The position numbers and the translations under genes were made by a program. From NCBI RefSeq assembly GCF_021129215.1, contig NZ_JAJOLP010000001.1, forward strand, positions 1,364,001-1,428,000: a stretch of DNA of 64,000 nucleotides, in the 5' to 3' direction. Source of the stretch: Agromyces sp. S2-1-8 (GTDB lineage Bacteria > Actinomycetota > Actinomycetes > Actinomycetales > Microbacteriaceae). The notes under the pieces were generated by a model, which was not told where the DNA came from, ran no database searches, and was given only the letters and a program-made list of their open reading frames with translations. Shown here in pieces: positions 1 through 64,000 of the stretch; position 1 is the stretch's first letter; each line of letters opens with the position of its first letter.

Positions 1-98
1 CTCGACCGACGGATGTCGATCTCGACCCTGCCCGTTCGACGCATGAGTAGAAGCGCCTGCTTCACGAAGCATCCGAACTCTCGGCAAGGAGCACGATC

Positions 99-1409
99 AT
101 GACTGCACCTCGGGCCCTCCGCCCCCTGCGGAACCCCGCCTACCGGTGGCTCGCCGCCGCGCTCGTCGCATCGATGATCGGTGCGGGCATCTGGATGGTC
201 GCCCTCGTCTGGCAGATCGTCGCCATCGGCGGCGGGGCGGCCGAGCTGTCGTTCGTCGCCGGTGCATCTGCGGTCGGGATGCTGCTGACCACGCTCCTCG
301 GCGGCGCGCTCGCCGATCGCATTCCGCAGCGGCGCATCCTCATCACGGTCGAGGTCGTGCGCGCCGCGAGCGTCGGGGCGGTCGCCCTGCTCGCGCTCGC
401 CGGAGCCCTCGACGTCTGGCACCTCGTCGCCGTCGCCTTCGTCGGCGGTGTGATGGCGGGCCTCTACTACCCGGCGTACTCGGCGCTGCTGCCGAGCGTC
501 GTGCCCGAAGACGAACTGCTCGCCGCCAACGGCTTCGAGGGCATGGCGCGCCCGGTGCTCATGCAGGCCGGCGGCCCGGCGCTCGCGAGCGCGCTCATCG
601 CGGTCTCGTCGCCGGGTGCGGCGCTCGCGGTCGCCGCGCTCACGGGCGTGGTCGCGGCAGTGTGCCTCAAGCGGGTTCCCGACCAGCCGCTGCGTGGCGA
701 GCGAGCGAGCGGAACGAGGCATCCGGCCGTCGCCCTGCTCGTCGACGTGCGCGACGGATTCGCCTACATGGTGCGCACGCCGTGGCTGCTCGGCACCCTG
801 GCGTTCGCGTCGCTGCTCATCCTCATCATCATGGGGCCGTTCGAGGTGCTCGTGCCGTTCGTCATCAAGGATGTCGCGGGCGCCGGCCCCGAGGGCCACG
901 CGCTCGTGCTGGCCGCGTTCGGCATCGGCGGCGCGGTCGGGTCGATGGTCGTGGCATCCCTGCGGCTGCCGCGCCGGTACCTGACCGTCATGAACCTCTT
1001 GTGGGGGCTCGGCTGCCTGCCGCTGCTCGTGTTCGGCCTGACCGACCAGCCGTGGGTGATGGCACTCGCCGCGTTCGCCGTCGGCGCCGCGTTCAACGGC
1101 GGCGTCGTCATCTGGGGAACGCTGCTGCAGCGCCGGGTTCCGCCCGAGATGCTCGGACGCGTCTCGAGCCTCGACTTCTTCGTCTCGCTCGCGTTCATGC
1201 CGGTGTCGATGGCGATCGCCGGGCCCGCGGGCGAGCTCGTCGGACTGCCCGTCGTGTTCCTCATCGCCGGCATCGCCCCGCTCGTGATCGGCGTCGTCGC
1301 GATCGTCGCGGCCCGCATGCGCCGCGACGAGCTCGCGAACCCCCTGGATGCCGCAGAGCCGGCCGACCTCGACACGGTGGATGCCTCGCCGGAGCCGGCG
1401 TTCGCGTGA
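99..1409 (+). CDS. MFS transporter, drug/siderophore exporter type
   Basis: A 436-residue polytopic membrane protein with about 12 hydrophobic segments, typical in length for the major facilitator superfamily. It reads from the first segment (AALVASMIGAGIWMVALVW) through the loop-2 motif GGALADRIPQRR, a form of the MFS signature between helices 2 and 3. The overall pattern resembles the EntS/MFS_3 (TIGR00900-like) exporters, which move drugs or siderophores by proton antiport. An AAGGAG ribosome site lies just before the ATG. The cytoplasmic C-tail is acidic. Two dispersed repeats follow immediately. No neighbour identifies the substrate. The family is secure; the substrate is unknown. Confidence 0.85.
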   Translation: MTAPRALRPLRNPAYRWLAAALVASMIGAGIWMVALVWQIVAIGGGAAELSFVAGASAVGMLLTTLLGGALADRIPQRRILITVEVVRAASVGAVALLALAGALDVWHLVAVAFVGGVMAGLYYPAYSALLPSVVPEDELLAANGFEGMARPVLMQAGGPALASALIAVSSPGAALAVAALTGVVAAVCLKRVPDQPLRGERASGTRHPAVALLVDVRDGFAYMVRTPWLLGTLAFASLLILIIMGPFEVLVPFVIKDVAGAGPEGHALVLAAFGIGGAVGSMVVASLRLPRRYLTVMNLLWGLGCLPLLVFGLTDQPWVMALAAFAVGAAFNGGVVIWGTLLQRRVPPEMLGRVSSLDFFVSLAFMPVSMAIAGPAGELVGLPVVFLIAGIAPLVIGVVAIVAARMRRDELANPLDAAEPADLDTVDASPEPAFA

Positions 1410-1417
1410 CGCTCGTC

Positions 1418-1504
1418 GGTCGAGTAGCCGCGCAGCGCCGTATCGAGACCACCCCGTCGGCCTCTCGTCGGTCGAGTAGCGACGAAGGAGCGTATCGAGA
1501 CCAC
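1418..1504. repeat. Two direct copies of the dispersed GGTCGAG...GAGACC repeat
   Basis: Two copies lie in the same orientation at 1418-1452 and 1470-1504, between the MFS gene and the flavoprotein gene. The second is the reference version used here (35 bp, starts GGTCGAGTAGCGACG, ends TATCGAGACCAC). The first has CCGCGCAGCGC in its middle instead. The ends are partly complementary, so each copy can fold weakly on itself. Confidence 0.9.
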
Positions 1505-1550
1505 GGACCCGCGCACTCCCTCTTACGGCATCACCCAAGAGCTGATACCC

Positions 1551-2018
1551 ATGAACATGCCCTCAGACGTGAACGCATCACCTGCTGAAGCCGCCCGCCG
1601 CGTCGTCGACGCCAACACGTACATGACCCTCGCGACCGCCGATGCTTCGGGCAACCCGTGGGCGACGCCCGTCTGGTTCGCCGAGCACGAGCTGCGCGAG
1701 TTCGTCTGGGTCTCCCGCTTCGCGACGCGACATTCCCAGAACATCGCCGCTCGTCCCGAGGTCGCACTCGCGATCTTCGACTCGACGGTCGCCGTCGGCA
1801 GTGCGATCGCCGTCTACGTCGAGGGCCTCGCCGGCGAGCTGCCCGACGACGAGCTCGATGCCGCGCTCGCCGTGTTCGACACCCGGTCGGTGGCGCAGGG
1901 CCTCCGCAGCTGGACTCGTGACGACGTCACCGGCACGGCACCCTTCCGTCTCTACCGGGCGACGGCGACGCAGGTCTACGTGCTCGACGAGCTCGAGCGG
2001 CGGGTTCCTCTCCTGTAA
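1551..2018 (+). CDS. Pyridoxamine 5'-phosphate oxidase-like flavoprotein
   Basis: A 155-residue soluble protein with the split-barrel flavin-binding fold of the PNPOx-like family. The N-terminal part TYMTLATADASGNPWATPVWF followed by SRFATRHSQNIAARPEVALAIFD matches the usual pattern (strand, substrate contact, then R-H-S-x-N-I). Such proteins bind FMN, F420 or haem, and many reduce or oxidise unknown small substrates. ATG at 1551 is used; a second ATG two codons later is equally possible. It stands alone, downstream of two repeats. Substrate and cofactor cannot be told from sequence. Confidence 0.8.
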   Translation: MNMPSDVNASPAEAARRVVDANTYMTLATADASGNPWATPVWFAEHELREFVWVSRFATRHSQNIAARPEVALAIFDSTVAVGSAIAVYVEGLAGELPDDELDAALAVFDTRSVAQGLRSWTRDDVTGTAPFRLYRATATQVYVLDELERRVPLL

Positions 2019-2047
2019 GCGGCACCGACGCGGGCGGCGCCGCGCGC

Positions 2048-2395
2048 CTAGGGCACGCGCTTCGCCGCATGCCGCGCCGCGCGCCGCCGTTCGAGCGCGG
2101 CATACCCCTTGAACATCATCGGCATGACCCAGTAGGCCGCGATCGGCACGACGATGAGCGTGAGTACGAAGGCCCGCAGCACGGGATGCCAGCCCCTCGT
2201 GAACGGTTCCGACAGCATGCCGACGATGGCGACGAGCGGAAATATCGTGAGCCACACGATGAGTGCCGAGACATGGATGTTCGGCCGCGCAGGAGGCGGG
2301 GCGGGCTGCGGCAGGGCAGCCTGCGGCGGGGCGGACTGCTCGGTCTGTTCGAGGTGCGGCGCGGGTACGTCGTGCTCAGGCGGTGTGGTCGACAT
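2048..2395 (-). CDS. Small two-helix membrane protein, unknown function
   Basis: A 115-residue protein with a Pro/Gln-rich N-terminus of about 40 residues, then two membrane helices (ALIVWLTIFPLVAIVGML and AFVLTLIVVPIAAYWVMPMM) and a basic C-tail. The helical pair resembles the C-terminal membrane part often attached to antibiotic-biosynthesis-monooxygenase domains, but that domain is absent. The ATG at 2395 is preferred over a GTG one codon upstream. It converges on the flavoprotein gene, leaving 29 bases between stop codons. Function unknown. Confidence 0.65.
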   Translation of the reverse strand: MSTTPPEHDVPAPHLEQTEQSAPPQAALPQPAPPPARPNIHVSALIVWLTIFPLVAIVGMLSEPFTRGWHPVLRAFVLTLIVVPIAAYWVMPMMFKGYAALERRRAARHAAKRVP

Positions 2396-2583
2396 CACGG
2401 CCTCCGTGATCGGGGCATGGCCGCGGGCGGCGGCGAGACACGCGGGCGCGGCCGACTCGTTCCATTCTCCTCCCGAGCGGAGTGCACCGCTACGATCCTG
2501 CCGGGGTCGGCGCCGCCGCCCCGCCGCGCAGGCGGCTCGCGACGCACGATGGCGGGCCCTGAGTCGCGATCTTATGATGGAGC

Positions 2584-3831
2584 ATGGCCTGGTTCGGGGT
2601 CAGGCGCAGACGCGATGCGCACGAACTCGAGGTCCACGACGCAGACTTGGCGAAGCGGGCTGGATCGGCCCTGTTCGCCTGCGATGAGCGCATCCGGGTC
2701 GCCATCGACGAACTCGCGTTCGCGGAGGCCGAACTGGGATCCGACTCGACCGATGGATTGAGCCAGGCGATCGCTTCGGGTCGAGGACTCCTGAGCGAGG
2801 CGTTCCGACTGAACCGGGCCAATCGCGACGTGGTGCGCGGCACCCCCGACGAGGTGCGTGCCCGCGACGCTCGCATCATCGAACTGTGCACGTCAGCAGT
2901 GAGCGCGCTCGACGAGCAGTCCTCCACGCTCGCGCGTCGGCTCGCGCTGGCGCGGCGGGCACCCGAGGTCATCGCCGGCGTCCGAGCCGATGCTGCACGC
3001 ATCCGCTCGCGGATCCCGCAGGCCCGCGACATCCTCGAGCAGTTGGCCGCCCGCTACTCGGGCGAGGCGCTCGCCGAAGTGGCGGCCAATCCCGCCGAGG
3101 CGGAACAGCTGCTCGACTTCGCCGAGCACACTGCGCGCGTGGCGGAGCGGCGGCGTGCGGCCGGGCAGCGGGAGCAGGCGAATCTCGCGCTCGAGGCATC
3201 CACCGAGGCGGTGCGCCGGGCCGCGGCCGTGCTCGATGCGGTCGAGACCTACGAGGTCGAGGCGTTGCACGCGGAGTCCAAGCTGGCAGCGCTCGTCGAC
3301 GAGTCCCGCCGTGGCCTCGCCGCCGCGCTGAAGGAGCCGCAGTCGCGCGGCGTCGCCAACGCGATCGCCGAGCTCCGGGCCGCCCTCGCCGACCTTCCGG
3401 AGGTCGGCGTGAACACCGACCCGATCGCCCGCCTCGACCGGCTGCGCGCGGCGAACGAGGCATTGGATGCCGCGATTGCGGCCGTTCGCGAGCGTGCGAC
3501 GCACCCGGTCCCCCCGCCCGAGCACGTACGCCACGTCATCTACGACGCCGACAAGCAGCTCGACCTGGTGCGTGACACCGTCGCCGGTCACCCGGGCTGG
3601 GTCGGCCCCGAGGCGTTGGCGCAGCTGGCCCAGTCCGAACGCGTTCGGATCGATCTCGGCCACTACCTCGGCAGTTCGACCGCGCCGATCATCCTGACGG
3701 ACGAAGACCACCGAGCGCACGTGATCGCGATGGCGCAGCATGTCGCCTACCTCGCGAGCGAAGCCCTGCACCTGGCGCGGCGCGACATCCGAGCGGGCCG
3801 ATTGCAGGACGCCGGGCAGCGGCCTTCGTGA
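2584..3831 (+). CDS. Coiled-coil protein resembling the C-terminal part of TPM-domain proteins, short paralog
   Basis: A 415-residue, mainly alpha-helical, charged protein with no signal peptide or membrane segment. It is a close paralog of the gene at 7544-8893: both begin with a short basic MA-x-F segment, share DADLAKRAGSAL and DELAFAEAELG, and align over their full length (NPAEAEQLL, GQREQANLALEAST, VNTDP). The pattern recalls the helical region behind the TPM domain in actinobacterial TPM-phosphatase proteins, but no TPM domain or signal peptide is present here. Unlike its paralog it lacks the Gly-rich C-terminal tail. Function unknown; possibly a membrane- or envelope-stress scaffold. 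Confidence 0.75.
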   Translation: MAWFGVRRRRDAHELEVHDADLAKRAGSALFACDERIRVAIDELAFAEAELGSDSTDGLSQAIASGRGLLSEAFRLNRANRDVVRGTPDEVRARDARIIELCTSAVSALDEQSSTLARRLALARRAPEVIAGVRADAARIRSRIPQARDILEQLAARYSGEALAEVAANPAEAEQLLDFAEHTARVAERRRAAGQREQANLALEASTEAVRRAAAVLDAVETYEVEALHAESKLAALVDESRRGLAAALKEPQSRGVANAIAELRAALADLPEVGVNTDPIARLDRLRAANEALDAAIAAVRERATHPVPPPEHVRHVIYDADKQLDLVRDTVAGHPGWVGPEALAQLAQSERVRIDLGHYLGSSTAPIILTDEDHRAHVIAMAQHVAYLASEALHLARRDIRAGRLQDAGQRPS

Positions 3832-3855
3832 CCCTCGGTTCGACGTCGAAGAGCG

Positions 3856-4017
3856 TCAGCGGCCGAAGAGACGGGCGAAGAAGCCCTGCGACGGCTCGTG
3901 CTCGTGCCCGGCGCAGCGCTGCGCGCGCGGGACGCCGCGCATGACTTGATCGACGTGCTGGCCGCAGCCGGCCCAGGTCGTCTTTCCGCACTTGCGGCAG
4001 GTGACGGTTCGGCACAT
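3856..4017 (-). CDS. Tiny Cys-rich protein, CGKTTWAGCGQHV family (copy 1)
   Basis: A 53-residue reading frame whose core CGKTTWAGCGQHV is shared with the neighbouring copy. It has CxxC (TCRKCGK), then GCGQH and a later RCAGHEHE, so four or five Cys plus His residues are placed as in a small zinc ribbon. The C-terminus ends hydrophobic/basic (FFARLFGR). Small proteins with this core are widespread in bacteria and uncharacterised as far as I know. It lies downstream of the CoA-disulfide-reductase fusion on the same strand, so it may share its transcript. Zinc or persulfide binding is an inference from the Cys pattern. Confidence 0.8.
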   Translation of the reverse strand: MCRTVTCRKCGKTTWAGCGQHVDQVMRGVPRAQRCAGHEHEPSQGFFARLFGR

Positions 4018-4060
4018 GGTGAATTCCTCGGGGTTCTCGGGTCGTATGAACGGACGGGTT

Positions 4061-4186
4061 TCAGCGACGGTGGTCGCCGTCGCACCATCGCTCGACAGGC
4101 ACGTGGGCCTTCACATCGGCGACGTGCTGGCCGCAGCCGGCCCAGGTCGTCTTGCCGCAGGTGTCGCAGGTCGCAGGGCTGCACAT
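4061..4186 (-). CDS. Tiny Cys-rich protein, CGKTTWAGCGQHV family (copy 2)
   Basis: A 41-residue frame beginning MCSPATCDTCGKTTWAGCG and ending CDGDHRR. It repeats the core CGKTTWAGCGQHV of the gene at 3856-4017, so the two are tandem paralogs. It has a good ribosome site (GAGGAGG) upstream of the ATG. It starts 63 bases after the stop of the CoA-disulfide-reductase fusion, same strand. Cysteines come as CxxC plus GCG and a later C, as expected of a mini zinc ribbon or redox-active thiol protein. Function unknown; position suggests a role in the sulfur module. Confidence 0.8.
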   Translation of the reverse strand: MCSPATCDTCGKTTWAGCGQHVADVKAHVPVERWCDGDHRR

Positions 4187-4249
4187 GGGTGGTCCTCCTC
4201 AGGGGTGGTTGTCGGTGATCGGTGGAATGACGGAGATCGGGTCCGCCGG

Positions 4250-5908
4250 TCAGGCGGCGGCCTCCAGAACGAGACCGGACGCGTCATTGCCGGCCTTCCA
4301 GGTGAGGTAGCCGCCGTCGAGGTTGACGGCGTCGCGGCCGTGCTGGGCGAGCAGGCGCACGGCGGTGTGGCCGCGCTGGCCCACCTTGCAGTGCACGATG
4401 AGCCGGCCGCCGGGAAGCTCGTCGAGGCGGTCGCGCAACTCGTCGAGCGGGATGCGCACCGAGCCGGGGATGGCGCCGTCGGCGACCTCGCCCGGGGTGC
4501 GGACGTCGAGCACGATCGCCCCGGCGGCCACGGCCGCATCGACCTCGTGCCACTGGATCGACGGAGTGAGCCCATCGGCCGCGTTCAGGGCGACGTAGCC
4601 GAGCATGTTCACCGGGTCCTTCGCCGACGAGTACTGGGGCGCGTAGGCGAGCTCGAGGTCGGCGAGGTCGGCGGCGGTCAATCCGGCGGCCATGGCGGTC
4701 GCGATGACGTCGATGCGCTTGTCGACGCCATCGCCGCCGACGCCCTGGGCGCCGAGGATCGCGTCCGTCTCCGCGTCGACGATCAGCTTCAGCGACATCG
4801 GCTCGGCGCCGGGGTAGTAGCCGGTGTGCGACGCCGGGTGCGTGTGGATGACCCGGAGGTCCCGCCCGCGCGCCCGCAGGAGCTTCTCGTTCCACCCGGT
4901 CGTGGCCACGGTGAGGCCCATGACCCCGACCACGGCCGTGCCGAGCGCGTCGCGAACGCGGACCTCCCGGCCCGCGATGGCGTCGGCCGCGAGTCGCCCG
5001 TGGCGGTTCGCGAGGCCGGCGAGGGCGACGATCCGGGGCTCGCCGGTGATCGCGTCGGTCTTCTCGACGGCGTCGCCGATGGCCCAGATGTTCGGGTCGC
5101 TCGTCTGCAGGCGCTCGTCGACGCGGATGCCGCCTCGAGCGCCGAGCTCCAGTCCAGCCGCCACGGCGAGCGAGGTCTCCGGCCGCACCCCGACCGAGCC
5201 GAGCACGAACTCGGCCGGGATCACGGAACCGTCGTCGAGCACGGCGGTGTCGTCGCCGAGTTCGACGACCTTCGTGCCGAGGCGCACATCGACGCCCGCG
5301 TCGATGAGGTGCTGGGCGACGGGACCCGCCATCTCCGGGTCGATCGTCGGCAGCACCTGGTCGGCGAGTTCGACGAGCGTGACGTCGAGTCCGTGGTGAA
5401 TGAGGTTCTCGACCATCTCGAGGCCGATGAAACCGGCACCGATGACGAGTGCGGTGCGGGGCTTCACCTCGAGCGCGCTCATCGCGGCGTCGACGTCGTC
5501 GATGTTCCACAGGGTGAGCATGCGCTCACCGCCCTCCATCGGCGGCCGAACCGGCGTCGATCCGGGCGAGAGCACGAGCGCGTCATAGCGCAGCACCTGC
5601 TCCTGCCCGCTCGTGAGGTCGCGTGCCGTCACGGTTCGCGTCGCGCGATCGATCGCGACCGCTTCGGTCCTGACGCGCACGTCGAGCCCGAACCGGTCGG
5701 CGAGCGAACGGGGCGTTTGGAGCAGGAGACTCGAGCGCTCCTCGATGACTCCGCCCAGGTAGTACGGAAGGCCGCAGTTGGCGAACGAGACGTGGCCGCC
5801 GCGCTCGAGGACGGTGATCTGCGCGTGCTCATCGAGCCTGCGCAGCCGGGTCGCGGCGGACATTCCGCCGGCGACGCCGCCGATGATGACGTACTGCTTG
5901 GAGATCAT
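4250..5908 (-). CDS. CoA-disulfide reductase-rhodanese fusion (CoADR-RHD), persulfide/sulfur metabolism
   Basis: A 552-residue cytoplasmic FAD enzyme. It has an N-terminal FAD Rossmann motif (IIGGVAGGMSAA, residues 8-19) and the CoADR active-site loop FANCGLPYY with the single redox Cys near 45. An NAD(P)H Rossmann motif (VIGAGFIGLEM) sits near 155, followed by the dimerisation domain. A C-terminal rhodanese domain spans about residues 455-552 with catalytic loop CKVGQRG. Enzymes of this architecture reduce CoA disulfide, CoA persulfide or polysulfide with NAD(P)H. The ATG at 5908 is chosen because an upstream in-frame start lies inside the operator. It has its own promoter/operator and lies downstream of the CstR-type repressor gene. 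Confidence 0.9.
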   Translation of the reverse strand: MISKQYVIIGGVAGGMSAATRLRRLDEHAQITVLERGGHVSFANCGLPYYLGGVIEERSSLLLQTPRSLADRFGLDVRVRTEAVAIDRATRTVTARDLTSGQEQVLRYDALVLSPGSTPVRPPMEGGERMLTLWNIDDVDAAMSALEVKPRTALVIGAGFIGLEMVENLIHHGLDVTLVELADQVLPTIDPEMAGPVAQHLIDAGVDVRLGTKVVELGDDTAVLDDGSVIPAEFVLGSVGVRPETSLAVAAGLELGARGGIRVDERLQTSDPNIWAIGDAVEKTDAITGEPRIVALAGLANRHGRLAADAIAGREVRVRDALGTAVVGVMGLTVATTGWNEKLLRARGRDLRVIHTHPASHTGYYPGAEPMSLKLIVDAETDAILGAQGVGGDGVDKRIDVIATAMAAGLTAADLADLELAYAPQYSSAKDPVNMLGYVALNAADGLTPSIQWHEVDAAVAAGAIVLDVRTPGEVADGAIPGSVRIPLDELRDRLDELPGGRLIVHCKVGQRGHTAVRLLAQHGRDAVNLDGGYLTWKAGNDASGLVLEAAA

Positions 5909-5915
5909 TCCGCCA

Positions 5916-5960
5916 CCGTAACAATACCCCAGGGGTATTGTCAAAATACACCCGGGGTAT
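5916..5960 (-). promoter_or_regulatory. Promoter with two CstR/CsoR-type operators before the CoADR-rhodanese gene
   Basis: Site 1 at 5922-5940, CAATACCCCAGGGGTATTG, is a perfect palindrome with 9-base arms around one central base. Site 2 at 5946-5960, ATACACCCGGGGTAT, is the same element with one mismatch. On the minus strand a perfect -35 TTGACA (5944-5939) places site 1 exactly in the 17-base spacer before a weak -10-like TTACGG (5921-5916), so repressor binding would block polymerase. G/C-tract palindromes flanked by AT are the known operator type of CsoR/CstR repressors, and such a gene lies next door. Confidence 0.8.
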
Positions 5961-5996
5961 TGAATCCGACCGATGGCGACGGGGCGCCGGGAGGCG

Positions 5997-6287
5997 TCAG
6001 GCGAGGGAGAGGAACAGCTTCTCCAGCTCGTCGAGCGTGAGCGGCTGATCGGGCGCGTCGCCGGAGGGCTCGGTCGATTCCTGCTCGGCGACGCAGTCCT
6101 TCATCGCGCTGGAGATGATGGCGAAGCCTGCGCGATCGAGCGCGGACGAGACGGCCGAGAGCTGAGTCACGACCGTTCGGCAGTCCGCGCCCGATTCCAC
6201 GGCTTCGATCACGGCATTCAGCTGGCCGCGAGCGCGCTTCAGGCGGTTCGCGATACGGCGCTGGGGGTCGAGCGACGCGTTGGTCAT
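5997..6287 (-). CDS. CsoR/CstR-family repressor, probable persulfide sensor
   Basis: A 96-residue, all-helical DUF156 protein matching CsoR throughout: RLKRARGQLNAVIEAVESG, Cys36, TQLSAVSSALDRAG, Cys65. Copper-sensing CsoR needs Cys-His-Cys (36-61-65 in the Mycobacterium numbering). Here residue 61 is Ala, so the copper site is incomplete while both cysteines remain. That is the CstR pattern, where the two Cys sense per/polysulfide. The neighbours (CoADR-rhodanese, rhodanese, thioredoxin, YgaP-type membrane protein) fit the same role. The acidic C-tail is slightly longer than usual. Copper sensing is unlikely but not tested. Confidence 0.88.
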   Translation of the reverse strand: MTNASLDPQRRIANRLKRARGQLNAVIEAVESGADCRTVVTQLSAVSSALDRAGFAIISSAMKDCVAEQESTEPSGDAPDQPLTLDELEKLFLSLA

Positions 6288-6393
6288 GGTGTGCCTCCGG
6301 TGTCTCGGTCCGACGTGTGATCCCGCGGGGTCGGACCCAGCCCTGCGGGGGCGGTGGATGGCCTCGTCGCCGAGGGGGTCGGTCGCCCGGTGC

Positions 6394-6753
6394 TCATGGG
6401 ACGACCGGGAGACCGGTGGCGGAGGCGGCCTGCTGCATCGATCCGGCGTCGGTGACGACGAGGCCCGTGTCTTCGAGGAGTTGTGCCGCCTGGCTCGAGC
6501 GATTGCCCGACTGGCAGTAGACGACGTAGTCGGAGTCGTCGTCGAGCTGGGGGAGCTGATCGGCGAGCTCGCCGGACGTCAGGTCGAGATTGACGGCACC
6601 TTTCAGGTGTCCGGCGGCGTACTCGTCGGCGGTGCGTACGTCGATGACGACCGTATCGGCTGTCAGCTCGACGGGATCGGCCGTGGCGCATCCCGTGAGG
6701 GCGAGGGCGGCCGCACCGGTGGCGGCGAGAAGAGCGGTTCGCAGTCCGTGCAT
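6394..6753 (-). CDS. Rhodanese-domain lipoprotein
   Basis: A 119-residue exported single-domain rhodanese. The signal peptide ends in the lipobox LTGC (Cys about 22), so it should be lipid-anchored outside the membrane. The domain runs VIDVRTADEYAAGHLKGAVN to the active-site loop CQSGNRS, a good CxxGxRS thiosulfate/persulfide sulfurtransferase loop. It shares a 44-base divergent promoter region and operator with the thioredoxin gene, and on its own strand precedes the CstR-type gene, so the repressor may be co-transcribed. Surface location suggests handling of extracellular sulfane sulfur (inference). Confidence 0.88.
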   Translation of the reverse strand: MHGLRTALLAATGAAALALTGCATADPVELTADTVVIDVRTADEYAAGHLKGAVNLDLTSGELADQLPQLDDDSDYVVYCQSGNRSSQAAQLLEDTGLVVTDAGSMQQAASATGLPVVP

Positions 6754-6762
6754 GGCCTCAAC

Positions 6763-6777
6763 AATACCCCATGGGTA
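6763..6777. promoter_or_regulatory. CstR-type operator between divergent rhodanese and thioredoxin genes
   Basis: ATACCCCATGGGTAT is the same 15-base element as in front of the CoADR-rhodanese gene, with one mismatch from a perfect palindrome. It sits centrally in the 44-base gap between the two start codons. A possible -10 (TATCCT, 6786-6791) lies only 6 bases before the thioredoxin ATG, so that transcript may be leaderless. Confidence 0.75.
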
Positions 6778-6797
6778 TTTTCTGGTATCCTCGAGTC

Positions 6798-7166
6798 ATG
6801 GCTTCCGTGAACATCACCCACGACACCATCGAGTCCACCGTGCGCAACAACGATCTCGTGCTGCTCGACTTCTGGGCCGAGTGGTGCGGCCCCTGCCGTG
6901 TGTTCGGCCCCATCTTCGAGCGCGCCTCCGAGCAGCATCCCGACGTCGTCTTCGGCAAGGTCGACACCGAGGCCGAACAGGCGCTGGCAGCCGGGTTCCG
7001 CATCACCTCGATCCCCACGCTCATGGTGTTCCGGCAGGGCATCATCGTCTTCGCCCAGCCCGGCGCGCTGAACGCGGCGCAACTCGAGCAGGTCGTCGAG
7101 GGGGCGAAGGCGCTCGACATGGATGACGTGCGCCGTCAGCTCGCGCAGCAGTCCGACGTGGCATGA
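6798..7166 (+). CDS. Thioredoxin
   Basis: A 122-residue thioredoxin with the WCGPC redox motif in LLDFWAEWCGPCRVFGP and the cis-Pro segment SIPTLMVF. It reduces protein disulfides and, in sulfide biology, persulfides formed on rhodaneses. ATG 6798 (MASVNITHDT) is chosen because the upstream in-frame ATG lies within the operator. Its stop overlaps the next start (ATGA). As part of the CstR-type regulon it probably serves sulfane-sulfur detoxification rather than being the main housekeeping thioredoxin. Confidence 0.93.
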   Translation: MASVNITHDTIESTVRNNDLVLLDFWAEWCGPCRVFGPIFERASEQHPDVVFGKVDTEAEQALAAGFRITSIPTLMVFRQGIIVFAQPGALNAAQLEQVVEGAKALDMDDVRRQLAQQSDVA

Positions 7167-7438
7167 CCCTCCCGTCTCGACGGGTCGGGTCGCGGGCCTG
7201 CACAGTCAACCGCGGTGAGCGTGTCGTGCGGGGCGTCATCGCCCTCGTACTCGCGGCGTTCGCGGTGAGCAGTCTCGACACCCTGTGGTGCGCGATCCCA
7301 GCTGCCGCGTGCGCGGGATTCCTCATGGTCGGAGCGATCACCGGCTGGTGCCCCACCGATCTGCTCGCGCGCACCTCCGGCGGAGTCGAACCCAACGACC
7401 TCGGCTACCCCGAAGCCCCTCAGCAGCTCATGCCGTGA
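7163..7438 (+). CDS. YgaP-type transmembrane protein (DUF2892)
   Basis: A 91-residue membrane protein with two hydrophobic segments (GVIALVLAAFAVSSLDTLWCAIPA and AAACAGFLMVGAITGWCP). The motif TGWCPTDLL near residue 63 matches the TGxCPxxxL end of the DUF2892 domain, which in E. coli YgaP is fused to a rhodanese. Here the membrane part is a separate gene, translationally coupled to thioredoxin by a 4-base overlap. This supports a shared role with the rhodaneses in the module. A role in sulfide or thiocyanate movement is only inferred. Confidence 0.82.
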   Translation: MTLPSRRVGSRACTVNRGERVVRGVIALVLAAFAVSSLDTLWCAIPAAACAGFLMVGAITGWCPTDLLARTSGGVEPNDLGYPEAPQQLMP

Positions 7439-7543
7439 TGGTTCGGGCGCTGGCGAACCCCGCCATCCGACCGACTCGAGCCCCGAGGCATCCGTCTGCG
7501 AAGCCCACAGTCGCCTTCAAGCACCGCCCGTAGGATCGAGGGC

Positions 7544-8893
7544 ATGGCCGGATTCTGGGGCAAGCGAAAGCGCGACGAGCAGGAGCTCCAAGCTCAAGAC
7601 GCCGACTTGGCGAAGCGCGCCGGCAGCGCCCTCGTCGAAGCCGACGAGCGCGTGCGCGTCACCGCCGACGAGCTCGCGTTCGCCGAGGCCGAGCTCGGGC
7701 ACGAGGCGACCGCCGAGCTGAGCCAGGCGCTCGCCGCGGTGCGCGAGCACCTGGGCGAGGCGTTCCGGCTGAATCAGCTGAACTACGACGAGATCCCCGA
7801 CACCGTCGAAGAGCTGCGCATGCGCAACGCCCGCATCGTGCAGCTGTGCGACTGGGCCGAAGACGTGCTCGACGAGCGCACCGCCGCCCTCGCCGACAAG
7901 ATCGCACGGGCGCGTCGGGCTCCCGAGATCATCGCCGGGGTGCGAGCGGATGCCTCGCGGCTGCGCTCGCGCATTCCGCACACCCGCGACACCATCGAGC
8001 GGCTCGCCGCGCGCTACTCGCACGAGGCACTCGCCCAGGTCGAGGTCAATCCGGCCGAGGCCGAACAGTTGCTCGGATTCGCCGAGCACAGCGCCGGCGT
8101 CGCCGAGCGCCGGCGCGAAGCAGGGCAGCGCGAACAGGCGAACCTCGCGCTCGAGGCGTCGACCGAGTCGGTGCGCCGCGCGGCGGCGCTGCTCGATGCG
8201 GTCGAGACGTTCGAGGTCGAGGCGCTGCGCGCCGAGGCCACGCTCGCGGCTATCGTCGAAGACTCGCGCGCCGACCTCGTCGTCGCCCTGAAAGAGCCGG
8301 CGACGCCCGGCGTCACGTCGGCGATCGCGACACTGCAGGCGGCACTCGCCGCGATGCCCGCGGCCGGCGTCAACACCGACCCGTTCACCCAGCTGAGTCG
8401 CCTGCGCGAGGCCAACGCCGGCTTGGACGCCGCGATCGCCGCCGCCCGCGAGCGTGCGTCGCGCCCGATTCCGCCGCTCGAGCACGTGCACCACGCCATC
8501 GACGACGCCGACCGGCAGCTCGCGATCGCGCGCGACGTCATCGCCGGCCACCGCGGCTGGATCGGCGCCGACGCCCGCACCCGACTGGCCGAGTCCGAGC
8601 GCATCCGCCTCGACCTCGATCACTTCCTCGGCGCGCCCGCCGCGGCCGTCACCGTCATCGACGAGGATCACCGCGAGCAGGCGATGCTCATGGCCCGCCG
8701 CGTCGCCCAACTCGCCGCCGCTGCACTGCAGCTCGCCCAGCGCGACATCGACGCCTCGCGCCCGCAGGGCGGCCCCGGCCAGTGGGGCGACCCGGGCTGG
8801 GGCGGCGGACGCCGCGGCGGAGGCTCCGACCTCATGGGCGGCATCCTCGGCGGCCTCGTCATCGGCAGCGTGCTCGACGGGATCTTCGACTGA
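7544..8893 (+). CDS. Coiled-coil protein resembling the C-terminal part of TPM-domain proteins, long paralog
   Basis: A 449-residue helical protein, paralogous along its length to the gene at 2584-3831 and in the same orientation. It has an extra C-terminal tail rich in Gly/Trp/Arg (GWGGGRRGGGSD) followed by the hydrophobic stretch MGGILGGLVIGSVLDGIF. Such tails end many actinobacterial TPM-phosphatase proteins, but the TPM domain and signal peptide are absent here. The intact tail makes this the likelier ancestral copy. The two paralogs flank the sulfur module. Function unknown. Confidence 0.75.
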   Translation: MAGFWGKRKRDEQELQAQDADLAKRAGSALVEADERVRVTADELAFAEAELGHEATAELSQALAAVREHLGEAFRLNQLNYDEIPDTVEELRMRNARIVQLCDWAEDVLDERTAALADKIARARRAPEIIAGVRADASRLRSRIPHTRDTIERLAARYSHEALAQVEVNPAEAEQLLGFAEHSAGVAERRREAGQREQANLALEASTESVRRAAALLDAVETFEVEALRAEATLAAIVEDSRADLVVALKEPATPGVTSAIATLQAALAAMPAAGVNTDPFTQLSRLREANAGLDAAIAAARERASRPIPPLEHVHHAIDDADRQLAIARDVIAGHRGWIGADARTRLAESERIRLDLDHFLGAPAAAVTVIDEDHREQAMLMARRVAQLAAAALQLAQRDIDASRPQGGPGQWGDPGWGGGRRGGGSDLMGGILGGLVIGSVLDGIFD

Positions 8894-8903
8894 CCCGATC
8901 GTC

Positions 8904-8938
8904 GGTCGAGTAGCGACGAAGGAGCGTATCGAGACCAC
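8904..8938. repeat. Dispersed 35-bp repeat between convergent genes
   Basis: A single full copy identical to the one at 1470-1504, placed in the 57-base gap between two convergent genes. It may act as a weak terminator for either side. Confidence 0.9.
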
Positions 8939-8950
8939 GCGCGCTGCGCC

Positions 8951-9766
8951 TCAGGGCATCAGCGCCGACATCACCGACGTCCACGCTGAGACCGCCCCGA
9001 GCGGCAGCGCAGCGAGGATCGCAAGCAGACCGGCGATCGCCCACCCGCGACGACGGGTTCGCGCACCGTCGACGTTGCGGCGCAGCTGATCGAACGCCGC
9101 GACATCGGCAGGTTCGAGCGAGGGCGCTTCGTGCCAGGTCGAAGGCTGCGCCGCGGCATCCGCAACTCGATCGACGGCGTCGGGCGGCACGGCCGCCGGC
9201 CGCGAACCCAGCCACTTGATCAGGCTGCGTTCGCGCAGCACGATCACGGTCGCCGGCCGTTCGCGCACGGTGATGCGCCGGGCTCCCACGATCACGATCA
9301 CCGGCGTGACCTCGATGAGGGCGTGCGCCGCCGCCGAGAGCAGCTGCGATGCGCGCTTCGCCTCGAAGCTGGCGTTGCGCAGGTGGTCCGTGGGCTGCCC
9401 ACTGACGAGCAGGCGCTTCGAGCCGAGCCAGATGTCGTGGCCCTCGTGGTGCTTCGTGTTGATGGTGAAGACGCCGGGCGGGCCGACGACGACGTGGTCG
9501 ATGTCGCTCGATCCACGGCCGACGGGCACCGAGTGGAACACCCGCCAGTCGGGCCCGAGCGAGTCGAGCCGGCGCGCGACCTCGAGTTCGCCGAGCGCAC
9601 CGAGGTACCAGGACTCCGACTCGGCGCTCAGCGGTGTGCGCCCGAACAGCCGTGCGACTGGCGAGCGCGGCGGTGCGGTCGCCTGCGTGCGCAGGCATTC
9701 GGCGATCACGGATGCCGCGGGCTGACGCGCGGCGAGCGTGAATGTGTCGGGCCGGGTCGTGGTCAC
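8951..9766 (-). CDS. NERD-domain protein with C-terminal membrane anchor
   Basis: A 271-residue protein with a nuclease-related (NERD) domain at about 50-165: GALGELEVARRLDSL, then SDIDHVVVGPPGVFTINTK, then GQPTDHLRNASFEAKRASQLL. The D-(x)n-E/N-x-K core resembles PD-(D/E)xK nucleases, with NTK in place of ExK, which is common in NERD. A hydrophobic helix near the C-terminus (GWAIAGLLAILAALPLGAVS) suggests membrane anchoring with the domain in the cytoplasm. NERD proteins are thought to process DNA, but few have been tested. Confidence 0.82.
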   Translation of the reverse strand: MTTTRPDTFTLAARQPAASVIAECLRTQATAPPRSPVARLFGRTPLSAESESWYLGALGELEVARRLDSLGPDWRVFHSVPVGRGSSDIDHVVVGPPGVFTINTKHHEGHDIWLGSKRLLVSGQPTDHLRNASFEAKRASQLLSAAAHALIEVTPVIVIVGARRITVRERPATVIVLRERSLIKWLGSRPAAVPPDAVDRVADAAAQPSTWHEAPSLEPADVAAFDQLRRNVDGARTRRRGWAIAGLLAILAALPLGAVSAWTSVMSALMP

Positions 9767-9901
9767 GGTGCGTCCGCCTCCTTGCCGTCGTCGTCGCCCC
9801 GATGCGGCCGACCGGTCTGACGGCCGCTTGGACTCCGACGCTATTGGTCGGCGGCTTCGTGGCGTGACCCCCGTTCACGTGTGAATTCGATCGGGCAAGT
9901 T

Positions 9902-9917
9902 GGCGCGATCTCGCGCC
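9902..9917. promoter_or_regulatory. Inverted repeat GGCGCGA-TC-TCGCGCC upstream of the DMT exporter
   Basis: Perfect 7-base arms around two bases, 54 bases before the GTG start of the exporter gene, in a 205-base gap between divergent genes. Could be an operator or a hairpin; no regulator is adjacent. Confidence 0.35.
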
Positions 9918-9971
9918 ACTTCGGCCGTCGAGCACAGCCCCGATGTCGGACGTCACGGGCAGAATGTTCAA

Positions 9972-10907
9972 GTGACTCGTCGCGGACTGCTCCTCTTCAT
10001 CGCGCTCGGAGTCGCGTGGGGCATCCCATATCTGTTCATCAAGGTCGCCGTGTCGGAGCTCGACCCGGGCATGGTGGTGCTCGCCCGCTCGGGGCTCGCG
10101 GCGATCCTTCTGCTGCCGCTCGCGCTGTTCCGGCATGAGGTCGGGCCGGTGCTGCGCCGGTGGAAGCCGATGCTCGCGTACACGCTCGTCGAGATCGTGC
10201 TGCCGTGGTACTTCTTGAGCTCGGCCGAGCAGACGCTGCCGAGCTCGACCGCCGGGCTGCTGCTCGCCGCGGTGCCGCTCGCGGGCGTCGCCATCGCCTT
10301 CCTCATGGGGCGGCCGGCGCGCCTCTCGGGCACGAACTGGATCGGCATCGCGCTCGGCATGCTCGGCGTCGCCGCGCTGGTCGGCCTGGATGTCGCGGGG
10401 TCGGACCTGTTCGCCGTCGCTCAGATGGCCGTGGTCGTCGTCGGCTACGCGCTCGGCCCGGCGATCCTCGCGCGCTGGATGCCCGACCTGCCCGGCATCG
10501 GCATCGTGGCCGTCTCGCTCGCGGGCGCCGCCATCGCGTACGTGCCGTTCGTACTGCTCACCGGCGGCGTGCCGACGGCCTGGCCGTCGCCGCCCGTCAT
10601 CGTCTCGGTGATCGTGCTCGCCGTGATCTGCAGCGCGCTCGCCTTCTTGCTCATGGTCGGCCTCATCGCCGAGATCGGCCCGGTCAAGGCGACCACCATC
10701 ACGTACGTGAACCCGGCCGTCGCGATCATCGCCGGCGTCGTCGTGCTGGGGGAGCGGGTCACCGTGTGGACGGTCGTGGGGTTCGTGCTCGTGCTCGCCG
10801 GGTCGTATCTCGTGACGAAGAAGCACCGGCCGGCGTTGAACGCGGTTGTGGCCGCTGACGAGCGTTCAGAGGCGTCGATCGACTCCGCATCGGAGCGTCG
10901 CGCCTAG
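9972..10907 (+). CDS. EamA/DMT-family transporter
   Basis: A 311-residue membrane protein with about 10 hydrophobic helices in two EamA halves, beginning RGLLLFIALGVAWGIPYLFIK and repeating in the second half with TITYVNPAVAIIAGVVVLGE, a typical EamA end-of-domain pattern. The family exports amino acids, metabolites or drugs. GTG at 9972 is preferred over an in-frame TTG 72 bases earlier, because the family normally starts a few residues before the first helix. Its end overlaps the convergent gene by 4 bases. Substrate unknown. Confidence 0.85.
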   Translation: MTRRGLLLFIALGVAWGIPYLFIKVAVSELDPGMVVLARSGLAAILLLPLALFRHEVGPVLRRWKPMLAYTLVEIVLPWYFLSSAEQTLPSSTAGLLLAAVPLAGVAIAFLMGRPARLSGTNWIGIALGMLGVAALVGLDVAGSDLFAVAQMAVVVVGYALGPAILARWMPDLPGIGIVAVSLAGAAIAYVPFVLLTGGVPTAWPSPPVIVSVIVLAVICSALAFLLMVGLIAEIGPVKATTITYVNPAVAIIAGVVVLGERVTVWTVVGFVLVLAGSYLVTKKHRPALNAVVAADERSEASIDSASERRA

Positions 10908-11644
10908 CTGTCGCGGGAACGAGTACGCGGACGAAGTCGATCAGCCGGCGGGTCGCTCGGCTTGAAAGTCTGGCCGTTCGCGTTGGCCGGGCTCCAATAC
11001 AGAGTGTGCGAGGTCGGGTACGGCGACCGCCGCGATCGGGCGGTGAACGCATCGACGAGTTCATGGTTCGCGACGAATGTCGTATCCAACGGTTGCGCAT
11101 CGGCGAGTTGTTCGCCGAGCCTGGAGGTGACTTCCGCGATCAACTCATCGACTCGATCCACTATTGCGTCGACGAGTGCTGCGAACTGCGCGAGCACGGG
11201 CGGGGGGAGCGGTTGCGAGATCGTGGTGGCGTGCGCGATTCGCGTGCCGTCGGAGAGTTCCACGACGTGCGGGTACGTCGTGATGAGTGCGCTCTGCGAA
11301 TGCGCGATCACCATGTTCCGGTACTCGCAGATGCGCTCGTGGGTGGAAGCGAACTCAGCGGGAACGTCAAGATACGAATTGAGGGACGCACGAACGTTCG
11401 ACGGGAAGAACGCTCGGCAATACGACATCACTGCGGTGTCGACCAGGAAGCCTGCGATCCCCTCCTCATCGTCAGCGTCGAGATGCTCGAGTGCGAGCCC
11501 GATTGCCCGCGATGCAGGCGCCAGATCGGCGCCGGCGAAATGGTTGAGTTCGATGAACAGCCTGGTGTCCACGCTGTCGGGGAGAGCGAGCAGCCGCACC
11601 GAGCCATCCTCGCTCGCCTGATCGACGTGCTCATCGAATGACAT
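10904..11644 (-). CDS. Hypothetical protein with possible HEPN-like R-N-x4-H motif
   Basis: A 246-residue soluble protein, not recognised with confidence. The start at 11644 has a strong GGGAGG site. The first half is helical and acidic; around residues 106-116 it reads CEYRNMVIAHS. R109 and H115 thus form the Rx4-6H arrangement typical of HEPN RNases and HEPN-like nucleic-acid-binding proteins. The C-terminal third is less ordered and ends Arg/Ser/Pro-rich. It diverges from the FAD oxidase and lies about 1.5 kb from the helicase-nuclease island. The HEPN assignment rests on the motif and helical context only. Confidence 0.5.
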   Translation of the reverse strand: MSFDEHVDQASEDGSVRLLALPDSVDTRLFIELNHFAGADLAPASRAIGLALEHLDADDEEGIAGFLVDTAVMSYCRAFFPSNVRASLNSYLDVPAEFASTHERICEYRNMVIAHSQSALITTYPHVVELSDGTRIAHATTISQPLPPPVLAQFAALVDAIVDRVDELIAEVTSRLGEQLADAQPLDTTFVANHELVDAFTARSRRSPYPTSHTLYWSPANANGQTFKPSDPPADRLRPRTRSRDS

Positions 11645-11771
11645 GTTGCCTCCCTGCGGCCCACCGTAGCCCGCGATCGGCGGCCCGACCAGCCCTTCGT
11701 CGTGGGGCTCGCTCTTGACGCCGGCGCCCGTCCGCGGCATCCTCGGGCGCGGAGCGAACGGGGGAGATCGC

Positions 11772-13070
11772 ATGAAGACGCTCGAACCAGGTGACGACGG
11801 CTACGACGACGCGCGGCGCGTATGGAACGCGATGATCGACCGCAGACCCCGGTACATCGTCGCCTGCTCGAGCGCCGAGGACGTCGCCGAGGCGATCCGC
11901 TTCGCGCGCGCGAACGACCTCGAGATCGGCGTGCGCTGCGGCGGGCACAGCATCGTCGGGCACGCCGTGCCCGACGGCGGGCTGATGATCGACCTGCGGC
12001 CGATGGGGTCGGTCGAGGTGGATGCCGCGGCGCGACGAGCCCGCGTGCAAGGTGGCGCGCTGCTCGGTGCACTCGACCGTGCGGCCCAGGCGCACAGCCT
12101 CGCGACGACGGCGGGCAACGTCTCGCACACCGGCATCGGCGGGCTCGCGCTCGGCGGCGGCATGGGCTGGCTCGCCCGACAACACGGACTCACGTGCGAC
12201 AACGTCGTCTCGTTCGAGGTCGTGACCGCCGAGGGCGAGATCCTGCGCGTCGACCGAGACCACCACCCCGAGCTGTTCTGGGCGCTGCGCGGTGGCGGCG
12301 GCAACTTCGGCGTCGTGACCGAGTTCGAGCTGGTGCTGCACCCCGAGCCAGGCGACGCGCTCTCGGTCGAGTACCTCTACCCCGTGGCATCCGGCGCCGC
12401 GGCGATGCGCCGCTGGCGCGACGAGAGTACCCGAGCCGACCGGCGCGCGACCTACAACGCGACCATCTCCGACGGAACGCTGTCGCTCGGATTCGTCTGG
12501 GTCGGCGACCCGGTCGACGGCGAGGCCGCGGCAGCCGCGCTCGCGACGAGTCTCGCCGGGGTCGACGCCGGCTTCGAGCGGGTGATCGTGCCGATGACCT
12601 ACCTCGAGCTCCAGACCCGCGAAGACGACGTCGAGGCCCACGAGTGGCGCCGGTACTGGAAGGGCCACTACTTCAGCGAGCTGAGCGACGAGGTGATCGA
12701 CGCGGTGCTCGCCCGTGATGGCGACGATCTGCCGAATGTGAGCCTGCAGGCGTACGGCGGAGCGATTGCCGATGTGGCTCCGGGGGAGACGGCGTTCTCG
12801 CGGCGGGACACGGCGTTCGAGTTCGTGTGCGCGTCGAAGTGGGTTGACCCGGAGGATGACGAGGCGCGGGTTGCAGGCGCGCGCAAGTACGCCGCTGCGA
12901 TGGAGTCGTTCGCGAGTGGCGCGTATGTCAACGCACTCAGCGACGAGGGTTCAGCGGGCGTGCGACGTGCGTACGCGCCCGAGCACCTCGCGCGGTTGAC
13001 AGCCGTGAAGGATCGCTACGATCCGGCGAACGCGTTCCACCTGAATCAGAACATCATGCCCTCGATATGA
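11772..13070 (+). CDS. BBE-type FAD-linked oxidoreductase
   Basis: A 432-residue enzyme with an N-terminal FAD_binding_4 domain: CGGHSIVGHAV (the His used for 8-alpha-histidyl FAD attachment) and GGMGWLARQHGLTCDNV (the Cys of the second, 6-S-cysteinyl link). Its C-terminus RYDPANAFHLNQNI matches the BBE motif. Such enzymes oxidise sugars, alkaloids or polyketides with O2. No signal peptide is seen. ATG 11772 follows a GGGGGAG site. It diverges from the HEPN-like gene. Substrate unknown. Confidence 0.88.
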   Translation: MKTLEPGDDGYDDARRVWNAMIDRRPRYIVACSSAEDVAEAIRFARANDLEIGVRCGGHSIVGHAVPDGGLMIDLRPMGSVEVDAAARRARVQGGALLGALDRAAQAHSLATTAGNVSHTGIGGLALGGGMGWLARQHGLTCDNVVSFEVVTAEGEILRVDRDHHPELFWALRGGGGNFGVVTEFELVLHPEPGDALSVEYLYPVASGAAAMRRWRDESTRADRRATYNATISDGTLSLGFVWVGDPVDGEAAAAALATSLAGVDAGFERVIVPMTYLELQTREDDVEAHEWRRYWKGHYFSELSDEVIDAVLARDGDDLPNVSLQAYGGAIADVAPGETAFSRRDTAFEFVCASKWVDPEDDEARVAGARKYAAAMESFASGAYVNALSDEGSAGVRRAYAPEHLARLTAVKDRYDPANAFHLNQNIMPSI

Positions 13071-13149
13071 AGTGGCGCCGTGGGCACTCGCTCCGAGACA
13101 GCAGCGGGCGGTCCGAGCTGGTGACTAGGTCTCGGTGTACGCTCCGACC

Positions 13150-13470
13150 GTGGCTGATCAACGGGTGATGCGCGAGTTGAGGGCGTTCGTGGACGAGCGA
13201 GATTGGGCACAGTTTCACTCGCCCGAGAACCTCGCCAAGAGCGTCAGCATCGAGGCTGCCGAGCTCCTCGAATGCTTCCAATGGGCGCCGGATCCCCCGA
13301 GCGAGCGTGTCACCGAAGAACTCGCCGACGTGCTGACATACTGCCTGTTGCTTGCCGACAAGCTCGGCGTCGATGCCGACCAGATCGTGCTCGACAAGCT
13401 CGAGCAGACGCGGCGCAAGTACCCGGCCGAACGGTCCCGTGGGCGGAGCACGAAGTATGACCAGCTTTAG
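13150..13470 (+). CDS. MazG-like nucleotide pyrophosphohydrolase
   Basis: A 106-residue all-alpha NTP-PPase of the MazG-like/RS21-C6 (dCTPase) type. The metal-binding pattern is visible: SIEAAELLECFQW (ExxE) followed by EELADVLTYCLLLADKLG (ExxD). It would hydrolyse (d)NTPs to (d)NMP and PPi. GTG 13150 is taken; an ATG at 13168 is possible. Its last 14 bases overlap the start of the GIY-YIG/DUF2075 gene, so the two are translationally coupled. That coupling suggests a joint role in nucleic-acid conflict rather than housekeeping. Confidence 0.85.
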   Translation: MADQRVMRELRAFVDERDWAQFHSPENLAKSVSIEAAELLECFQWAPDPPSERVTEELADVLTYCLLLADKLGVDADQIVLDKLEQTRRKYPAERSRGRSTKYDQL

Positions 13471-15178
13471 GATCGAGCACTTCCCGTTCACTCGGCCCGC
13501 GATCAAATCGTGGGCCGAGCCCGACGGCAGGCACGCGAACTGGCCGGTCGTGTACACGCTCAGCAGCAACCGCGAGATCTACGTCGGCGAGACCCTGAAC
13601 GCCATCGGTCGGCTTCGCCAGCACCTCGATTCCGACGCGAAGCAGCACCTGGAGGCCGCGCGCATCGTCATCGACGAGACCTTCAACAAGTCGGTGTGCC
13701 TCGACCTCGAGTCGTACCTGATCCGGCTCTTCGCGGGGGACGGCAAGTACACGGTCGTCAACCGCAACGAGGGCATCACCGATGCCGACTACTACGACCG
13801 GGTTCGCTATCGAGCAACGTTTGACGAGATCTTCGAGAAGCTTCGTGCCGCGGGAATGTTCACTCGCGATATCCCCGATATCGAGAACAACGACCTGTTC
13901 AAGCTGTCGCCGTTCAAAGCGCTGAATCAGGAGCAGGCGGTCGCGATGGAGGGCATTCTTGAAGGGCTCTTCGACGACCTTGAAGCGGGGCGCGAGGGCA
14001 CGATCGTCGTGCAGGGCGACCCTGGCACGGGTAAGACCATCGTGGGCATCTTCCTCATGAAGCTGCTCCGCGACATCCAGCACGCCGATCTCGCCGACCG
14101 CACCGAGAACGACTCGCTCTTCTCCGACTTCTTCACCGCCGGCTACGTCGAGAAGCTGAAGGACTTCAAGATCGGCATCGTCATCCCGCAGCAGTCGCTG
14201 CGCAAGTCGGTGCAGAAGGTCTTCGCGAAGACGCCGCAGCTCGAGAAGGGCATGGTGCTGACGCCGTTTCAGGTCGGTGAGAGCGATGAGCAGTTCGATC
14301 TTCTCGTCGTCGACGAGGCGCATCGGCTTAACCATCGCGCGAACCAGCCATCGGGTAGGCTCAACAAGAAGTTCCGCGAGATCAATGAGAAGCTGTTCGG
14401 CGCCGACGACCTGACAAAGACGCAGCTCGACTGGATTCGCGCGAAGAGCCGCCATCAGGTGTTGCTGCTCGATCAGGCGCAGAGCGTACGCCCGGCCGAC
14501 CTGCCCAGTGGCATCGTCGGCCCGCTCGTGTCGCAGGCGAAGGAACAGGGCCGCTTCTACCCGCTCGCCTCGCAGATGCGCGTGGCTGGTGGCGCCGATT
14601 ACATCGATTTCGTCCGGCGGATGCTCCGCGCCGAGGTCACCGAACCACGCGAGTTCACCGGTTACGACTTGCGCATGTTCGACGACCTCGGCGAGATGCA
14701 CGCGGCGATCCGTGCGCGGGACGCGGAGCACGGCCTCGCGCGCCTGGCGGCTGGCTTCGCCTGGGAATGGAAGAGCAAGAAGGATGCCACGGCCTTCGAT
14801 ATCTCGACCGATGGCGTCGAGCTCCGGTGGAACAGCACCCAGACCGACTGGGTCAACTCGCCGGGCGCACTCGAAGAGGTCGGGTCGATCCACACCTTGC
14901 AGGGCTACGACCTGAACTACGCCGGCGTGATCATCGGCCCCGACCTGCGCCTTGACCCGCTTCGCGGCCGAGTCTTCGCCGATCTCGACTCCTACTTCGA
15001 CAAGAAGGGCAAGGAGGCGAACCCCAAGCTCGGGCTCACGTATGACGCCGACGACGTACTGCAGTTCATCGTCAACATCTACGCGGTGCTGCTCACGCGG
15101 GGAATGAAGGGCACCTATGTGTACGTGTGTGATCCGGCGCTCAGGGGTTACGTGCGCGGGTTGCTGCCTTCAGAGTGA
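13457..15178 (+). CDS. GIY-YIG nuclease - DUF2075 ATPase fusion
   Basis: A 573-residue protein with two parts. Residues about 28-110 form a GIY-YIG endonuclease-like domain (VVYTL at 31, IYVGET at 41, Arg52, Glu near 85). Residues about 150-573 form a DUF2075 P-loop ATPase with Walker A GDPGTGKT (187-194), Walker B LLVVDEAHR (282-290), the SQMRVAGGADY motif and a late HTLQGYDLNYAGVIIGPD motif typical of DUF2075. The latter is SF1-helicase-like and is often found in defence islands. It starts inside the MazG gene. The ATG at 13457 fits the beginning of the nuclease domain. Confidence 0.88.
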   Translation: MTSFRIEHFPFTRPAIKSWAEPDGRHANWPVVYTLSSNREIYVGETLNAIGRLRQHLDSDAKQHLEAARIVIDETFNKSVCLDLESYLIRLFAGDGKYTVVNRNEGITDADYYDRVRYRATFDEIFEKLRAAGMFTRDIPDIENNDLFKLSPFKALNQEQAVAMEGILEGLFDDLEAGREGTIVVQGDPGTGKTIVGIFLMKLLRDIQHADLADRTENDSLFSDFFTAGYVEKLKDFKIGIVIPQQSLRKSVQKVFAKTPQLEKGMVLTPFQVGESDEQFDLLVVDEAHRLNHRANQPSGRLNKKFREINEKLFGADDLTKTQLDWIRAKSRHQVLLLDQAQSVRPADLPSGIVGPLVSQAKEQGRFYPLASQMRVAGGADYIDFVRRMLRAEVTEPREFTGYDLRMFDDLGEMHAAIRARDAEHGLARLAAGFAWEWKSKKDATAFDISTDGVELRWNSTQTDWVNSPGALEEVGSIHTLQGYDLNYAGVIIGPDLRLDPLRGRVFADLDSYFDKKGKEANPKLGLTYDADDVLQFIVNIYAVLLTRGMKGTYVYVCDPALRGYVRGLLPSE

Positions 15179-15265
15179 GCGTGCAGAACACGTGCTTGTT
15201 GAGGGCTGATCGGTCGGAGGCCGCCGGTAGGCTGCACCAGAGGTGGGCAAGAACGGGAGCCGAGT

Positions 15266-15664
15266 GTGAAGAAGCAGATCAACGTGGTTGGTGCAGTTGT
15301 GATGCGCGAAGGTACCGTGCTGTCCGCCCAGCGCAGTCCCCAAATGTCGCTCGCAGGAATGTGGGAATTCCCCGGCGGCAAGATCGAGGCCGGCGAGACT
15401 CCTCAGCAGGCACTGGTTCGCGAAATGGGGGAAGAATTGCTGTGCGTGGTTGAGATTGGCGACCACGTGGAGACGACAACTCATGAATACGATTTCGGAA
15501 TTGTCACGCTCACGACTTTCTACGCGAGACTTGTCAGCGGTGAACCACAACTCACCGAGCACTCCGACATCCGATGGATCCCAGCCGCCGAGCTACTCAG
15601 TGTGGCCTGGGCCCCGGCTGATGTTCCTGCTGTCGAGCGCATCATGCGGGACCACGCGGCGTAG
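15266..15664 (+). CDS. Nudix (deoxy)nucleoside triphosphate pyrophosphohydrolase, MutT-like
   Basis: A 132-residue Nudix hydrolase. The box reads GGKIEAGETPQQALVREMGEELL, fitting GX5EX7REUXEEXGU apart from the final residues. The N-terminus VVGAVVMREGTVLSAQRS and the segment THEYDFGIVTLTTFY follow the MutT/8-oxo-dGTPase subfamily. GTG start with a GGGAG site. The next gene starts on the base after its stop codon, so the pair is coupled. I recall this subfamily sitting next to DUF3427 helicases in other Gram-positive genomes. Confidence 0.88.
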   Translation: MKKQINVVGAVVMREGTVLSAQRSPQMSLAGMWEFPGGKIEAGETPQQALVREMGEELLCVVEIGDHVETTTHEYDFGIVTLTTFYARLVSGEPQLTEHSDIRWIPAAELLSVAWAPADVPAVERIMRDHAA

Positions 15665-18580
15665 GTGGTCGTGGACTCGCTCTCGTCGCGTATCAGGCTC
15701 GACAACGCGTTCGGATTTCTTGATCGTTCTCAGACGACGGAGCAGCTCTTTCATCCGTTGCTGGTCTCAAACGCCGACGGCAACACGATGGTCAAGGCGA
15801 TTACTGCGGAACTTCGACGTAGCGACTCGTTCACATTTTCAGTTGCGTTCGTGGAGTCAAGTGCGCTGTCACTCCTGAAACAGGCGCTGCTCGACTTCCA
15901 CGGTCGAGGTCGCGTCATCACCTCCACCTATCTGGGATTTAATTCACCGGCCTCGTTTCGTGAACTGCTCAACCTGCCGAACACCGACGTTTACGTACTT
16001 GAGCCTCCACAAGGCGGCTTTCACGCGAAGGGCTACCTGTTCAAGCAACGGGGGAGCACCACCGCGATCATCGGCAGCTCGAACCTGACTTCGTCTGCGC
16101 TGATCAAGAATCAAGAGTGGAATCTGAGATTTTCGGCGCTGCCAGACGGCGACATCGTTGAGCAGCTCGATCGTGCGGTCGAAGCACAGATGGCGAGCGC
16201 TGTACCACTCACAGATGAGTGGATCGACGATTATGAACGCTCGTATGTACCTCCGCCGCGCGCGCAGGCGGTGAGTGCCAGCGGCCGGATCGTGGGGTCG
16301 GGCCTGATCGCTCCCAACTCCATGCAGGCAGAAGCGTTGGCTGAGATCCGCAAGGTGCGCGAGGCGGGAGAGACGCGAGCGGTCGTAGTTTCAGCAACGG
16401 GCACGGGCAAGACGATCTTGGCGGCGCTGGACGTTCAGACCTGCAATCCAGAGCGGATGCTTTTCGTTGTTCATCGCGAGCAGATCCTTGATCGCGCAAT
16501 CGAAGAATTCCAGCGTGTTCTGAACGCGCCGCTCTCAGATTTTGGAAAGTTCGTCGGCGGGCGCCGTGAACTCGATCGCCGCTATGTGTTTGCAACGATC
16601 CAGTCCTTGGCTAGGGCGGAAACTCTGAGCGGCATTGACCCTGAATGGTTCGATTACATCCTGGTCGATGAAGTTCACCGAGCGGGATCAGAGTCACATC
16701 TACGGCTCATCAATCACTTCAAGCCCAGGTTCCTCTTAGGGGTGACGGCTACACCCGAGCGGACAGACAGCTTCAACGTCTTCGAACTGTTCGATTTCAA
16801 CGTTCCCTACGAGATTCGACTCCAGCGCGCACTTGAAGAGGACATGTTGGCGCCGTTTCACTATTTCGGAGTCACTGACTTCGAGCTCGAAGGGGAGGTC
16901 ATCGACGACACAAGCCAACTGAGGCTGCTCGTCGCGCCAGAGCGAGCCGATCACATTGTGGACGCGCTCGCGACGTACGGCCATGCTGGGACTGCGGTGT
17001 GTGGGCTAATGTTCTGCAGCCGCAAGGACGAAGCGGAAGAGCTATCGAATCTCCTCAACGCGCGGCAGGTTCACGGGCGACCGCTACGTACAAGAACCTT
17101 GACGGGAGACGACTCGATCGCTGCTCGTGAAGCTGTCGTCGAGCAACTTGAGCGTGGCGAACTTGATTACATCCTCACCGTTGACGTTTTCAACGAAGGC
17201 ATCGATATCCCGACAGTCAATCAGGTGGTGATGCTTCGCCAGACCCAGTCGAGCATCATCTTCACTCAGCAACTCGGTCGAGGGCTCCGGAAGGCTTCGG
17301 GCAAGGACCACCTTGTCGTGATCGACTTCATCGGCAACTACACGAATAACTATCTGATCCCGATCGCCTTGTTCGGGAATACCTCGCTGAACAAGGATTC
17401 GATCCGCCGAAGCATCATTGAGTCGCAGGAGTCTGGATCGATCTCGGGACTCTCAAGTGTGAATTTCGACCAGGTCTCGAAGGAGCGCATCTTCGCATCG
17501 CTTGCGAGCACGAAGCTCGACAGCATGCAGGCGCTGAAGCGATCTATTGCTGAGCTAGCGAGCCGTTTGGGTCAGCCGCCGCGTCTGATTGATTTTGCAC
17601 GGTTCGATACCGCCGATCCGGTGGTGATCGCGAACGCGAAAGACAATTACTGGCATCTGCTGAGCACCGTTCGGCAGGAAGACCGCCTGGCCACGGACGA
17701 GCAGAACAAGGCGCTGAAGTACCTCTCGAGAGAGCTGTTGAACGGAAAGCGCCCGCATGAGCTTGTCGTACTATCCGCCTTGCTCGATGCGGACAGTTCG
17801 CTCGAAAGCCATCAGATAGTTGATGTGCTGTCCGCGAGTGACTGCACAGCTGACGCTGCGACCCTCGAGTCGCTTAGTCGCATCCTTACCCTGGGCTTCT
17901 TCACGGATCCCCAACGTGCGCAGTATGGGGTGCCGTTGGTTGAGGCACGCGGGAATGGTCTGGCATTGACGGCCCACATGCAGAGTTTGCTCACGGATTC
18001 GCTCTTCAAATCACACGTGCGCGACGTTGTCGAAACTGGGCTGTTCCTCGCGCGACATCGTCATGGCTGGGTGAGCGGACTAGAGATCGGCGGGCGATAC
18101 TCGCGCAAGGATGTCTGCCGTTTGCTGAACTGGTCCAAGAACGAGGAAGGAACCATCAACGGATACAAGGTCGACCGCGAGTCGGAGACCTGCCCAATTT
18201 TTGTTACGTACCACAAGCACGAGACCGTTTCCGCGAGTACCGCCTATGGCGACGAGTTTCTCAACGAGTCGGCGATGCACTGGTTTACGCGGACGAGGCG
18301 GACCCTTGCGAGTCCCGAGGTGCGCTCAATCATCGAACATCAAGTTGCGTTGCACCTCTTCGCAAAGAAGGACGATGCCGAAGGGCGGGACTTCTACTAT
18401 CTCGGCCGTGTGCGTGCGTCAGATCCCAAGCAAACAACAATGCCCAGTGACAATGGTTCCCTGCTCAACGTGGTCACAATGACGCTCGACATCGAGTCCC
18501 CGATCGAAACCCACCTCTACGACTATTTCCTCTCGAGCGCAGCCGACATCGTGGTCGAGTACGAAGGACCCCGGCCATAG
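15665..18580 (+). CDS. PLD nuclease - SF2 helicase - DUF3427 protein
   Basis: A 971-residue multidomain protein. Residues about 30-190 hold a phospholipase-D-type nuclease domain with one HKD-like motif (H120-x-K122, GSSN 137-140). Residues about 215-600 form an SF2 DEAD/DEAH-type helicase core: Walker A SATGTGKT (243-250), DEVH (335-338), GVTATPER and QLGRGLRKA. The C-terminal 350 residues match DUF3427. GTG start directly after the Nudix stop. Base composition is clearly more AT-rich than its neighbours, with many A/T-ending codons, consistent with recent transfer. Likely a restriction-like or phage-defence effector. Confidence 0.87.
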   Translation: MVVDSLSSRIRLDNAFGFLDRSQTTEQLFHPLLVSNADGNTMVKAITAELRRSDSFTFSVAFVESSALSLLKQALLDFHGRGRVITSTYLGFNSPASFRELLNLPNTDVYVLEPPQGGFHAKGYLFKQRGSTTAIIGSSNLTSSALIKNQEWNLRFSALPDGDIVEQLDRAVEAQMASAVPLTDEWIDDYERSYVPPPRAQAVSASGRIVGSGLIAPNSMQAEALAEIRKVREAGETRAVVVSATGTGKTILAALDVQTCNPERMLFVVHREQILDRAIEEFQRVLNAPLSDFGKFVGGRRELDRRYVFATIQSLARAETLSGIDPEWFDYILVDEVHRAGSESHLRLINHFKPRFLLGVTATPERTDSFNVFELFDFNVPYEIRLQRALEEDMLAPFHYFGVTDFELEGEVIDDTSQLRLLVAPERADHIVDALATYGHAGTAVCGLMFCSRKDEAEELSNLLNARQVHGRPLRTRTLTGDDSIAAREAVVEQLERGELDYILTVDVFNEGIDIPTVNQVVMLRQTQSSIIFTQQLGRGLRKASGKDHLVVIDFIGNYTNNYLIPIALFGNTSLNKDSIRRSIIESQESGSISGLSSVNFDQVSKERIFASLASTKLDSMQALKRSIAELASRLGQPPRLIDFARFDTADPVVIANAKDNYWHLLSTVRQEDRLATDEQNKALKYLSRELLNGKRPHELVVLSALLDADSSLESHQIVDVLSASDCTADAATLESLSRILTLGFFTDPQRAQYGVPLVEARGNGLALTAHMQSLLTDSLFKSHVRDVVETGLFLARHRHGWVSGLEIGGRYSRKDVCRLLNWSKNEEGTINGYKVDRESETCPIFVTYHKHETVSASTAYGDEFLNESAMHWFTRTRRTLASPEVRSIIEHQVALHLFAKKDDAEGRDFYYLGRVRASDPKQTTMPSDNGSLLNVVTMTLDIESPIETHLYDYFLSSAADIVVEYEGPRP

Positions 18581-18724
18581 CGCGACCGAGGACCTGTCGC
18601 GACCTCAAATCCGCTCGAGCAGGCGGCCCCAGATGGCTCGTCTGGACTCGTCCCATGGATGTGGGGCGTCGCCGACGCGCGTAGCTAGTGGCGACGGCCG
18701 GACGTCGAATGCAGAGGGCGCGCG

Positions 18725-19597
18725 CTAGCCGAGTCCATGCGTCATGATCGTCTTCGCACGGCCATTCATGCCGAACAGTTCACCGCGTTCGGCGCTGTAC
18801 ACGAAGAGCGCCACTCCGGCGCGTTCAGCGAATTCCGCCGCCCCCGACGCATATCCCGTGCTCGTAAAGAACAGAGGGATTCGCCCATCCGTCGCTGCAA
18901 CGCCCGCCAGTTCGCGGATCGGGGCAACGCCGACATTCGCGCCGAAATGCTTCACTTGAGCGATGTACCGGGCGCTGATCACATCGACACCGCCGTCGCC
19001 TCCAAACGAGGTAACTTCAGCGCCCTTCTCGCCGAGATATCGCATCCACTGAGCGACAAGATGCTCCGCACCGCGTGGTGTCACACCCAACCTCATCGGG
19101 TCGGGGCGATGTGAATCCCTCTGAACACCGTGATCAAGCGGCATTCCTTCTTTCCGGCGGCGCTTCTCGAGAGCGGCTTGCGCTCCCTGGAAGGCCGAAG
19201 CAAGCAGCGCCTTCACCGTCTTCGAGTAGCGAGCTTTCGCGACACGCTCGGCACGGCGATGGGCGATGATTGCGAACACGCTTATCGTCACGAGCACGAG
19301 GGCTCCGATACTGATGAACGCCCTTGCGTCAACGATTGGCTCGAACACCGCGGGGAGGGACACCGGTAGGTACAGGACGACCGCGAACATGACCGCCATG
19401 ACGGCGAGTACAGACACGGCGCCAGCGACCTTGCCGAGCTCTTCGGCGTGACGATCATCATCACTCCTGTGGAGCTTGATTTGCGGTCGGATCTGCGCGC
19501 GAATCACCTGCATCAACACTTCATCCGGAACCCACACGTCGGGATAGCTTCGCCCGATCTTTGCACCCGCATCGTGCGCCGAATTGAGAGATCTCAC
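18725..19597 (-). CDS. Membrane-anchored Mrr-like restriction endonuclease
   Basis: A 290-residue protein. Two hydrophobic helices at about 57-80 (VSVLAVMAVMFAVVLYLPV) and 90-112 (FISIGALVLVTISVFAIIA) are followed by a basic segment and a C-terminal Mrr_cat domain (about 175-285). The PD-(D/E)xK core reads FGGDGGVDVIS then AQVKHF, i.e. D and Q-x-K, as in Mrr-type nucleases of modified DNA. Start is GTG. It converges on the helicase gene across a 144-base gap that holds no visible gene. Placing a nuclease at the membrane suggests action on incoming DNA (inference). Confidence 0.82.
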   Translation of the reverse strand: MRSLNSAHDAGAKIGRSYPDVWVPDEVLMQVIRAQIRPQIKLHRSDDDRHAEELGKVAGAVSVLAVMAVMFAVVLYLPVSLPAVFEPIVDARAFISIGALVLVTISVFAIIAHRRAERVAKARYSKTVKALLASAFQGAQAALEKRRRKEGMPLDHGVQRDSHRPDPMRLGVTPRGAEHLVAQWMRYLGEKGAEVTSFGGDGGVDVISARYIAQVKHFGANVGVAPIRELAGVAATDGRIPLFFTSTGYASGAAEFAERAGVALFVYSAERGELFGMNGRAKTIMTHGLG

Positions 19598-19672
19598 CGT
19601 CGCATTCTGCCAGCAGGCTGCGCTGCTTCGAGTCCCTTGGGTCGCAATCGCGGCCCGTCAGCGCATTGGGTG

Positions 19673-20194
19673 CTATTTCACCAAGGCCACCCCCAGAGAC
19701 ACCGCCACCCCGGCCACGACACCCCAGATCACGATCGACACCATCTGCCAGGCGATCACCGCATTCCGGTTCGCGCCGAACGAGACCATCGCCGCGGAGG
19801 TGAACTGGCTGGGGAGCACGAACGGGCCGAGCAGGCTCACGCCGGCGACGCCGTACTTGTCGAAGGCGCGGCGCACTTTCTCGCGGCGCGGCGAAGGGAC
19901 GCCGTCAGTCGCCGAAGCATCAGCAGACGAGGCTGAGCCGGCGCCGGCAGCCGCAGCCTTCCCCGCGACCACCTTCGACCGCACCCCGCTCGCGGCGAAC
20001 ACGAAGCCGAGCATCGACAGCACGTTGCCGATCACGGCGACGCCGATCGCGACCGCGGGCGGCAGCCCGATCAGCACGCCGACGACCGAGCCGAAGTACG
20101 AGTCGATGAACGGAACGGCCGAGATGAGCATCACCCCGAACCACTGGAGGAAGTCGGGGAGCGAGGAGGCGAAGTCCTGGAGGGCGTCGAGCAT
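19673..20194 (-). CDS. Small multidrug export (PF06695-like) membrane protein
   Basis: A 173-residue membrane protein with about four helices: LQWFGVMLISAVPFIDSYFG, VGVLIGLPPAVAIGVAVIGNVL, then after an Ala/Ser-rich basic loop GVAGVSLLGPFVLPSQFTSA and IAWQMVSIVIWGVVAGVAVS. The P-x-I-(E/D)-xx-x-G and LGPF patterns match the putative small multidrug export family, distantly related to DedA. The ATG has a GAAAGG site. Function in this family is poorly tested. Confidence 0.72.
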   Translation of the reverse strand: MLDALQDFASSLPDFLQWFGVMLISAVPFIDSYFGSVVGVLIGLPPAVAIGVAVIGNVLSMLGFVFAASGVRSKVVAGKAAAAGAGSASSADASATDGVPSPRREKVRRAFDKYGVAGVSLLGPFVLPSQFTSAAMVSFGANRNAVIAWQMVSIVIWGVVAGVAVSLGVALVK

Positions 20195-20380
20195 GATCTG
20201 CCTTTCACTAGGTGAGATGTAGGTGTGCGGTCGTTCCCATTGCGGGCAGGGAACGAACCACGGTGATGCATCAAGCCTCCGAGAACCGCGCGATCCGCGT
20301 CAGTGCCGTCGCGTCACCCGTTCCCGTGCGAAAGTGCACGCGCCCGGCGTGACAAATGTCACTGGCATAGGCTCGGGCGC

Positions 20381-21646
20381 ATGCCTGCCGAACCTGCTGC
20401 TCGCAGCGTGCACACGACGTGGTTGTACACGCTCGCGTCGATCGTGTTCTTCTTCGGGTTCTTCGATTTGATCGTTGGGCTGAGCATGCTCGAGACGGTT
20501 GTGAATGTGGGCGGTGGTCTCGATACGGCGCTGCGCGCCTACTCGACCGACCGACTTCTGGCGATCGCAGTGCTCGCGCTGCAGATCATCGCGACTGCCA
20601 CCCAAATCAGGTACTGCTGGTTCCTGCGGGTCGGACGCGGGGGCGGGCTGCCACACCCCGGCTGGACGGCGGCGCTCATCGCACCCGCCGCACTCGTCTG
20701 GCTCGTCGGCCTCGCCGCCCCGGGCGACGCACTCGTCGCCGCCGTGCCGCTGTGGGCCGCGGCATCCCTCATCGCCGCCCTGCTGCCGAAGCCGCAGCGG
20801 CGGCTCACCCTCCTGATCGGCGCCATCCTCACGGCCGCGCACGTCGCGATCTTCACGACGCTGCACGGCACGCCGGCACCCGAAGGTCCGCAGGGCTCGA
20901 ACACCTTCATGATCGGCCTGTTCGCCGTGATCCTCCCGTTCATGCTGCTCACGAGCCTCTGGTGGTGGGAGGTCGTCGTGCAGCTCGACCGCAACCGGCG
21001 CACGGCCGCCGAGCTCGCCGTCACGCAAGAGCGGCTGCGCTTCGCCAGCGACCTGCACGACATCCAAGGGCACCACCTGCAGGTCATCTCGCTGAAGTCC
21101 GAGCTTGCCGAGCGCCTGCTCGAGATCGACCCGGTCGCCGCGCGCGAGCTCGTGCACGAGACGCGCATGATCGCGAAGGAGGCCCTCGAAGAGACCCGCT
21201 CGCTCGTCGCCGGCTACCGCCAGGTCGCCTTCGACGACGAGCTCGAGAACGCCCGCGAGGTGCTCACCGCCTCGGGCGCCGCGTGCGAGCTGCGCCTCAG
21301 TCCACTGCCCGCGGATGCCGCCGCGCAGAGCGCGCTCGCCTCGGTCGTGCGCGAGGCGACGACGAACATCCTGCGTCACAGCGAGGCCGCGACGGTCACC
21401 ATCGCGCTCACCACCGAGGGCGGGCGCTGCGAGCTGCGCATCGTCAACGACGGCATTTCGAACCAGGATGCCTCGGCGCCGGCCACCCCTCGCGCCGCCG
21501 GGTCGCGCGCGCCCGGGTCGGGACTCGCGGGCCTGCGCGAGCGGCTCGCCGCCGTCGGCGGCACGCTCGAGCACGACGAGGATGCCTCGGCCGGCACGTT
21601 CGAGCTCCGAGCCACCGTGCCCGTGCGAGCGGGGGTCGCGGCGTGA
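20381..21646 (+). CDS. DesK/NarL-type sensor histidine kinase
   Basis: A 421-residue kinase. Several membrane helices occupy residues about 12-200, then a HisKA_3 dimerisation/phosphoacceptor helix (RFASDLHDIQGHHLQ, His in DLHD) and a C-terminal HATPase_c domain (VVREATTNILRHSEA as N-box, SGLAGLRERLAAVGG as G2 box). A dispersed repeat encodes residues about 46-58 in the loop after the first helix, so that loop may be dispensable. The ATG at 20381 is chosen to start just before helix 1. The stop overlaps the regulator's GTG by 4 bases. Confidence 0.87.
   Translation: MPAEPAARSVHTTWLYTLASIVFFFGFFDLIVGLSMLETVVNVGGGLDTALRAYSTDRLLAIAVLALQIIATATQIRYCWFLRVGRGGGLPHPGWTAALIAPAALVWLVGLAAPGDALVAAVPLWAAASLIAALLPKPQRRLTLLIGAILTAAHVAIFTTLHGTPAPEGPQGSNTFMIGLFAVILPFMLLTSLWWWEVVVQLDRNRRTAAELAVTQERLRFASDLHDIQGHHLQVISLKSELAERLLEIDPVAARELVHETRMIAKEALEETRSLVAGYRQVAFDDELENAREVLTASGAACELRLSPLPADAAAQSALASVVREATTNILRHSEAATVTIALTTEGGRCELRIVNDGISNQDASAPATPRAAGSRAPGSGLAGLRERLAAVGGTLEHDEDASAGTFELRATVPVRAGVAA
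20516..20552. repeat. Inverted-orientation dispersed repeat inside the histidine-kinase gene
   Basis: The sequence runs GGTCTCGATACGGCGC... to ...CTACTCGACCGACC, the reverse complement form of the repeat. It is read in frame as GLDTALRAYSTDR in the loop between the first two membrane helices. Confidence 0.88.
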
Positions 21647-22290
21647 GCGGCGCGCCGGCCGGCGCGGTCGAGCACGATGCGGCACGTGGCATCCGCCTCA
21701 TGATCGCCGATGACGAGCACCTCATTCGCGGCGCCCTCGTCGCGCTCTTGAATCTCGAGCCCGACATCGAGGTCGTCGCGACCGCCGACAACGGTCCCGC
21801 AGCTGTCGAACAGGCGATCGCCGCGCGGCCCGACGTGTGCCTGCTCGACCTCGAGATGCCGGGCGCCGACGGCATCGAGGCGGCCGCGCGCATCCTCGCG
21901 CAGGTCTCGACGCGGGTCGTCATCGTGACCCGGCACGCCCGCCCGGGGGTGCTGCGGCGGGCGCTCGCGACGAAGGTCTCCGGCTTCGTGCCGAAGTCGA
22001 CGCCGGCCGAGGAGCTCGCACACGTCATCCGCGACGTCGCCGCCGGCCGCCGCTACATCGACCCCGAGATCGCCGCCGCCGCCCTCACCGCCGAACGCTG
22101 CCCGCTCACCGACCGCGAGCTCGACGCGCTGCGCTTCAGCCGCTCGACGATGAGCGTGCAGCAGATCGCCGACCGCCTGCACCTCGCGCAGGGCACCGTG
22201 CGCAACTACCTCTCGTCGGCGATGACGAAGCTCGACGCCGCATCGCGCCACGAGGCCGCCGAGAAGGCGTGGCAGCAGGGGTGGATCTGA
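21643..22290 (+). CDS. NarL/DesR-type response regulator
   Basis: A 215-residue regulator with an N-terminal receiver domain (IADDEH near 21, phosphoacceptor Asp69 in LLDLEMP, Lys117-region FVPKS) and a C-terminal LuxR-type helix-turn-helix (LTDRELDALRFSRS...QQIADRLHLAQGTVRNYLSSA, about 150-200). GTG start overlapping the kinase stop. It is the cognate partner of the DesK-like kinase. DesKR pairs often sense membrane state; targets are not evident, though the NADase-type glycan-binding protein downstream is a candidate. Confidence 0.9.
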   Translation: MSGAPAGAVEHDAARGIRLMIADDEHLIRGALVALLNLEPDIEVVATADNGPAAVEQAIAARPDVCLLDLEMPGADGIEAAARILAQVSTRVVIVTRHARPGVLRRALATKVSGFVPKSTPAEELAHVIRDVAAGRRYIDPEIAAAALTAERCPLTDRELDALRFSRSTMSVQQIADRLHLAQGTVRNYLSSAMTKLDAASRHEAAEKAWQQGWI

Positions 22291-22372
22291 GGCTCGCGCC
22301 CAACGCACCGCACATGGGGGTTTCGGCGGGTCCGCGACATCCCTAATGTCTGAAGTCGACGGGGGAGTCGGC

Positions 22373-23050
22373 ATGGCGGGCGAGCGCAACAGCACCAGCG
22401 AGGGGGTCGCCGAACCCGCCGCGCGCCGTGACCGGTGGGCAGGGCTCGGCACGCAGACGCTCGTCGGCGTCGTCGCGGGTGTCGTCGCCGGGGTCGTCAC
22501 GAGTCTGCTGCTGTGGCTGACCCCCGTGGTGCGCGAGACGTGGCTGTCAGAGCCGAGCTGCGACGATCCGGACAATCTGGTGATCGCGACGCCGATCGCC
22601 GTCGAGGCGTCGGGCCACATGCAGAGCGACCCGATGGCGGTCGACGCTGAGCACGGGCATCCGGCCGGCGATGCGATCGACGGCGATGCGGGCACCGCGT
22701 GGGCGGAGGGCGCCGACGGCACCGGTCGAGGGGAGTGGATCGAGGTCACGCTCGAGCCGGGCACCGACCTGCGCATGATCTGCATCGTGAACGGGTATGC
22801 GAAGACCTTTGCCCTGTACCGCGAGAACTCGCGGGCGCGGCAGCTCGAGGTCGCGACCGCGCAGGGCACGCGGGTGTCGGTGCTGGGCGATGCCGGTGCG
22901 GGGTCGTTCCAGCGGTTCCGCCGCTTGGGCGTCGTGCCGGGCTCGACCGATCACGTCACCCTCACCATCAGGACCACGTGGTCGGGTGCCGGCGACGAAG
23001 GCGCCTACGACACGTCGATCAGCGAGCTGGAGTTCTGGCGGGCGGGGTGA
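22373..23050 (+). CDS. Membrane-anchored NADase-type glycan-binding (discoidin-like) domain protein
   Basis: A 225-residue type II membrane protein: short cytoplasmic N-terminus, one helix (VGVVAGVVAGVVTSLLLWL, about 32-52), then an extracellular domain. The outside part fits the discoidin-like NADase-type glycan-binding domain: DAIDGDAGTAWAEG, GRGEWIEVTLE, ICIVNGYAKT, YRENSRARQLEV and the ending DTSISELEFW. The ATG at 22373 is preferred over one 27 bases earlier because GGGGGAG lies just ahead of it. It probably binds a cell-surface or environmental glycan. Confidence 0.78.
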   Translation: MAGERNSTSEGVAEPAARRDRWAGLGTQTLVGVVAGVVAGVVTSLLLWLTPVVRETWLSEPSCDDPDNLVIATPIAVEASGHMQSDPMAVDAEHGHPAGDAIDGDAGTAWAEGADGTGRGEWIEVTLEPGTDLRMICIVNGYAKTFALYRENSRARQLEVATAQGTRVSVLGDAGAGSFQRFRRLGVVPGSTDHVTLTIRTTWSGAGDEGAYDTSISELEFWRAG

Positions 23051-23072
23051 GCGCGTCGCCGCTCACCCCGCC
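23041..23072. terminator. Bidirectional terminator hairpin
   Basis: A perfect 13-base stem GGCGGGGTGAGCG / CGCTCACCCCGCC with a 6-base loop, between two convergent genes and overlapping the stop codon of the left one. No T-tract follows, as is common in high-GC actinobacteria. Confidence 0.85.
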
Positions 23073-23097
23073 TCCCGAATTCGTTGCGGTGCGGTCG

Positions 23098-23862
23098 TCA
23101 GGCCGCGAGCGAGTGCACAGGCTCGGCGGCGCGCTGCACGATGCCACGGGTGATTCCGCGGACGACGAGCCACGCCATCGGTGCGGCCGCCACGAGGAGC
23201 ACCTCGCCTGCGAGGCTCAGCCACATCGCGACACGCAACGTTTCGAGATCCTCGGCGGCCAGGTAGAGGCGGGTCGAAGCCTGGATGACGTAGTTGCTGA
23301 CGACCCAGAGCAACCACCAGGCGATCTGCCACGAGGGTCGGGTTCGCCCGACGGCTCGCCAGAGGTCCGAGATGTTCTGGTACGGGAACCAGAGGCTGAT
23401 GATGGGCACGAACCAGGCTCCGGCGTGCCAGCCCGGTGCGCGGCGCGTCTGGCCGATGACCTGCTTGGCGACGCGGTACTGCCAGATCACCCAGATCACG
23501 CCGGTGGTGATGAGGAAGACCGACGACAGGATGCTGACCACGAACGTGCCCTGGTCGTACAGGTCGAACCGGTCGAGGGTCGTGTCGTCGCCGCTGAGGA
23601 AGTCGGCGACCGCGAGGATGCCGAATGCCTCGACGCCGATGGTGGCGACCGATAGCACGACGCAGACGATCAGGAGCACCTGGGTGACCAGCGCGAGCTT
23701 CGAGATGGTCTTCACCGCACCCGGTCCCTGGTCGGGCTGCAGGCGGGCCTGCTGCGGCTGCGGCTGTGTCCACCGTGCGCCGTCCCACCACCAGTTCACC
23801 GGCGATCCGTCAGGCGCCGGGTACCAGCCGGGTGGGGTAGCGGTAGGGGCGTTGTTGGTCAT
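23098..23862 (-). CDS. DUF2510-DUF4328 membrane protein
   Basis: A 254-residue protein. The N-terminus carries a DUF2510 motif (PPGWYPAPDGSPVNWWWDGARW), followed by several membrane helices with the DUF4328 signature (WVIWQYRVAKQ, GWFVP-like GAWFVPIISLWFPYQNISDLWRA). Both are typical of actinobacterial membrane proteins of unknown function. It is read towards the glycan-binding protein gene and shares its terminator. A 128-base gap upstream shows no further gene. Confidence 0.85.
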   Translation of the reverse strand: MTNNAPTATPPGWYPAPDGSPVNWWWDGARWTQPQPQQARLQPDQGPGAVKTISKLALVTQVLLIVCVVLSVATIGVEAFGILAVADFLSGDDTTLDRFDLYDQGTFVVSILSSVFLITTGVIWVIWQYRVAKQVIGQTRRAPGWHAGAWFVPIISLWFPYQNISDLWRAVGRTRPSWQIAWWLLWVVSNYVIQASTRLYLAAEDLETLRVAMWLSLAGEVLLVAAAPMAWLVVRGITRGIVQRAAEPVHSLAA

Positions 23863-23990
23863 CGTTGGCTTCCTCGCGGATCTTCGTCGACACGGCGTGC
23901 GATCCGGACGGTTCTCTCCGCCGGATCGCGTGCAACTCTAAGGGATCCTGCGAAGCTCCAAGATCACGATTTCGACACCGTGCGGTGGCA

Positions 23991-24794
23991 CTAGTCCGCG
24001 AGGATCGCGGCGAGCCACTCGACTGCGATCACGTCGTACGCCTTCGCCCCGTCGGTGCGTTCGGCAGCGGCATCCTCGGGCCAGGCGGCGAGCGCGTGCG
24101 CGACGCCGTCGACGTAGCGCACCTCGCCGATGCCGAGGCGCTCGAACTCGCGCGTCGTGTCGATGAACGGCGGCTCGTCGTCGGCGCCCTCGATGATGAG
24201 CAGCGACCCGCCGGCAGCCGCGAGCTCGCCGGCGCGCGCGACGAAGTCCATGCGAGCGGCGACGGCATCCGATTCCGGCGTCCACGCGTAGGGCTCCGGC
24301 AGGAACTCGGCCATCGCGTCGATCATCGGGCGCAGCCGCAGCAGCGGGTTCATGAGCACGCACGCGGCGATGCCGTGCGAAGCCGCATGCGTCGCGAACA
24401 CCTCGGCGGTCACCGACGCGCCGGCTGACCCGCCGAGCACGGCCAGCGCCGAGGCATCCGACGCACCGAGCACCCCGCGAAGTTCGGCGAGCGCCGCCGG
24501 AAACTCCTCGAGCGCCTGCTCGTGCATCGGCCCGAAGTACTCGGTCACCATGTCGATGCCGCTCGTGAGGAACTCCTCGAAGTCGGCGTACGGCGCGCGC
24601 TCGCCGCTGAGCGGCAGGCCGAGATAGATCACGTGCGCGTCGAGGCCGTCGAGCGGCAGCGCGGCGGCCAGCGCGGCGGGCGTCGACGGCGGGTCGAGCA
24701 GGTGCCAGCCGACGACGATCGGCGCCTCGGGGTGCGTCGCTGAACGGGCCGTGTAGGGCACGCCGGCGGAGGTGGTGCCGTGCATCCAGGTCAT
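23991..24794 (-). CDS. Alpha/beta-hydrolase family protein
   Basis: A 267-residue soluble protein with an alpha/beta-hydrolase layout: oxyanion-type segment PIVVGWHLLDPP, nucleophile elbow LAVLGGSAGASV (G-x-S-x-G, Ser near 133), acid in LLIIEGADDEPPF and a late His in GVAHALAAWPED. ATG at 24794 (MTWMHG) is taken; another ATG lies three codons on. No signal peptide. The substrate is unknown; esterase or dienelactone-hydrolase-like activity is possible. Confidence 0.75.
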   Translation of the reverse strand: MTWMHGTTSAGVPYTARSATHPEAPIVVGWHLLDPPSTPAALAAALPLDGLDAHVIYLGLPLSGERAPYADFEEFLTSGIDMVTEYFGPMHEQALEEFPAALAELRGVLGASDASALAVLGGSAGASVTAEVFATHAASHGIAACVLMNPLLRLRPMIDAMAEFLPEPYAWTPESDAVAARMDFVARAGELAAAGGSLLIIEGADDEPPFIDTTREFERLGIGEVRYVDGVAHALAAWPEDAAAERTDGAKAYDVIAVEWLAAILAD

Positions 24795-24850
24795 GCGCGT
24801 GAGGCTAGCGCGTGCGGGGGAGCGCGGCCAGTGGTCGCTGCCGACGTGCG

Positions 24851-25120
24851 CTATCGATGCACGTGCGACGGCTGCCCGGTGATGCTCGAGATGTCCTTCT
24901 CGGTCGTGTGCAGCAGCCGCTCGGCGAGATCGCGCAGCGCGCGGGCGACCGCGAGCTCGTCGCCGATCGCGGGCACGTTCGGATCGAGTGGATTGCGATC
25001 GGCCTTGCCGGTGCCGGTCACCTCCCGCCCCGCGGGTGTGCGCACCGTGGCCGCGGCCATCGTGGTGTTCTCTTCTTCGTCGATGTCGACGGTGACGCTC
25101 CACTGCTTCGTCGCATCCAT
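24851..25120 (-). CDS. DUF1876 domain protein
   Basis: An 89-residue protein matching DUF1876 (dsRBD-like fold): WSVTVDIDEEENTTMAAATV, then GTGKADRNPLDPNVPAIGDELAVARALRDLAERLL. This family is actinobacterial and uncharacterised. ATG 25120 (MDATKQW) is preferred to an upstream in-frame ATG at 25150. It diverges from a small gene across a 256-base gap that contains striking twin palindromes. Confidence 0.85.
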   Translation of the reverse strand: MDATKQWSVTVDIDEEENTTMAAATVRTPAGREVTGTGKADRNPLDPNVPAIGDELAVARALRDLAERLLHTTEKDISSITGQPSHVHR

Positions 25121-25213
25121 GGAACTCACCACCTTCCGGTCCGGTTCCACCTTTCAGGGTACCGACCTGCCACGCGTGCGGCGAGGGGATGTCGCGCCCG
25201 TTCTCGGCCCGAT

Positions 25214-25313
25214 CTGAGGTACCTCAGCGAGGCCTGAGGTACCTCAGACGCAGACCTCGGGCGGCGTCTCGGTGAAGATACGGCACACGCCCGATACGAC
25301 CCCGGTACCTCAG
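25214..25313. promoter_or_regulatory. Twin perfect palindromes CTGAGGTACCTCAG plus a third part-site
   Basis: CTGAGGTACCTCAG occurs at 25214-25227 and again at 25234-25247, exactly 20 bases apart (about two helical turns). A third part-site GGTACCTCAG is at 25304-25313. They lie in the gap between the DUF1876 gene and the small gene at 25377. This is the layout of an operator bound by two dimers side by side. No regulator gene is adjacent. Confidence 0.75.
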
Positions 25314-25376
25314 CGACGAATCTGGTCTCAGGCGGCCGGAACGACGGCCGCGAAGCATCCGAAAGGGATCGGAACC

Positions 25377-25562
25377 ATGGACCTCGCAGCCGGCTTCATC
25401 GCCACCACCATCAACCGCAACGACGCCGAGGTCGCGGCCGCCGCGAACGAGCGCCGCCGCACCGAGGGCGAGCGCCACGCCGTCGAGCGCGCCGAGCGCG
25501 GGTCGCGCGGCGGGCGCCTGCACAGCCTCGCCCACCGCCTGCACCTGCACGCGGCGCACTGA
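25377..25562 (+). CDS. Small basic/acidic helical protein, unknown
   Basis: A 61-residue protein starting MDLAAGFIATTINRND and continuing as a charged Ala/Arg/Glu helix with a His-rich end (HSLAHRLHLHAAH). A GAAAGG-like ribosome site precedes the ATG. No family is recognised. It lies downstream of the twin palindromes and may be the gene they control. It could be a short regulatory or stress protein; the call as a gene rests on the start signal and third-position G/C bias. Confidence 0.6.
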   Translation: MDLAAGFIATTINRNDAEVAAAANERRRTEGERHAVERAERGSRGGRLHSLAHRLHLHAAH

Positions 25563-25611
25563 CCGCGGCATCCGGTTCACGACCACGAACCGGATGCCGC
25601 GGCGCGGCGTT

Positions 25612-26055
25612 TCACGACGACGCGGATGCCTCGCCGCCACCAGTCCGCGAACCAGGCTCGGACCTCGACTCGCGCAGCAGCCGGAACTCGTGCCGCCGCA
25701 GCAGCTTCAGCAACCACGACCTCGCCGGGCCGAAGGCGCGCAGGCCCGCCGACGTCTCGATCGGCTCGATGCCGACGACCTCGAATTCGCGCCCCTTCCA
25801 CACGACCGTCGCCCGGTTCGCGGCGACGACGTTGCGGTACCAGTTCACCTCGGGCCCGTAGGTGAGCTCAGCGACGAACCCCTCGGGCACGCGGGCGAGC
25901 ACGAGCGGCGTCTCGTAGGCACGGCCGCTCTTGCGCCCCGTGGTCCGGATGAGCGCGAACGGACCCGCGCCGCGCCGCGCCATCCACAGCGTGAGCCGGT
26001 TGAGCGTGTGCTGGATGAACGTCAGCCACCCCCGCTTGAACCAGCCCATCGCCAT
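25612..26055 (-). CDS. Deazaflavin (F420)-dependent nitroreductase family protein (DUF385)
   Basis: A 147-residue protein of the Ddn/DUF385 split-barrel family: LIRTTGRKSGRAYETPLVLARV (the TxGRKSG phosphate-binding pattern), then TYGPEVNWYRNVVAANRATVVW. These bind F420 and reduce quinones or nitro compounds at the membrane. An LLM-class F420-type enzyme elsewhere in the window fits a genome that makes F420. The N-terminal helix WLTFIQHTLNRLTLWMAR may associate with the membrane. Confidence 0.87.
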   Translation of the reverse strand: MAMGWFKRGWLTFIQHTLNRLTLWMARRGAGPFALIRTTGRKSGRAYETPLVLARVPEGFVAELTYGPEVNWYRNVVAANRATVVWKGREFEVVGIEPIETSAGLRAFGPARSWLLKLLRRHEFRLLRESRSEPGSRTGGGEASASS

Positions 26056-26229
26056 GGTCCGATTCTCGTGAGGTCGCGCGGCGCTGTGAACCCCCGGCGG
26101 TGCCTGATCGGGTCATCGGGACGTTCATATCTCCCACGTTGGCCCGCTCACGCCCCCAGTACTGGGAGGCGCGAGGCAACGACGTCTGGCGGTAGCCTCT
26201 CGCGGACAACTCGAAGAGGAGCATCCGCA

Positions 26230-27192
26230 ATGGCCGGGGGAAGCGCAGGTTGGTTCGATGACGGGTCGGGCGAGCTCCGGTGGTGGGATGGCTCCCGCTG
26301 GACCTCGTACTACTTCGACGGCGAGTCGGGCGAGGTTGTCGACCGTACGTCGTCTCTGACGCCAAGTGCAGTCGGTCCGGAGACTGCGGAGCCTGCCGCG
26401 AGGTCGCGCCTCAAGCGCAAACCCGTGATCATCACCGCCGTGATCATCGGTGGTGTCATCCTGGTGAGCCGCGGCCCGGCAGCGGTGCTGGTCGCAGCCG
26501 GTCTATCGGTAGCAGCTGTCGGGATATATGCCCTGATCAACGGGTCGGCCGACCGCCTGAAGATCCGCACTCGCCGCGTCGCGACTGGTGTTCTACTTGC
26601 CGGATTGTTCGCATCAGCAATTGGTGGCGCGGCGGTGGCCGCGAATCAACCCACAACGAACAAGGCCGTGCCATTTGCGGCGACAAGCTCAGACGGCAGA
26701 CGCCAGGGGACACCGACCCCGCCTGAGACGCAGCCCCCTACGCCAACGCCCGTTGTCAAGGAGACCATCGTCGAGGAGCGCAGTCCGATCGCGTACGGTT
26801 CCTCGAATGTCGACGACCCGAACCTGGATGTCGGAACCACTGCTGTCGTGACGGCCGGCGTGAACGGGGAGAAGGTCACTCGGATCCGCGTTACGACCGT
26901 CGACGGTGTGGAGACCGCTCGCGAGGTGATCGGAGAGATCATGGCGGTAACGCCCATCGACGAGGTCATCGCGATCGGTTCGCGCCAGCCAGCACCGCCG
27001 CCCGCGCCTGCACCTGCAGACGGCGGTTGCGACTCGAACTACGACGGTGCGTGCGTGCCGATCGCCTCAGATGTGGATTGTTCAGGCGGAAGCGGCAACG
27101 GCCCCGAGTATGTCGACGGCCCCGTGTGGATTGTTGGCAGCGACGTCTACGATCTTGACCGCGATGGAGATGGCATCGCCTGCGACACCTGA
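26230..27192 (+). CDS. Surface protein: DUF2510, two membrane helices, G5 and Excalibur domains
   Basis: A 320-residue protein. Domains in order: DUF2510 (WFDDGSGELRWWDGSRW, 7-30); two or three hydrophobic stretches (ITAVIIGGVILVS and following, 73-145); a Pro/Thr-rich linker; a G5 domain (about 178-245, KETIVEERSPI ... EVIGEIMAVTPIDEVIAIG); and a C-terminal Excalibur-like calcium-binding segment ending DLDRDGDGIACDT. The G5 domain binds peptidoglycan or amino sugars, so the outside part likely contacts the cell wall. GAGGAG precedes the ATG. Base composition is slightly more AT-rich than average. Confidence 0.85.
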   Translation: MAGGSAGWFDDGSGELRWWDGSRWTSYYFDGESGEVVDRTSSLTPSAVGPETAEPAARSRLKRKPVIITAVIIGGVILVSRGPAAVLVAAGLSVAAVGIYALINGSADRLKIRTRRVATGVLLAGLFASAIGGAAVAANQPTTNKAVPFAATSSDGRRQGTPTPPETQPPTPTPVVKETIVEERSPIAYGSSNVDDPNLDVGTTAVVTAGVNGEKVTRIRVTTVDGVETAREVIGEIMAVTPIDEVIAIGSRQPAPPPAPAPADGGCDSNYDGACVPIASDVDCSGGSGNGPEYVDGPVWIVGSDVYDLDRDGDGIACDT

Positions 27193-27255
27193 CGTGCCGC
27201 TGAGACGTGCCGAGCTCCCGAGCAACAGCGGGCGGGATGCGGTTCGGGAAGGCGA

Positions 27256-27370
27256 CCACTCGACCACATGACCAACAGGGAGGGCCGGCCACTCGACCAC
27301 ATGACCACAGGGAGGGCGGCCACAAGTCCACAAATCCACACGTCGGTGAGCCACAAGTCCACAAGTCCAC
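27256..27370. repeat. Tandem and short direct repeats in a gene-free stretch
   Basis: The 316-base gap 27193-27508 has no gene. It holds two near-identical tandem units (27256-27288 and 27289-27319) beginning CCACTCGACCACATGACCA and ending AGGGAGGGC(C)GG. After these comes a run of CCACAAGTCCACAA-type units to 27370. On the minus strand it reads as TTGTGGACTTGTGG repeats. Confidence 0.75.
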
Positions 27371-27436
27371 ATGCCTTCGCGAACGGGATCCCCTGCGGGC
27401 CGACCGCGCTGCTCCACAGACGTGTGCGCGGGGCGT

Positions 27437-27508
27437 GGTTTCGACACGCGTCCGACTCCGTCGGGCGCTACTCAACCAGCGGAGCCGTCCGACTTCGTCG
27501 GGCGCTCG
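27437..27508. repeat. Degenerate dispersed repeats downstream of the glutaminase gene
   Basis: Two inverted-form copies in tandem (GGTTTCGACACG... to ...CTACTCAACCAGC, then CGTCCGACTTCGTCGGGCGC to CGTCAACCGGC). They abut the stop codon of the minus-strand glutaminase gene. Confidence 0.7.
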
Positions 27509-28750
27509 TCAACCGGCGGCGGGGCCGGCGAGCACCCCGTCGGGGTCGCGCACCTCGACGCGCGGGCGGCCGTCGTCGAGTCGGCCCATCGTCTCGGGCA
27601 GGGCGCTGAAGATCTTGCGCGAGCCCGCGGCCACCCTCGTCACCGCGGTGAAGTCGAGCACGAGGCATCCATGATCGCCCACCAGGGGAGCGAGGCGGCT
27701 CACGATCTCCTCGGCCTCCGAGAAGAGGATCTCGCCGCGCAGCATCGCGACCGTGTCGCCCGAGCCGTCCGATCCGTCGCGCGAGAGCGACGCGATCGGC
27801 GACAGCGGCGCCCCGTGGTGCTGCAGCATGTGCAGGCCGTGCCGCTGCGACAGCAGCTCGAGCGTCGCGACGCCGCGCACGCTGTTGCCGCGCGCGTCGA
27901 GGCGCGGGCTGAACGTGCCGATGCCGAACTGCCCGGGCTGCACGGCCGCGATGCCGCCGCCGACGCCGCTCTTCGCGGGCAGGCCGACCCGCACCATCCA
28001 GTCGCCCGACTCGTCGTACATGCCGCAGCTCGTCATGACCGCGGTGGTCCAGCGCGCGGCATCCTCGCTGATGACGCGCTCGCCCGTCACGGGGTTCACG
28101 CCGCCGGTCGCGAGCGTCGCCGCCATGATCGCGAGGTCGCGGGCGTTGACCGAGATCGAGCACTGGCGGAAGTACGCGAGCGTCGCCACGTCGACCGCCG
28201 ACCCGAGGGTGCCTGCCGAGCGGGTCAGGTAGGCGAGCGCGCGATTGCGGTCGCCGGTCGTGGCCTCCGACGAGTACACGTCCTCATCGACCCGCAGGTC
28301 GCGGCCCGCGAACCGCTCGATGCCCGCGAGCACGGCGGCGAACTTCTCGTCGGCGGTGTCGCCCGCCATGAGCGAGGTCATGACGATGGCGCCCGCGTTG
28401 ATCATCGGGTTGCGAGGGCGGCCGGATGCCTCGTCGAGGCTGATCGCGTTGAACGGTTCGCCGCTCGGTTCGAGGTCGACGTGCGTGCGCACCTCGTCGA
28501 GCCCCCGCGCGTCGACCGCGAGCGCGAACACGAACGGCTTCGACACCGACTGGATCGTGAACTCCGCCTCGACGTCGCCCGCCTCGTGCACCACCCCGTG
28601 CGTGCTCGCGAGCGCCGCACCGAGCTGGTCGGGCTCGACCTTCGCGAGCTCGGGAATGTACGACGCAACCGCCCCGTCGGCGCGATCTCGCACGGCGTCG
28701 AGCACCGACTCGAGTGCGTGACGAACCGGATCCCCCAGAGCGGCAGCCAT
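27509..28750 (-). CDS. glsA: Glutaminase with C-terminal STAS domain
   Basis: A 413-residue cytoplasmic glutaminase A (L-Gln to L-Glu + NH3). The serine/lysine catalytic pair is in FTIQSVSKPF (Ser68-x-x-Lys71). Further conserved segments are NPMINAGAIV, SGVGGGI and GIGTFSPRLD. The enzyme domain (about 1-310) is followed by a STAS domain (about 325-405, LVLDFTAVTRVAAGSR), an architecture known in actinobacterial glutaminases and thought to be regulatory. Start ATG at 28750. Dispersed repeats follow its stop and precede its start. Confidence 0.93.
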   Translation of the reverse strand: MAAALGDPVRHALESVLDAVRDRADGAVASYIPELAKVEPDQLGAALASTHGVVHEAGDVEAEFTIQSVSKPFVFALAVDARGLDEVRTHVDLEPSGEPFNAISLDEASGRPRNPMINAGAIVMTSLMAGDTADEKFAAVLAGIERFAGRDLRVDEDVYSSEATTGDRNRALAYLTRSAGTLGSAVDVATLAYFRQCSISVNARDLAIMAATLATGGVNPVTGERVISEDAARWTTAVMTSCGMYDESGDWMVRVGLPAKSGVGGGIAAVQPGQFGIGTFSPRLDARGNSVRGVATLELLSQRHGLHMLQHHGAPLSPIASLSRDGSDGSGDTVAMLRGEILFSEAEEIVSRLAPLVGDHGCLVLDFTAVTRVAAGSRKIFSALPETMGRLDDGRPRVEVRDPDGVLAGPAAG

Positions 28751-28776
28751 GCGGTCAGCCTACGACCGCAGCCGTC

Positions 28777-28823
28777 GGTTGAGTAGGGGCGATACGGAGC
28801 GACGCCCGGTATCGAAGCCACGG
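28777..28823. repeat. Dispersed repeat, GGTTGAG variant
   Basis: The sequence runs from GGTTGAGTAGGGGCGATACG to CGGTATCGAAGCCACGGG. It is a degenerate copy in the 106-base gap between the divergent glutaminase and reductase genes, so it lies within or next to their promoters. Confidence 0.75.
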
Positions 28824-28856
28824 GAACAACCCGCGCGCGTGGGCGTTGCACTCACC

Positions 28857-29510
28857 ATGACCACCCTCGGAATCATCGGTGCAGGACACATCGGCAGCCA
28901 GGTCGCCCGCGCGGCCGTCAAGAGCGGATACGAGGTGGTGATCGCGAACTCCCGCGGACCCGAGACGCTCGAGGGGCTCATCGCCGAGCTCGGCCCGCAC
29001 GCCCGCGCCGCCACCGCAGCCGAAGCCGCGACCGCCGCCGACATCGCCGTCGTCACGGTGCCGTTCAAGGCGTACGGGTCGATTCCGGTCGAGCCGCTCG
29101 CGGGCAAGATCGTCATCGACACCGACAACTACTACTGGGAGCGCGACGGCCACGTGCCCGCCCTCGACGAGGGCCGCGACACCGTCACCGGCATGCTGCA
29201 GAAGCACCTCGCGACGAGCCACGTCGCGAAGGGCTTCAACCACATCACGGCCGCCGACATCACGACCGACGGTCGCCCGGCCGGCGACCCGGCCCGCCGC
29301 GCGCTCGCGACGGCGAGCGACCACGAGGATGCCGCGGCCTTCGTCACCTCGCTCTACGACGAGTTCGGCTTCGACACCGTGAACGTCGGGCCGCTCGACG
29401 AGAGCTGGCGGGTCGAGCGCGACCAGCCCGCCTACGAGTCCGGCGCGCAGACCCGCGACGAGCTCGCCGCCAACCTCGCGAAGGCGAAGCGCATCACCTC
29501 CGCCGGTTGA
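28857..29510 (+). CDS. NADPH-dependent F420 reductase-like protein
   Basis: A 217-residue Rossmann protein of the NADP/F420 oxidoreductase type: GIIGAGHIGSQVARAAVKSGYEVVIANSRG at the N-terminus, then DIAVVTVPFKAYGSIP and DTDNYYWERDG. FNHI near the middle is the family's typical F-N pattern. It may reduce F420 with NADPH or another substrate. ATG 28857 begins right at the Rossmann fold. Its last codons and stop (GGT TGA) form the beginning of a dispersed repeat, so the repeat supplies the stop codon. Confidence 0.85.
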   Translation: MTTLGIIGAGHIGSQVARAAVKSGYEVVIANSRGPETLEGLIAELGPHARAATAAEAATAADIAVVTVPFKAYGSIPVEPLAGKIVIDTDNYYWERDGHVPALDEGRDTVTGMLQKHLATSHVAKGFNHITAADITTDGRPAGDPARRALATASDHEDAAAFVTSLYDEFGFDTVNVGPLDESWRVERDQPAYESGAQTRDELAANLAKAKRITSAG

Positions 29511-29606
29511 GCAGCGCCGGCGCGGAGCGACGACGCGTATCGAAACCAAGCCCTGATCGCACCGGGGGTCTCGATACGCGTCGCCTGCGGCGGCGCTGCT
29601 CAACCG
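29505..29606. repeat. Inverted pair of dispersed repeats forming a long hairpin
   Basis: A GGTTGAG-form copy (29505-29547) and a reverse-form copy (29566-29606, ending CTGCTCAACC) face each other across an 18-base loop. Together they could fold into a stem of about 40 bases downstream of the reductase gene, and may terminate transcription. Confidence 0.8.
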
Positions 29607-29708
29607 ACGAGGTTCGAGAAGGGCAGGGGTCCCCATCGTGCAAGTGGGCGGTGGACAGTAGCATCTGATCCCAGTGCCCTGTCCGGCACGGAATCCGTTG
29701 GAGGACTC

Positions 29709-30506
29709 GTGACGTTCGACCCGTCCGCGCCGGTGCCCCCGGTACCCCAGCCGCCGGTGCAACCGCCCGCCGCGCAGCCGCCCGTGCCGGGCGAGCCCGG
29801 TCAGCCGGCTCCCGGTGCTGAGCGTCCGAAGGGACTCGCGGGGGCGCTCACCGCGGCGATCATCGTGTCGGCGCTGCCGATCGTGATGATCCCGCTGCTC
29901 GCGATCTGGATGATCGTCGCGCTCGCGCAGCTGCCCTGGACCACCGGCGGCTCCGGCGACGAGTGGTCGAGCAGCGACCCGCTCGTGGAGGACCCGCTCG
30001 CCGCGGGCGACCTGCCGATCGACCTGCCGTGGGACGTCGACCTCGACGGCGACGCCTACCTGGCGCTCGCCTCGAGCTTCCCCGGCGACGACGCGTGGAC
30101 CGCGGGCGAGAGCGACGGCACGTCGATGACGTACGACAACGCCGCCACCGGCTGCTCGGTCTGGTACACGAACGGCAGCGACGGCTCCGACCTCACCGGC
30201 GAAGACGACCGGTCGGCGAGCCTCACGCTCATCGACTCCACCTTCGGCACGACGGTCGACCGGGCGAACGCGTACGACGTCGCGCTCGTCTCGGGCGACG
30301 GTGTCGAGACCGGCGTCGCCGATGCCGTCGCGATCGACCTCGAGGGCGACCGGTACTACACCGTGATCGCGCGCAGCATCACCGATGTCGGCGAGGCCGT
30401 GATCATCTCGGCCGAGTGCGACGCGGCCGAGCAGCTGCCCGAGACCGTCGCCGCCGCGACCGACCTCTTGACCGTCGGCGTCGTGCCGGCCGAATCCGTG
30501 GAGTGA
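29709..30506 (+). CDS. Pro-rich single-pass membrane protein with extracellular domain, unknown
   Basis: A 265-residue protein. The N-terminal 40 residues are Pro-rich (PPVPQPPVQPPAAQPPVP), one or two hydrophobic stretches follow (ALTAAIIVSALPIVMIPLLA, about 50-75), and the rest is an acidic extracellular domain with two Cys (TGCSVW and AECDAAEQ) that could pair. GTG start with GGAGG site. It opens a three-gene operon with the DUF5684 protein and a small cytoplasmic protein. No function is recognised. Confidence 0.7.
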   Translation: MTFDPSAPVPPVPQPPVQPPAAQPPVPGEPGQPAPGAERPKGLAGALTAAIIVSALPIVMIPLLAIWMIVALAQLPWTTGGSGDEWSSSDPLVEDPLAAGDLPIDLPWDVDLDGDAYLALASSFPGDDAWTAGESDGTSMTYDNAATGCSVWYTNGSDGSDLTGEDDRSASLTLIDSTFGTTVDRANAYDVALVSGDGVETGVADAVAIDLEGDRYYTVIARSITDVGEAVIISAECDAAEQLPETVAAATDLLTVGVVPAESVE

Positions 30507-30511
30507 CCGAG

Positions 30512-31186
30512 ATGTTCCTGACCGAATCGCAGGCGAACCCCGGTGACGTGTTCGCCGTCTTCGTGCCGCTCATGCTCTTCTACGGCCTGCTCTTCGTCTT
30601 CGCGATCGCGACCTACGTGCTCATGGCGATCTTCCTCTCGAAGGTCTTCGTCAAGACCGGCAACGAGGGATGGCCGGCCTGGGTGCCGGTGTACAGCTCG
30701 TGGCGCGTGCTCGAGATCGCCGGATTCCAGGGCTGGATCGCGCTGCTCTCGTTCGTGCCGTTCGGCAACATCGTCGCGCTCGTGTTCCTGATCATGGCCG
30801 TCAACCGCATCAACAAGGGCTTCGGCCGATCGGCCGGCTGGACGGTGCTGTACGTCTTCCTGCCGCTCATCTGGGGTGCGCTCATGGGCTACGGACGCAC
30901 CGAGCCCTGGCGCGGGCCGGCCGCGTGGCTGCCCGAGGCCGGGTACTACGCCTACCCGCCGCAGGCACAGCCGTATCCCGGCGCGGCGCAGGCGCAGCCC
31001 TACCCCGGTGCGCCCCCGGCGCAGGCGCAGCCGTATCCGCCGCAGCCGGCCGCGTACCCGCCGGCCGCGCCGCCTGCAGTGGCCGCACCGGCCGCGCCGG
31101 CCGCGCCGGAGCCGCCTGCCCCTCCGGTGCCGCCCGCTCCGCCCGCTCCGCCCGTCCCGCCGACCGACCCGAACCAGGGAGCCTGA
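30512..31186 (+). CDS. DUF5684-like membrane protein with Pro/Ala-rich tail
   Basis: A 224-residue protein with three membrane helices (MLFYGLLFVFAIATYVLMAIFL, WIALLSFVPFGNIVALVFLIM, WTVLYVFLPLIWGALMGYG). The signature KTGNEGWPAWVPVYSSWRVLEIAG between the first two is typical of DUF5684. The C-terminal 75 residues are low complexity, with repeats of AQPYPGA/QAQPYP then Ala/Pro runs. ATG 30512 is preferred because GGAG lies 8 bases ahead; a GTG overlapping the previous stop (30503) is possible. Function unknown. Confidence 0.78.
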   Translation: MFLTESQANPGDVFAVFVPLMLFYGLLFVFAIATYVLMAIFLSKVFVKTGNEGWPAWVPVYSSWRVLEIAGFQGWIALLSFVPFGNIVALVFLIMAVNRINKGFGRSAGWTVLYVFLPLIWGALMGYGRTEPWRGPAAWLPEAGYYAYPPQAQPYPGAAQAQPYPGAPPAQAQPYPPQPAAYPPAAPPAVAAPAAPAAPEPPAPPVPPAPPAPPVPPTDPNQGA

Positions 31187-31189
31187 ACC

Positions 31190-31555
31190 ATGACCCAGCT
31201 GATCCTCTCCGGCAACGACCAGCAGACCGTTCCCGTCGTCATCGAGATCTCGCGCGGCCTCGGCTACGAGGCGACGCAGCCGACCCCGGGCAGCATCAAG
31301 CTCGAGCGCGGCGACTTCTCGAAGACGATGCTGCTCGGCGCGATGGCGGGCAAGAACTTCCACATCTCGTTCACGTTCGACATCGGGGTGGACCAGTACG
31401 GCAACACCTGGCTGCGCTTCGACGAGGGGACCGGGCTCGGCGCGGTCAAGGGCGGCGCGATCGGCTACTCGAAGACGAAGAAGGCGTACGCCGAGTACCT
31501 CGACGCGCTGCGTCGGCAGACGACCGAACGCGGCATGCTGCTCGGCGAGCAGTAG
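31190..31555 (+). CDS. Small soluble protein of the membrane-protein operon, unknown
   Basis: A 121-residue protein starting MTQLILSGNDQQTVPVVIEI, three bases after the stop of the DUF5684-type gene, so the operon is tight. It has mixed alpha/beta character and a conserved-looking centre (NFHISFTFDIGVDQYGNTWLRF). No known family is recognised. Downstream is an inverted pair of dispersed repeats. Confidence 0.65.
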   Translation: MTQLILSGNDQQTVPVVIEISRGLGYEATQPTPGSIKLERGDFSKTMLLGAMAGKNFHISFTFDIGVDQYGNTWLRFDEGTGLGAVKGGAIGYSKTKKAYAEYLDALRRQTTERGMLLGEQ

Positions 31556-31575
31556 GCGGCGCTGCGCGCTCTGTC

Positions 31576-31655
31576 GGTCGAGGAGCGACGAAGGAGCGTA
31601 TCGAGACCACGACCGGGTGGTCTCGATACGGCGCTGCGCGCCTGCTCGACCGACC
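31576..31655. repeat. Inverted pair of dispersed repeats
   Basis: Forward copy 31576-31610 (reference form with GAGGAGCG) and reverse copy 31619-31655 face each other across 8 bases, forming a hairpin between the small operon and the ROK gene. A probable terminator or processing structure. Confidence 0.85.
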
Positions 31656-31757
31656 GGGCGAGATAGTGAGAGCGCTCCCTCCCAATTTCTCCATCGATGT
31701 GACAAACTCGGAGGAGGCGGTTCGCGATGCAGCGAACCCGTGGGGAGGGGGCACGAG

Positions 31758-33056
31758 ATGGCACAGGCTCCGACACCCACGCTATCCGACCCGGCTTCGC
31801 CGGCGCAGCCGCAGGCATCCGCCCCAGCCGCCCGCCGCGGTACCAACCTGCCGCGCATGGGCGACTTCAACCGCTCGGTCATCTTCGATGCGATCCGCCG
31901 CGCGCCCGAGGGTCGCAGCCGCGTCGAACTCGTCGAGATGACCGGCCTCTCGACGCAGACCGTCAGCAACATCGCCCGTCGCCTGCTCGACGACGCGCTC
32001 ATCGTCGAGGCGGGCAAGACGAGCGCGGCGGGGCTCGGCAAGCCGCGCACGATCCTGCGGCTGAACCCCGACGGGCTCTACGCCGCCGGCGTGCACATCG
32101 ACCCCGCAGTCATGACCTTCGTGCTGCTCGACCTCACCGGCCGGGTCGTCGCGCACAGCCGGCTGAAGACGCCGAAGGCCGCCGACCCCGATCACGTGAT
32201 GGCCCGCATCGACGACCGGTTCGAACAGCTCGTCGCCGACTCCGGAATCGCCCGCGAGAAGATCGTCGGCCTCGGGCTCGCCGCCCCCGGCCCCATCGAC
32301 CAGGAGCGCGGCACGATCGTCGACCCGCCGAACCTGCACGGCTGGCACCGCGTGCCCCTGCGCGACGCGCTCGAGCGGTCGACCGGCCTGCCTGTACTCG
32401 TCGACAAGGACGTGACGGCGGCCGCCGTCGCCGAGACGTGGGTCGGTGGCGAGAGCGGCACCGGATCGTTCGTCTTCTTCTACATCGGCACCGGCATCGG
32501 AGCGGGTCTCGTGCTCGACGACGAGCTCATGCGCGGCGTCTCGGGCAACGCGGGCGAGATCGGCCACATCGTCGCCGATCCCGACGGGCCGCCGTGCTTC
32601 TGCGGCCAGCGCGGCTGCATCGCGGTCACCATCACGCCGCAGGCGATGGTCGACGAGGCCGAAGACGCGGGCGTGCTCGCGCCCGCCCCGCACGAGACGC
32701 CCCGCGAGATCGACGCCCAGTTCGACCTGCTCTGCGAAGCCGCGGCCGCTGGGGACGCCTCGGCGGCAGCCATCCTCGACCGCGCAGCCGACCGCACGGC
32801 CCGCACCGTCGCCGTGCTCACCAACCTGCTCGACGTCGACCGCGTCGTCTTCGGCGGGCCGTTCTGGGCGCGCCTGGAGGCGCGGTACCTCGAGCGCATT
32901 CCGCCGCGCCTCGACGAGTACAGCGCGACGGCGGCGCTGCGAAGGATCGAGGTCGCGGGCACCGGAGTGGGCGACGACGTCGCGGCGATCGGCGCGGCGA
33001 GCCTCGTGCTCGAGCGCAGCTTCACGCCCTCGGCGACCCGGCTGCTGCTCGGGTAG
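31758..33056 (+). CDS. ROK-family transcriptional repressor of the mannoside cluster
   Basis: A 432-residue ROK repressor. The N-terminal winged helix-turn-helix is about 38-95 (VIFDAIRRAPEGRSRVELVEMTGLSTQTVSNIARRLL). The sugar-kinase-like domain has the ROK signature around GLGLAAPGPID and VDKDVTAAAVAE, and the zinc motif CFCGQRGCIAV (CxCGxxGCxE-like, with A in place of E). It probably binds a sugar effector and controls the mannoside ABC genes that follow. ATG 31758 (MAQAP) begins a disordered 30-residue arm. It follows an inverted repeat pair. Confidence 0.88.
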   Translation: MAQAPTPTLSDPASPAQPQASAPAARRGTNLPRMGDFNRSVIFDAIRRAPEGRSRVELVEMTGLSTQTVSNIARRLLDDALIVEAGKTSAAGLGKPRTILRLNPDGLYAAGVHIDPAVMTFVLLDLTGRVVAHSRLKTPKAADPDHVMARIDDRFEQLVADSGIAREKIVGLGLAAPGPIDQERGTIVDPPNLHGWHRVPLRDALERSTGLPVLVDKDVTAAAVAETWVGGESGTGSFVFFYIGTGIGAGLVLDDELMRGVSGNAGEIGHIVADPDGPPCFCGQRGCIAVTITPQAMVDEAEDAGVLAPAPHETPREIDAQFDLLCEAAAAGDASAAAILDRAADRTARTVAVLTNLLDVDRVVFGGPFWARLEARYLERIPPRLDEYSATAALRRIEVAGTGVGDDVAAIGAASLVLERSFTPSATRLLLG

Positions 33057-33106
33057 ACGCGAGTGGGGTGAGGGGCGCCCCGACGGAGGGGCGGCATCCA
33101 CCAGCT

Positions 33107-33149
33107 GGTTGAGGAGCGCCGCCGCGGCGCGGCGACGCGTCTCGGAACC
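33107..33149. repeat. Dispersed repeat, GGTTGAG variant
   Basis: A copy with a GCCGCCGCGGCGCGGCG middle, in the 328-base gap 33057-33384 between the ROK gene and the ABC operon. The rest of that gap holds a promoter candidate and no gene. Confidence 0.75.
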
Positions 33150-33172
33150 AACGTCACCGGACAAATTGCCCC

Positions 33173-33201
33173 TTGCCGACTAACTCCATTCGATTTACTA
33201 T
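33173..33201 (+). promoter_or_regulatory. Candidate sigma-70-type promoter of the mannoside ABC operon
   Basis: TTGCCG (33173-33178), 17-base spacer, TACTAT (33196-33201), in a locally AT-rich stretch. It leaves a 5' leader of about 175 bases before the binding-protein gene, room for a ROK operator. Confidence 0.5.
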
Positions 33202-33384
33202 GTGCAGGTGGGGAACGCGAACGCCCCGCGGAGCGCGGTTCGGGGGAGCCGACGGTCTCCACGGGGCGTGTCGCTTCCGCACGCCCACATGAGTCCCGAT
33301 GCCCCAGCGGGTCAGCACCATCACGCGCACCACCCGACAACGCCCGAACCGCCTGCAAGCACTCGAGCAAAGGAGCACGAGACC

Positions 33385-34737
33385 ATGCACCGCACCCGCG
33401 CCACCCTCGCCTTCGCGGTCGTCACCGCCGCGACCGTCGCCCTCGTCGGCTGCAGTGCCGACTCGGGCGGCGGTGACGACGACACGATCCGCATCGTCTA
33501 CCAGAAGACCGACGCGTTCGTCGCGCTCGACGACCTCTTCAAGAAGGTGAAGCCCGAGTTCGAGAAGGCGAACCCGGGCATCACGGTCTCGCTCGAGCCG
33601 ATCGTCGCCGACGAGGCCGACTACGGCACGAAGCTCGCGCTCATGCAGCAGAGCCCCGACACGGCACCCGACGTCTTCTACGAGGACACGTTCAAGGTGC
33701 GCAGCGACGTCGACGCCGGCTACCTCCTGAACCTCGACGAGTACCTCGCCGACTGGAGCGACTGGTCGCAGTTCAACGAGGGCGCGAAAGAGGCGGGCCG
33801 CGCCGACGACGGCAGCGTCTACGCGGTGCCGCTCGGCACCGACACGCGCGGCATCTGGTACTCGAAGTCGGTGCTCGAAGAGGCCGGCGTCTCCCTGCCG
33901 TGGGAGCCGAAGTCGTGGGAGGAGATCCTCGACACCGCCCGCAAGGTGCACGCCGCCTCGCCCGACAAGGTCGCGTTCAACGTCTACTCGGGCAAGCCCG
34001 CCGGCGAGGGCTCGGTCATGCAGGGCTTCGGCATGCTGATGTACGGCACCGACGACGAGCTCTACGACGCCGACGAGAAGAAGTGGGTCACGGGCTCGCA
34101 GGGCTTCGTCGACTCGCTGGCCTTCATCGAGACGCTGTACTCCGAGGGCCTCGCGCCCGCTCCCGACGTCGCGCTCGACGGCTCGATGTGGCAGAAGCTG
34201 TTCGGCGAGTGGTTCCCGAACGGCCAGATCGGCGGCACGATCGAGGGCTCCTGGTCGCCGTCGTTCTGGATGGAGGGCGGCCAGTACGCCTGGCCCGAGT
34301 ACGTCGACGACATCGGCGTCGCGGCCTTCCCGACGCAGAACGGCCAGGGCGACGGCGCGGTCAGCCTCTCCGGCGGCTGGACCCTCGCGGTCGGCGCGAA
34401 CAGCGGCAACCCCGACGCGGCGTTCGACTTCCTCGCGATGGCGCTCGACAAGGAGAACGCGCTCGACTACAACATCGCGAACTCGCAGATCGCGGTGCGC
34501 ACCGACGTCGCCGAAGACCCGGCGTACCTCGAGGCGAACCCCTTCATCGGGTTCTTCACCGACCTGGTGACCTCCACGCACTTCCGGCCGGCGACTGCCG
34601 ACTATCCCCAGATCTCGGCTGAGATCCAGGCGGCCACCGAGGCCGTCATGACGGGGCAGATGACGCCGGAAGAGGCGGCCGCCGCCTACGACGAGGCGGT
34701 GGTCGGAATCGTCGGCGAAGACAACGTGACCGGCTAG
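33385..34737 (+). CDS. ABC sugar-binding lipoprotein (mannoside import)
   Basis: A 450-residue extracellular solute-binding protein of family 1. The signal peptide ends at the lipobox LVGC (Cys about 23), followed by a Gly/Asp linker. The mature part shows the family pattern: DTAPDVFYEDTF, GSVYAVPLGTDTRGIWYSK, SWEEILDTA, GWTLAVGANSGNPDAAFDFL. AAAGGAG precedes the ATG. It starts an operon with two permeases and a GH38 alpha-mannosidase, so mannosides or mannose-oligosaccharides are the likely ligand. The ATPase is not encoded here; a shared MsiK-type ATPase is probable. Confidence 0.9.
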   Translation: MHRTRATLAFAVVTAATVALVGCSADSGGGDDDTIRIVYQKTDAFVALDDLFKKVKPEFEKANPGITVSLEPIVADEADYGTKLALMQQSPDTAPDVFYEDTFKVRSDVDAGYLLNLDEYLADWSDWSQFNEGAKEAGRADDGSVYAVPLGTDTRGIWYSKSVLEEAGVSLPWEPKSWEEILDTARKVHAASPDKVAFNVYSGKPAGEGSVMQGFGMLMYGTDDELYDADEKKWVTGSQGFVDSLAFIETLYSEGLAPAPDVALDGSMWQKLFGEWFPNGQIGGTIEGSWSPSFWMEGGQYAWPEYVDDIGVAAFPTQNGQGDGAVSLSGGWTLAVGANSGNPDAAFDFLAMALDKENALDYNIANSQIAVRTDVAEDPAYLEANPFIGFFTDLVTSTHFRPATADYPQISAEIQAATEAVMTGQMTPEEAAAAYDEAVVGIVGEDNVTG

Positions 34738-34741
34738 GAGC

Positions 34742-35701
34742 ATGGTCGCGGTCTCATCGCCGCCGATCGATGGCGGCCGGCCGACGCGGGATGACCCGAA
34801 CTTCCGCGTCGGCCGGCAACCGCCTCGGCACGGCCGGCGGGCGCTCGTGCGCCTGCTGCCGGTCGCCCCGTCGATCGTGCTGCTCGCCCTCTTCATGGTG
34901 GGCCCGGTCGTCTGGGCGTTCTACGTCTCGTTCACGAACACCGCGCTGACCGGTCGCGCGGCGCGCGCCCCCCAGTGGGTCGGACTCGACAACTACGTCG
35001 ACCTCTTCACCGACCGCGCGTTCCCGCTGTCGCTGCTGCTCACGTTCGTCTTCGTGCTCGGCTCGGCCGTGATCGGCCAGAACCTCATCGGCCTCGGGCT
35101 CGCGATCCTCATGACGCGGGCGAACCGCGTCGTGCGCGCCGTCGTCGGCACGGCCCTGGTCGCGGCGTGGGTGCTGCCCGAGATCGTCGCGGCGTTCGCC
35201 GCGTACGCGTACTTCGCCGACGACGGCACCCTCAACCAGCTGCTCGCCGCGATCGGCATCGCCGGCCCCAACTGGCTGTTCGACTTCCCGATGCTCGCCG
35301 TGATCCTCGCGAACGTGTGGCGCGGCACCGCCTTCTCGATGCTCGTGTACGAGGCCGCCCTCAACGACGTGCCGCCCGAGATCACCGAAGCGGCGATCGT
35401 CGACGGCGCGGGCGGTGCGAAGCGGCTCTGGTGGGTGACGCTGCCGATGATCCGCTCGTCGATCGCGACGAACCTCATGCTCATCACGCTGCAGACGCTC
35501 GCCGTGTTCACGCTCATCTGGGTGATGACGAAGGGCGGCCCGGGCATGGCCAGCTCGACCCTGCCGGTCTTCGCCTATCAAGAGGCGTTCAAGTTCCAGC
35601 AGATCGGCTACGGCTCGGCCATCGCGGTCGTCATGATCGTCGTCGGCGCGATCTTCTCGGTGGGCTACATCAGGATGCTGCGTCCGGAGCGTGACACGTG
35701 A
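34742..35701 (+). CDS. ABC sugar permease, MalF type
   Basis: A 319-residue permease with six membrane helices and the EAA loop EITEAAIVDGAGGAKRLWWVTLPMI (near 218-240), which docks the ATPase. The first helix is preceded by a basic arm. The ATG lies 4 bases after the binding-protein stop, and the ribosome site overlaps that stop codon. It pairs with the next permease to import the mannoside. Confidence 0.93.
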   Translation: MVAVSSPPIDGGRPTRDDPNFRVGRQPPRHGRRALVRLLPVAPSIVLLALFMVGPVVWAFYVSFTNTALTGRAARAPQWVGLDNYVDLFTDRAFPLSLLLTFVFVLGSAVIGQNLIGLGLAILMTRANRVVRAVVGTALVAAWVLPEIVAAFAAYAYFADDGTLNQLLAAIGIAGPNWLFDFPMLAVILANVWRGTAFSMLVYEAALNDVPPEITEAAIVDGAGGAKRLWWVTLPMIRSSIATNLMLITLQTLAVFTLIWVMTKGGPGMASSTLPVFAYQEAFKFQQIGYGSAIAVVMIVVGAIFSVGYIRMLRPERDT

Positions 35702-36534
35702 ACCTCGCGTCGCCGCGCCGTGCCGCGGCATCCCTCGCCCGCAACCTGGCACTCGTGCTCATCGGCCTCTGCTTCGTCGTGCCGCTCGCGTGGCTCGTGC
35801 TCGCCTCGATCGACACGTCGCCGAGCCAGCGCACCGAGGTGCCCGAGGGGTTCACCCTCGCGAACTACCAGGCCGTGCTCACGTTCGACGGCACCCTGCT
35901 GCCGCTCTGGAACTCCACCCTGCTCTCGACGGGCACCGCGATCGTGACGGTGCTCGTCGCGGTGCTCGCGGCGTACCCGCTCTCGCGGTACCAGTCGCGG
36001 TTCAACAAGCCGTACCTCTACGCGATCCTGTTCGGCACGTGCCTGCCGATCACGGCGATCATGGTGCCGGTGTACAGCCTCTTCGTGCGGCTCGGCTACC
36101 TCGACAACCTCGCCGCGGTCACGTTCTTCATGGCGGCGACGAGCCTGCCGATGGCGATCTGGATGATGAAGAACTTCATGGACTCCGTGCCCGTCTCGCT
36201 CGAGGAGGCGGCGTGGGTCGACGGCGCCTCGGCGATGGGCACGCTGCGCCGCATCGTCGTGCCGCTCATGCGGCCGGGCATCGCGGTGGTGTTCATCTTC
36301 GTGTTCATCCAGGCGTGGGGAAACTTCTTCGTGCCGTTCATCCTGCTATTGAGCCCGGCGAAGCAACCTGCCGCCGTGAGCATCTACAGCTTCTTCGGCC
36401 AGTACGGCACGGTCGCCTACGGCGAGCTCGCCGCCTTCTCGCTGCTGTACTCGTTGCCGGTCATCGCGCTGTACGTGCTCGTGTCGCGCGGCATCGGCGG
36501 TTCGTTCGCGCTGCAGGGCGCGGTCAAGGGATAG
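35698..36534 (+). CDS. ABC sugar permease, MalG type
   Basis: A 278-residue permease with six helices and the EAA loop SLEEAAWVDGASAMGTLRRIVVPLM (near 163-187). GTG start overlapping the previous stop by 4 bases (GTGA). It is the second half of the mannoside transporter channel, and the GH38 gene follows 12 bases after its stop. Confidence 0.93.
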   Translation: MNLASPRRAAASLARNLALVLIGLCFVVPLAWLVLASIDTSPSQRTEVPEGFTLANYQAVLTFDGTLLPLWNSTLLSTGTAIVTVLVAVLAAYPLSRYQSRFNKPYLYAILFGTCLPITAIMVPVYSLFVRLGYLDNLAAVTFFMAATSLPMAIWMMKNFMDSVPVSLEEAAWVDGASAMGTLRRIVVPLMRPGIAVVFIFVFIQAWGNFFVPFILLLSPAKQPAAVSIYSFFGQYGTVAYGELAAFSLLYSLPVIALYVLVSRGIGGSFALQGAVKG

Positions 36535-36546
36535 GGGAGAGCCCGC

Positions 36547-39500
36547 ATGCACGACGATTCCGCCCTGGTCGAGACCCGCATCGCCCGCTTCGTGCGCGAG
36601 CGCCTCGAACCCGCGATCTACCGCGAGCGGGTGCCCGCGCGACTCGAGCGCTGGGAGGCGCCGGGCGAACCGGTGCCGTTCGCCGAGGCCGTCGCACAGC
36701 AGTTCGCTCCCGTCGCCCCCGGCGACGCGTGGGGGCGCGCGTGGGGCACGACGTGGTTCAGGGTCACGCTGCCGGAGGTACCCGGTGCTCGAGGAGCGGA
36801 GCGAATCGAGACCCCCTCGCAGGGCCCCGAAACGGTCGCTGCGTTCCCCGCTCGAACATCGGAGGCTCACTGGGAGCTCGTGGTCGACCTCGGGTTCATC
36901 GGGGTCGCGCCCGGGTTCCAGGCCGAGGCGCTCGTGTGGCGCACCGACGGCACGATCGTGAAGGCGGTCGAGCCGCGCAACCGGGCGGTGTCGCTCGAGC
37001 TGATCGCCGGTTCTGCCGGTCGAGTCGGCGCGCAGCGCCGCATCGAGACCACGGGGCCCGGGGGGCTCGATACGCGTACCGCTTCGCCGGGCGCTCCTCG
37101 ACCGGCGACCACCGTGTACCTCGAGGCGGCGTCGAACCCCGACATCAGCCAGAACTGGTCGTTCGCCCCGACGCCCCGCGGCGAGTGGGAGACGGCGGGC
37201 GACGACCCGATCTACGTGCTCGGCGACGTCGACCTCGCGCTCCGCGACGTCACCGTCTGGGAGCTCGTGCAGGACGTCCGGACCCTCCGCGGCCTCGAGG
37301 CGCAACTGCCCGAGGCGTCGCCGCGCCGCGCCCAGATCGTGCGCGCGCTCGAGCGCATGATCGACGAGATGGACCCCGACGACATCGCCGGCACCGCGGC
37401 GCTCGGGCGGAGCATCCTCGCGCCCGTGCTGGCGGCGCCCGCCTGGGCGAGCTCGCACCGCCTGCACGCCGTCGGGCACGCGCACATCGACAGCGCGTGG
37501 TTCTGGCCGACCCGTGAGACGGTGCGCAAGGTCGCGCGCACCTTCTCGAACGTCGACGCGCTCATCGAGGAGCACCCGGGCCTCGTGTTCGCGGCGTCGT
37601 CGGCGCAGCAGTACGCGTGGCTGAAGCAGCAGTACCCGCAGGTGTTCGAGCGGGTGCGGGCCCGCATCGCCGAGGGGTCGTTCGTGCCGGTCGGCGGCAT
37701 GTGGGTCGAGTCCGACACGAACCTGCCGGGCGGCGAGGCGCTCGCGCGCCAGTTCGTCGCGGGCAAGCGCTTCTTCATCGAGGAGTTCGGCGTCGAGCCG
37801 CTCGAGGTGTGGCTGCCCGACTCGTTCGGCTATTCGGCGGCGCTGCCGCAGCTCGTGCGTGCGGCGGGGTCGCGGTGGTTCCTCACGCAGAAGATCTCGT
37901 GGAACGAGACGAACCGCTTCCCGCATCACACGTTCCGGTGGCAGGGCATCGACGGCACCGAGGTGTTCACGCACTTCCCGCCGGTCGACACGTACAACTC
38001 AGAGCTGTCGGGCGAGGAGCTCGCCCGGGCCGAACGCCAGTACGCCGAGAAGGGCACGGCGAACACCTCGCTCGTGCCGTTCGGGTGGGGCGACGGCGGC
38101 GGCGGGCCGACCCGCGAGATGATCGCCGCGGCCTACCGCACAGCCGATCTCGAGGGCTCGCCCCGCGTGACGCTCTCGTCGCCGCGGCGGTTCTTCGAGA
38201 CGGCCGAATCGGAGTACCCGCACCCGCCGGTGTGGTCGGGCGAGCTGTACCTCGAGTTCCACCGGGGCACGTACACGTCGCAGGCGCGCACGAAGCGCGG
38301 CAACCGCCGCAGCGAGCACCTGCTGCGCGAGGCCGAGCTGTGGGCGGCGACGGCGGCCGTGCGCGGCGCTGCGCCCTATCCGGTCGACGAGCTCGACGAC
38401 GCCTGGCACACGGTGCTGCTGCAGCAGTTCCACGACATCCTTCCCGGGTCGTCGATCGCGTGGGTGCACCGCGAGGCCGAGCGCCGCTACGCGGAGGTCG
38501 CCGAGGTGCTCGAGGCGATCATCGAGCGCTCGGTGCGCGCGCTCGCCGGGTCGGGCGACGGGACGCTTCGCCTGAACGCCGGACCCTACGACGTGTCGGG
38601 CGTGCCGGCGCTGGGTGGGACGCGTCGATCGAGCGACGAAGGAGCGCACCGAGACCACGCCGCCGGCGGAGCGGCCCTCGACCTGGCGCTGCGCGCCGAC
38701 TCGACCGGCGACGGGCGCATCACCCTCGCGAACGCCCATCTCGAGGCGGTGCTCGACGCCGACGGACTGCTCGTCTCCCTCCGCCACCGCGAACCCGACG
38801 GCCGCCTCGGTCGCGAGGCGATCGCGCCCGGTCGTTCGGCGAAGCTGCTGCAGCTCTTCCGCGACACCCCCAACCAGTGGGACGCGTGGGACATCGACGC
38901 CCACTACGCCCGCAACGTCGTCGAGCTGCGCGAGGCGGAGTCGGTCGAGGTGTTCGGGTCTCGAGACGGCGGCGACGCGCCTCCTCGAGCACCCGGCGAC
39001 GAGCGGGTCTCGGTGCGCATCGTGCGCCGGTTCGGGGCATCGAGCCTCGTCGAGACGGTGTCGCTCGGCGCCGACGACCGCGCGCTCGAGGTCGAGTTCG
39101 AGGTCGACTGGCACGAGCGGCAGAAGCTTCTGAAGCTCGCGTTCCCGCTCGACGTGCACGCCGACCGGGCGACGAGCGAGATCCAGTTCGGGCACATCCA
39201 TCGGCCGACCCACGCGAACACCTCGTGGGACTCGGCCCGCTTCGAGACCGTCGCCCACCGCTGGGTGCACGTCGGCGAGCCGGGCTACGGCGTCGCGATC
39301 GCGAACGACGCGACGTACGGCCACGACACCCAGCGCGCCGCCGACGTCTCGCGCCCCGGTGCGACCGTCACGACCGCGCGGCTCTCGCTGCTGCGCGCCC
39401 CGCAGTTCCCCGACCCCGAGGCCGACCAGGGCGCGCACCGCATGCGCGTCTCGATCGCGCCCGGTGCGGGCATTCCCGAGGCGATCGTCGAGGGCTACCG

Positions 39501-39867
39501 CCTCAACCTGCCGCTGCGCACCTTCACCGGTGTGGATGCCTCGGCGATCGACCCGCTCGTGCGCGTGACGGGCGCCGTGGTCGAGGCGGTGAAGCTCGCC
39601 GAAGACGGCTCGGGCGACGTCGTCGTGCGCGCCTACGAGGCGCACGGGGCCCGCGCTCGGGCGCGGCTCGAGGCATCCTTCGACGCCCGAGCCGAGTCGA
39701 CCGACCTGCTCGAACGCCCGCTCGCGGGCACCGGGGGCACGGGAGCCGGGGTCGGCGTCGCGCTCGCCGAGGCCGGCTCGCGTGCGTGGGAGTTCGACCT
39801 GCGACCGTTCCAGGTCGTGACGCTGCGCCTGCGGCGCACACCGGTGGCGGAGGCGTCGGTCGAGTAG
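36547..39867 (+). CDS. GH38 alpha-mannosidase carrying repeat-encoded insertions
   Basis: A 1106-residue cytoplasmic retaining alpha-mannosidase. The zinc motif HAHIDSAWFWP lies near 311 and the nucleophile Asp in WLPDSFGYSAALPQL near 423. HQFHDILPGSSI-type text (LLQQFHDILPGSSIAWVH) also fits. Most bacterial homologues are about 1000-1030 residues; the extra length is roughly what four repeat-derived segments add (about 79-110, 158-187, 694-721, 804-817). One reads RVGAQRRIETT and another SSDEGAHRDH, direct translations of the dispersed repeat. The gene also ends in a repeat (VE-stop). It degrades the imported mannosides. Confidence 0.9.
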   Translation: MHDDSALVETRIARFVRERLEPAIYRERVPARLERWEAPGEPVPFAEAVAQQFAPVAPGDAWGRAWGTTWFRVTLPEVPGARGAERIETPSQGPETVAAFPARTSEAHWELVVDLGFIGVAPGFQAEALVWRTDGTIVKAVEPRNRAVSLELIAGSAGRVGAQRRIETTGPGGLDTRTASPGAPRPATTVYLEAASNPDISQNWSFAPTPRGEWETAGDDPIYVLGDVDLALRDVTVWELVQDVRTLRGLEAQLPEASPRRAQIVRALERMIDEMDPDDIAGTAALGRSILAPVLAAPAWASSHRLHAVGHAHIDSAWFWPTRETVRKVARTFSNVDALIEEHPGLVFAASSAQQYAWLKQQYPQVFERVRARIAEGSFVPVGGMWVESDTNLPGGEALARQFVAGKRFFIEEFGVEPLEVWLPDSFGYSAALPQLVRAAGSRWFLTQKISWNETNRFPHHTFRWQGIDGTEVFTHFPPVDTYNSELSGEELARAERQYAEKGTANTSLVPFGWGDGGGGPTREMIAAAYRTADLEGSPRVTLSSPRRFFETAESEYPHPPVWSGELYLEFHRGTYTSQARTKRGNRRSEHLLREAELWAATAAVRGAAPYPVDELDDAWHTVLLQQFHDILPGSSIAWVHREAERRYAEVAEVLEAIIERSVRALAGSGDGTLRLNAGPYDVSGVPALGGTRRSSDEGAHRDHAAGGAALDLALRADSTGDGRITLANAHLEAVLDADGLLVSLRHREPDGRLGREAIAPGRSAKLLQLFRDTPNQWDAWDIDAHYARNVVELREAESVEVFGSRDGGDAPPRAPGDERVSVRIVRRFGASSLVETVSLGADDRALEVEFEVDWHERQKLLKLAFPLDVHADRATSEIQFGHIHRPTHANTSWDSARFETVAHRWVHVGEPGYGVAIANDATYGHDTQRAADVSRPGATVTTARLSLLRAPQFPDPEADQGAHRMRVSIAPGAGIPEAIVEGYRLNLPLRTFTGVDASAIDPLVRVTGAVVEAVKLAEDGSGDVVVRAYEAHGARARARLEASFDARAESTDLLERPLAGTGGTGAGVGVALAEAGSRAWEFDLRPFQVVTLRLRRTPVAEASVE
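36784..36874. repeat. Degenerate dispersed-repeat pair inside GH38 (site 1)
   Basis: Forward-form GGTGCTCGAGGAGCGGAGCG...GAGACC (36784-36813) followed by a weak reverse-form segment (CCCGAAACGGTCGCTGCG to CCGCTCGAAC). Read in frame as GARGAERIET and onward. Confidence 0.55.
37018..37106. repeat. Forward and reverse dispersed-repeat pair inside GH38 (site 2)
   Basis: Forward copy 37018-37052 (GGTCGAGTCGGCGCGCAG... GAGACCAC) and reverse copy 37061-37106 (GGGGGGCTCGATACGCG ... CTCCTCGACCGGC). Together they encode RVGAQRRIETT and GLDTRTASPGAPRPA in frame, about 29 residues. Confidence 0.85.
38626..38708. repeat. Forward and reverse dispersed-repeat pair inside GH38 (site 3)
   Basis: Forward copy 38626-38658 (CGATCGAGCGACGAAGGAGC ... 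GAGACCAC) is read in a different frame from site 2, giving SSDEGAHRDH. Reverse copy 38673-38708 gives ALDLALRADSTG. About 27 extra residues. Confidence 0.85.
38957..38996. repeat. Degenerate reverse-form repeat inside GH38 (site 4)
   Basis: GGTCTCGAGACGGCGGCGAC to CTCCTCGAGCACCC, read in frame as GSRDGGDAPPRAPG. A weaker match than sites 2 and 3. Confidence 0.5.
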
Positions 39868-39922
39868 GCGCCGAGCGCCGCCCGGTCGGTCGAGTAGGCG
39901 CGCAGCGCTGTATCGAGACTAC
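39858..39922. repeat. Two dispersed repeats ending the GH38 gene
   Basis: A truncated copy at 39858-39881 supplies the last residues and TAG stop of GH38 (GGTCGAGTAG read as V-E-stop). A second copy follows at 39888-39922 in the same orientation. Confidence 0.85.
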
Positions 39923-39923
39923 G

Positions 39924-39956
39924 CGGCGGCCGGCCCCGGTGCGGGGCCGACCGCCG
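39924..39956. terminator. Bidirectional terminator hairpin after GH38
   Basis: A stem of 15 paired positions with one mismatch, core CGGCCCCG-GTG-CGGGGCCG, between the convergent GH38 and patatin genes. No T-tract. Confidence 0.8.
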
Positions 39957-39961
39957 AGGGG

Positions 39962-40933
39962 TCAGTCCCAGAACTCCGCGATGCGCGCGGCGACCGCGCC
40001 GCCCCGCTCGAATCCGGCCCGCGCGGCGGCCGGCCGCAGGGCGACGTTCATCGCGTTGTCGAACAGGTGCGCATCCTCGCTCGTCGGGAAGATCGTCTCG
40101 ACGTGGCTGCCGCCGGCGCGGAGCGCATCGACCTGGTCGGCGAGCTGGAGCCGCCACTCGAGCGGCAGCCTGGTCCTGCCGCCGAACGGCGACAGCACGA
40201 GCACCCGCTCGTACCCGGTCGCGAGGTCGGCGTTCTCGGCGTTCGTGCGGTAGCCGCCGTCGATGTACGGGTGACCGTCGATCCGGTAGGCGAACCCGCC
40301 CGCGCAGCTCGCGGCGACGGCGTCGACCAGGTCGACCCCGCTGTCGCGATCGAAGACGACCGGTTCGCCGGTCTCGGCGTCGACCGCGGTGAGGAGCACC
40401 GTTCGCAGCGGCCAGTCCGAGCTCGGAAAGCGCGAGGCGACGGTGGCCCGCCAGCGCGCCTGCTGGGCGTCGTCCGACGAGGCGTCCAGTTCGAGGGCGG
40501 AGACGCCCATCTTCCGGCGCATGTCGTCGGCGTCGGTGGCGGCGGCGATGATCGCGCCGGTCCGTGCGAGGTGGTCGACCGGTCGGCCGGCCGGCCGGAG
40601 CCCGGGACCGGACCCGTGCGTCGTACCCGCCCAGGCCTGGCCTGCGGTCGGAGCGGGCTGCGGCGGTGCCGCCTCGACGATCGCGGCGTACAGGTCGGCC
40701 GGGCTCGCGCCGGCCAGCTGGGCCGCCGCGGTGGATCCGGCGGACGTGCCGATGGTCACGTCGGGTGCGGTCACGTCGACGCCGGCGTCGGCGAGGCCCG
40801 CGACGACGCCGATGAGCCAGGCGTTGCCGGTCGAACCGCCGCCGCCGAGGACGAGGGCTCGGGCGCCCGAGGCGGGCACGCGCCCGGTGGCGTCGACGAG
40901 CTGTCGGGAGAGAGAAGAAGGTGTGGTGTGCAT
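39962..40933 (-). CDS. Patatin-like phospholipase
   Basis: A 323-residue patatin-fold lipid acyl hydrolase. The three motifs are visible: oxyanion loop LVLGGGGSTGNAW (about 28-40), nucleophile elbow IGTSAGST (Ser near 63), and the dyad Asp in YIDGGY (near 225). No signal peptide, so it likely acts on membrane lipids from inside. The ATG has an AAAGG site. A 16-codon leader frame with a strong ribosome site lies upstream on the same strand. Confidence 0.87.
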   Translation of the reverse strand: MHTTPSSLSRQLVDATGRVPASGARALVLGGGGSTGNAWLIGVVAGLADAGVDVTAPDVTIGTSAGSTAAAQLAGASPADLYAAIVEAAPPQPAPTAGQAWAGTTHGSGPGLRPAGRPVDHLARTGAIIAAATDADDMRRKMGVSALELDASSDDAQQARWRATVASRFPSSDWPLRTVLLTAVDAETGEPVVFDRDSGVDLVDAVAASCAGGFAYRIDGHPYIDGGYRTNAENADLATGYERVLVLSPFGGRTRLPLEWRLQLADQVDALRAGGSHVETIFPTSEDAHLFDNAMNVALRPAAARAGFERGGAVAARIAEFWD

Positions 40934-40984
40934 GGGAGTCGCCTTTCGCGGATTGCCTGTTCGGCGCTCCCGGCGGCGACTACC

Positions 40985-41035
40985 TCAGTCGCGGATCGTG
41001 GACTGCAGGGGAGCGCCCACTGATACTGCGTTCAT
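40985..41035 (-). CDS. Possible 16-residue leader peptide upstream of the patatin gene
   Basis: An ATG at 41035 preceded by a very strong ribosome site (AGGAGGTGAGACCC) opens MNAVSVGAPLQSTIRD and stops with TGA, 51 bases before the patatin ATG. The initiation signal is better than that of the patatin gene itself. It may be a leader peptide controlling the downstream gene, a short functional peptide, or chance. Confidence 0.45.
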   Translation of the reverse strand: MNAVSVGAPLQSTIRD

Positions 41036-41119
41036 GGGTCTCACCTCCTGTCTCGATCACGATCACCGGGGACGGTATCACGATGGGGATGCCGCGGCAA
41101 TCGTCGTAGGCTCGCGAGC

Positions 41120-42037
41120 ATGACTGAAGCCGAAGCCGGCATCGCGCCGACGGGCACGCGCGACGTGCCCGTCGCGCTGCACGTGCCCCGCCCCGACCGC
41201 CCCGCCCGCATCGCCGTGCAGGTGAAGCCGCAGCACGCGAGCTACGCCGAGCTCCGGGCCGCGGTCGTGGCCGCCGAGGAGGCCGGTGCCGACGTCGTGC
41301 TCGGGTGGGACCACTTCTTCCCGCTCAGCGGCGACCCCGACGGCGCGCACCTCGAGGCGTGGTCGCTGCTCGCGGCCTTCGCCGAGGTGACCGAGCGCGT
41401 CGAACTCGGCGTGCTCGTCTCGTCCACCGGCTACCGAAACCCGCAGCTGCTCGCCGACATGGCCCGTACGGTCGATCACATCAGCGCACGCGACGGCGGT
41501 CCGGGTCGGGTCGTCCTCGGCATCGGAGCGGGCTGGTTCGAGCGCGACTACGAGGAGTACGGGTACGAGTTCGGCACCGCGCCCGATCGGCTGCGCAGGC
41601 TGCGGGCCGACCTGCCGCTCATCCGCGAGCGGTGGTCGAAGCTCAACCCGCCGCCCACTCGAGCGATCCCCGTGCTCATCGGCGGCGGGGGCGAGCAGGT
41701 AACGCTGCGCATCGTCGCGGAGCACGCCGACATCTGGCACGGATTCGGCGACGCCGAGACGATCGCGCACAAGCACGCGGTGCTCGACGACTGGTGCCGC
41801 CGGATCGGCCGTGACCCGGCCGACATCGAGCGCAGCGCCGGCGTCTCGCCGAAGCCCGGTCGCTACGCCGAGGACCTCGACGACTACGCCGGCCATGCCG
41901 AGGCGCTCCACGTGGTCGGAACGCGACTCTTCACGGTCGGCCTCGAAGCCGAGACCGGTTGGGATCTCGGGCCCATCCGCGAGCTCGTCGCGTGGCGCGA
42001 CGAGGTGAACGCGCGCACCGTCGGCGCAGCCGGTTGA
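41120..42037 (+). CDS. LLM-class F420-dependent oxidoreductase
   Basis: A 305-residue luciferase-like TIM-barrel enzyme. Typical segments: DVVLGWDHFFPL, ELGVLVSSTGYRNPQLLADMARTVDHIS, and GPGRVVLGIGAGWFERDYEEYGYEF. The last is the common pattern of the F420-binding subgroup. The C-terminal half has PVLIGGGGEQVTLRIVAEHADIWHGF. F420 rather than FMN is inferred from this pattern and from other F420-type proteins in the window. Substrate unknown. Confidence 0.87.
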   Translation: MTEAEAGIAPTGTRDVPVALHVPRPDRPARIAVQVKPQHASYAELRAAVVAAEEAGADVVLGWDHFFPLSGDPDGAHLEAWSLLAAFAEVTERVELGVLVSSTGYRNPQLLADMARTVDHISARDGGPGRVVLGIGAGWFERDYEEYGYEFGTAPDRLRRLRADLPLIRERWSKLNPPPTRAIPVLIGGGGEQVTLRIVAEHADIWHGFGDAETIAHKHAVLDDWCRRIGRDPADIERSAGVSPKPGRYAEDLDDYAGHAEALHVVGTRLFTVGLEAETGWDLGPIRELVAWRDEVNARTVGAAG

Positions 42038-42053
42038 AGGACGACCGCGGGCC

Positions 42054-42368
42054 TCAACCGTCGTGCACGGTCAGGCGCACCTCGATCACATCGCCCTCGC
42101 CGATCTGCTCGGCCTCGAGCACCGCGCGCTTCAGCGGCAGGGCGTACGTGTCGCCCGAGGGGAAGATCGACGTGCTCCACGTCGTGCCGCCGACCGTCGC
42201 CGTCACGCGAGCGGAGTTGAACCCCCGAGGCATCCGCGGCCGGTCGGAGATGTCGGAGCTCGGCTCGGGCGGAACGTCGACGAAGAACCAGTTGCGACGC
42301 GACGCCCACTCGTAGATCTCGGCGGTGAAGGCGACGCGCATTCCGGTCGCGGGGCGAGGGTCGCGCAT
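42054..42368 (-). CDS. DUF1905 domain protein
   Basis: A 104-residue beta-rich protein matching DUF1905: FTAEIYEWASRRNWFFVDVP, RGFNSARVTATVGGTTWSTSIFPSGDTYALPLK and GDVIEVRLTV. The family is uncharacterised, often fused to YdeI-like domains. The ATG at 42368 is used; another ATG nine codons later is possible. It converges on the LLM-type gene. Confidence 0.83.
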   Translation of the reverse strand: MRDPRPATGMRVAFTAEIYEWASRRNWFFVDVPPEPSSDISDRPRMPRGFNSARVTATVGGTTWSTSIFPSGDTYALPLKRAVLEAEQIGEGDVIEVRLTVHDG

Positions 42369-42503
42369 GCGGTCATCGTACGGCGACCGGCCGACACCGT
42401 GGGCTCGGCTCGTCGGCGCGAAGCCCTGCGCCGGCCGGGACGAAGTCCGATTCCCGCCGCCGGATCGAGCACCGCCGACCTCGAACGGGGTGAGGATGGA
42501 GAC

Positions 42504-43016
42504 ATGACCCGACGCCACGCCACGCTGACGACGGCGCTCGGCGAGCTGCTCGTCGTCGCCGACGGCGACGCGCTCGCGGGCATCTACTTCCCGGGGCACT
42601 GGCATCCGCCGACCGCGGGCACGATCGGCGTCGAGGTGTCCGCGCGCGACGACGCGCTCATCGCACGGCTCGGCGTCGAGCTCGACGAGTACCTCACCGG
42701 CGCCCGCACCGAGTTCGACCTGCCGACGGCGCCCGACGGCGACGAGTTCCAGCACGCCGTCTGGGGCATGCTCCGCGGCATCCCGCTCGGCACGACGGTG
42801 ACCTACGGCGAGCTCGCCGAGCGCCTCGGCGATCGCAACCTCGCCCGGCGGGTCGGGGGCGCCGTCGGGCGCAATCCGCTCAGCATCATCGTGCCGTGCC
42901 ACCGGGTGGTCGGCGCCGACGGATCGCTCACGGGCTACGCCGGCGGCCTCGAGCGCAAGAGGTTCCTGCTCGAGCTCGAGGGCGCGCCCGTCGTCGCGCA
43001 GGCGCGCCTCTTCTGA
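42504..43016 (+). CDS. ogt: Methylated-DNA-protein cysteine methyltransferase
   Basis: A 170-residue suicide DNA-repair protein that takes the methyl group from O6-methylguanine. The acceptor Cys is in IIVPCHRVV (near 132), preceded by the Asn hinge in VGRNPLS and the DNA-binding helix TTVTYGELAERLG. Length and N-terminal domain fit Ogt rather than Ada. ATG 42504 follows a GAGGATGGAG site. Confidence 0.93.
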   Translation: MTRRHATLTTALGELLVVADGDALAGIYFPGHWHPPTAGTIGVEVSARDDALIARLGVELDEYLTGARTEFDLPTAPDGDEFQHAVWGMLRGIPLGTTVTYGELAERLGDRNLARRVGGAVGRNPLSIIVPCHRVVGADGSLTGYAGGLERKRFLLELEGAPVVAQARLF

Positions 43017-43123
43017 GCTGAGCGCGGGAGCGGACGACCGCCGACGGGTGTCGGTGGATGCAGGCGACCCGGCGCCCCGGCGACCCGCTGACTCGGCACT
43101 CCGACATCCATCCGGCTTTTTCT

Positions 43124-43157
43124 GTTGCGGAATGCAACGCACGAGCGTAGCGTTGCA
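43124..43157. promoter_or_regulatory. Overlapping palindromes before the MarR gene
   Basis: GTTGCGGAATGCAAC (43124-43138) is a perfect 15-base palindrome. TGCAACGC (43133-43140) also pairs with GCGTTGCA (43150-43157) across 9 bases. The shared half-site TTGC/GCAA and the position 23 bases before the MarR start make this a probable autoregulatory operator. Confidence 0.7.
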
Positions 43158-43180
43158 TATGACAACAGAAGGAGCCGGGC

Positions 43181-43654
43181 ATGGTGAAGCGCACACCCCG
43201 CGACGAGCACGCCGCAGCGATCCTGCGCGAGCTCATCGTCATCACCCGGCGCGGCGTCGCCGACGCCCGCACCGCGCAGTTCAGCCTGAGCATGACAGAC
43301 CAGTCGATCCTCGGCTACATCGTCGACCACCCCCAGTGCCGCTCGACCGACATCGCCGAGGCGTTCCGCCTCAACCGCTCGACCGTGTCGCGCCAGCTCG
43401 CGGGCCTCACCCGCCTCGGCGTCGTGCGCGAGATCGCGGATGCCTCGGGCCGAGGCCGCCCGCTCGAACTCACCGACGCCGGCTGGTCCGCGTACCGCGA
43501 GGCGATCGCGCTCCTGCAGGGTGTCGTCGACCGTCACCTCGGTGACTGGAACGACGCCGAGGTCGCCCGCTTCGCGACCGACCTCACGCGGTTCAACGAC
43601 GCCGCGACCGACGGCGACCGGCCGAGGCATCCCCGAGACGAACGCGCCGGCTGA
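43181..43654 (+). CDS. MarR-family transcriptional regulator
   Basis: A 157-residue winged-helix regulator: DIAEAFRLNRSTVSRQLAGLTRLGVVREIADASGRGRPLELTDAG carries the recognition helix and the wing (about 58-103). AAGGAG precedes the ATG. It probably represses itself and the 3-hydroxyacyl-CoA dehydrogenase gene 45 bases downstream through the palindromes ahead of it. Confidence 0.9.
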   Translation: MVKRTPRDEHAAAILRELIVITRRGVADARTAQFSLSMTDQSILGYIVDHPQCRSTDIAEAFRLNRSTVSRQLAGLTRLGVVREIADASGRGRPLELTDAGWSAYREAIALLQGVVDRHLGDWNDAEVARFATDLTRFNDAATDGDRPRHPRDERAG

Positions 43655-43699
43655 GGCGCGCGAGGCCCCACGAGGGCACGACAGGAAGAAGGAATCATC

Positions 43700-44560
43700 A
43701 TGACCGCAGTGCAGCACGTGACCGTGCTCGGAACCGGAGTGCTCGGCTCGCAGATCGCGTACCAGACCGCGTACAGCGGCCTCGAGGTCGTCGCCTACGA
43801 CCTCGACGACGCCGCGCTCGCCGCGGCGAAGCAGCGCTTCGAGAAGCTCGCCGCGACGTACGTCGAGGAGGGCGTCGACGGCGCCGCCGACGGGAGGGCG
43901 CAGGCCGCGCTCTCTCGCATCACCCTCTCGGCCGACCTCGGCGAGGCGGTCGCGAACGCCGACCTCGTCATCGAGGCCGTGCCCGAGAGCATCGACATCA
44001 AGCGCTCGACCTACGAGAAGCTCGCCGCCGTCGCCCCCGAGCGCACGATCTTCGCGACGAACTCGTCGACGCTGCTGCCGAGCGCCATCGCCGACGCGAC
44101 CGGCCGCCCCGACCGGTTCCTCGCGCTGCACTTCGCGAACCGCATCTGGGCGCACAACACCGCCGAGATCATGGGAACCCCGGCGACCGACCCCGCCGTG
44201 TACCGCACGGTCGTCGAGTTCGCCGAGGCCATCGGCATGGTGCCGATCGAGATCAAGAAGGAGCAGCCGGGCTACGTGCTCAACTCGCTGCTCGTGCCGT
44301 TCCTCTCTGCGGCCGGCCAGCTGCTCGTCGACGGCGTCGCCGAGCCCGAGGCGATCGACGCGACCTGGCGCATCGGCACCGGCGCACCGATGGGTCCGTT
44401 CCAGATCTACGACATCGTCGGGCTCACGACGGCCTACAACATCTCGATGATGGGCGGGCCGAAGCAGCAGGAGTTCGCCGCGCTCATCAAGGAGCGCTAC
44501 ATCGACCAGGGCAAGCTCGGCGTCGCCACCGGCGAGGGCTTCTACCGCTACGGCGCCTGA
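43700..44560 (+). CDS. 3-hydroxyacyl-CoA dehydrogenase
   Basis: A 286-residue NAD-dependent enzyme: HVTVLGTGVLGSQIAYQTAYSG is the Rossmann N-terminus, with further segments ADLVIEAVPESIDIK, FATNSSTLLPSAIA and RFLALHFANRIW, where the catalytic His is in LHFANR (near 150, HFxNP-like with R). The C-terminal helical domain follows (GYVLNSLLVPFLSAAG). It oxidises 3-hydroxyacyl-CoA or a related hydroxy acid. Downstream of, and likely controlled by, the MarR gene. Confidence 0.9.
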   Translation: MTAVQHVTVLGTGVLGSQIAYQTAYSGLEVVAYDLDDAALAAAKQRFEKLAATYVEEGVDGAADGRAQAALSRITLSADLGEAVANADLVIEAVPESIDIKRSTYEKLAAVAPERTIFATNSSTLLPSAIADATGRPDRFLALHFANRIWAHNTAEIMGTPATDPAVYRTVVEFAEAIGMVPIEIKKEQPGYVLNSLLVPFLSAAGQLLVDGVAEPEAIDATWRIGTGAPMGPFQIYDIVGLTTAYNISMMGGPKQQEFAALIKERYIDQGKLGVATGEGFYRYGA

Positions 44561-44575
44561 GCCGGGTCACGGCGG

Positions 44576-44692
44576 GGTCGGGTCGGAGCGCAGCGACGTA
44601 TCGAGGCCTCTCGCGAGGTCTCGGTACGCTCCGCTGTTCGGCCACCGGTGGTCGCGAGGTCTCGATACCGGTCGCCCATCGACCACCGGGCG
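44576..44692. repeat. Cluster of degenerate dispersed repeats
   Basis: Three weak copies or part-copies in both orientations (GGGTCGGAGCGCAGCGACG, GGTCTCGGTACGCTCCG, GGTCTCGATACCGGTCGCCC) fill the 135-base gap between convergent genes. Confidence 0.65.
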
Positions 44693-44695
44693 GCG

Positions 44696-47600
44696 TCAGT
44701 CGAGCAGGTGCTCCAGCGCCCGGCCCATCCACTCGGCCCGGATGCCGGCATCGTCGATGCCCTCGAACCCGAACCCGGTCATGAGCGACCCCGGCGTCGC
44801 CACCACCGCGGCCTCGGGGAACCCGGCCGCCGTCGTGACGATGAAGTCGTTCGGGTTCGGTGCGCTCCCCTCGGGCGGCCCGGTGACCTCCCAGCCGCCG
44901 GTGTCGCCGCCCTCGAACGACGTCGTGCCCTCACCGGTCGACACCTCGATGTCGTCGACGAAGACGCCCAGCCCCTGCGTCGACCAGTCGCTGATGTACG
45001 CGATCGACACCTCGACCTGACCGCCCGCGAAGGCATCCAGGTCGACCGACCACTGCTGCCAGCCGCCGGAGTTGCCGGAAGCGGCCTGCCAGACGCCCGA
45101 CGTGCCGGTCGGTTCGCAGGTGCTCGCCGCCTCGTCGTAGGTCTGGTAGTGGTCGAGGTGCGGGTGCAGCTCGCGCCATCCGGCCGGGCAGCTCTCACCG
45201 ACGCTGTCCGACGTGCTTCCGCCCAGCTCGGGCAGCGTCGTCCAGTCGTCCTCGCCGGGAGTGTGCGCCTCGACGGCGACGTGGTCCCAGTCGGCCTCGG
45301 TGTCGTACGACGTCCAGAACGAGAGGTCGGCGCCGTCGGTGGGCACGTCGATCGTGCGCGTCAGCCGCTTGTACGACACGTCGGCGATCTGCGAGTACGC
45401 GTAGGCGTCACCGGTGTGCGGCTCGAACGGCCCGCCCGTGCGGTCCCAGCGGCCCGCGACCCAGCTCTCGAACTGCGGGTACTGCTGCGGGTCGAGGATG
45501 CCGCTCGTCGTGATGAACGAGTTGCTGTGATCCTGGTTCGGCGCGCTGTCGGTGCCGCTGAAGCCCCAGTCGAGGCCGGTGAACGGCGTGTCCACGCCGA
45601 GCACGTCGAGGAGTTCGCCCTCGTCCGTCGTGCCGGCGTCGTCGACCACGAGGTAGGCGCCGAGCCAGTACTGCAGCGTGTCGTTCGTGGCGTCGCCCGA
45701 CCCGCCGAGCGGCCGGCACCGGGGAAGGATGCCGTCGGCGGTCCGGCACTGCGCGTTCGCCGCGGTCGGGTCGTACAGCTGATCGGTGCCCGCGTACTGC
45801 GTGCCGGCGTACTTGCCGGTGTAGAGCACCTGACCGCCCTCGTTGAGGAAGTCGCGCACTTCGAGCGTGTTGTCGAGCGCCAGCCGCGAGGCGGTGCCGC
45901 CGGGCCACCCCGGTTCTCGGGTGATGACGTCGTCGCCCGTGTACCAGATGACGGCGTCGTAGTGCGAGAGCACTCCGAGGGCATCGGGCGCCGTGCGGCC
46001 GCGCGCATCGACGTCGTAGACGTCGTACCCCGTGCCGTTGGCCTCGAGCGCCTCCTCGTAGAAGTCGAGGTAGTTCGGTCCGCCCGCCTGCACGGGCGAG
46101 GCGCCCGTGTAGTCCTCGGCCGCGAGGACCAGCACGTCGTCGGTCGATTCCTCGACCGCCCGGTAGGTGAACGAGTCGCTCGTCTCGCCGCCGCCCTCGA
46201 ACCAGACGTCGACCTCGTCGCCCGGCTCGGTGCCGGTGACGAAGCCGCTCATGATGCGGTAATGCACGGCCGTCTTGCCGCCGTAGCGATCACCGCCGGT
46301 CCACTCCTCGGTCGTCGCGCTCACCGGATCGCCGCCGTTGATCGAGTACTTGAGCGTGATGTCGCCCAGGTCCCGCTTGGCGATGACGCGAACCTCCTGC
46401 GGGTCGCCGTACGAGTACTCGAAGGTGAAGTCCGCAAGCGGCAGGCCCGCCTTGTAGGTGTCGTCGCTCTCCAGGTAGAAGGGCTTCGTCTCGATGCCCA
46501 GGTGCGACACCGGGTCGTCGGGGTCGGCCGCGGACTTCGCGACATCGAGCGCGAACGGCAGCGCGCGCTCGAACTCGGCCTGGACCTGCGCCTCGTCGTC
46601 GGGGAACACGAACCCGCCACCGGTCGGGAGGCCCTCGCCGAGTTCGGGCGTCCACGCGAGGGTGCCCCGCTGGGCGTGCGCGAAGTCGGTCGTCTCGCCG
46701 TTGGTCACGTAGAGCACGTCCGACGACAGTCCCGGCTCGAAGTCGGGGATCGCCGGGTCGTCGAGGTTGCCCGAGAGCGCGTAATAGATCGGGTCGTCGG
46801 CGGTCGGGGTGCCGGTCTGCCAGCCCTCCGCGTACAGCAGCCACTGCCCGTAGGAGTGGTAGTTGACCTGGAACGAGAAGTCGGCGCGATCGAGCAGGGC
46901 CATCATCGCCTGCGTCTCGGGCTCGGACCCCGCCGACGGGCCGCGGTACGTGTCGCTCGAGATCTGCGACGACGACCCCTCCTCGTCGTACCCGAAGTGC
47001 TCGGGGTAGTTGCGGTTGGGGTCGACGCCGTCGGCGCGCGTGATCTGGCCGTCGCCGTCGTTGTCGCGCAGGTTCTTGCGCCACAGCCGCTCGTGGTCGA
47101 ACGTGTACTGGTAGCCGTCGGGGTTGGCCACGACGAGGAACCAGAACTCGTTCTGCCTGAGCAGGTTCTTGATCTCCTGGTCGCCGCTCCTCCACCCGTC
47201 GACGAAGTGGTGCAGCAGGCGGCGGTTGACCTCGGTCGAGATCCACTCGCGGGCGTGCTGGGTCGAGCTGTAGAGCACCGCCGGCCGCGCGCCGTCGGGC
47301 GTCGCCTTCGCCGCCTGGGTGACCTTCATGGCGATGAGCTCGCGACCCTCGTAGGTGTGCCCGAGCACCTCGAGCTTCACCACGTTCGGGTTCTTCTTCG
47401 CGAGTGAGTACAGCTCGTCGCGGATGCCTCCCGGTTCGTCCCACGACCGGAACACGTCGTAGCCCGCGGCGGCCTGCTCTTCGGCGAGCTGACGGGCCGA
47501 CTTGCCGTCCTTGTTCTTCTTGACGGCGACGTCGAGGCCGCGGGCCTTGAGGGCCTTCGCCTCGCCGGGCGTGAGCACCAGGTCGATGCTGACCCCCGAC

Positions 47601-47803
47601 TCGGTCACCGTGCTGTTGGCGACGTCGAAGCCGGCCGCGGCGATGTCGGCGGCTTGATCGCCGGTGACCTCCGCCGTGTACATGTCGAGGGCGCCGTCGT
47701 TCTCGGCGGCGCCCGCGCCGACGGGACTCAGCATCGTGAACGTCAGCGCGAGTGCGGCGGCGATGAAGACGGCGCGATTGCGTATGGAGCGATTTCCAGC
47801 CAT
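44696..47803 (-). CDS. Secreted M14 zinc carboxypeptidase, large multidomain
   Basis: A 1035-residue exported protein. A signal peptide (FIAAALALTFTMLSPVGAGA) is followed by an N-terminal prodomain-like region. An M14 domain spans about 120-440: zinc ligands in STQHAREWIS (H..E), NPDGYQYTF, DPNRNYPEHFG, third ligand His in VNYHSYGQW and catalytic Glu in WTPELGEG. Beyond it are an Ig-like region and a long C-terminal part with an 'immune inhibitor A'-like segment (WTSYDTEADWDHVAVEAHT, FVDDIEV). ATG 47803 (MAGNRSIRN) has an AAGGAG site. It digests extracellular peptides. Confidence 0.88.
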   Translation of the reverse strand: MAGNRSIRNRAVFIAAALALTFTMLSPVGAGAAENDGALDMYTAEVTGDQAADIAAAGFDVANSTVTESGVSIDLVLTPGEAKALKARGLDVAVKKNKDGKSARQLAEEQAAAGYDVFRSWDEPGGIRDELYSLAKKNPNVVKLEVLGHTYEGRELIAMKVTQAAKATPDGARPAVLYSSTQHAREWISTEVNRRLLHHFVDGWRSGDQEIKNLLRQNEFWFLVVANPDGYQYTFDHERLWRKNLRDNDGDGQITRADGVDPNRNYPEHFGYDEEGSSSQISSDTYRGPSAGSEPETQAMMALLDRADFSFQVNYHSYGQWLLYAEGWQTGTPTADDPIYYALSGNLDDPAIPDFEPGLSSDVLYVTNGETTDFAHAQRGTLAWTPELGEGLPTGGGFVFPDDEAQVQAEFERALPFALDVAKSAADPDDPVSHLGIETKPFYLESDDTYKAGLPLADFTFEYSYGDPQEVRVIAKRDLGDITLKYSINGGDPVSATTEEWTGGDRYGGKTAVHYRIMSGFVTGTEPGDEVDVWFEGGGETSDSFTYRAVEESTDDVLVLAAEDYTGASPVQAGGPNYLDFYEEALEANGTGYDVYDVDARGRTAPDALGVLSHYDAVIWYTGDDVITREPGWPGGTASRLALDNTLEVRDFLNEGGQVLYTGKYAGTQYAGTDQLYDPTAANAQCRTADGILPRCRPLGGSGDATNDTLQYWLGAYLVVDDAGTTDEGELLDVLGVDTPFTGLDWGFSGTDSAPNQDHSNSFITTSGILDPQQYPQFESWVAGRWDRTGGPFEPHTGDAYAYSQIADVSYKRLTRTIDVPTDGADLSFWTSYDTEADWDHVAVEAHTPGEDDWTTLPELGGSTSDSVGESCPAGWRELHPHLDHYQTYDEAASTCEPTGTSGVWQAASGNSGGWQQWSVDLDAFAGGQVEVSIAYISDWSTQGLGVFVDDIEVSTGEGTTSFEGGDTGGWEVTGPPEGSAPNPNDFIVTTAAGFPEAAVVATPGSLMTGFGFEGIDDAGIRAEWMGRALEHLLD

Positions 47804-47998
47804 GAGCGGACTCCTTCGGCCCGTCTCCGGCCCAGGGCGGATGGTGACGACATCGTCGTGCGACCCCATGTACGTCACGCCTCTGGCGCTCGCTGCGGAC
47901 CCTACGGGATAGCCTCCCGTGACCACGGGCGCGTGTCAACCCGGTTCTGAGGATTGCTCGCGATGAGTCGAGCGGATGTCGCGAGCTCGGCCGCGAGC

Positions 47999-48051
47999 GC
48001 GAAGCTCAGCCGCGATCGCGAAGCTCAGCCGCGATCGCGATCGCGATCGCG
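47999..48051. repeat. Tandem 19-bp units and GATCGC microsatellite
   Basis: Two identical 19-base units (GCGAAGCTCAGCCGCGATC) at 47999-48017 and 48018-48036, then a GCGATC run to about 48051. The run lies across the stop codon of the MFS gene and encodes its RDRDRD tail. The remaining gap 47804-47998 shows no gene. Confidence 0.8.
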
Positions 48052-49368
48052 CCGCCGTGGTCGCGGCTCGTCGAGTCCCATCCGCACGCGGGTGCGCCGG
48101 CGCTCGACGATGATGAACACCGAGCCGAGGATCCAGAGCGGCATCTGCGTGAGGAACGCGATGCGGAACGCCTCGAGCGTGTACGTCTCGGGCGTTCCGG
48201 CGCCCTGCAGGTCCATCGCGAGGCCGATCAGGAAGATCGCGATGAGGCCCGCGATGAACCCGCCGCCGTTGACGATGCCCGTCGCCGTGCTGAGCCGGTG
48301 GCTCGGATTGTGCGTGCGAGCGTGGTCGAACGCGATCATCGATGCCGGGCCGCCGGTCGCGAGCGCGAGCGCGAGCAGGAACAGCAGCCAGACCGGCGCC
48401 GGTCCGGGCCACACGATCACGATGAGCCACGCCACCGCCTGGATCGCGATCGTCGGCAGCACGAGCATGCGCGATCGGCGCAGCGGGTGCCGGCTCGAGA
48501 GCGCCCCCATGACGGGCCCGACGAGCATGCCGAACACGACGAACGCGCTCACCACGAGCGATGCCGTCGCGGGCGAGAGCCCTTCGCCCGCGGTCAGGAA
48601 CGGGAACCCCCACAGCATCACGAACGCCGTGCCCGCGAACGGGGTCGTGAAGTGCGACCAGAAGGCGAGCCTCGTTCCGGGGTGCCCCCACGACTCGCGG
48701 AAGCCCTGCCGGAGGTCGGCCGACGAGCGCACGACGGCGATCGCCCCGGTCTCGGTGTTGACCGAGACGTCGGCGTCGCTCGTCGGCGGGTGGTTGCGGA
48801 TGATCGCGAACGTCAGCACCGCGAACAGGGCCCCGAGGCCGGCGAGGCTGCCGAATGCGACCGTCCAGCTCGTGGCGTGCAGCAGCGCCGCCATCGGCAG
48901 CAGGGCGAGCAGCTGGCCGGTCTGGCCGACGATGCCCGTCATCTGCACGACGAACGGCGCACGCTGCTGCGGGAACCAGGTCGCCACGACGCGCAGCACG
49001 CTCGGGAAGACGGCCGCATCGCCCGCGCCGAGCAGCACGCGGGCGAGGATCGCCGTGCCGACGTCGGTCGAGACCGCCATGACGAGCTGGCCGACCGCCA
49101 TGAGCACCATGCCGGCGGTGACGATCGGACGGGCGCCGAACCGGTCGAGCAGCAGCCCGACGGGAATCTGCATGCCGCCGTAGACGAAGAGCTGGATGAC
49201 CGCGAACATCGACAGCGTCGAGGCATCCGCGTCGAACCTCAGGGCCGCATCGGAGCCGACGGCGCCGAGCGAGGTGCGGTTCGTCACCGAGACGACGTAG
49301 GCGGCGACGCCGACCCCCCAGACCAGCCAGAGCCGCCACGGGCGCACGGGCTGGGGGAGGATCGTCAC
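48025..49368 (-). CDS. MFS transporter
   Basis: A 447-residue membrane protein with about 12 helices. The MFS loop motif GLLLDRFGARPIVTAG sits between helices 2 and 3, and a long acidic/polar central loop at about 195-230. The layout resembles nitrate/sugar-phosphate or ACS-type MFS members (LGAGDAAVFPSVLRVVATWFP is typical of that group). GTG start. The C-terminus is a charged DRDRDRG run encoded by a microsatellite, so its length may vary between strains. Substrate unknown. Confidence 0.85.
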   Translation of the reverse strand: MTILPQPVRPWRLWLVWGVGVAAYVVSVTNRTSLGAVGSDAALRFDADASTLSMFAVIQLFVYGGMQIPVGLLLDRFGARPIVTAGMVLMAVGQLVMAVSTDVGTAILARVLLGAGDAAVFPSVLRVVATWFPQQRAPFVVQMTGIVGQTGQLLALLPMAALLHATSWTVAFGSLAGLGALFAVLTFAIIRNHPPTSDADVSVNTETGAIAVVRSSADLRQGFRESWGHPGTRLAFWSHFTTPFAGTAFVMLWGFPFLTAGEGLSPATASLVVSAFVVFGMLVGPVMGALSSRHPLRRSRMLVLPTIAIQAVAWLIVIVWPGPAPVWLLFLLALALATGGPASMIAFDHARTHNPSHRLSTATGIVNGGGFIAGLIAIFLIGLAMDLQGAGTPETYTLEAFRIAFLTQMPLWILGSVFIIVERRRTRVRMGLDEPRPRRRDRDRDRG

Positions 49369-49459
49369 CGATCCATTCTCCCCCCGGCGGCTCCGGGGCC
49401 GAAAACGCGATGAGCGGATGCCCCGCAGGGCACCCGCTCACGCGTCACGAACCGTGCGA

Positions 49460-51547
49460 CTACTCGCTCGCCTCGACGATCTCCTCCTCCATGCCCTTCA
49501 GCAGGCGGGACTCGGGTTCGGCGTCGGCCGAGGTCACGACCGTGCCGTCACCGAGCGCCTCTTCGGCGTCGATGTCGGATGCGGCCTGCTCGAACTGCGA
49601 GTTGTAGAGGCGGTAGTACGCGCCCTTCGCGGCGATGAGCTGCTCGTGGTCGCCCTGCTCGACGATGTCGCCGTGCTCCATCACGAGGATGAGGTCGGCG
49701 TCGCGGATCGTCGAGAGACGGTGCGCGATCACGAACGAGGTACGACCCTCGCGGAGCGCCGCCATCGCATGCTGCAGCAGCAGCTCGGTGCGAGTGTCGA
49801 CCGAGCTCGTCGCCTCGTCGAGGATGAGCACGCTCGGCTGCGCCACGAACGCGCGCGCGATCGTGATGAGCTGCTTCTCACCCGCCGACACGTTCGAGGC
49901 GTCCTCGTCGAGCACGGTGTCGTACCCGTCGGGCAGCGAGTGCACGAACCGGTCGACGTACGTCGCCCGCGCGGCGGCGGTGATCTCGCCGTCGGTGGCG
50001 TCGGCGCGTCCGTAGCGGATGTTCTCGCGGATCGATCCGGCGAACAGCCACGGGTCCTGCAGCACCATGCCGGTCTTCGCCCGGACGTCGTGCCGGGTGA
50101 GTTCGGCGATGTCCTGCCCGTTGAGCAGGATGCGCCCAGAGTTCAGCTCGTAGAACCGCATGATGAGGTTCACGAGCGTCGTCTTGCCGGCGCCCGTCGG
50201 GCCGACGATCGCGACCGTCTGCCCGGGCTCGACCCGGAACGACAGGTCCTTGATGAGCGGGCGGTCGGGGTGGTACGAGAACGCGACGTGGTCGAACACG
50301 ATCGTGCCGTCACCGTCGACCGGAGCCGGGGCGTTCGCCGCGTCGGCCTCCTGCTCGTCGGCGTCGAGCAGCTCGAAGACGCGCTCGGCCGAGGCCGTGC
50401 CCGACTGCACCACCGCGGCCATGCCGCCGAGCTGCGACAGGGGCTGCGAGAACTGCTGCGAGTACTGGATGAACGCCTGCACGTCGCCGAGTCGCAGCGA
50501 GCCGCTCGCGACCATGATGCCGCCGAGCACGGCGATGCCGACGTACTGCAGGTTTCCGATGAAGGTCATCGCGGGCATCATGATGTTCGACAGGAACTGC
50601 GCCTTGAACGAGGCCTCGTACAGCTCCTGGTTCTCGGCCTTGAACGCCTCGCGGCTCGCCGCCTCGCGACCGTAGACCTTGACGAGTGCGTGGCCGGAGA
50701 ACGACTCCTCGACCCGGGCGTTGAGCCGGCCGACCTTGCGCCACTGGGTGCCGAAGGCCTTCTGCGACTTCGGACCGATGACGCCGAAGATCACGCCCAT
50801 GAGCGGCAGCGAGACGAGCGCCACGAGCGAGAGCTGCCACGAGATCGAGAACATCATGACGAGCACGCCGATGACGGTGAGCACGTTGGTGAGCGCGCTC
50901 GACAGCGACTGCTGCATCGTCTGCGTGATGTTGTCGATGTCGTTCGTGACTCGCGAGATCAGCTCGCCGCGCTGCACCTTGTCGAAGTAGCTGAGCGGCA
51001 GCCGGTTGACCTTCGCCTCGACGTCTTCGCGCAGCTTCCACATCGCGCGCACCATGATCACGTTCACGACGTAGCCCTGGATCCACATGAGGATCGACGA
51101 CGCGATGTAGAGGAACAGCACGAGGATGACGACCTGGCTGAGCGCGACGAAGTCGATGCCCTCGCCGGGCACGAGGTTCATCGCCTGCACCATGTTCGCC
51201 TGGTCGGTCTGGCCGGCGGCCTCGAGCTGGTCGACGACCTGCTCCTTCGTGACGCCGGGCGGCATCTGCGCCGAGATGAAGCCCTCGAAGATGAGGTTCG
51301 TCGCCTCGGCGAGCACCTTCGGCGCCCAGACCGTCATCACGACGCCGATGGCGCCGAGCACCGAGGCGACCGTGAACCCGAAGGCGTGCGGCTTCAGCAG
51401 GCCGAGCAGTCGGCCGAACGACTGGCGGAAGTTCGCGGCCTTGCCGGGCGCGACACCGCCGCTCCAGTCGTCGGCGCTGATGCGGGCCTGTTCGGCCATC
51501 TCGAGTTCGAGCTGGTCTTCTTCTGACAGCGGGGTCGGGCTGGTCAT
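49460..51547 (-). CDS. ABC exporter half, canonical Walker B / degenerate signature
   Basis: A 695-residue fused permease-ATPase: six membrane helices (about 55-390, with a long loop after helix 1) and an ATPase domain. Walker A is GPTGAGKTT, Walker B VLILDEATSSVD with the catalytic Glu, H-loop IAHRLST. Its signature motif is VSAGEKQL rather than SGGQ. It would pair with the gene at 51544, which has the opposite set of changes, making a TM287/288-type heterodimer. ATG overlaps the partner's stop by 4 bases. The C-terminal 40 residues are acidic. Confidence 0.92.
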   Translation of the reverse strand: MTSPTPLSEEDQLELEMAEQARISADDWSGGVAPGKAANFRQSFGRLLGLLKPHAFGFTVASVLGAIGVVMTVWAPKVLAEATNLIFEGFISAQMPPGVTKEQVVDQLEAAGQTDQANMVQAMNLVPGEGIDFVALSQVVILVLFLYIASSILMWIQGYVVNVIMVRAMWKLREDVEAKVNRLPLSYFDKVQRGELISRVTNDIDNITQTMQQSLSSALTNVLTVIGVLVMMFSISWQLSLVALVSLPLMGVIFGVIGPKSQKAFGTQWRKVGRLNARVEESFSGHALVKVYGREAASREAFKAENQELYEASFKAQFLSNIMMPAMTFIGNLQYVGIAVLGGIMVASGSLRLGDVQAFIQYSQQFSQPLSQLGGMAAVVQSGTASAERVFELLDADEQEADAANAPAPVDGDGTIVFDHVAFSYHPDRPLIKDLSFRVEPGQTVAIVGPTGAGKTTLVNLIMRFYELNSGRILLNGQDIAELTRHDVRAKTGMVLQDPWLFAGSIRENIRYGRADATDGEITAAARATYVDRFVHSLPDGYDTVLDEDASNVSAGEKQLITIARAFVAQPSVLILDEATSSVDTRTELLLQHAMAALREGRTSFVIAHRLSTIRDADLILVMEHGDIVEQGDHEQLIAAKGAYYRLYNSQFEQAASDIDAEEALGDGTVVTSADAEPESRLLKGMEEEIVEASE

Positions 51548-53277
51548 CGTGCGGCCTCCACTCCGAGCTGGGATTCGACGATCTCGCGGTACGTCTGGCA
51601 AGTCTCGAGCAGCTGCTCGTGGGTGCCGACGCCCACGGCGACGCCGTCGTCGAGCACGACGATGCGGTCGGCGTCGGTGATCGTCGAGACGCGCTGCGCC
51701 ACGACGACCTTGGTCACGCCGGGCAGTTCGCGCCAGAGCGCCTGCCTGAGTCTCGCGTCGGTCGTCAGGTCGAGCGCCGAGAACGAGTCGTCGAAGACGA
51801 GGATGTCGGGCTGGTGCACGATCGCCCGCGCGATCGCGAGCCGCTGGCGCTGGCCCCCCGAGACGTTGGTGCCGCCCTGCGCGATCTTCGCGTCGAGCTG
51901 GCCCTCCATCTCCTCGACGAAGTCGCGGCCCTGCGCGATCTCGAGCGCGTGCCACAGTTCTTCGTCGGTGGCGTCTTCGCGGCCGAACCGCAGGTTCGAT
52001 GCGACCGTGCCGGTGAAGAGGAACGGCCGCTGCGGCACGAGGCCGATGCTCTTCCACACGAGGTCGAGGTCGGCGTCGCGCACGTCGACGCCGTTCACGA
52101 GCACGCTGCCCTCGGTCGTGTCGAACAGGCGCGGCAGCAACGACACGAGCGTCGTCTTGCCCGCACCCGTCGAGCCGACGATCGCGAGCGTCTCGCCGGG
52201 CTCGGCCTTCACGGTGATGCCGCTGAGCACGGGGTGCTCGGCGCCCGGGTACGTGAAGCCCGTGCCGCGGAACTCGACGGTGCCAGGCGTCGGGAACACG
52301 GTCACCGGGTTCGCGGGCCGTGCGAGCGTCGACTTGACGTCGAGCACGGCGCCGATCCGCTCGGCCGACACCGCGGCGCGCGGGATCATGATCGTGATGA
52401 AGCTCGCCATCATGACGCCCATCAGGATGAGCATGACGTACTGCATGAAGGCGAACAGGACGCCGATCTCGGTGTTGCCCTCGTCGACCTCGATCGCGCC
52501 GAACCAGATCACGCCGACGAGCGTGACGTTGAGCACGAGCATGACGAGCGGGAACATCAGCACGAAGAGCGAGCCGACCTTCCGGCCGACGACCATGATG
52601 TCGGTGTTCGCCTCGCGGAAGCGCGCCTCCTCGATGTCTTCGCGCACGAAGGCGCGCACGACGCGGATGCCCGTGAGCTGCTCGCGCATGATGCGGTTCA
52701 CGCCGTCGAGCTTCACCTGGTACGAACGGAACAGCGGCACCATGCGCCAGATGATGAGGCCCGCGACGATGAGGAGCGTGGGCACTGCGACCGCGATGAT
52801 CCAGCTCAGCCCGACGTCGACCGACAGCGCCTTGTAGATGCCGTAGAACGCCATGATCGGGGCGGCGACGAGGAACGTCGCGCCCATCATGGCGAGCATC
52901 TGCACCTGCTGCACGTCGTTCGTGTTGCGGGTGATGAGCGAGCCGGGGCCGAAGGTCGACACCTCGCGCTCGGAGAAGCCCGACACGCGCTCGAAGACGT
53001 CGTCGCGGATGTCGCGGCCGAGCTTCATCGCGGCCATCGCGGCGAACCACGTCGCGACGAGCTGGGTGACGATCTGCAGGAGCGACATGCCGAGCATGAC
53101 GGCGCCCGACTGCCAGATCACGTCGGTGTCGCCCTTGGCGACGCCGTCGTCGATGATCTGCGCGTTGAGCGTCGGAAGTTGGAAGTTGGCGTAGGCGGCG
53201 ACGATCTGGAAGGCCAGCACGCCGAGTAGGAGAGGCCAGTACGGCCTCAGGTATCTGAACAGGAGTCTTCCGAGCAT
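51544..53277 (-). CDS. ABC exporter half, degenerate Walker B / canonical signature
   Basis: A 577-residue fused permease-ATPase. Walker A is GSTGAGKTT and the signature NVSGGQRQR is canonical. The Walker B ends VFDDSFSALD, so the catalytic Glu is Asp, and the H-loop reads VVAQRVST with Gln for His. This half therefore contributes the non-hydrolysing site of a heterodimer. Such exporters move drugs, lipids or peptides. The 288-base gap upstream has no gene apart from a dispersed repeat. Confidence 0.92.
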   Translation of the reverse strand: MLGRLLFRYLRPYWPLLLGVLAFQIVAAYANFQLPTLNAQIIDDGVAKGDTDVIWQSGAVMLGMSLLQIVTQLVATWFAAMAAMKLGRDIRDDVFERVSGFSEREVSTFGPGSLITRNTNDVQQVQMLAMMGATFLVAAPIMAFYGIYKALSVDVGLSWIIAVAVPTLLIVAGLIIWRMVPLFRSYQVKLDGVNRIMREQLTGIRVVRAFVREDIEEARFREANTDIMVVGRKVGSLFVLMFPLVMLVLNVTLVGVIWFGAIEVDEGNTEIGVLFAFMQYVMLILMGVMMASFITIMIPRAAVSAERIGAVLDVKSTLARPANPVTVFPTPGTVEFRGTGFTYPGAEHPVLSGITVKAEPGETLAIVGSTGAGKTTLVSLLPRLFDTTEGSVLVNGVDVRDADLDLVWKSIGLVPQRPFLFTGTVASNLRFGREDATDEELWHALEIAQGRDFVEEMEGQLDAKIAQGGTNVSGGQRQRLAIARAIVHQPDILVFDDSFSALDLTTDARLRQALWRELPGVTKVVVAQRVSTITDADRIVVLDDGVAVGVGTHEQLLETCQTYREIVESQLGVEAAR

Positions 53278-53496
53278 GTGATCTCCAGGAATCGCGAACG
53301 GCGTTGGCCTCGGTCACGGCGGGTTCGTGCGCGCACGACCGCGGGCAGGGCTGATGACCCGTGTGCCCGGCTGCATCGTCGCACCCCCGTCCGACATTGC
53401 AGCGTTACAGCAAAACACGCGCTCACCCGGGACGCAAGCGGACCGGGGCATCCGACCCACTTCGTTCACCGAGGGCGAAATCCGACGCGACCAGCG

Positions 53497-53529
53497 GGTT
53501 GAGCAGGAGCGAAGCGACGTCTCGAAACC
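53497..53529. repeat. Dispersed repeat, GGTTGAG variant
   Basis: GGTTGAGCAGGAGCGAAGCG to TCTCGAAACC, 37 bases before the acyl-CoA dehydrogenase start. Confidence 0.75.
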
Positions 53530-53565
53530 GCGCCCGAGCGACCAGAATGACGGTGGAGGTCGACG

Positions 53566-55299
53566 ATGACACGGACGCACGAGGTGCAGAACCAGGTTCC
53601 GCCGCGCGAGGCGGTCGACGAGTACGCGACGAACCTCGCGCTCGTCGAGGCGGTCGCGAGATGGGGGCGGGATGCCTCCGCGGGAGCCGCGGGCGGGTCG
53701 ATGCGCGAGCGCGGTGGCGGCACCGACCTCTCCGAGATCGGCCGGCACGTCGGCTCCGCCGCCTTCCGGCGCGACGCCGAGCGCGCGAACACGCACCCGC
53801 CCGTGCTGCACACCCACGACCGGTGGGGCCGCCGCATCGACGAGGTCGAGTACGACGACGCGTACCACCGGGTGATCGCGGCGGCCGTCGGCGCGGGCGC
53901 GCACACCGAGGCGGTCGCCGAGCCCGGCCCCGGCGCGAACGTCGATCGGGCCGCGGCCTTCCTCCTCTTCGCGCAGGTCGAGCCCGGCCACGCCTGCCCC
54001 GTGTCGATGACGCATGCCGCGGTGCCGACGCTCCGGCTCGCGGCATCCGGTCTCTCGGGTCACTGGATGCCTCGCCTGCTGAGCCGCGCGTACGACCCGG
54101 CCCTCGGCGGCACGTCGAAGGCGTCGGCGCTCATGGGCATGGCGATGACCGAGAAGCAGGGCGGCTCGGACGTGCGCGCCAACACGACCCGGGCCGAGCG
54201 GCGCACGGGCGCGGGGCTCGCACCCGAGTGGGGCGCCGAGTACTCGCTGACCGGCCACAAGTGGTTCTGCAGCGCACCGATGAGCGACGCGTTCTTCGTG
54301 CTCGCGCAGGCGCCGCACGGACTGAGCTGCTTCTTCGTGCCGCGCGTGCTGCCCGACGGAACGCGCAACGTGTTCCGCATCCAGCGGCTGAAGGACAAGC
54401 TCGGCAACCGCTCGAACGCGTCGAGCGAGATCGAGCTCGACGGCACGACCGCGTGGCTCGTCGGCGACGAGGGTCGCGGCGTCGCGACGATCGTGCAGAT
54501 GGTGACGCGCACGCGGCTCGACTGCGTCATCGGCACGGCGGCGGGCATGCGGCAGGCGGTCGCCGAGGCGGCGTGGCACGTGAGGCACCGCGCGGCGTTC
54601 GGGGCGCGGCTCGTCGACCAGCCGGCGATGACGGCGGTGATCGCCGACCTCGCCCTCGAGTCGGAGGCGGCGACGTGGACGGCGATGCGGTTGGCACGCG
54701 CCTACGACGACAGCGAGCCGACGGCGCCCACCGGGGCGGGCGGCTCGGAGCCGGCCTTCCGGCGCCTGGCGACGGCCGTGGCGAAGTACTGGGTGTGCAA
54801 GCGCGGGGCCGGCCACGCGGCAGAGGCCCTCGAGTGCCTCGGCGGCAACGGGTACACCGAGGCGTTCCCCCTCGCGCGGCGCTATCGCGAGCAGCCGCTG
54901 CTCGCGATCTGGGAGGGGTCGGGCAACGTCATCGCGCTCGACGTGCTGCGCGTGCTCGCCCGCGAGCCCGAGGCGTTCGAGGCGTTCTTCGCCGAGGTCG
55001 GGCTGGCGGCCGGCTCGTCGGGGACGTTCGACGTCGCGCTCGCCGAGGCGCAGGCGCTCGTGCACTCGCTCGGCGCGACGCTCGCGAGCGATGCCGCCGG
55101 TGCGGGCTCGGCGGCGCTTCGCGCCCGGGAGCTGACCGAGCGGCTCGCGCTCGTGCTGCAGGCCTCGCTGCTCGTGCGCTTCGCGCCCGAGCCAGTCGCC
55201 GACGCGTTCGTGCGCACGCGGCTCGGCGGCGAGGGCGGATGGCAGTACGGCGTGCTGCCCGCCGACATCGACCTCGTGGCGCTCGTCGCCCGCGCGTGA
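53566..55299 (+). CDS. Acyl-CoA dehydrogenase, AidB type
   Basis: A 577-residue FAD enzyme. Segments MAMTEKQGGSDVRANTT, LTGHKWFCSAPMSDAFFVLAQ and LECLGGNGYTEAFPLARRYREQPLLAIWEGSGNV follow AidB closely, ending in the AidB-type NVIALDVLR. E. coli AidB belongs to the alkylation (Ada) response and binds DNA, but its enzymatic role is not settled. The ATG follows GGTGGAGG. An Ogt methyltransferase gene lies 10 kb away in this window, though no operon link is seen. Confidence 0.87.
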   Translation: MTRTHEVQNQVPPREAVDEYATNLALVEAVARWGRDASAGAAGGSMRERGGGTDLSEIGRHVGSAAFRRDAERANTHPPVLHTHDRWGRRIDEVEYDDAYHRVIAAAVGAGAHTEAVAEPGPGANVDRAAAFLLFAQVEPGHACPVSMTHAAVPTLRLAASGLSGHWMPRLLSRAYDPALGGTSKASALMGMAMTEKQGGSDVRANTTRAERRTGAGLAPEWGAEYSLTGHKWFCSAPMSDAFFVLAQAPHGLSCFFVPRVLPDGTRNVFRIQRLKDKLGNRSNASSEIELDGTTAWLVGDEGRGVATIVQMVTRTRLDCVIGTAAGMRQAVAEAAWHVRHRAAFGARLVDQPAMTAVIADLALESEAATWTAMRLARAYDDSEPTAPTGAGGSEPAFRRLATAVAKYWVCKRGAGHAAEALECLGGNGYTEAFPLARRYREQPLLAIWEGSGNVIALDVLRVLAREPEAFEAFFAEVGLAAGSSGTFDVALAEAQALVHSLGATLASDAAGAGSAALRARELTERLALVLQASLLVRFAPEPVADAFVRTRLGGEGGWQYGVLPADIDLVALVARA

Positions 55300-55306
55300 T
55301 CCCGTC

Positions 55307-55349
55307 GGTCGAGTGGCGCCGGCGCGGAGCGACGACGCGTGCCGAAACC
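55307..55349. repeat. Dispersed repeat
   Basis: GGTCGAGTGGCGCCGGCGCG to GTGCCGAAACC, in the 85-base gap between the convergent AidB-like and reductase genes. Confidence 0.75.
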
Positions 55350-55384
55350 TTGCCGCGACCGCCTCGAAACCCGAGGCATCCCCC

Positions 55385-55963
55385 TCACACCGGGCGGTAG
55401 TACGCGACGATGACCCCCTTCGGCGTCGTGACGCTCCGGGTGAGCTCGAGTCGTTGGTGCGTGTCGCCGAACATGCGCTCGCCGGTGCCGAGCACGAGCG
55501 GATGGATGATCAGCACGTACTCGTCGATGAGCCCCGCCGCTGCGAGTGAGCGCACCAGTTCACCGCTGCCGAGGATGCCGAGGTCGTCGCCGTCGGTCTG
55601 CTTGAGTTCGGCGACGGTGTCGGCGGCGTTGCCGACGAGCAGCCGGGAGTTCTGCCACGAGAGCCGCGTGTGCGGGTCGCGCGAGACGACGTACTTGTCG
55701 GCGGCGTTGAGGAACGTCGTGAACGGGTTGCCGTCGGTCTGGTACGGCCAGAACGCGGCCATGTTGTCGTACGTGCGGTGGCCGAAGAGCATCGCGCCGC
55801 CTTCGCCCATCCCGGCCGACATCTCGGAGGCGAGCGTGTCGTCGCTGTCGGGCACGGCCCATCCGCCGTAGGGGAAGTGACCGCGCCGGTCTTCGTCGGG
55901 GCTCGCCGGTGCCTGCATCACGCCGTCGAGTGAGACGTGGTTCGTGACGGTGATCCTGCGCAT
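55385..55963 (-). CDS. Dihydrofolate reductase-family (RibD C-terminal) protein
   Basis: A 192-residue protein: RITVTNHVSLDGVMQAP at the N-terminus, then GHRTYDNMAAFWPY and DLGILGSGELVRSLAAAGLIDEYVLIIHPLVLGTGERMF. This is the RibD_C/DHFR-like pattern with its NADPH site GSGEL. The ATG at 55963 (MRRITV) is chosen to begin at the first strand. True substrate unknown; such proteins are usually not the housekeeping DHFR. Confidence 0.88.
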   Translation of the reverse strand: MRRITVTNHVSLDGVMQAPASPDEDRRGHFPYGGWAVPDSDDTLASEMSAGMGEGGAMLFGHRTYDNMAAFWPYQTDGNPFTTFLNAADKYVVSRDPHTRLSWQNSRLLVGNAADTVAELKQTDGDDLGILGSGELVRSLAAAGLIDEYVLIIHPLVLGTGERMFGDTHQRLELTRSVTTPKGVIVAYYRPV

Positions 55964-56018
55964 GCGCTCATCTTGCGCCCGCCGGCGGGCGGCCGCCACC
56001 GGTTGCTTCGCGCTCATC

Positions 56019-56080
56019 GGTCGAGTAGCGGCGGAAGCCGGTGGGTCGAGGAGCGCCGAAAGTCGGTCGGTCGAGCACCG
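56019..56080. repeat. Three truncated dispersed-repeat starts
   Basis: GGTCGAGTAGCGGCGGAAGCC, GGTCGAGGAGCGCCGAAAG and GGTCGAGCACC follow one another, each only the left half of the element, in the 172-base gap 55964-56135. Confidence 0.7.
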
Positions 56081-56135
56081 TGCCGCCTGTGGATAACCGG
56101 CTCACCTCCGAAGCTCCTCGCCTATGGTGGTCGCC

Positions 56136-56708
56136 ATGTCGATCTCACGCCCGATTGCCACCGCGCTCGCCGCGGCCGGGCTTGCGGGCGTGCTGGTCTT
56201 CGGGCTGAGCGCGTGCTCGCCCGAGCCCGCACCGAAGCCGTCGCCCACGCCGAGCGCGAGCGCCGAGCCGATCTTCGCGTCGGACGAGGAGGCGCTCGCC
56301 GCCGCGGTGAAGGCGTATGAGGCGTACCTGCGCGTGGCGTCGGAGGCGACAAGCGCGAAGGGCGCAACACGTGATGCCCTTGAGAGGGTTGCCGTCGGCA
56401 CGGCACTGGACGACCTAGACGCCTCCATTGTGGAGTATCAAGACGAGGGCTTTCACAGCAACGGATACCGCAGCCTCGGCAAGACCGATCTGCAGAGCGT
56501 GAAGGTGTCTGGCGCTGAGGTTACCGTGACAATCTACGCGTGCGAGGATCTGCGGTCCTTTGACGTTCTGGACGCGAAGGGCGAGTCGGTGGTGTTGGAT
56601 GACCGCGTCGAAGACGTCCCGTACGAGGTCGTCGCGGCGGGTGATTCGTCCGATGAGCTTTCGATTTCACAGCGCGTGCTCTGGGAGGGCGAGAACTTTT
56701 GCCTCTGA
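56136..56708 (+). CDS. Lipoprotein, unknown
   Basis: A 190-residue lipoprotein. The signal peptide ends at the lipobox LSAC (Cys about 27), followed by a Pro/Ser linker and a soluble extracellular domain with helical start (ALAAAVKAYEAYLRVASEA) and Cys residues near the middle and end. ATG 56136 (MSISRP) is preferred over one four codons earlier. It overlaps the next gene by 10 bases. No family recognised, though the layout resembles actinobacterial Mce-associated or NTF2-like lipoproteins. Confidence 0.72.
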   Translation: MSISRPIATALAAAGLAGVLVFGLSACSPEPAPKPSPTPSASAEPIFASDEEALAAAVKAYEAYLRVASEATSAKGATRDALERVAVGTALDDLDASIVEYQDEGFHSNGYRSLGKTDLQSVKVSGAEVTVTIYACEDLRSFDVLDAKGESVVLDDRVEDVPYEVVAAGDSSDELSISQRVLWEGENFCL

Positions 56709-57580
56709 TCGGCCGGGTGATCCTTGCCCTGACGGCGATTGCGCTACTGGGTTGCATCCCGTCGGTCGCATACGCAGACGCGAAGCCGTGCGGAGACCTG
56801 TCAGTGGCTACGGGTGGCTGTCCAAGCGTTGACGCGGAAGTGGGTTCTGGTCAGGTCGAGATGATCGGCGAGGATTCAAGCCGATCGGCCCAAGCTGAAT
56901 CGGATACAGGTGGTGGACCAGACAACGAAGGTGGCGGCTCAGGTGAGCCCATCGTCGACCTCGGCCCTCCGGGGCAAGGCGACGTATGGTTGGGCGACAA
57001 TTGGCAGCAGCTGTGCGGAGCGAACTTCGAAGGCGACTGCTCGCGCCCGAACGAGCCCGCACCGCCGCCGACTCCGCCAAGGCCCGGCGGCCCGGTGGTG
57101 GTGACACTGCGAGACATCGCGTCGTTCCGTCCGACTCCGCCGGTGAGCGTGATGGAGCCGAACGGCTGGGCGGTCGTCGGCGTCCCGGCGAACTTCGTCG
57201 CTGAGGCCTCGTCCGAGGTCGTCTCGGGCATCCTGCTCGGGCGCACGGCCGAGGTGCGTTTCACGCCGGTCGGATACCGCTGGTCGCACAGCGACGGTGC
57301 CGTGGTCGAGAGCGCCTCTCCCGGAGCACGCTGGACCGACCTCGGCGTCGCCGAGTTCACCCCGACCGGCACGAGCCACGTCTACGCCGAGCGCGGAGAG
57401 TACACCGTGACACTCGAAGTGGTGCTGTCGGCCGAGTACCGGTTCGGCGGGTCGGGCTGGCAGCCGATCGCGGGAGTGCTCGCGGTCGCCGGAGATCCCG
57501 TACCGGTGCTCGTCGGCGAGGTCGACACGGTGCTCACCAACGGGGACTGCCGGGCCAACCCGTCGGGCCCCGGCTGCTGA
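56699..57580 (+). CDS. Secreted PKD-like protein
   Basis: A 293-residue exported protein with a signal peptide (VILALTAIALLGCIPSVAYA), a Gly/Ser-rich linker and a C-terminal domain. That domain contains a PKD-like pattern: GYRWSHSDGAVVESASPG, TGTSHVYAERGEYTVTLEVVLSAEY. Four or more Cys are spread through the mature protein. The start is a TTG at 56699 within the previous gene; GTG at 56717 is an alternative. It is co-transcribed with the lipoprotein. Function unknown; PKD domains usually mediate contacts at the cell surface. Confidence 0.7.
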   Translation: MPLIGRVILALTAIALLGCIPSVAYADAKPCGDLSVATGGCPSVDAEVGSGQVEMIGEDSSRSAQAESDTGGGPDNEGGGSGEPIVDLGPPGQGDVWLGDNWQQLCGANFEGDCSRPNEPAPPPTPPRPGGPVVVTLRDIASFRPTPPVSVMEPNGWAVVGVPANFVAEASSEVVSGILLGRTAEVRFTPVGYRWSHSDGAVVESASPGARWTDLGVAEFTPTGTSHVYAERGEYTVTLEVVLSAEYRFGGSGWQPIAGVLAVAGDPVPVLVGEVDTVLTNGDCRANPSGPGC

Positions 57581-57899
57581 CCCCATAACCGCGCGTCGCG
57601 GTCACCGCGGTCACCGCGGGCCCGCCGCCCGGCGGGGGAGGCACGCTCGGGCAGGAACCTTCGACAGCGAAGGCCGTATCCGCGGGAGAACGTCCGATTC
57701 TCCTTTGCTCCGGGCGCATTCTGTGGTTCGTCTGGTCGGCTCGGCCCCACGAACTGGCCGGGAGAGACCGACGTACAGGATGAGCCGGCCGGCAGGGTCG
57801 CATGCGCGACTGCTCGCCGAATAGTCCTGCAACATGCAGGGAACTCGGTATCACCATGGTCGCACCCGGCGCCTCGGGGCCACCCCCTACCGGGCGCCG
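57581..57899. other. Gene-free stretch between convergent genes
   Basis: This 319-base gap has no reading frame with codon bias like its neighbours. It begins with GCGGTCACC units in tandem and the hairpin at 57621-57636; the rest is more AT-rich and unremarkable. Confidence 0.6.
57621..57636. terminator. Terminator-like hairpin after the PKD-like gene
   Basis: CCCGCCG-CC-CGGCGGG, 7-base arms, 41 bases after the stop codon. Confidence 0.55.
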
Positions 57900-58943
57900 T
57901 CACCGCCAGAGGAACGGCGGATGCCCCTCGCGCACCCCGCCGATCGCCACGAGCCGCGCGAGCCGCACGGATCCGTCGAGCGGTGCCCCAGCCGGGGTGA
58001 CGAGCGACGCGTCGGGAGCGAGCCGCGCGAACGCCGCGCGGAACGCCTCGGTGAACGCCTTGCCCGACGCGAAGACCCCGCCGACCCCGGCGGCTCGGCG
58101 CGGCAGCGCCGGGTCGAGCGCCGCGACGAGGGTTTCGGCCACGAGGGTTCCGGCCGTCGACATGATGCGAACGGATACCGCGTCGCCGAGTTCGGCGAGC
58201 CCTGAGACGTCCGCCGCGAAGCCCGCGAGCACCGCACCGCGATCGTCGCGCGTGTAGAGCTGACCCGGCCAGGTCGGGGCGGGGCCGAAACGGGACTCCG
58301 CGGCCGACAGCAGCGCGGAGGCACCCCGGTCGAGACCGTCGTGCGCCATGATCGCCGCCTTGAGGCCCTCGATGCCGATCCAGGCGGCCGAGCCGCGGTC
58401 GTCGTAGAGGTGCCCCCATCCGCCGACGCGTCGCCAGATCTCGCGCAGGTCGGTGCCGAGCGCGATCGCGCCCGTGCCGACGGCGACGACCGCGCCCGGG
58501 GCGCCGCCGAGGGCGCCGAGGTGGGCGGTGAGCGCGTCGATCGCGAGCGCGACCGGCGCGCCGCCGGCGGCATCCGACAGCGCCGCGATCGAGGTCACCG
58601 GGTTCGCGACGAGCGAGGCGAGCCCGGTCGCGCCGATCGCGACGGCCGCGATCCGTGGTGCGACTGCGCCCGGCGCGTCGCCCGCACCCGAACCCGCACC
58701 CGTACCCGTACCCGCAGCATGACCCGCCGCCGCCCCCCGCGCCCGCTCGATGAGTTCACGCGCGACCGAGAGCGCCGAACTCCCGTCGCCCGACACCGAG
58801 ACGGGCGGCCCCTCGATCAGCACGCGGCCCTCGCCGAAGGCGCCGTCGAGCGGCTCGACCGCGGCCCGACTGCCCGTGCCGCCGATGTCGATACCCAGCA
58901 CGACTTCCAAGCGTTCGGAAGTTTCTTGCAAAACTGGCGCCAT
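57900..58943 (-). CDS. BadF/BadG-type N-acetylglucosamine kinase
   Basis: A 347-residue ASKHA-fold kinase: VVLGIDIGGTGSRAAVEP (phosphate 1), AVVAVGTGAIALGTD (phosphate 2), GWGHLYDDRGSAAWIG (GlcNAc-kinase-type GDEGSG-like segment, here DDRGSA) and a late SGKAFTEAF region. The family phosphorylates GlcNAc, glucosamine or related sugars. Ala/Gly-rich low complexity lies near residue 75. ATG 58943 is used; a GTG at 58901 is possible. It diverges from an ABC/GH3/AnmK operon, suggesting amino-sugar recycling. Confidence 0.82.
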   Translation of the reverse strand: MAPVLQETSERLEVVLGIDIGGTGSRAAVEPLDGAFGEGRVLIEGPPVSVSGDGSSALSVARELIERARGAAAGHAAGTGTGAGSGAGDAPGAVAPRIAAVAIGATGLASLVANPVTSIAALSDAAGGAPVALAIDALTAHLGALGGAPGAVVAVGTGAIALGTDLREIWRRVGGWGHLYDDRGSAAWIGIEGLKAAIMAHDGLDRGASALLSAAESRFGPAPTWPGQLYTRDDRGAVLAGFAADVSGLAELGDAVSVRIMSTAGTLVAETLVAALDPALPRRAAGVGGVFASGKAFTEAFRAAFARLAPDASLVTPAGAPLDGSVRLARLVAIGGVREGHPPFLWR

Positions 58944-59085
58944 TCCCGAATACTACTTCCAGAGTCATCGACTGTTGCGGATGCCGGATCACCCTACGTC
59001 CACAGCATCACATCCGGGCCCTCGGGCCCACCACCAGCAGGGCATCACGCGTGCCCACGACCAGTTTCAACGAGGAGACCAACCG

Positions 59086-60384
59086 ATGAACAAGCGCTTC
59101 CTCCCGATCGCCGCGCTCGGCCTCGCCGCCGCGCTCGGCCTGACCGCGTGTTCCAGCGGCTCGGGCGACGGCTCCGGCGACGGTGCCACGAATGCCGAGG
59201 GCCAGACCCTCACCGTCTGGATCATGGAGGGCACCAACCCCGACTCGGAGGCCTACTTCGACGAGGTCGGCGACGCCTTCACCGAGAAGACCGGGGCGAA
59301 GCTCGACGTCGAGTTCGTGCAGTGGGCCGACGCCCACGACCGCTTCGTCACGTCGATCGCCGGTGGCACGACGCCCGACGTCGCCGAGACCGGCACGACC
59401 TGGACGGCCGAGTTCGCCGACGCCGGCGCCCTCGCCCCGATCGGCGACTACGTCGACGAGGCGGGCCTCGGCGACGACCTCGTCGAGGGTCTCGTCACGG
59501 CGGGCACCTACGACGACGAGCTCTACGGCATGCCCTGGTACGCGGGCGTCCGCTCGCTCGTCTACCGTGCCGACATCTTCGAGGAGCTCGGCATCGAGGC
59601 GCCGACCACGTGGGACGAGATCGTCGCCGCCGGTGACAAGATCAAGGCCGCGCACCCCGACATGATGCCCTTCGCCGTTCCCGGCGACGCCGAGTTCGGC
59701 GTCTACCCCTGGGTCTGGGGCGCGGGCGGCGAGGTCTCGACGCTCGAGGGCGACGAGTGGGTCTCCGGCATGGCCAGCCCCGAGTCGCAGGAGGGCATCG
59801 GCTTCTACACGGGCCTCGCGACCGAGCACGGCTTCTCGTCGGCCGGTGCGACCACGTGGAAGGAGACCGACGTGCTCGACAACTTCGCGCAGGGCAACAT
59901 CGCCATGGCCCTCATGGGCTCGTGGACGCCCGCCGCGATCGTCGAGAAGAACGCCGAGATGGAGGGCAAGTTCGCCGCCACCCCGATCCCCGGCAAGGAC
60001 GGCGGCATCGCCCCGTCGGTGCTCGGCGGCTCGCACCTCTCGATGTTCGAGACGGCCGAGAACAAGGACCTCGCGTGGGCCTTCATCGAGCTCATGACCA
60101 CGGGTGAGTTCGCCGAGAAGTGGGGCGAGCAGTCGGGCTACTTCCCCGGCCAGACCTCGCTCCTCGACGACGCGATCGCCTCCGACGACCCGCTCGTGCA
60201 GCCGTTCGCGCAGCAGATGGTCGAGGGCGGCGGCACGGTTCCCGTGACCCCGACCTTCGGCGCCGTCCAGGCGAAGAAGACCACCAACACCGCCATGCAG
60301 GCGATCCTCTCCGGGCAGAAGACGGTCGAGCAGGCGCTCACCGACGCCGCCGCGGAGATGGACGAGATCATGAACGGCAACTGA
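59086..60384 (+). CDS. ABC sugar-binding lipoprotein (amino-sugar import)
   Basis: A 432-residue solute-binding protein of family 1 with lipobox LTAC (Cys about 20) and a Ser/Gly/Asp linker. The family pattern is visible: TLTVWIMEGTNPDSEAYFDEVG, TPDVAETGTTWTAEFA, LYGMPWYAGVRSLVYR, MALMGSWTPAAI. ATG 59086 follows GAGGAG. It starts an operon with two permeases, a GH3 hexosaminidase and AnmK, so the ligand is probably a GlcNAc- or MurNAc-containing saccharide. The ATPase is not encoded in the window. Confidence 0.9.
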   Translation: MNKRFLPIAALGLAAALGLTACSSGSGDGSGDGATNAEGQTLTVWIMEGTNPDSEAYFDEVGDAFTEKTGAKLDVEFVQWADAHDRFVTSIAGGTTPDVAETGTTWTAEFADAGALAPIGDYVDEAGLGDDLVEGLVTAGTYDDELYGMPWYAGVRSLVYRADIFEELGIEAPTTWDEIVAAGDKIKAAHPDMMPFAVPGDAEFGVYPWVWGAGGEVSTLEGDEWVSGMASPESQEGIGFYTGLATEHGFSSAGATTWKETDVLDNFAQGNIAMALMGSWTPAAIVEKNAEMEGKFAATPIPGKDGGIAPSVLGGSHLSMFETAENKDLAWAFIELMTTGEFAEKWGEQSGYFPGQTSLLDDAIASDDPLVQPFAQQMVEGGGTVPVTPTFGAVQAKKTTNTAMQAILSGQKTVEQALTDAAAEMDEIMNGN

Positions 60385-60389
60385 CGCAC

Positions 60390-61358
60390 GTGTCGAACAC
60401 CCTCCAGGTCCCGTCGGCCGTGCAGGGAGCTCCGGCTCCCCGCGCGGCCGGCGGGCCCGCCCGCAAGAGCCTCCTGACCCGGAGCCGCCCCTGGCTGCTG
60501 CTCGCGCCCGCCCTCGCGGTGCTCGCCGTGCTCATGCTGTGGCCGCTCGTGCGGGTGTTCCTCTTCTCGCTGCAGGACTACGGCCTGCGCGAGATCGTCT
60601 CCGGCGAGCCGAACTGGATCGGCATCGCCAACTACGGCGAGATCTTCACGAGCCCCGAGCTCTACACCGTCGTGCTGCCGAACACGGTCGGCTTCGCGGT
60701 GCTCGCCGTCGCCGGCACGGTCGCCCTCGGCACCGCGGTCGCCGTGCTCATGGCGAGCCTCGGCCTCTTCTGGCGCACCGTCGTCGGCAGCGCCATCATG
60801 ATCGCCTGGGCGATGCCCGCGGTCACCGGCACCTACGTCTGGATCTGGATCTTCGACGCCGACCGGGGCATCTTCAACGAGACGCTCGAGGCGCTCGGCC
60901 TGATCGACGAGCCGGTCAACTGGTTCACGAACCGCTACACGTTCTACGCCATCGTGCTGCTGAACGTCATCCACCACGGCTTCCCGTTCGTGGCGATCAC
61001 GATCCTCGCGGGCCTCCTCGGCGTGCCGAAGGAGATGCTCGAGGCCGCCGAGATGGACGGCGCGGGCGCCTGGCGCCGCTTCTGGCGCATCATCGTGCCG
61101 AACCTCAAGCAGGTGTTCGCGGTCGTCATCATCCTGTCGACGATCTGGGACTTCAAGGTCTTCGCGCAGGTCTACCTCATGCCAGGCGGTTCGGGCTCGA
61201 ACCGCGAGGCGCTCAACCTCGGCGTCTGGTCGTACGTCGAGTCGTTCGGCCAGAACCGCTACGGCTTCGGCTCGGCGATCGCCGTGCTGCTCACCCTCGT
61301 ACTGCTCGCGATCACGGTCGTGTACGTGCGCACCATGCTCAAGGAGGAGGAGCTGTGA
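60390..61358 (+). CDS. ABC sugar permease, MalF type
   Basis: A 322-residue permease with six helices and EAA loop EMLEAAEMDGAGAWRRFWRIIVPNL (near 222-246). GTG start two bases after the spacer that follows the binding-protein stop. Forms the import channel with the next gene. Confidence 0.92.
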   Translation: MSNTLQVPSAVQGAPAPRAAGGPARKSLLTRSRPWLLLAPALAVLAVLMLWPLVRVFLFSLQDYGLREIVSGEPNWIGIANYGEIFTSPELYTVVLPNTVGFAVLAVAGTVALGTAVAVLMASLGLFWRTVVGSAIMIAWAMPAVTGTYVWIWIFDADRGIFNETLEALGLIDEPVNWFTNRYTFYAIVLLNVIHHGFPFVAITILAGLLGVPKEMLEAAEMDGAGAWRRFWRIIVPNLKQVFAVVIILSTIWDFKVFAQVYLMPGGSGSNREALNLGVWSYVESFGQNRYGFGSAIAVLLTLVLLAITVVYVRTMLKEEEL

Positions 61359-62278
61359 GCACCGACACCACGAACCGGGTGGATGCCTCGAGCCGGCGCA
61401 GCACCGAGGCATCCGGGCCGACCGTGGCGGGTCTGCGGCGCAGCCGCCGCACCGCCCGCAAGACGCGCGTCGCCGCCGGCAAGGCCGTGCTCGTCGTCGT
61501 GCTGCTCGCCTTCACCCTCTTCCCCGCGTTCTGGATGCTCTCGAGCGCCTTCGACGCGAAGGCCGGCGCCGGCGGGCAGCAGCTGCTGCCGCGCGAGTGG
61601 TCGCTGTCGAACTTCGAATACGTGCTCACCGAGGGCGGGTTCGACGTGTTCCTGCGCAACTCGGCGATCGTCGCGCTCGTCACCGTGCTCGCGAGCGCGC
61701 TGCTGGCGTTGCTCGCCTCGGTCGCGGTGGCCCGGTTCCGGTTCACGTTCCGCACGACGATGCTGCTCATGATCCTCATCGTGCAGATGGTGCCGCTCGA
61801 GGCGCTCGTGATCCCGCTGTTCGTGCAGGTGCGCGACCTGCAGCTGCTCAACACGCTGCTCGGCCTCATGGTCGTGTACGTCGCGCTCTCGCTGCCGTTC
61901 GGCATCTGGATGCTCCGCGGCTTCGTCGCGGCCGTGCCCGTCGAGCTCGAGGAGGCCGCGTACATCGACGGCGCGAGCTGGGGCCGCATGTTCCGCTCGG
62001 TGCTGCTGCCGCTCGTCATGCCCGGCCTCGTCGCGACGAGCGTGTTCTCGTTCATCACGGCGTGGAACGAGTTCATCTTCGCCATGACCCTGCTCGGAGG
62101 GGCGACCGAGAACTACACGGTCGCGATCGGGCTCAAGCAGTTCTTCGGAGAGCACTCGAACGAGTGGGGCTACATCATGGCCGCCTCCACGATCATCACG
62201 ATCCCGGTGATGGTCTTCTTCGTCATCGTCCAGCGTCGCTTGTCGAGCGGCCTCGTGGCCGGCGCGGTGAAGGGGTGA
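61355..62278 (+). CDS. ABC sugar permease, MalG type
   Basis: A 307-residue permease with six helices and EAA loop ELEEAAYIDGASWGRMFRSVLLPLV (near 203-227). GTG start overlapping the previous stop (GTGA), with AAGGAGGAGG ahead of it. A basic 45-residue N-terminal arm precedes helix 1. Its own stop overlaps the GH3 start by 4 bases. Confidence 0.92.
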   Translation: MSTDTTNRVDASSRRSTEASGPTVAGLRRSRRTARKTRVAAGKAVLVVVLLAFTLFPAFWMLSSAFDAKAGAGGQQLLPREWSLSNFEYVLTEGGFDVFLRNSAIVALVTVLASALLALLASVAVARFRFTFRTTMLLMILIVQMVPLEALVIPLFVQVRDLQLLNTLLGLMVVYVALSLPFGIWMLRGFVAAVPVELEEAAYIDGASWGRMFRSVLLPLVMPGLVATSVFSFITAWNEFIFAMTLLGGATENYTVAIGLKQFFGEHSNEWGYIMAASTIITIPVMVFFVIVQRRLSSGLVAGAVKG

Positions 62279-63801
62279 CCGCCGCGGACGATCCCACCAT
62301 CAGGGCTACGGTGGGCGGAGTGCTCTGGCCCGGCTTCCTCGGCCGGAGCACTCCGGATTGGCTTCGCCGCGAACTCGACGCGGGCCTCGCCGGCGTCGTG
62401 CTGTTCGCGCAGAACCTCGCTCCCGCAGGTGGGCGAGCAGCGAGTGCCGGCGAGCGCATCGACACCTCCGCCGACGATCTCGATGTGCTGCGCCGCTCGA
62501 CCACCGATGCGGGGGCCCGCCCCCTCCTCATCGGCATCGACGAGGAGGGCGGCAACGTCACGCGGGCGGAGGCGCACACCGGGTCGAACCTGCCGGGCGC
62601 CGCGCAGCTCGGCTTCGTCGACGACCTCGACGCGACCGAGGCGGTCGGCCGCGAGCTCGCCCGTCGGTCGCTCGCGGTCGGTGCGAACGTCGTGCTCGGC
62701 CCCGTCGCCGACGTCAACACCGACCCGCGCAACCCGGTGATCGGGGTGCGCTCCTTCGGCGCCGACCCCGAGCGCGTCTCGCGTCACGTGGTGGCGTCGC
62801 TCCGGGGCATCCGCTCGGCCGGAGCCGCCGCTTGCGTGAAGCACTTCCCCGGGCACGGCGACACCCACCTCGACTCGCACCACGCGATGCCCGAGCTCAC
62901 GATCGGACTCGACGAGCTCGAGCGCAGGCATCTGCCGCCGTTCCGTGCGGCGATCGGCGCGGGCGTCGAGGCCGTCATGACGGCGCACATCGTCGTGCCC
63001 GAGTGGGGCGACCGGCCGTCGACGCTCAACCCCGTCGCGCTCGGCCGCCTGCGCGAGCTCGGCTTCGACGGCGTCATCGTCACCGACGCGCTCGACATGG
63101 CCGCGGTCCGCGAGTCTGTCGGTGCCGGCCCTGGCGCCGTGCACGCACTGGTCGCGGGGGCCGACCTGCTGTGCATCTCGAACCCCGCGAACCTCGGCGC
63201 GGCCGCCGCGCCCGACCAGGACGAACACGACTTCCGCGAGGTGCAGCACGCGATCTTCGCCGCGATCGACGACGGCACCCTGCCGTTCGCGACGGTCGAG
63301 CGTGCGGCCCGGCGGGTGCGCCGGCTCGCCGATGCGGTCGCCGAGCGCGCGGCGGTCGCCGCCGCCTCGGTCGCCGCCGACGACGGGTGGATGCCTCGGG
63401 GCGCGCGCCGCGTCGCGCGGGAGGCGATCACGATCGACGGTGCCGTGCCGGCGCTGCCCGGTGCCCGCACCGTGCTCGACCTGCGCGGGCGATCGACCCT
63501 CGCCGTCGCGAGCGACCGCGACTACGTCGAGCGCACGCTCGCCGCGGGCGGCGAGGTGCTTCGCGCCGACGCGCCGGTGCCCGAGCGGGGGGCGCTCGTG
63601 GTGCTCGTCGACCGAATCGGCGCCGACGGGGCGCAGCGCGACCGGGTGTCGGCCGTCGCCGCCATGCGTCCCGACGCGGTCGTGGTCGACGTCGGCCTGC
63701 CCGGCGAGCCGTTGCCGCTGCCGACCCTGCACACGCGGGCCGCCAGCCTGCTCGCGGCGGAGGTCGCGAGCGAGCTGCTCGAGTCGGGGGTCCGCGCGTG
63801 A
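62275..63801 (+). CDS. GH3 family beta-N-acetylhexosaminidase, NagZ-like
   Basis: A 508-residue glycosidase. The NagZ/GH3 signature KHFPGHGDTHLDSHHAMP (near 187-204) carries the acid/base His-Asp dyad. The nucleophile Asp is in GVIVTDALDMAAV (near 270). The substrate-binding text GIDEEGGNVTRA also fits. No signal peptide, so it acts on imported GlcNAc-(anhydro)MurNAc-type material. The C-terminal 170 residues form an extra domain found in Gram-positive NagZ enzymes. GTG start. The stop overlaps the AnmK start by 4 bases. Confidence 0.9.
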   Translation: MTAADDPTIRATVGGVLWPGFLGRSTPDWLRRELDAGLAGVVLFAQNLAPAGGRAASAGERIDTSADDLDVLRRSTTDAGARPLLIGIDEEGGNVTRAEAHTGSNLPGAAQLGFVDDLDATEAVGRELARRSLAVGANVVLGPVADVNTDPRNPVIGVRSFGADPERVSRHVVASLRGIRSAGAAACVKHFPGHGDTHLDSHHAMPELTIGLDELERRHLPPFRAAIGAGVEAVMTAHIVVPEWGDRPSTLNPVALGRLRELGFDGVIVTDALDMAAVRESVGAGPGAVHALVAGADLLCISNPANLGAAAAPDQDEHDFREVQHAIFAAIDDGTLPFATVERAARRVRRLADAVAERAAVAAASVAADDGWMPRGARRVAREAITIDGAVPALPGARTVLDLRGRSTLAVASDRDYVERTLAAGGEVLRADAPVPERGALVVLVDRIGADGAQRDRVSAVAAMRPDAVVVDVGLPGEPLPLPTLHTRAASLLAAEVASELLESGVRA

Positions 63802-64000
63802 TCGTGCTCTCGCTGCAGTCGGGCACCTCGGCCGACGGCATCGACGTGGCCGTCGTCGACATCGCGGTTGCCGGTGGGTCGAGCGACGAAGGAGCTTCTC
63901 GAGACCACGGTTCCGACGTGCTCGGGCCTGAACGGGCCGCTGCGTTCCTTCCTCGACCGCCCGGCCTCGCGATGACCCCGCTCCACGCCGAGACCGTCGC
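63798..64000 (+). CDS. anmK: Anhydro-N-acetylmuramic acid kinase, N-terminal part (cut by window end)
   Basis: The first 67 residues of an AnmK-type sugar kinase: VLSLQSGTSADGIDVAVVDI matches the family start (SGTSxDGID, ATP/sugar site). AnmK opens and phosphorylates anhydroMurNAc to MurNAc-6-P in cell-wall recycling. GTG start overlapping the GH3 stop by 4 bases. Immediately after the first strand, repeat-derived text (GSSDEGASRDH) and a weaker reverse-form copy interrupt the usual sequence, in frame. The gene runs off the right edge. Confidence 0.85.
   Translation, partial: MIVLSLQSGTSADGIDVAVVDIAVAGGSSDEGASRDHGSDVLGPERAAAFLPRPPGLAMTPLHAETV
63877..63958. repeat. Forward and reverse dispersed repeats inside anmK
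   Basis: Forward copy 63877-63908 (GGTCGAGCGACGAAGGAGC to CTCGAGACCAC) is read in the SSDEGA frame. A degenerate reverse copy at 63925-63958 ends CTTCCTCGACC. The reading frame stays open across both. Confidence 0.8.

Follow-up and report, generated by a model that had tools for sequence, protein, structure and literature searches.

The type IV restriction enzyme SauUSI recognizes DNA containing 5-methyl- or 5-hydroxymethylcytosine via its SRA domain, after which the DNA is translocated and shredded (passages of PMC7913695). Escherichia coli NudG acts on 5-methyl-dCTP with a kcat/Km of 1,300, as against 47 for CTP, in the same units and taken from two studies, and 2-OH-dATP is also a substrate (passages of PMC5158307). 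For the dCTP pyrophosphatase DCTPP1, a docking model places W47 and W73 in contact with the 5-methyl group (passages of PMC4491611). MutT homologues adjoin SauUSI homologues in Streptococcus according to the Fig. 9 legend of PMC7641849, the main text of which contains neither of the words “MazG” and “Nudix”; among the papers listed in our literature searches, this legend was the sole relevant mention. In these searches, confined to freely accessible journal papers, DUF2075 with MazG and DUF2075 with GIY-YIG returned nothing, SauUSI with Nudix returned one paper with two irrelevant passages, and the four papers combining at least two of MazG, GIY-YIG and Schlafen were irrelevant by title and abstract.

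We analysed a 64,000-nucleotide stretch of the Agromyces sp. S2-1-8 chromosome (the window), in which a low-GC block occupies a variable chromosomal site. The block and its surroundings contain the following features:

10904-11773, minus strand: patchy, possibly HEPN-like gene; no Pfam match; inspection of the ORF by eye shows an R-x5-H string (RNMVIAH)
11715-13070, plus strand: FAD-linked oxidoreductase, left flank of the variable slot; at the same position and 92% identical in sister genome G013
13135-13470, plus strand: MazG-like protein, predicted (5-methyl-)dCTP pyrophosphatase of the DCTPP1 type (PF12643, 68 bits)
13457-15178, plus strand: GIY-YIG domain (borderline match) fused to a Schlafen-group-3 SF1 helicase (PF09848, 215 bits)
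15266-15664, plus strand: Nudix protein, NudG-like, predicted (5-methyl-)dCTP pyrophosphohydrolase (PF00293, 71 bits)
15665-18580, plus strand: SauUSI-type PLD/SF2/coupler/SRA-type (DUF3427) protein (DUF3427 270 bits, ResIII 121, PLDc_2 32)
18725-19597, minus strand: Mrr_cat nuclease, accessory, outside the recurrent set (PF04471, 47 bits)
19673-20194, minus strand: small hydrophobic protein, then a histidine-kinase-like gene, right flank of the variable slot

The MazG-like and GIY/Schlafen genes overlap by 14 nt, and the SauUSI-type gene starts at the base right after the Nudix stop codon. Together with the Pfam matches, this bears out the genes and two coupled modules of the preliminary description. 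A consensus scan, which is uninformative at this GC, gave no promoters or terminators. The right-flank pair is also present in G013, G019 and G023 with different neighbours, and the same slot in sister genomes is occupied by other systems. Among 100 near relatives, with the own genome counted, full-length GIY occurs in 14 and a close SauUSI in 4, so these are not core genes of all relatives.

The PLD/SF2/DUF3427 protein matched PDB 7clg over residues 17-955 with 770 bits; we take this entry, whose molecule name is “Putative helicase”, to be SauUSI of Staphylococcus aureus. The PADLOC model mREase_IV matched the protein at 4e-231, and PLD nuclease, SF2 ATPase, coupler and SRA-type target domain all lie in one chain. 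Comparison of 26 SauUSI proteins, the window protein included, which were picked from fetched loci and are no systematic sample, revealed that the PLD HxK and the SRA cytosine-contact Asp are kept in 26/26, the SRA pocket Trp and Phe in 24/26 each and the pocket Tyr in 16/26. The Glu of HxKx4E is absent from the window protein, which has Lys127 instead; across all 26 proteins, E, D, K, H, R, A, T and Y occur here. Given the PADLOC and 7clg matches, the kept HxK and SRA residues and the description of SauUSI (passages of PMC7913695), the sequence identifies the protein as a type IV restriction enzyme of the SauUSI type, with predicted dependence on 5-methylcytosine. The earlier suggestion that the motors attack foreign DNA had missed this SauUSI homology of the second motor, and with it a known target class.

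The best NCBIfam model of the Nudix protein was NF007834 (NudG), with 110.7 bits under a cut-off of 156, and NudG scored above MutT; the best solved relatives were PDB 5x1x and 2rrk (CTP pyrophosphohydrolase), the former itself named MutT. The Nudix box is present, and D119, at the position of NudG D118, is found in 52/52 rows (the window reference and 51 different sequences located up to 1.5 kb from SauUSI). His and Gly occupy the positions of NudG R72 and R77, which we take to be substrate-relevant residues. These data point to a NudG-like enzyme with predicted activity on CTP/5-methyl-dCTP. A Nudix gene is found no more than 3 kb from SauUSI at 45 of the 80 loci scanned (93 were found, 13 of them unfetched), and because the other 35 SauUSI homologues have none within this distance, it is not obligatory for SauUSI. 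In L177 and L184, Nudix stands beside a different putative modification-dependent nuclease.

Four of the five solved relatives of the MazG-like protein are dCTP pyrophosphatase 1/RS21-C6 entries. The protein contains the ExxE...ExxD motif and pocket residues W47, W73 and Y102 in DCTPP1 numbering, including both Trp of the docking model. Altogether, 7 of 8 DCTPP1 pocket residues are kept, and these seven are invariant in 23/23 MazG proteins; in a set of 101 rows, made up of the window reference and 100 different sequences found up to 2 kb from Schlafen, each is kept in 96-101. DCTPP1 H38 aligns with L15, and nearly all 101 rows have L, I or V there. This points to a DCTPP1-like protein with dCTP/5-methyl-dCTP as the predicted substrate, and the two hydrolases, of unrelated folds, would share one substrate class. 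Removal of modified dNTPs, one of the roles initially proposed, is the best supported for the hydrolases, both of which are near (5-methyl-)dCTP pyrophosphatase families, a kinship overlooked at that stage.

A MazG match was found within 2 kb of Schlafen at 40/40 scanned loci of the order, covering 40 of 42 positive genomes (G431, G400 and the second GIY copy of G212 are left out; L146, where the match is in pieces, is counted). In a 63-locus sample (66 loci from a contig search, less 3 that had no Schlafen profile match), 7 loci had no MazG within 2 kb. MazG is retained where the Schlafen protein has an N-terminal region other than GIY-YIG, and a different DCTPP1-like subtype is located downstream of GIY in L062, L142, L148 and L149.

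The GIY-YIG Pfam match scored 22.3 bits, just below the cut-off of 22.6, and 27.4 bits in the plasmid homologue. Y33, Y42, R52 and E85, presumably the catalytic core of two Tyr, Arg and Glu, are invariant in 24 GIY proteins. The region first read as DUF2075 belongs to Schlafen group 3, with PF09848 above cut-off and an SF1 fold. Fold searches with the whole GIY/Schlafen model showed no GIY-YIG nuclease among the 50 matches listed in either, and a solved-structure sequence search with its profile gave four weak P-loop matches. PADLOC PDC-S14 matched the GIY part (1e-7) and PDC-S07 the Nudix protein (3e-54), both of which we take to be single-protein phage-defence candidates; none of the single-protein PADLOC models scanned matched MazG. 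Hydrolase-motor gene fusions were also sought, and no Nudix or MazG domain was fused to a homologue of GIY (120 listed of 4805) or of SauUSI (120 listed of 7346).

The MazG-GIY/Schlafen and Nudix-SauUSI pairs stand side by side in at least 8 arrangements across Actinomycetota and Bacillota; in one of these, on a Lactiplantibacillus plasmid, the four genes form a tight operon. Both pairs lie within 8 kb, in different orders, at 6/15, 7/40 and 8/63 loci of three overlapping samples. The four genes thus do occur together elsewhere, and the association noted from the outset, in which each of two nuclease-motors has a nucleotide-cleaning enzyme at its side, is real and recurrent (40/40 MazG-Schlafen and 45/80 Nudix-SauUSI loci). 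SauUSI was absent within 8 kb of GIY at 33/40 order loci. Of the 14 genomes that contain both, 7 have SauUSI no more than 10 kb from GIY, compared with 1/19 for PF02384, a control leaving out G093 (p = 0.005, uncorrected for kinship), and Mrr_cat is near GIY in 3/13 genomes with it (p = 0.24 against SauUSI). Overall, Mrr_cat, whose protein has two hydrophobic stretches near the N terminus as read by eye, was within 10 kb of GIY in 3/41 GIY genomes. The HEPN-like gene was matched in 10/60 genomes (own counted), several times as short fragments; apart from the own genome, six relatives match it over a sizeable part, and none of them has GIY. The one linked match seen, in L169, is 33% identical and ~5 kb from GIY. 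Because Mrr_cat is rarely near GIY and the HEPN-like gene is not generally linked to it, the recurrent unit comprises four genes, and the five-gene set originally envisaged is not supported.

C5-cytosine methyltransferases (PF00145, E <= 1e-20) were present in 23/93 SauUSI genomes versus 163/303 without SauUSI (p = 8e-7, uncorrected for kinship), and the own genome had 0 matches at this threshold. The corresponding numbers for GIY were 17/42 with and 169/354 without (p = 0.42, likewise uncorrected), with 16/28 among GIY genomes without SauUSI. Since the methyltransferases are about as common with GIY as without, a role of GIY/Schlafen as a general 5mC nuclease is unsupported and unlikely. A C5-methyltransferase was near GIY in at least 2 of the 17 genomes with both, and one adjoins GIY in G013 and G431; with the lack of depletion, this leaves 5mC-based self-protection unsupported for MazG-GIY. 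Among SauUSI genomes, C5-methyltransferases were found in 9/45 with Nudix and 9/35 without (p = 0.6).

Taken together, we propose a composite island against modified DNA, wherein SauUSI would shred such DNA while the hydrolases would prevent modified dCTP from entering host DNA, a model to which we give about even chances. By analogy with SauUSI, the product of the Nudix-SauUSI operon would recognize 5-methyl- or 5-hydroxymethylcytosine DNA via SRA, translocate and shred it. If modified cytosine nucleotides that a phage makes for its own DNA, or that shredding releases, were incorporated into the host chromosome, the chromosome could itself be attacked by SauUSI. By converting 5-modified dCTP to the monophosphate, the NudG-like Nudix and DCTPP1-like MazG may leave host DNA unmodified, and both would then be metabolic immunity proteins. 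MazG-GIY/Schlafen may represent a second nuclease-motor allied to enzymes targeting modified cytosine, with a target that is probably not plain 5mC in general. This model is supported by the SauUSI identity and the fewer C5-methyltransferases in SauUSI genomes; by the closeness of both hydrolases to (5-methyl-)dCTP families, the NudG kinetics and the DCTPP1 docking contacts; by the conserved pairs, their recurrence, the plasmid operon and the Nudix genes beside another modification-dependent nuclease; and by MazG being kept without the GIY-YIG N-terminus and the other DCTPP1-like subtype downstream of GIY. Against it stand the undepleted C5-methyltransferases of GIY genomes, the SauUSI homologues without a nearby Nudix, the unkept R72/R77 and H38, the Nudix score under the NudG cut-off, the name of 5x1x, the lack of a C5-methyltransferase difference with Nudix and a SauUSI-GIY linkage not significantly above that of Mrr_cat. 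More tentatively, and with somewhat less than even confidence, we suggest that dedicated pyrophosphatases of two unrelated folds accompany type IV restriction and, by destroying 5-modified dCTPs, spare host DNA while modified invaders are shredded; MazG-GIY/Schlafen would be a second, undescribed module of this kind, directed at modified cytosines different from plain 5mC.

Alternatively, the two modules may be independent defence systems that each have an accessory hydrolase of their own and were joined by ordinary island clustering without cooperation, which we regard as rather unlikely. The GC difference (63% for MazG-GIY versus 57-59% for Nudix-SauUSI) suggests separate arrival, in line with the 33 of 40 GIY loci without nearby SauUSI, the other systems in the sister slots, the methyltransferases near GIY and an Mrr_cat linkage not significantly below that of SauUSI; however, the linkage of SauUSI to GIY exceeds that of PF02384, and neither the four-gene plasmid operon nor the many arrangements across Actinomycetota and Bacillota favour mere clustering.

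The hydrolases themselves could be offensive, starving phage DNA synthesis by depleting (modified) dCTP during infection, just as dCTP deaminases and dGTPases act by nucleotide depletion in known defence. Both families accept dCTP or CTP, and a phage with modified cytosine encodes a predicted dCTP pyrophosphatase of its own as well as enzymes that modify dCMP (passages of PMC12838424). We nevertheless consider an offensive role improbable: we saw neither a sensor nor toxin-like regulation, both hydrolases look like small house-cleaning enzymes and, as an argument rather than data, less modified dCTP would dilute the marks that SauUSI needs. Least probable to us is a MutT-like role of the hydrolases in removing oxidised nucleotides or in general repair, with their place beside nucleases being incidental; the name of 5x1x and the action of NudG on 2-OH-dATP (passages of PMC5158307) would fit, but the Asp in all 52 rows, the NudG scores above MutT, the tight operon structure and one substrate class from two unrelated folds speak against it.

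In classical restriction, self is protected by methylation; type IV enzymes require unmodified self, and the question of how self stays so in the presence of circulating modified nucleotides is rarely raised. The operon may hold an answer, with a hydrolase for the marked nucleotide beside a nuclease for the mark. The composite-island model gives a testable role to two gene pairs found in several phyla, Nudix-SauUSI and MazG-Schlafen-group-3 helicase, and their recurrent pairing in distant bacteria suggests that such immunity keeps the nucleotide pool of the cell itself clean.

Compared with SauUSI of S. aureus, the window protein has the whole-length PLD-SF2-coupler-SRA layout, HxK, the SF2 ATPase motifs and equivalents of the SRA pocket residues Y831, F841, D858 and W868, but differs in E126 of HxKx4E (Lys), I842 (Val) and M829 (Asn), and its gene immediately follows a Nudix gene and has a second nuclease-motor as neighbour. 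The Nudix protein resembles E. coli NudG (Orf135) in the Nudix box, the E33 and D118 positions and its best curated model, albeit below cut-off, whereas it is without R72/R77, has a THEYDFG stretch and shares an operon with a restriction enzyme. The MazG-like domain (PF12643 here) keeps W47, E63, E66, W73, E95, D98 and Y102 of DCTPP1/RS21-C6, but is without H38 and belongs to an operon with a nuclease-helicase. The PADLOC candidates PDC-S07 and PDC-S14 resemble the Nudix protein and the GIY part, respectively, as single proteins, in contrast to the multi-gene set here. The Streptococcus MutT-SauUSI neighbours share the placement of Nudix beside SauUSI; they are mentioned in a legend only, and the available passages of PMC7641849 give neither substrate nor role.

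The preliminary description proposed two coupled modules, and both are borne out: the gene for MazG, a predicted DCTPP1-like (5-methyl-)dCTP pyrophosphatase, overlaps by 14 nt that for a GIY-YIG/Schlafen-group-3 helicase (hereafter GIY), and the NudG-like Nudix gene abuts that for a PLD/SF2/DUF3427 protein. Whereas the flanks have a GC content of ~70%, that of MazG-GIY is 63% and that of the Nudix, PLD and Mrr genes 57-61%. This low-GC block looks like foreign DNA and is probably of more than one origin.

Genes in and around the block (window positions)
8951-9766, minus strand, NERD protein
9900-10907, plus strand, EamA protein
10904-11773, minus strand, HEPN-like ORF
11715-13070, plus strand, FAD oxidoreductase
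13135-13470, plus strand, MazG
13457-15178, plus strand, GIY-YIG/Schlafen-group-3 helicase
15266-15664, plus strand, Nudix
15665-18580, plus strand, PLD/SF2/DUF3427 protein
18725-19597, minus strand, Mrr_cat protein
19673-20194, minus strand, small hydrophobic protein (named by eye)
20303-21646, plus strand, histidine-kinase-like gene (named by eye)

Genomes G011 (locus L055) and G014 (L056) likewise have a NERD homologue less than 10 kb away from the set (57 and 56% identical to that at 8951-9766).

Sequence comparison identifies the PLD protein as a homologue of SauUSI: it matches the PADLOC model mREase_IV at 4e-231 and the SauUSI structure 7clg with 770 bits over nearly its full length. 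SauUSI is described as cutting S5mCNGS DNA (5mC or 5hmC), whose base is read by the SRA domain, and as translocating along and shredding it (PMC7913695); according to a table in a review, m5C and hm5C are substrates but glucosylated hm5C is not (PMC3874153). Among 26 SauUSI-type proteins including that of the window, the HxK motif and the SRA Asp are kept in 26/26, the SRA Trp and Phe in 24/26 each and the methyl-contacting Tyr in 16/26. The window protein differs from SauUSI at three positions (E126 to Lys, M829 to Asn and I842 to Val). If SauUSI-type enzymes cut 5mC DNA, their genomes would be expected to avoid C5-cytosine methyltransferases (PF00145); across 396 genomes of the order PF00145 was rarer with SauUSI (23/93) than without (163/303; p = 8e-7, raw counts with kinship ignored; cut-offs E <= 1e-20 for PF00145 and E <= 1e-50 for SauUSI). 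Apparently decayed SauUSI homologues occur in G101, in two frames, and in G191, G209 and G248, with one internal stop codon each.

A MazG match lay within 2 kb of Schlafen in 15/15 near loci, 40/40 order loci and 56/63 loci from genome contigs (66 fetched, three lacking a Schlafen profile match being dropped), and Nudix lay within 3 kb of SauUSI in 45/80 order loci. In distant loci the N-terminal region of the Schlafen helicase appears by eye to be PD-(D/E)XK-like, replacing GIY-YIG; two such proteins scanned gave no Pfam nuclease match there, and MazG adjoins most of these helicases. A MazG of another DCTPP1-like subtype stands downstream of GIY in L062, L142, L148 and L149. L207 encodes at 4633-6768 a second Schlafen-group-3 protein whose N-terminal region is of another kind; a Nudix gene follows immediately, and the first Schlafen-MazG pair is close by.

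MazG has five solved relatives, of which four are entered as RS21-C6/dCTP pyrophosphatase 1 and one as 'pyrophosphatase'. Eight DCTPP1 pocket residues are named from a docking model (PMC4491611), of which MazG keeps seven, invariant among 23 aligned sequences; in 101 rows these are W24 (100), E40 (100), E43 (101), W50 (97), E62 (101), D65 (101) and Y69 (96), whereas the position of DCTPP1 H38 is L/I/V in 96/101. For Nudix, the structure search returned 5x1x (named MutT; presumably an S. aureus protein) with 146 bits, 2rrk (CTP pyrophosphohydrolase, which we take to be E. coli NudG) with 86 and 1mut (MutT) with 51, with MutT2-type and other entries scoring in between. The curated NudG model outscored that of MutT (110.7 against 83.1 bits), both under cut-off, and Asp occupies the NudG Asp118 position in 52/52 rows of SauUSI-linked Nudix proteins. 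However, R72 and R77 of NudG, assumed here to be relevant to substrate, are absent from the window protein. The kcat/Km of NudG, tabulated from two studies, is 1,300 with 5-methyl-dCTP and 47 with CTP (PMC5158307). MazG and Nudix, with their unrelated folds, are predicted to act on one substrate class.

SauUSI lay within 8 kb of Schlafen in 6/15, 7/40 and 8/63 loci of three overlapping samples. Among 14 genomes of the order sample with both SauUSI and GIY, the two were within 10 kb of each other in seven, compared with 1/19 for the control family PF02384 (p = 0.005), 3/13 for Mrr_cat (p = 0.24; both controls from 41 GIY genomes, G093 left out) and at least 2/17 for PF00145 (p = 0.04 if exactly 2). 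SauUSI is thus linked to GIY more often than PF02384 and perhaps more often than PF00145, but not provably beyond the linkage of Mrr.

Arrangements of the modules (L, fetched loci)
MazG-GIY-Nudix-SauUSI: window, L143, L063
Convergent modules: L053, L055, L056
Divergent modules: L057
MazG-GIY-SauUSI: L129, L134, L170
Nudix-SauUSI-MazG-GIY or -Schlafen: L178, L206
GIY-MazG-SauUSI-Nudix: L199
GIY/Schlafen-MazG-SauUSI: L198, L227
MazG on opposite strand: L192, L197

A mobilizable Lactiplantibacillus plantarum plasmid carries all four genes, each Pfam-confirmed, as a single operon, with a Nudix/SauUSI overlap of 14 bases and the next two gaps of 17 bases; GIY-YIG is above cut-off there. Downstream of this operon (L333 11034-14823) are genes for a DUF2357 protein and for two proteins that match no Pfam family. 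Nudix-SauUSI is also present on Hymenobacter and Latilactobacillus plasmids. In L177 and L184, which gave no SauUSI match, Nudix (55 and 57% identical) stands near MazG-GIY and beside a putative SRA-like and nuclease-like protein (L177 6405-7373; L184 6465-7556). The L184 protein has a weak SAD_SRA match (E 0.0026, under cut-off), the L177 protein is 32% identical to it with no SAD_SRA match, and both show a C-terminal nuclease-like motif by eye. On Paenibacillus plasmid pY5S7-1, an MrcB_N (200 bits) and weak HNH protein (L335 4522-5802) lies directly upstream of GIY/Schlafen, around which no MazG was found. This SRA-like and MrcB_N company points to modified bases. Cytosine deaminase and cytosine permease genes lie upstream of the Schlafen-group-3 helicase on Fructilactobacillus plasmid pLS1 (L337 2795-5574).

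Sister genome G013 shares with the window the left flank (FAD oxidoreductase) and MazG-GIY (GIY 93%, MazG 88% identical). In place of Nudix-SauUSI-Mrr it carries a C5-cytosine methyltransferase, an MTaX1 protein and an OLD-like AAA/TOPRIM protein, followed by the same right flank; G023 has MazG-GIY, further ORFs and then that flank, and in G019 the flank carries a GmrSD-like gene under Pfam cut-offs. Because one flank (19673-20194, common to the window, G013 (L052), G019 (L304) and G023 (L058)) carries MazG-GIY with SauUSI, the methyltransferase/MTaX1/OLD-like set or the GmrSD-like gene, the slot is probably a defence hotspot.

We propose that SauUSI would require host DNA free of its mark, which modified dCTP, whether phage-made or salvaged, would endanger; a hydrolase removing modified dCTP could shield self while leaving the attack on incoming DNA undiminished. 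An offensive role of the hydrolases fits less well, since SauUSI would be less effective against phage DNA in which its mark had become sparser. Against self-protection, however, 35/80 SauUSI homologues have no Nudix, and methyltransferase carriage in SauUSI genomes is unaffected by Nudix (9/45 with, 9/35 without). Self-protection could be extended to MazG-GIY by analogy only. Because C5-methyltransferases are about equally common with GIY (17/42) and without (169/354; p = 0.42) and adjoin GIY in G013 and G431 (L086), GIY is unlikely to be directed against 5mC in general; candidate targets are bulkier modifications of cytosine, for example the glucosylated form, which SauUSI leaves uncut.

Our literature search found no account of MazG with Schlafen-group-3/GIY-YIG and no description of hydrolase-motor pairing as a principle; a MutT homologue beside SauUSI is named in a figure legend (PMC7641849). 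SauUSI itself is already known, and we regard the four-gene island as a variant of type IV restriction.
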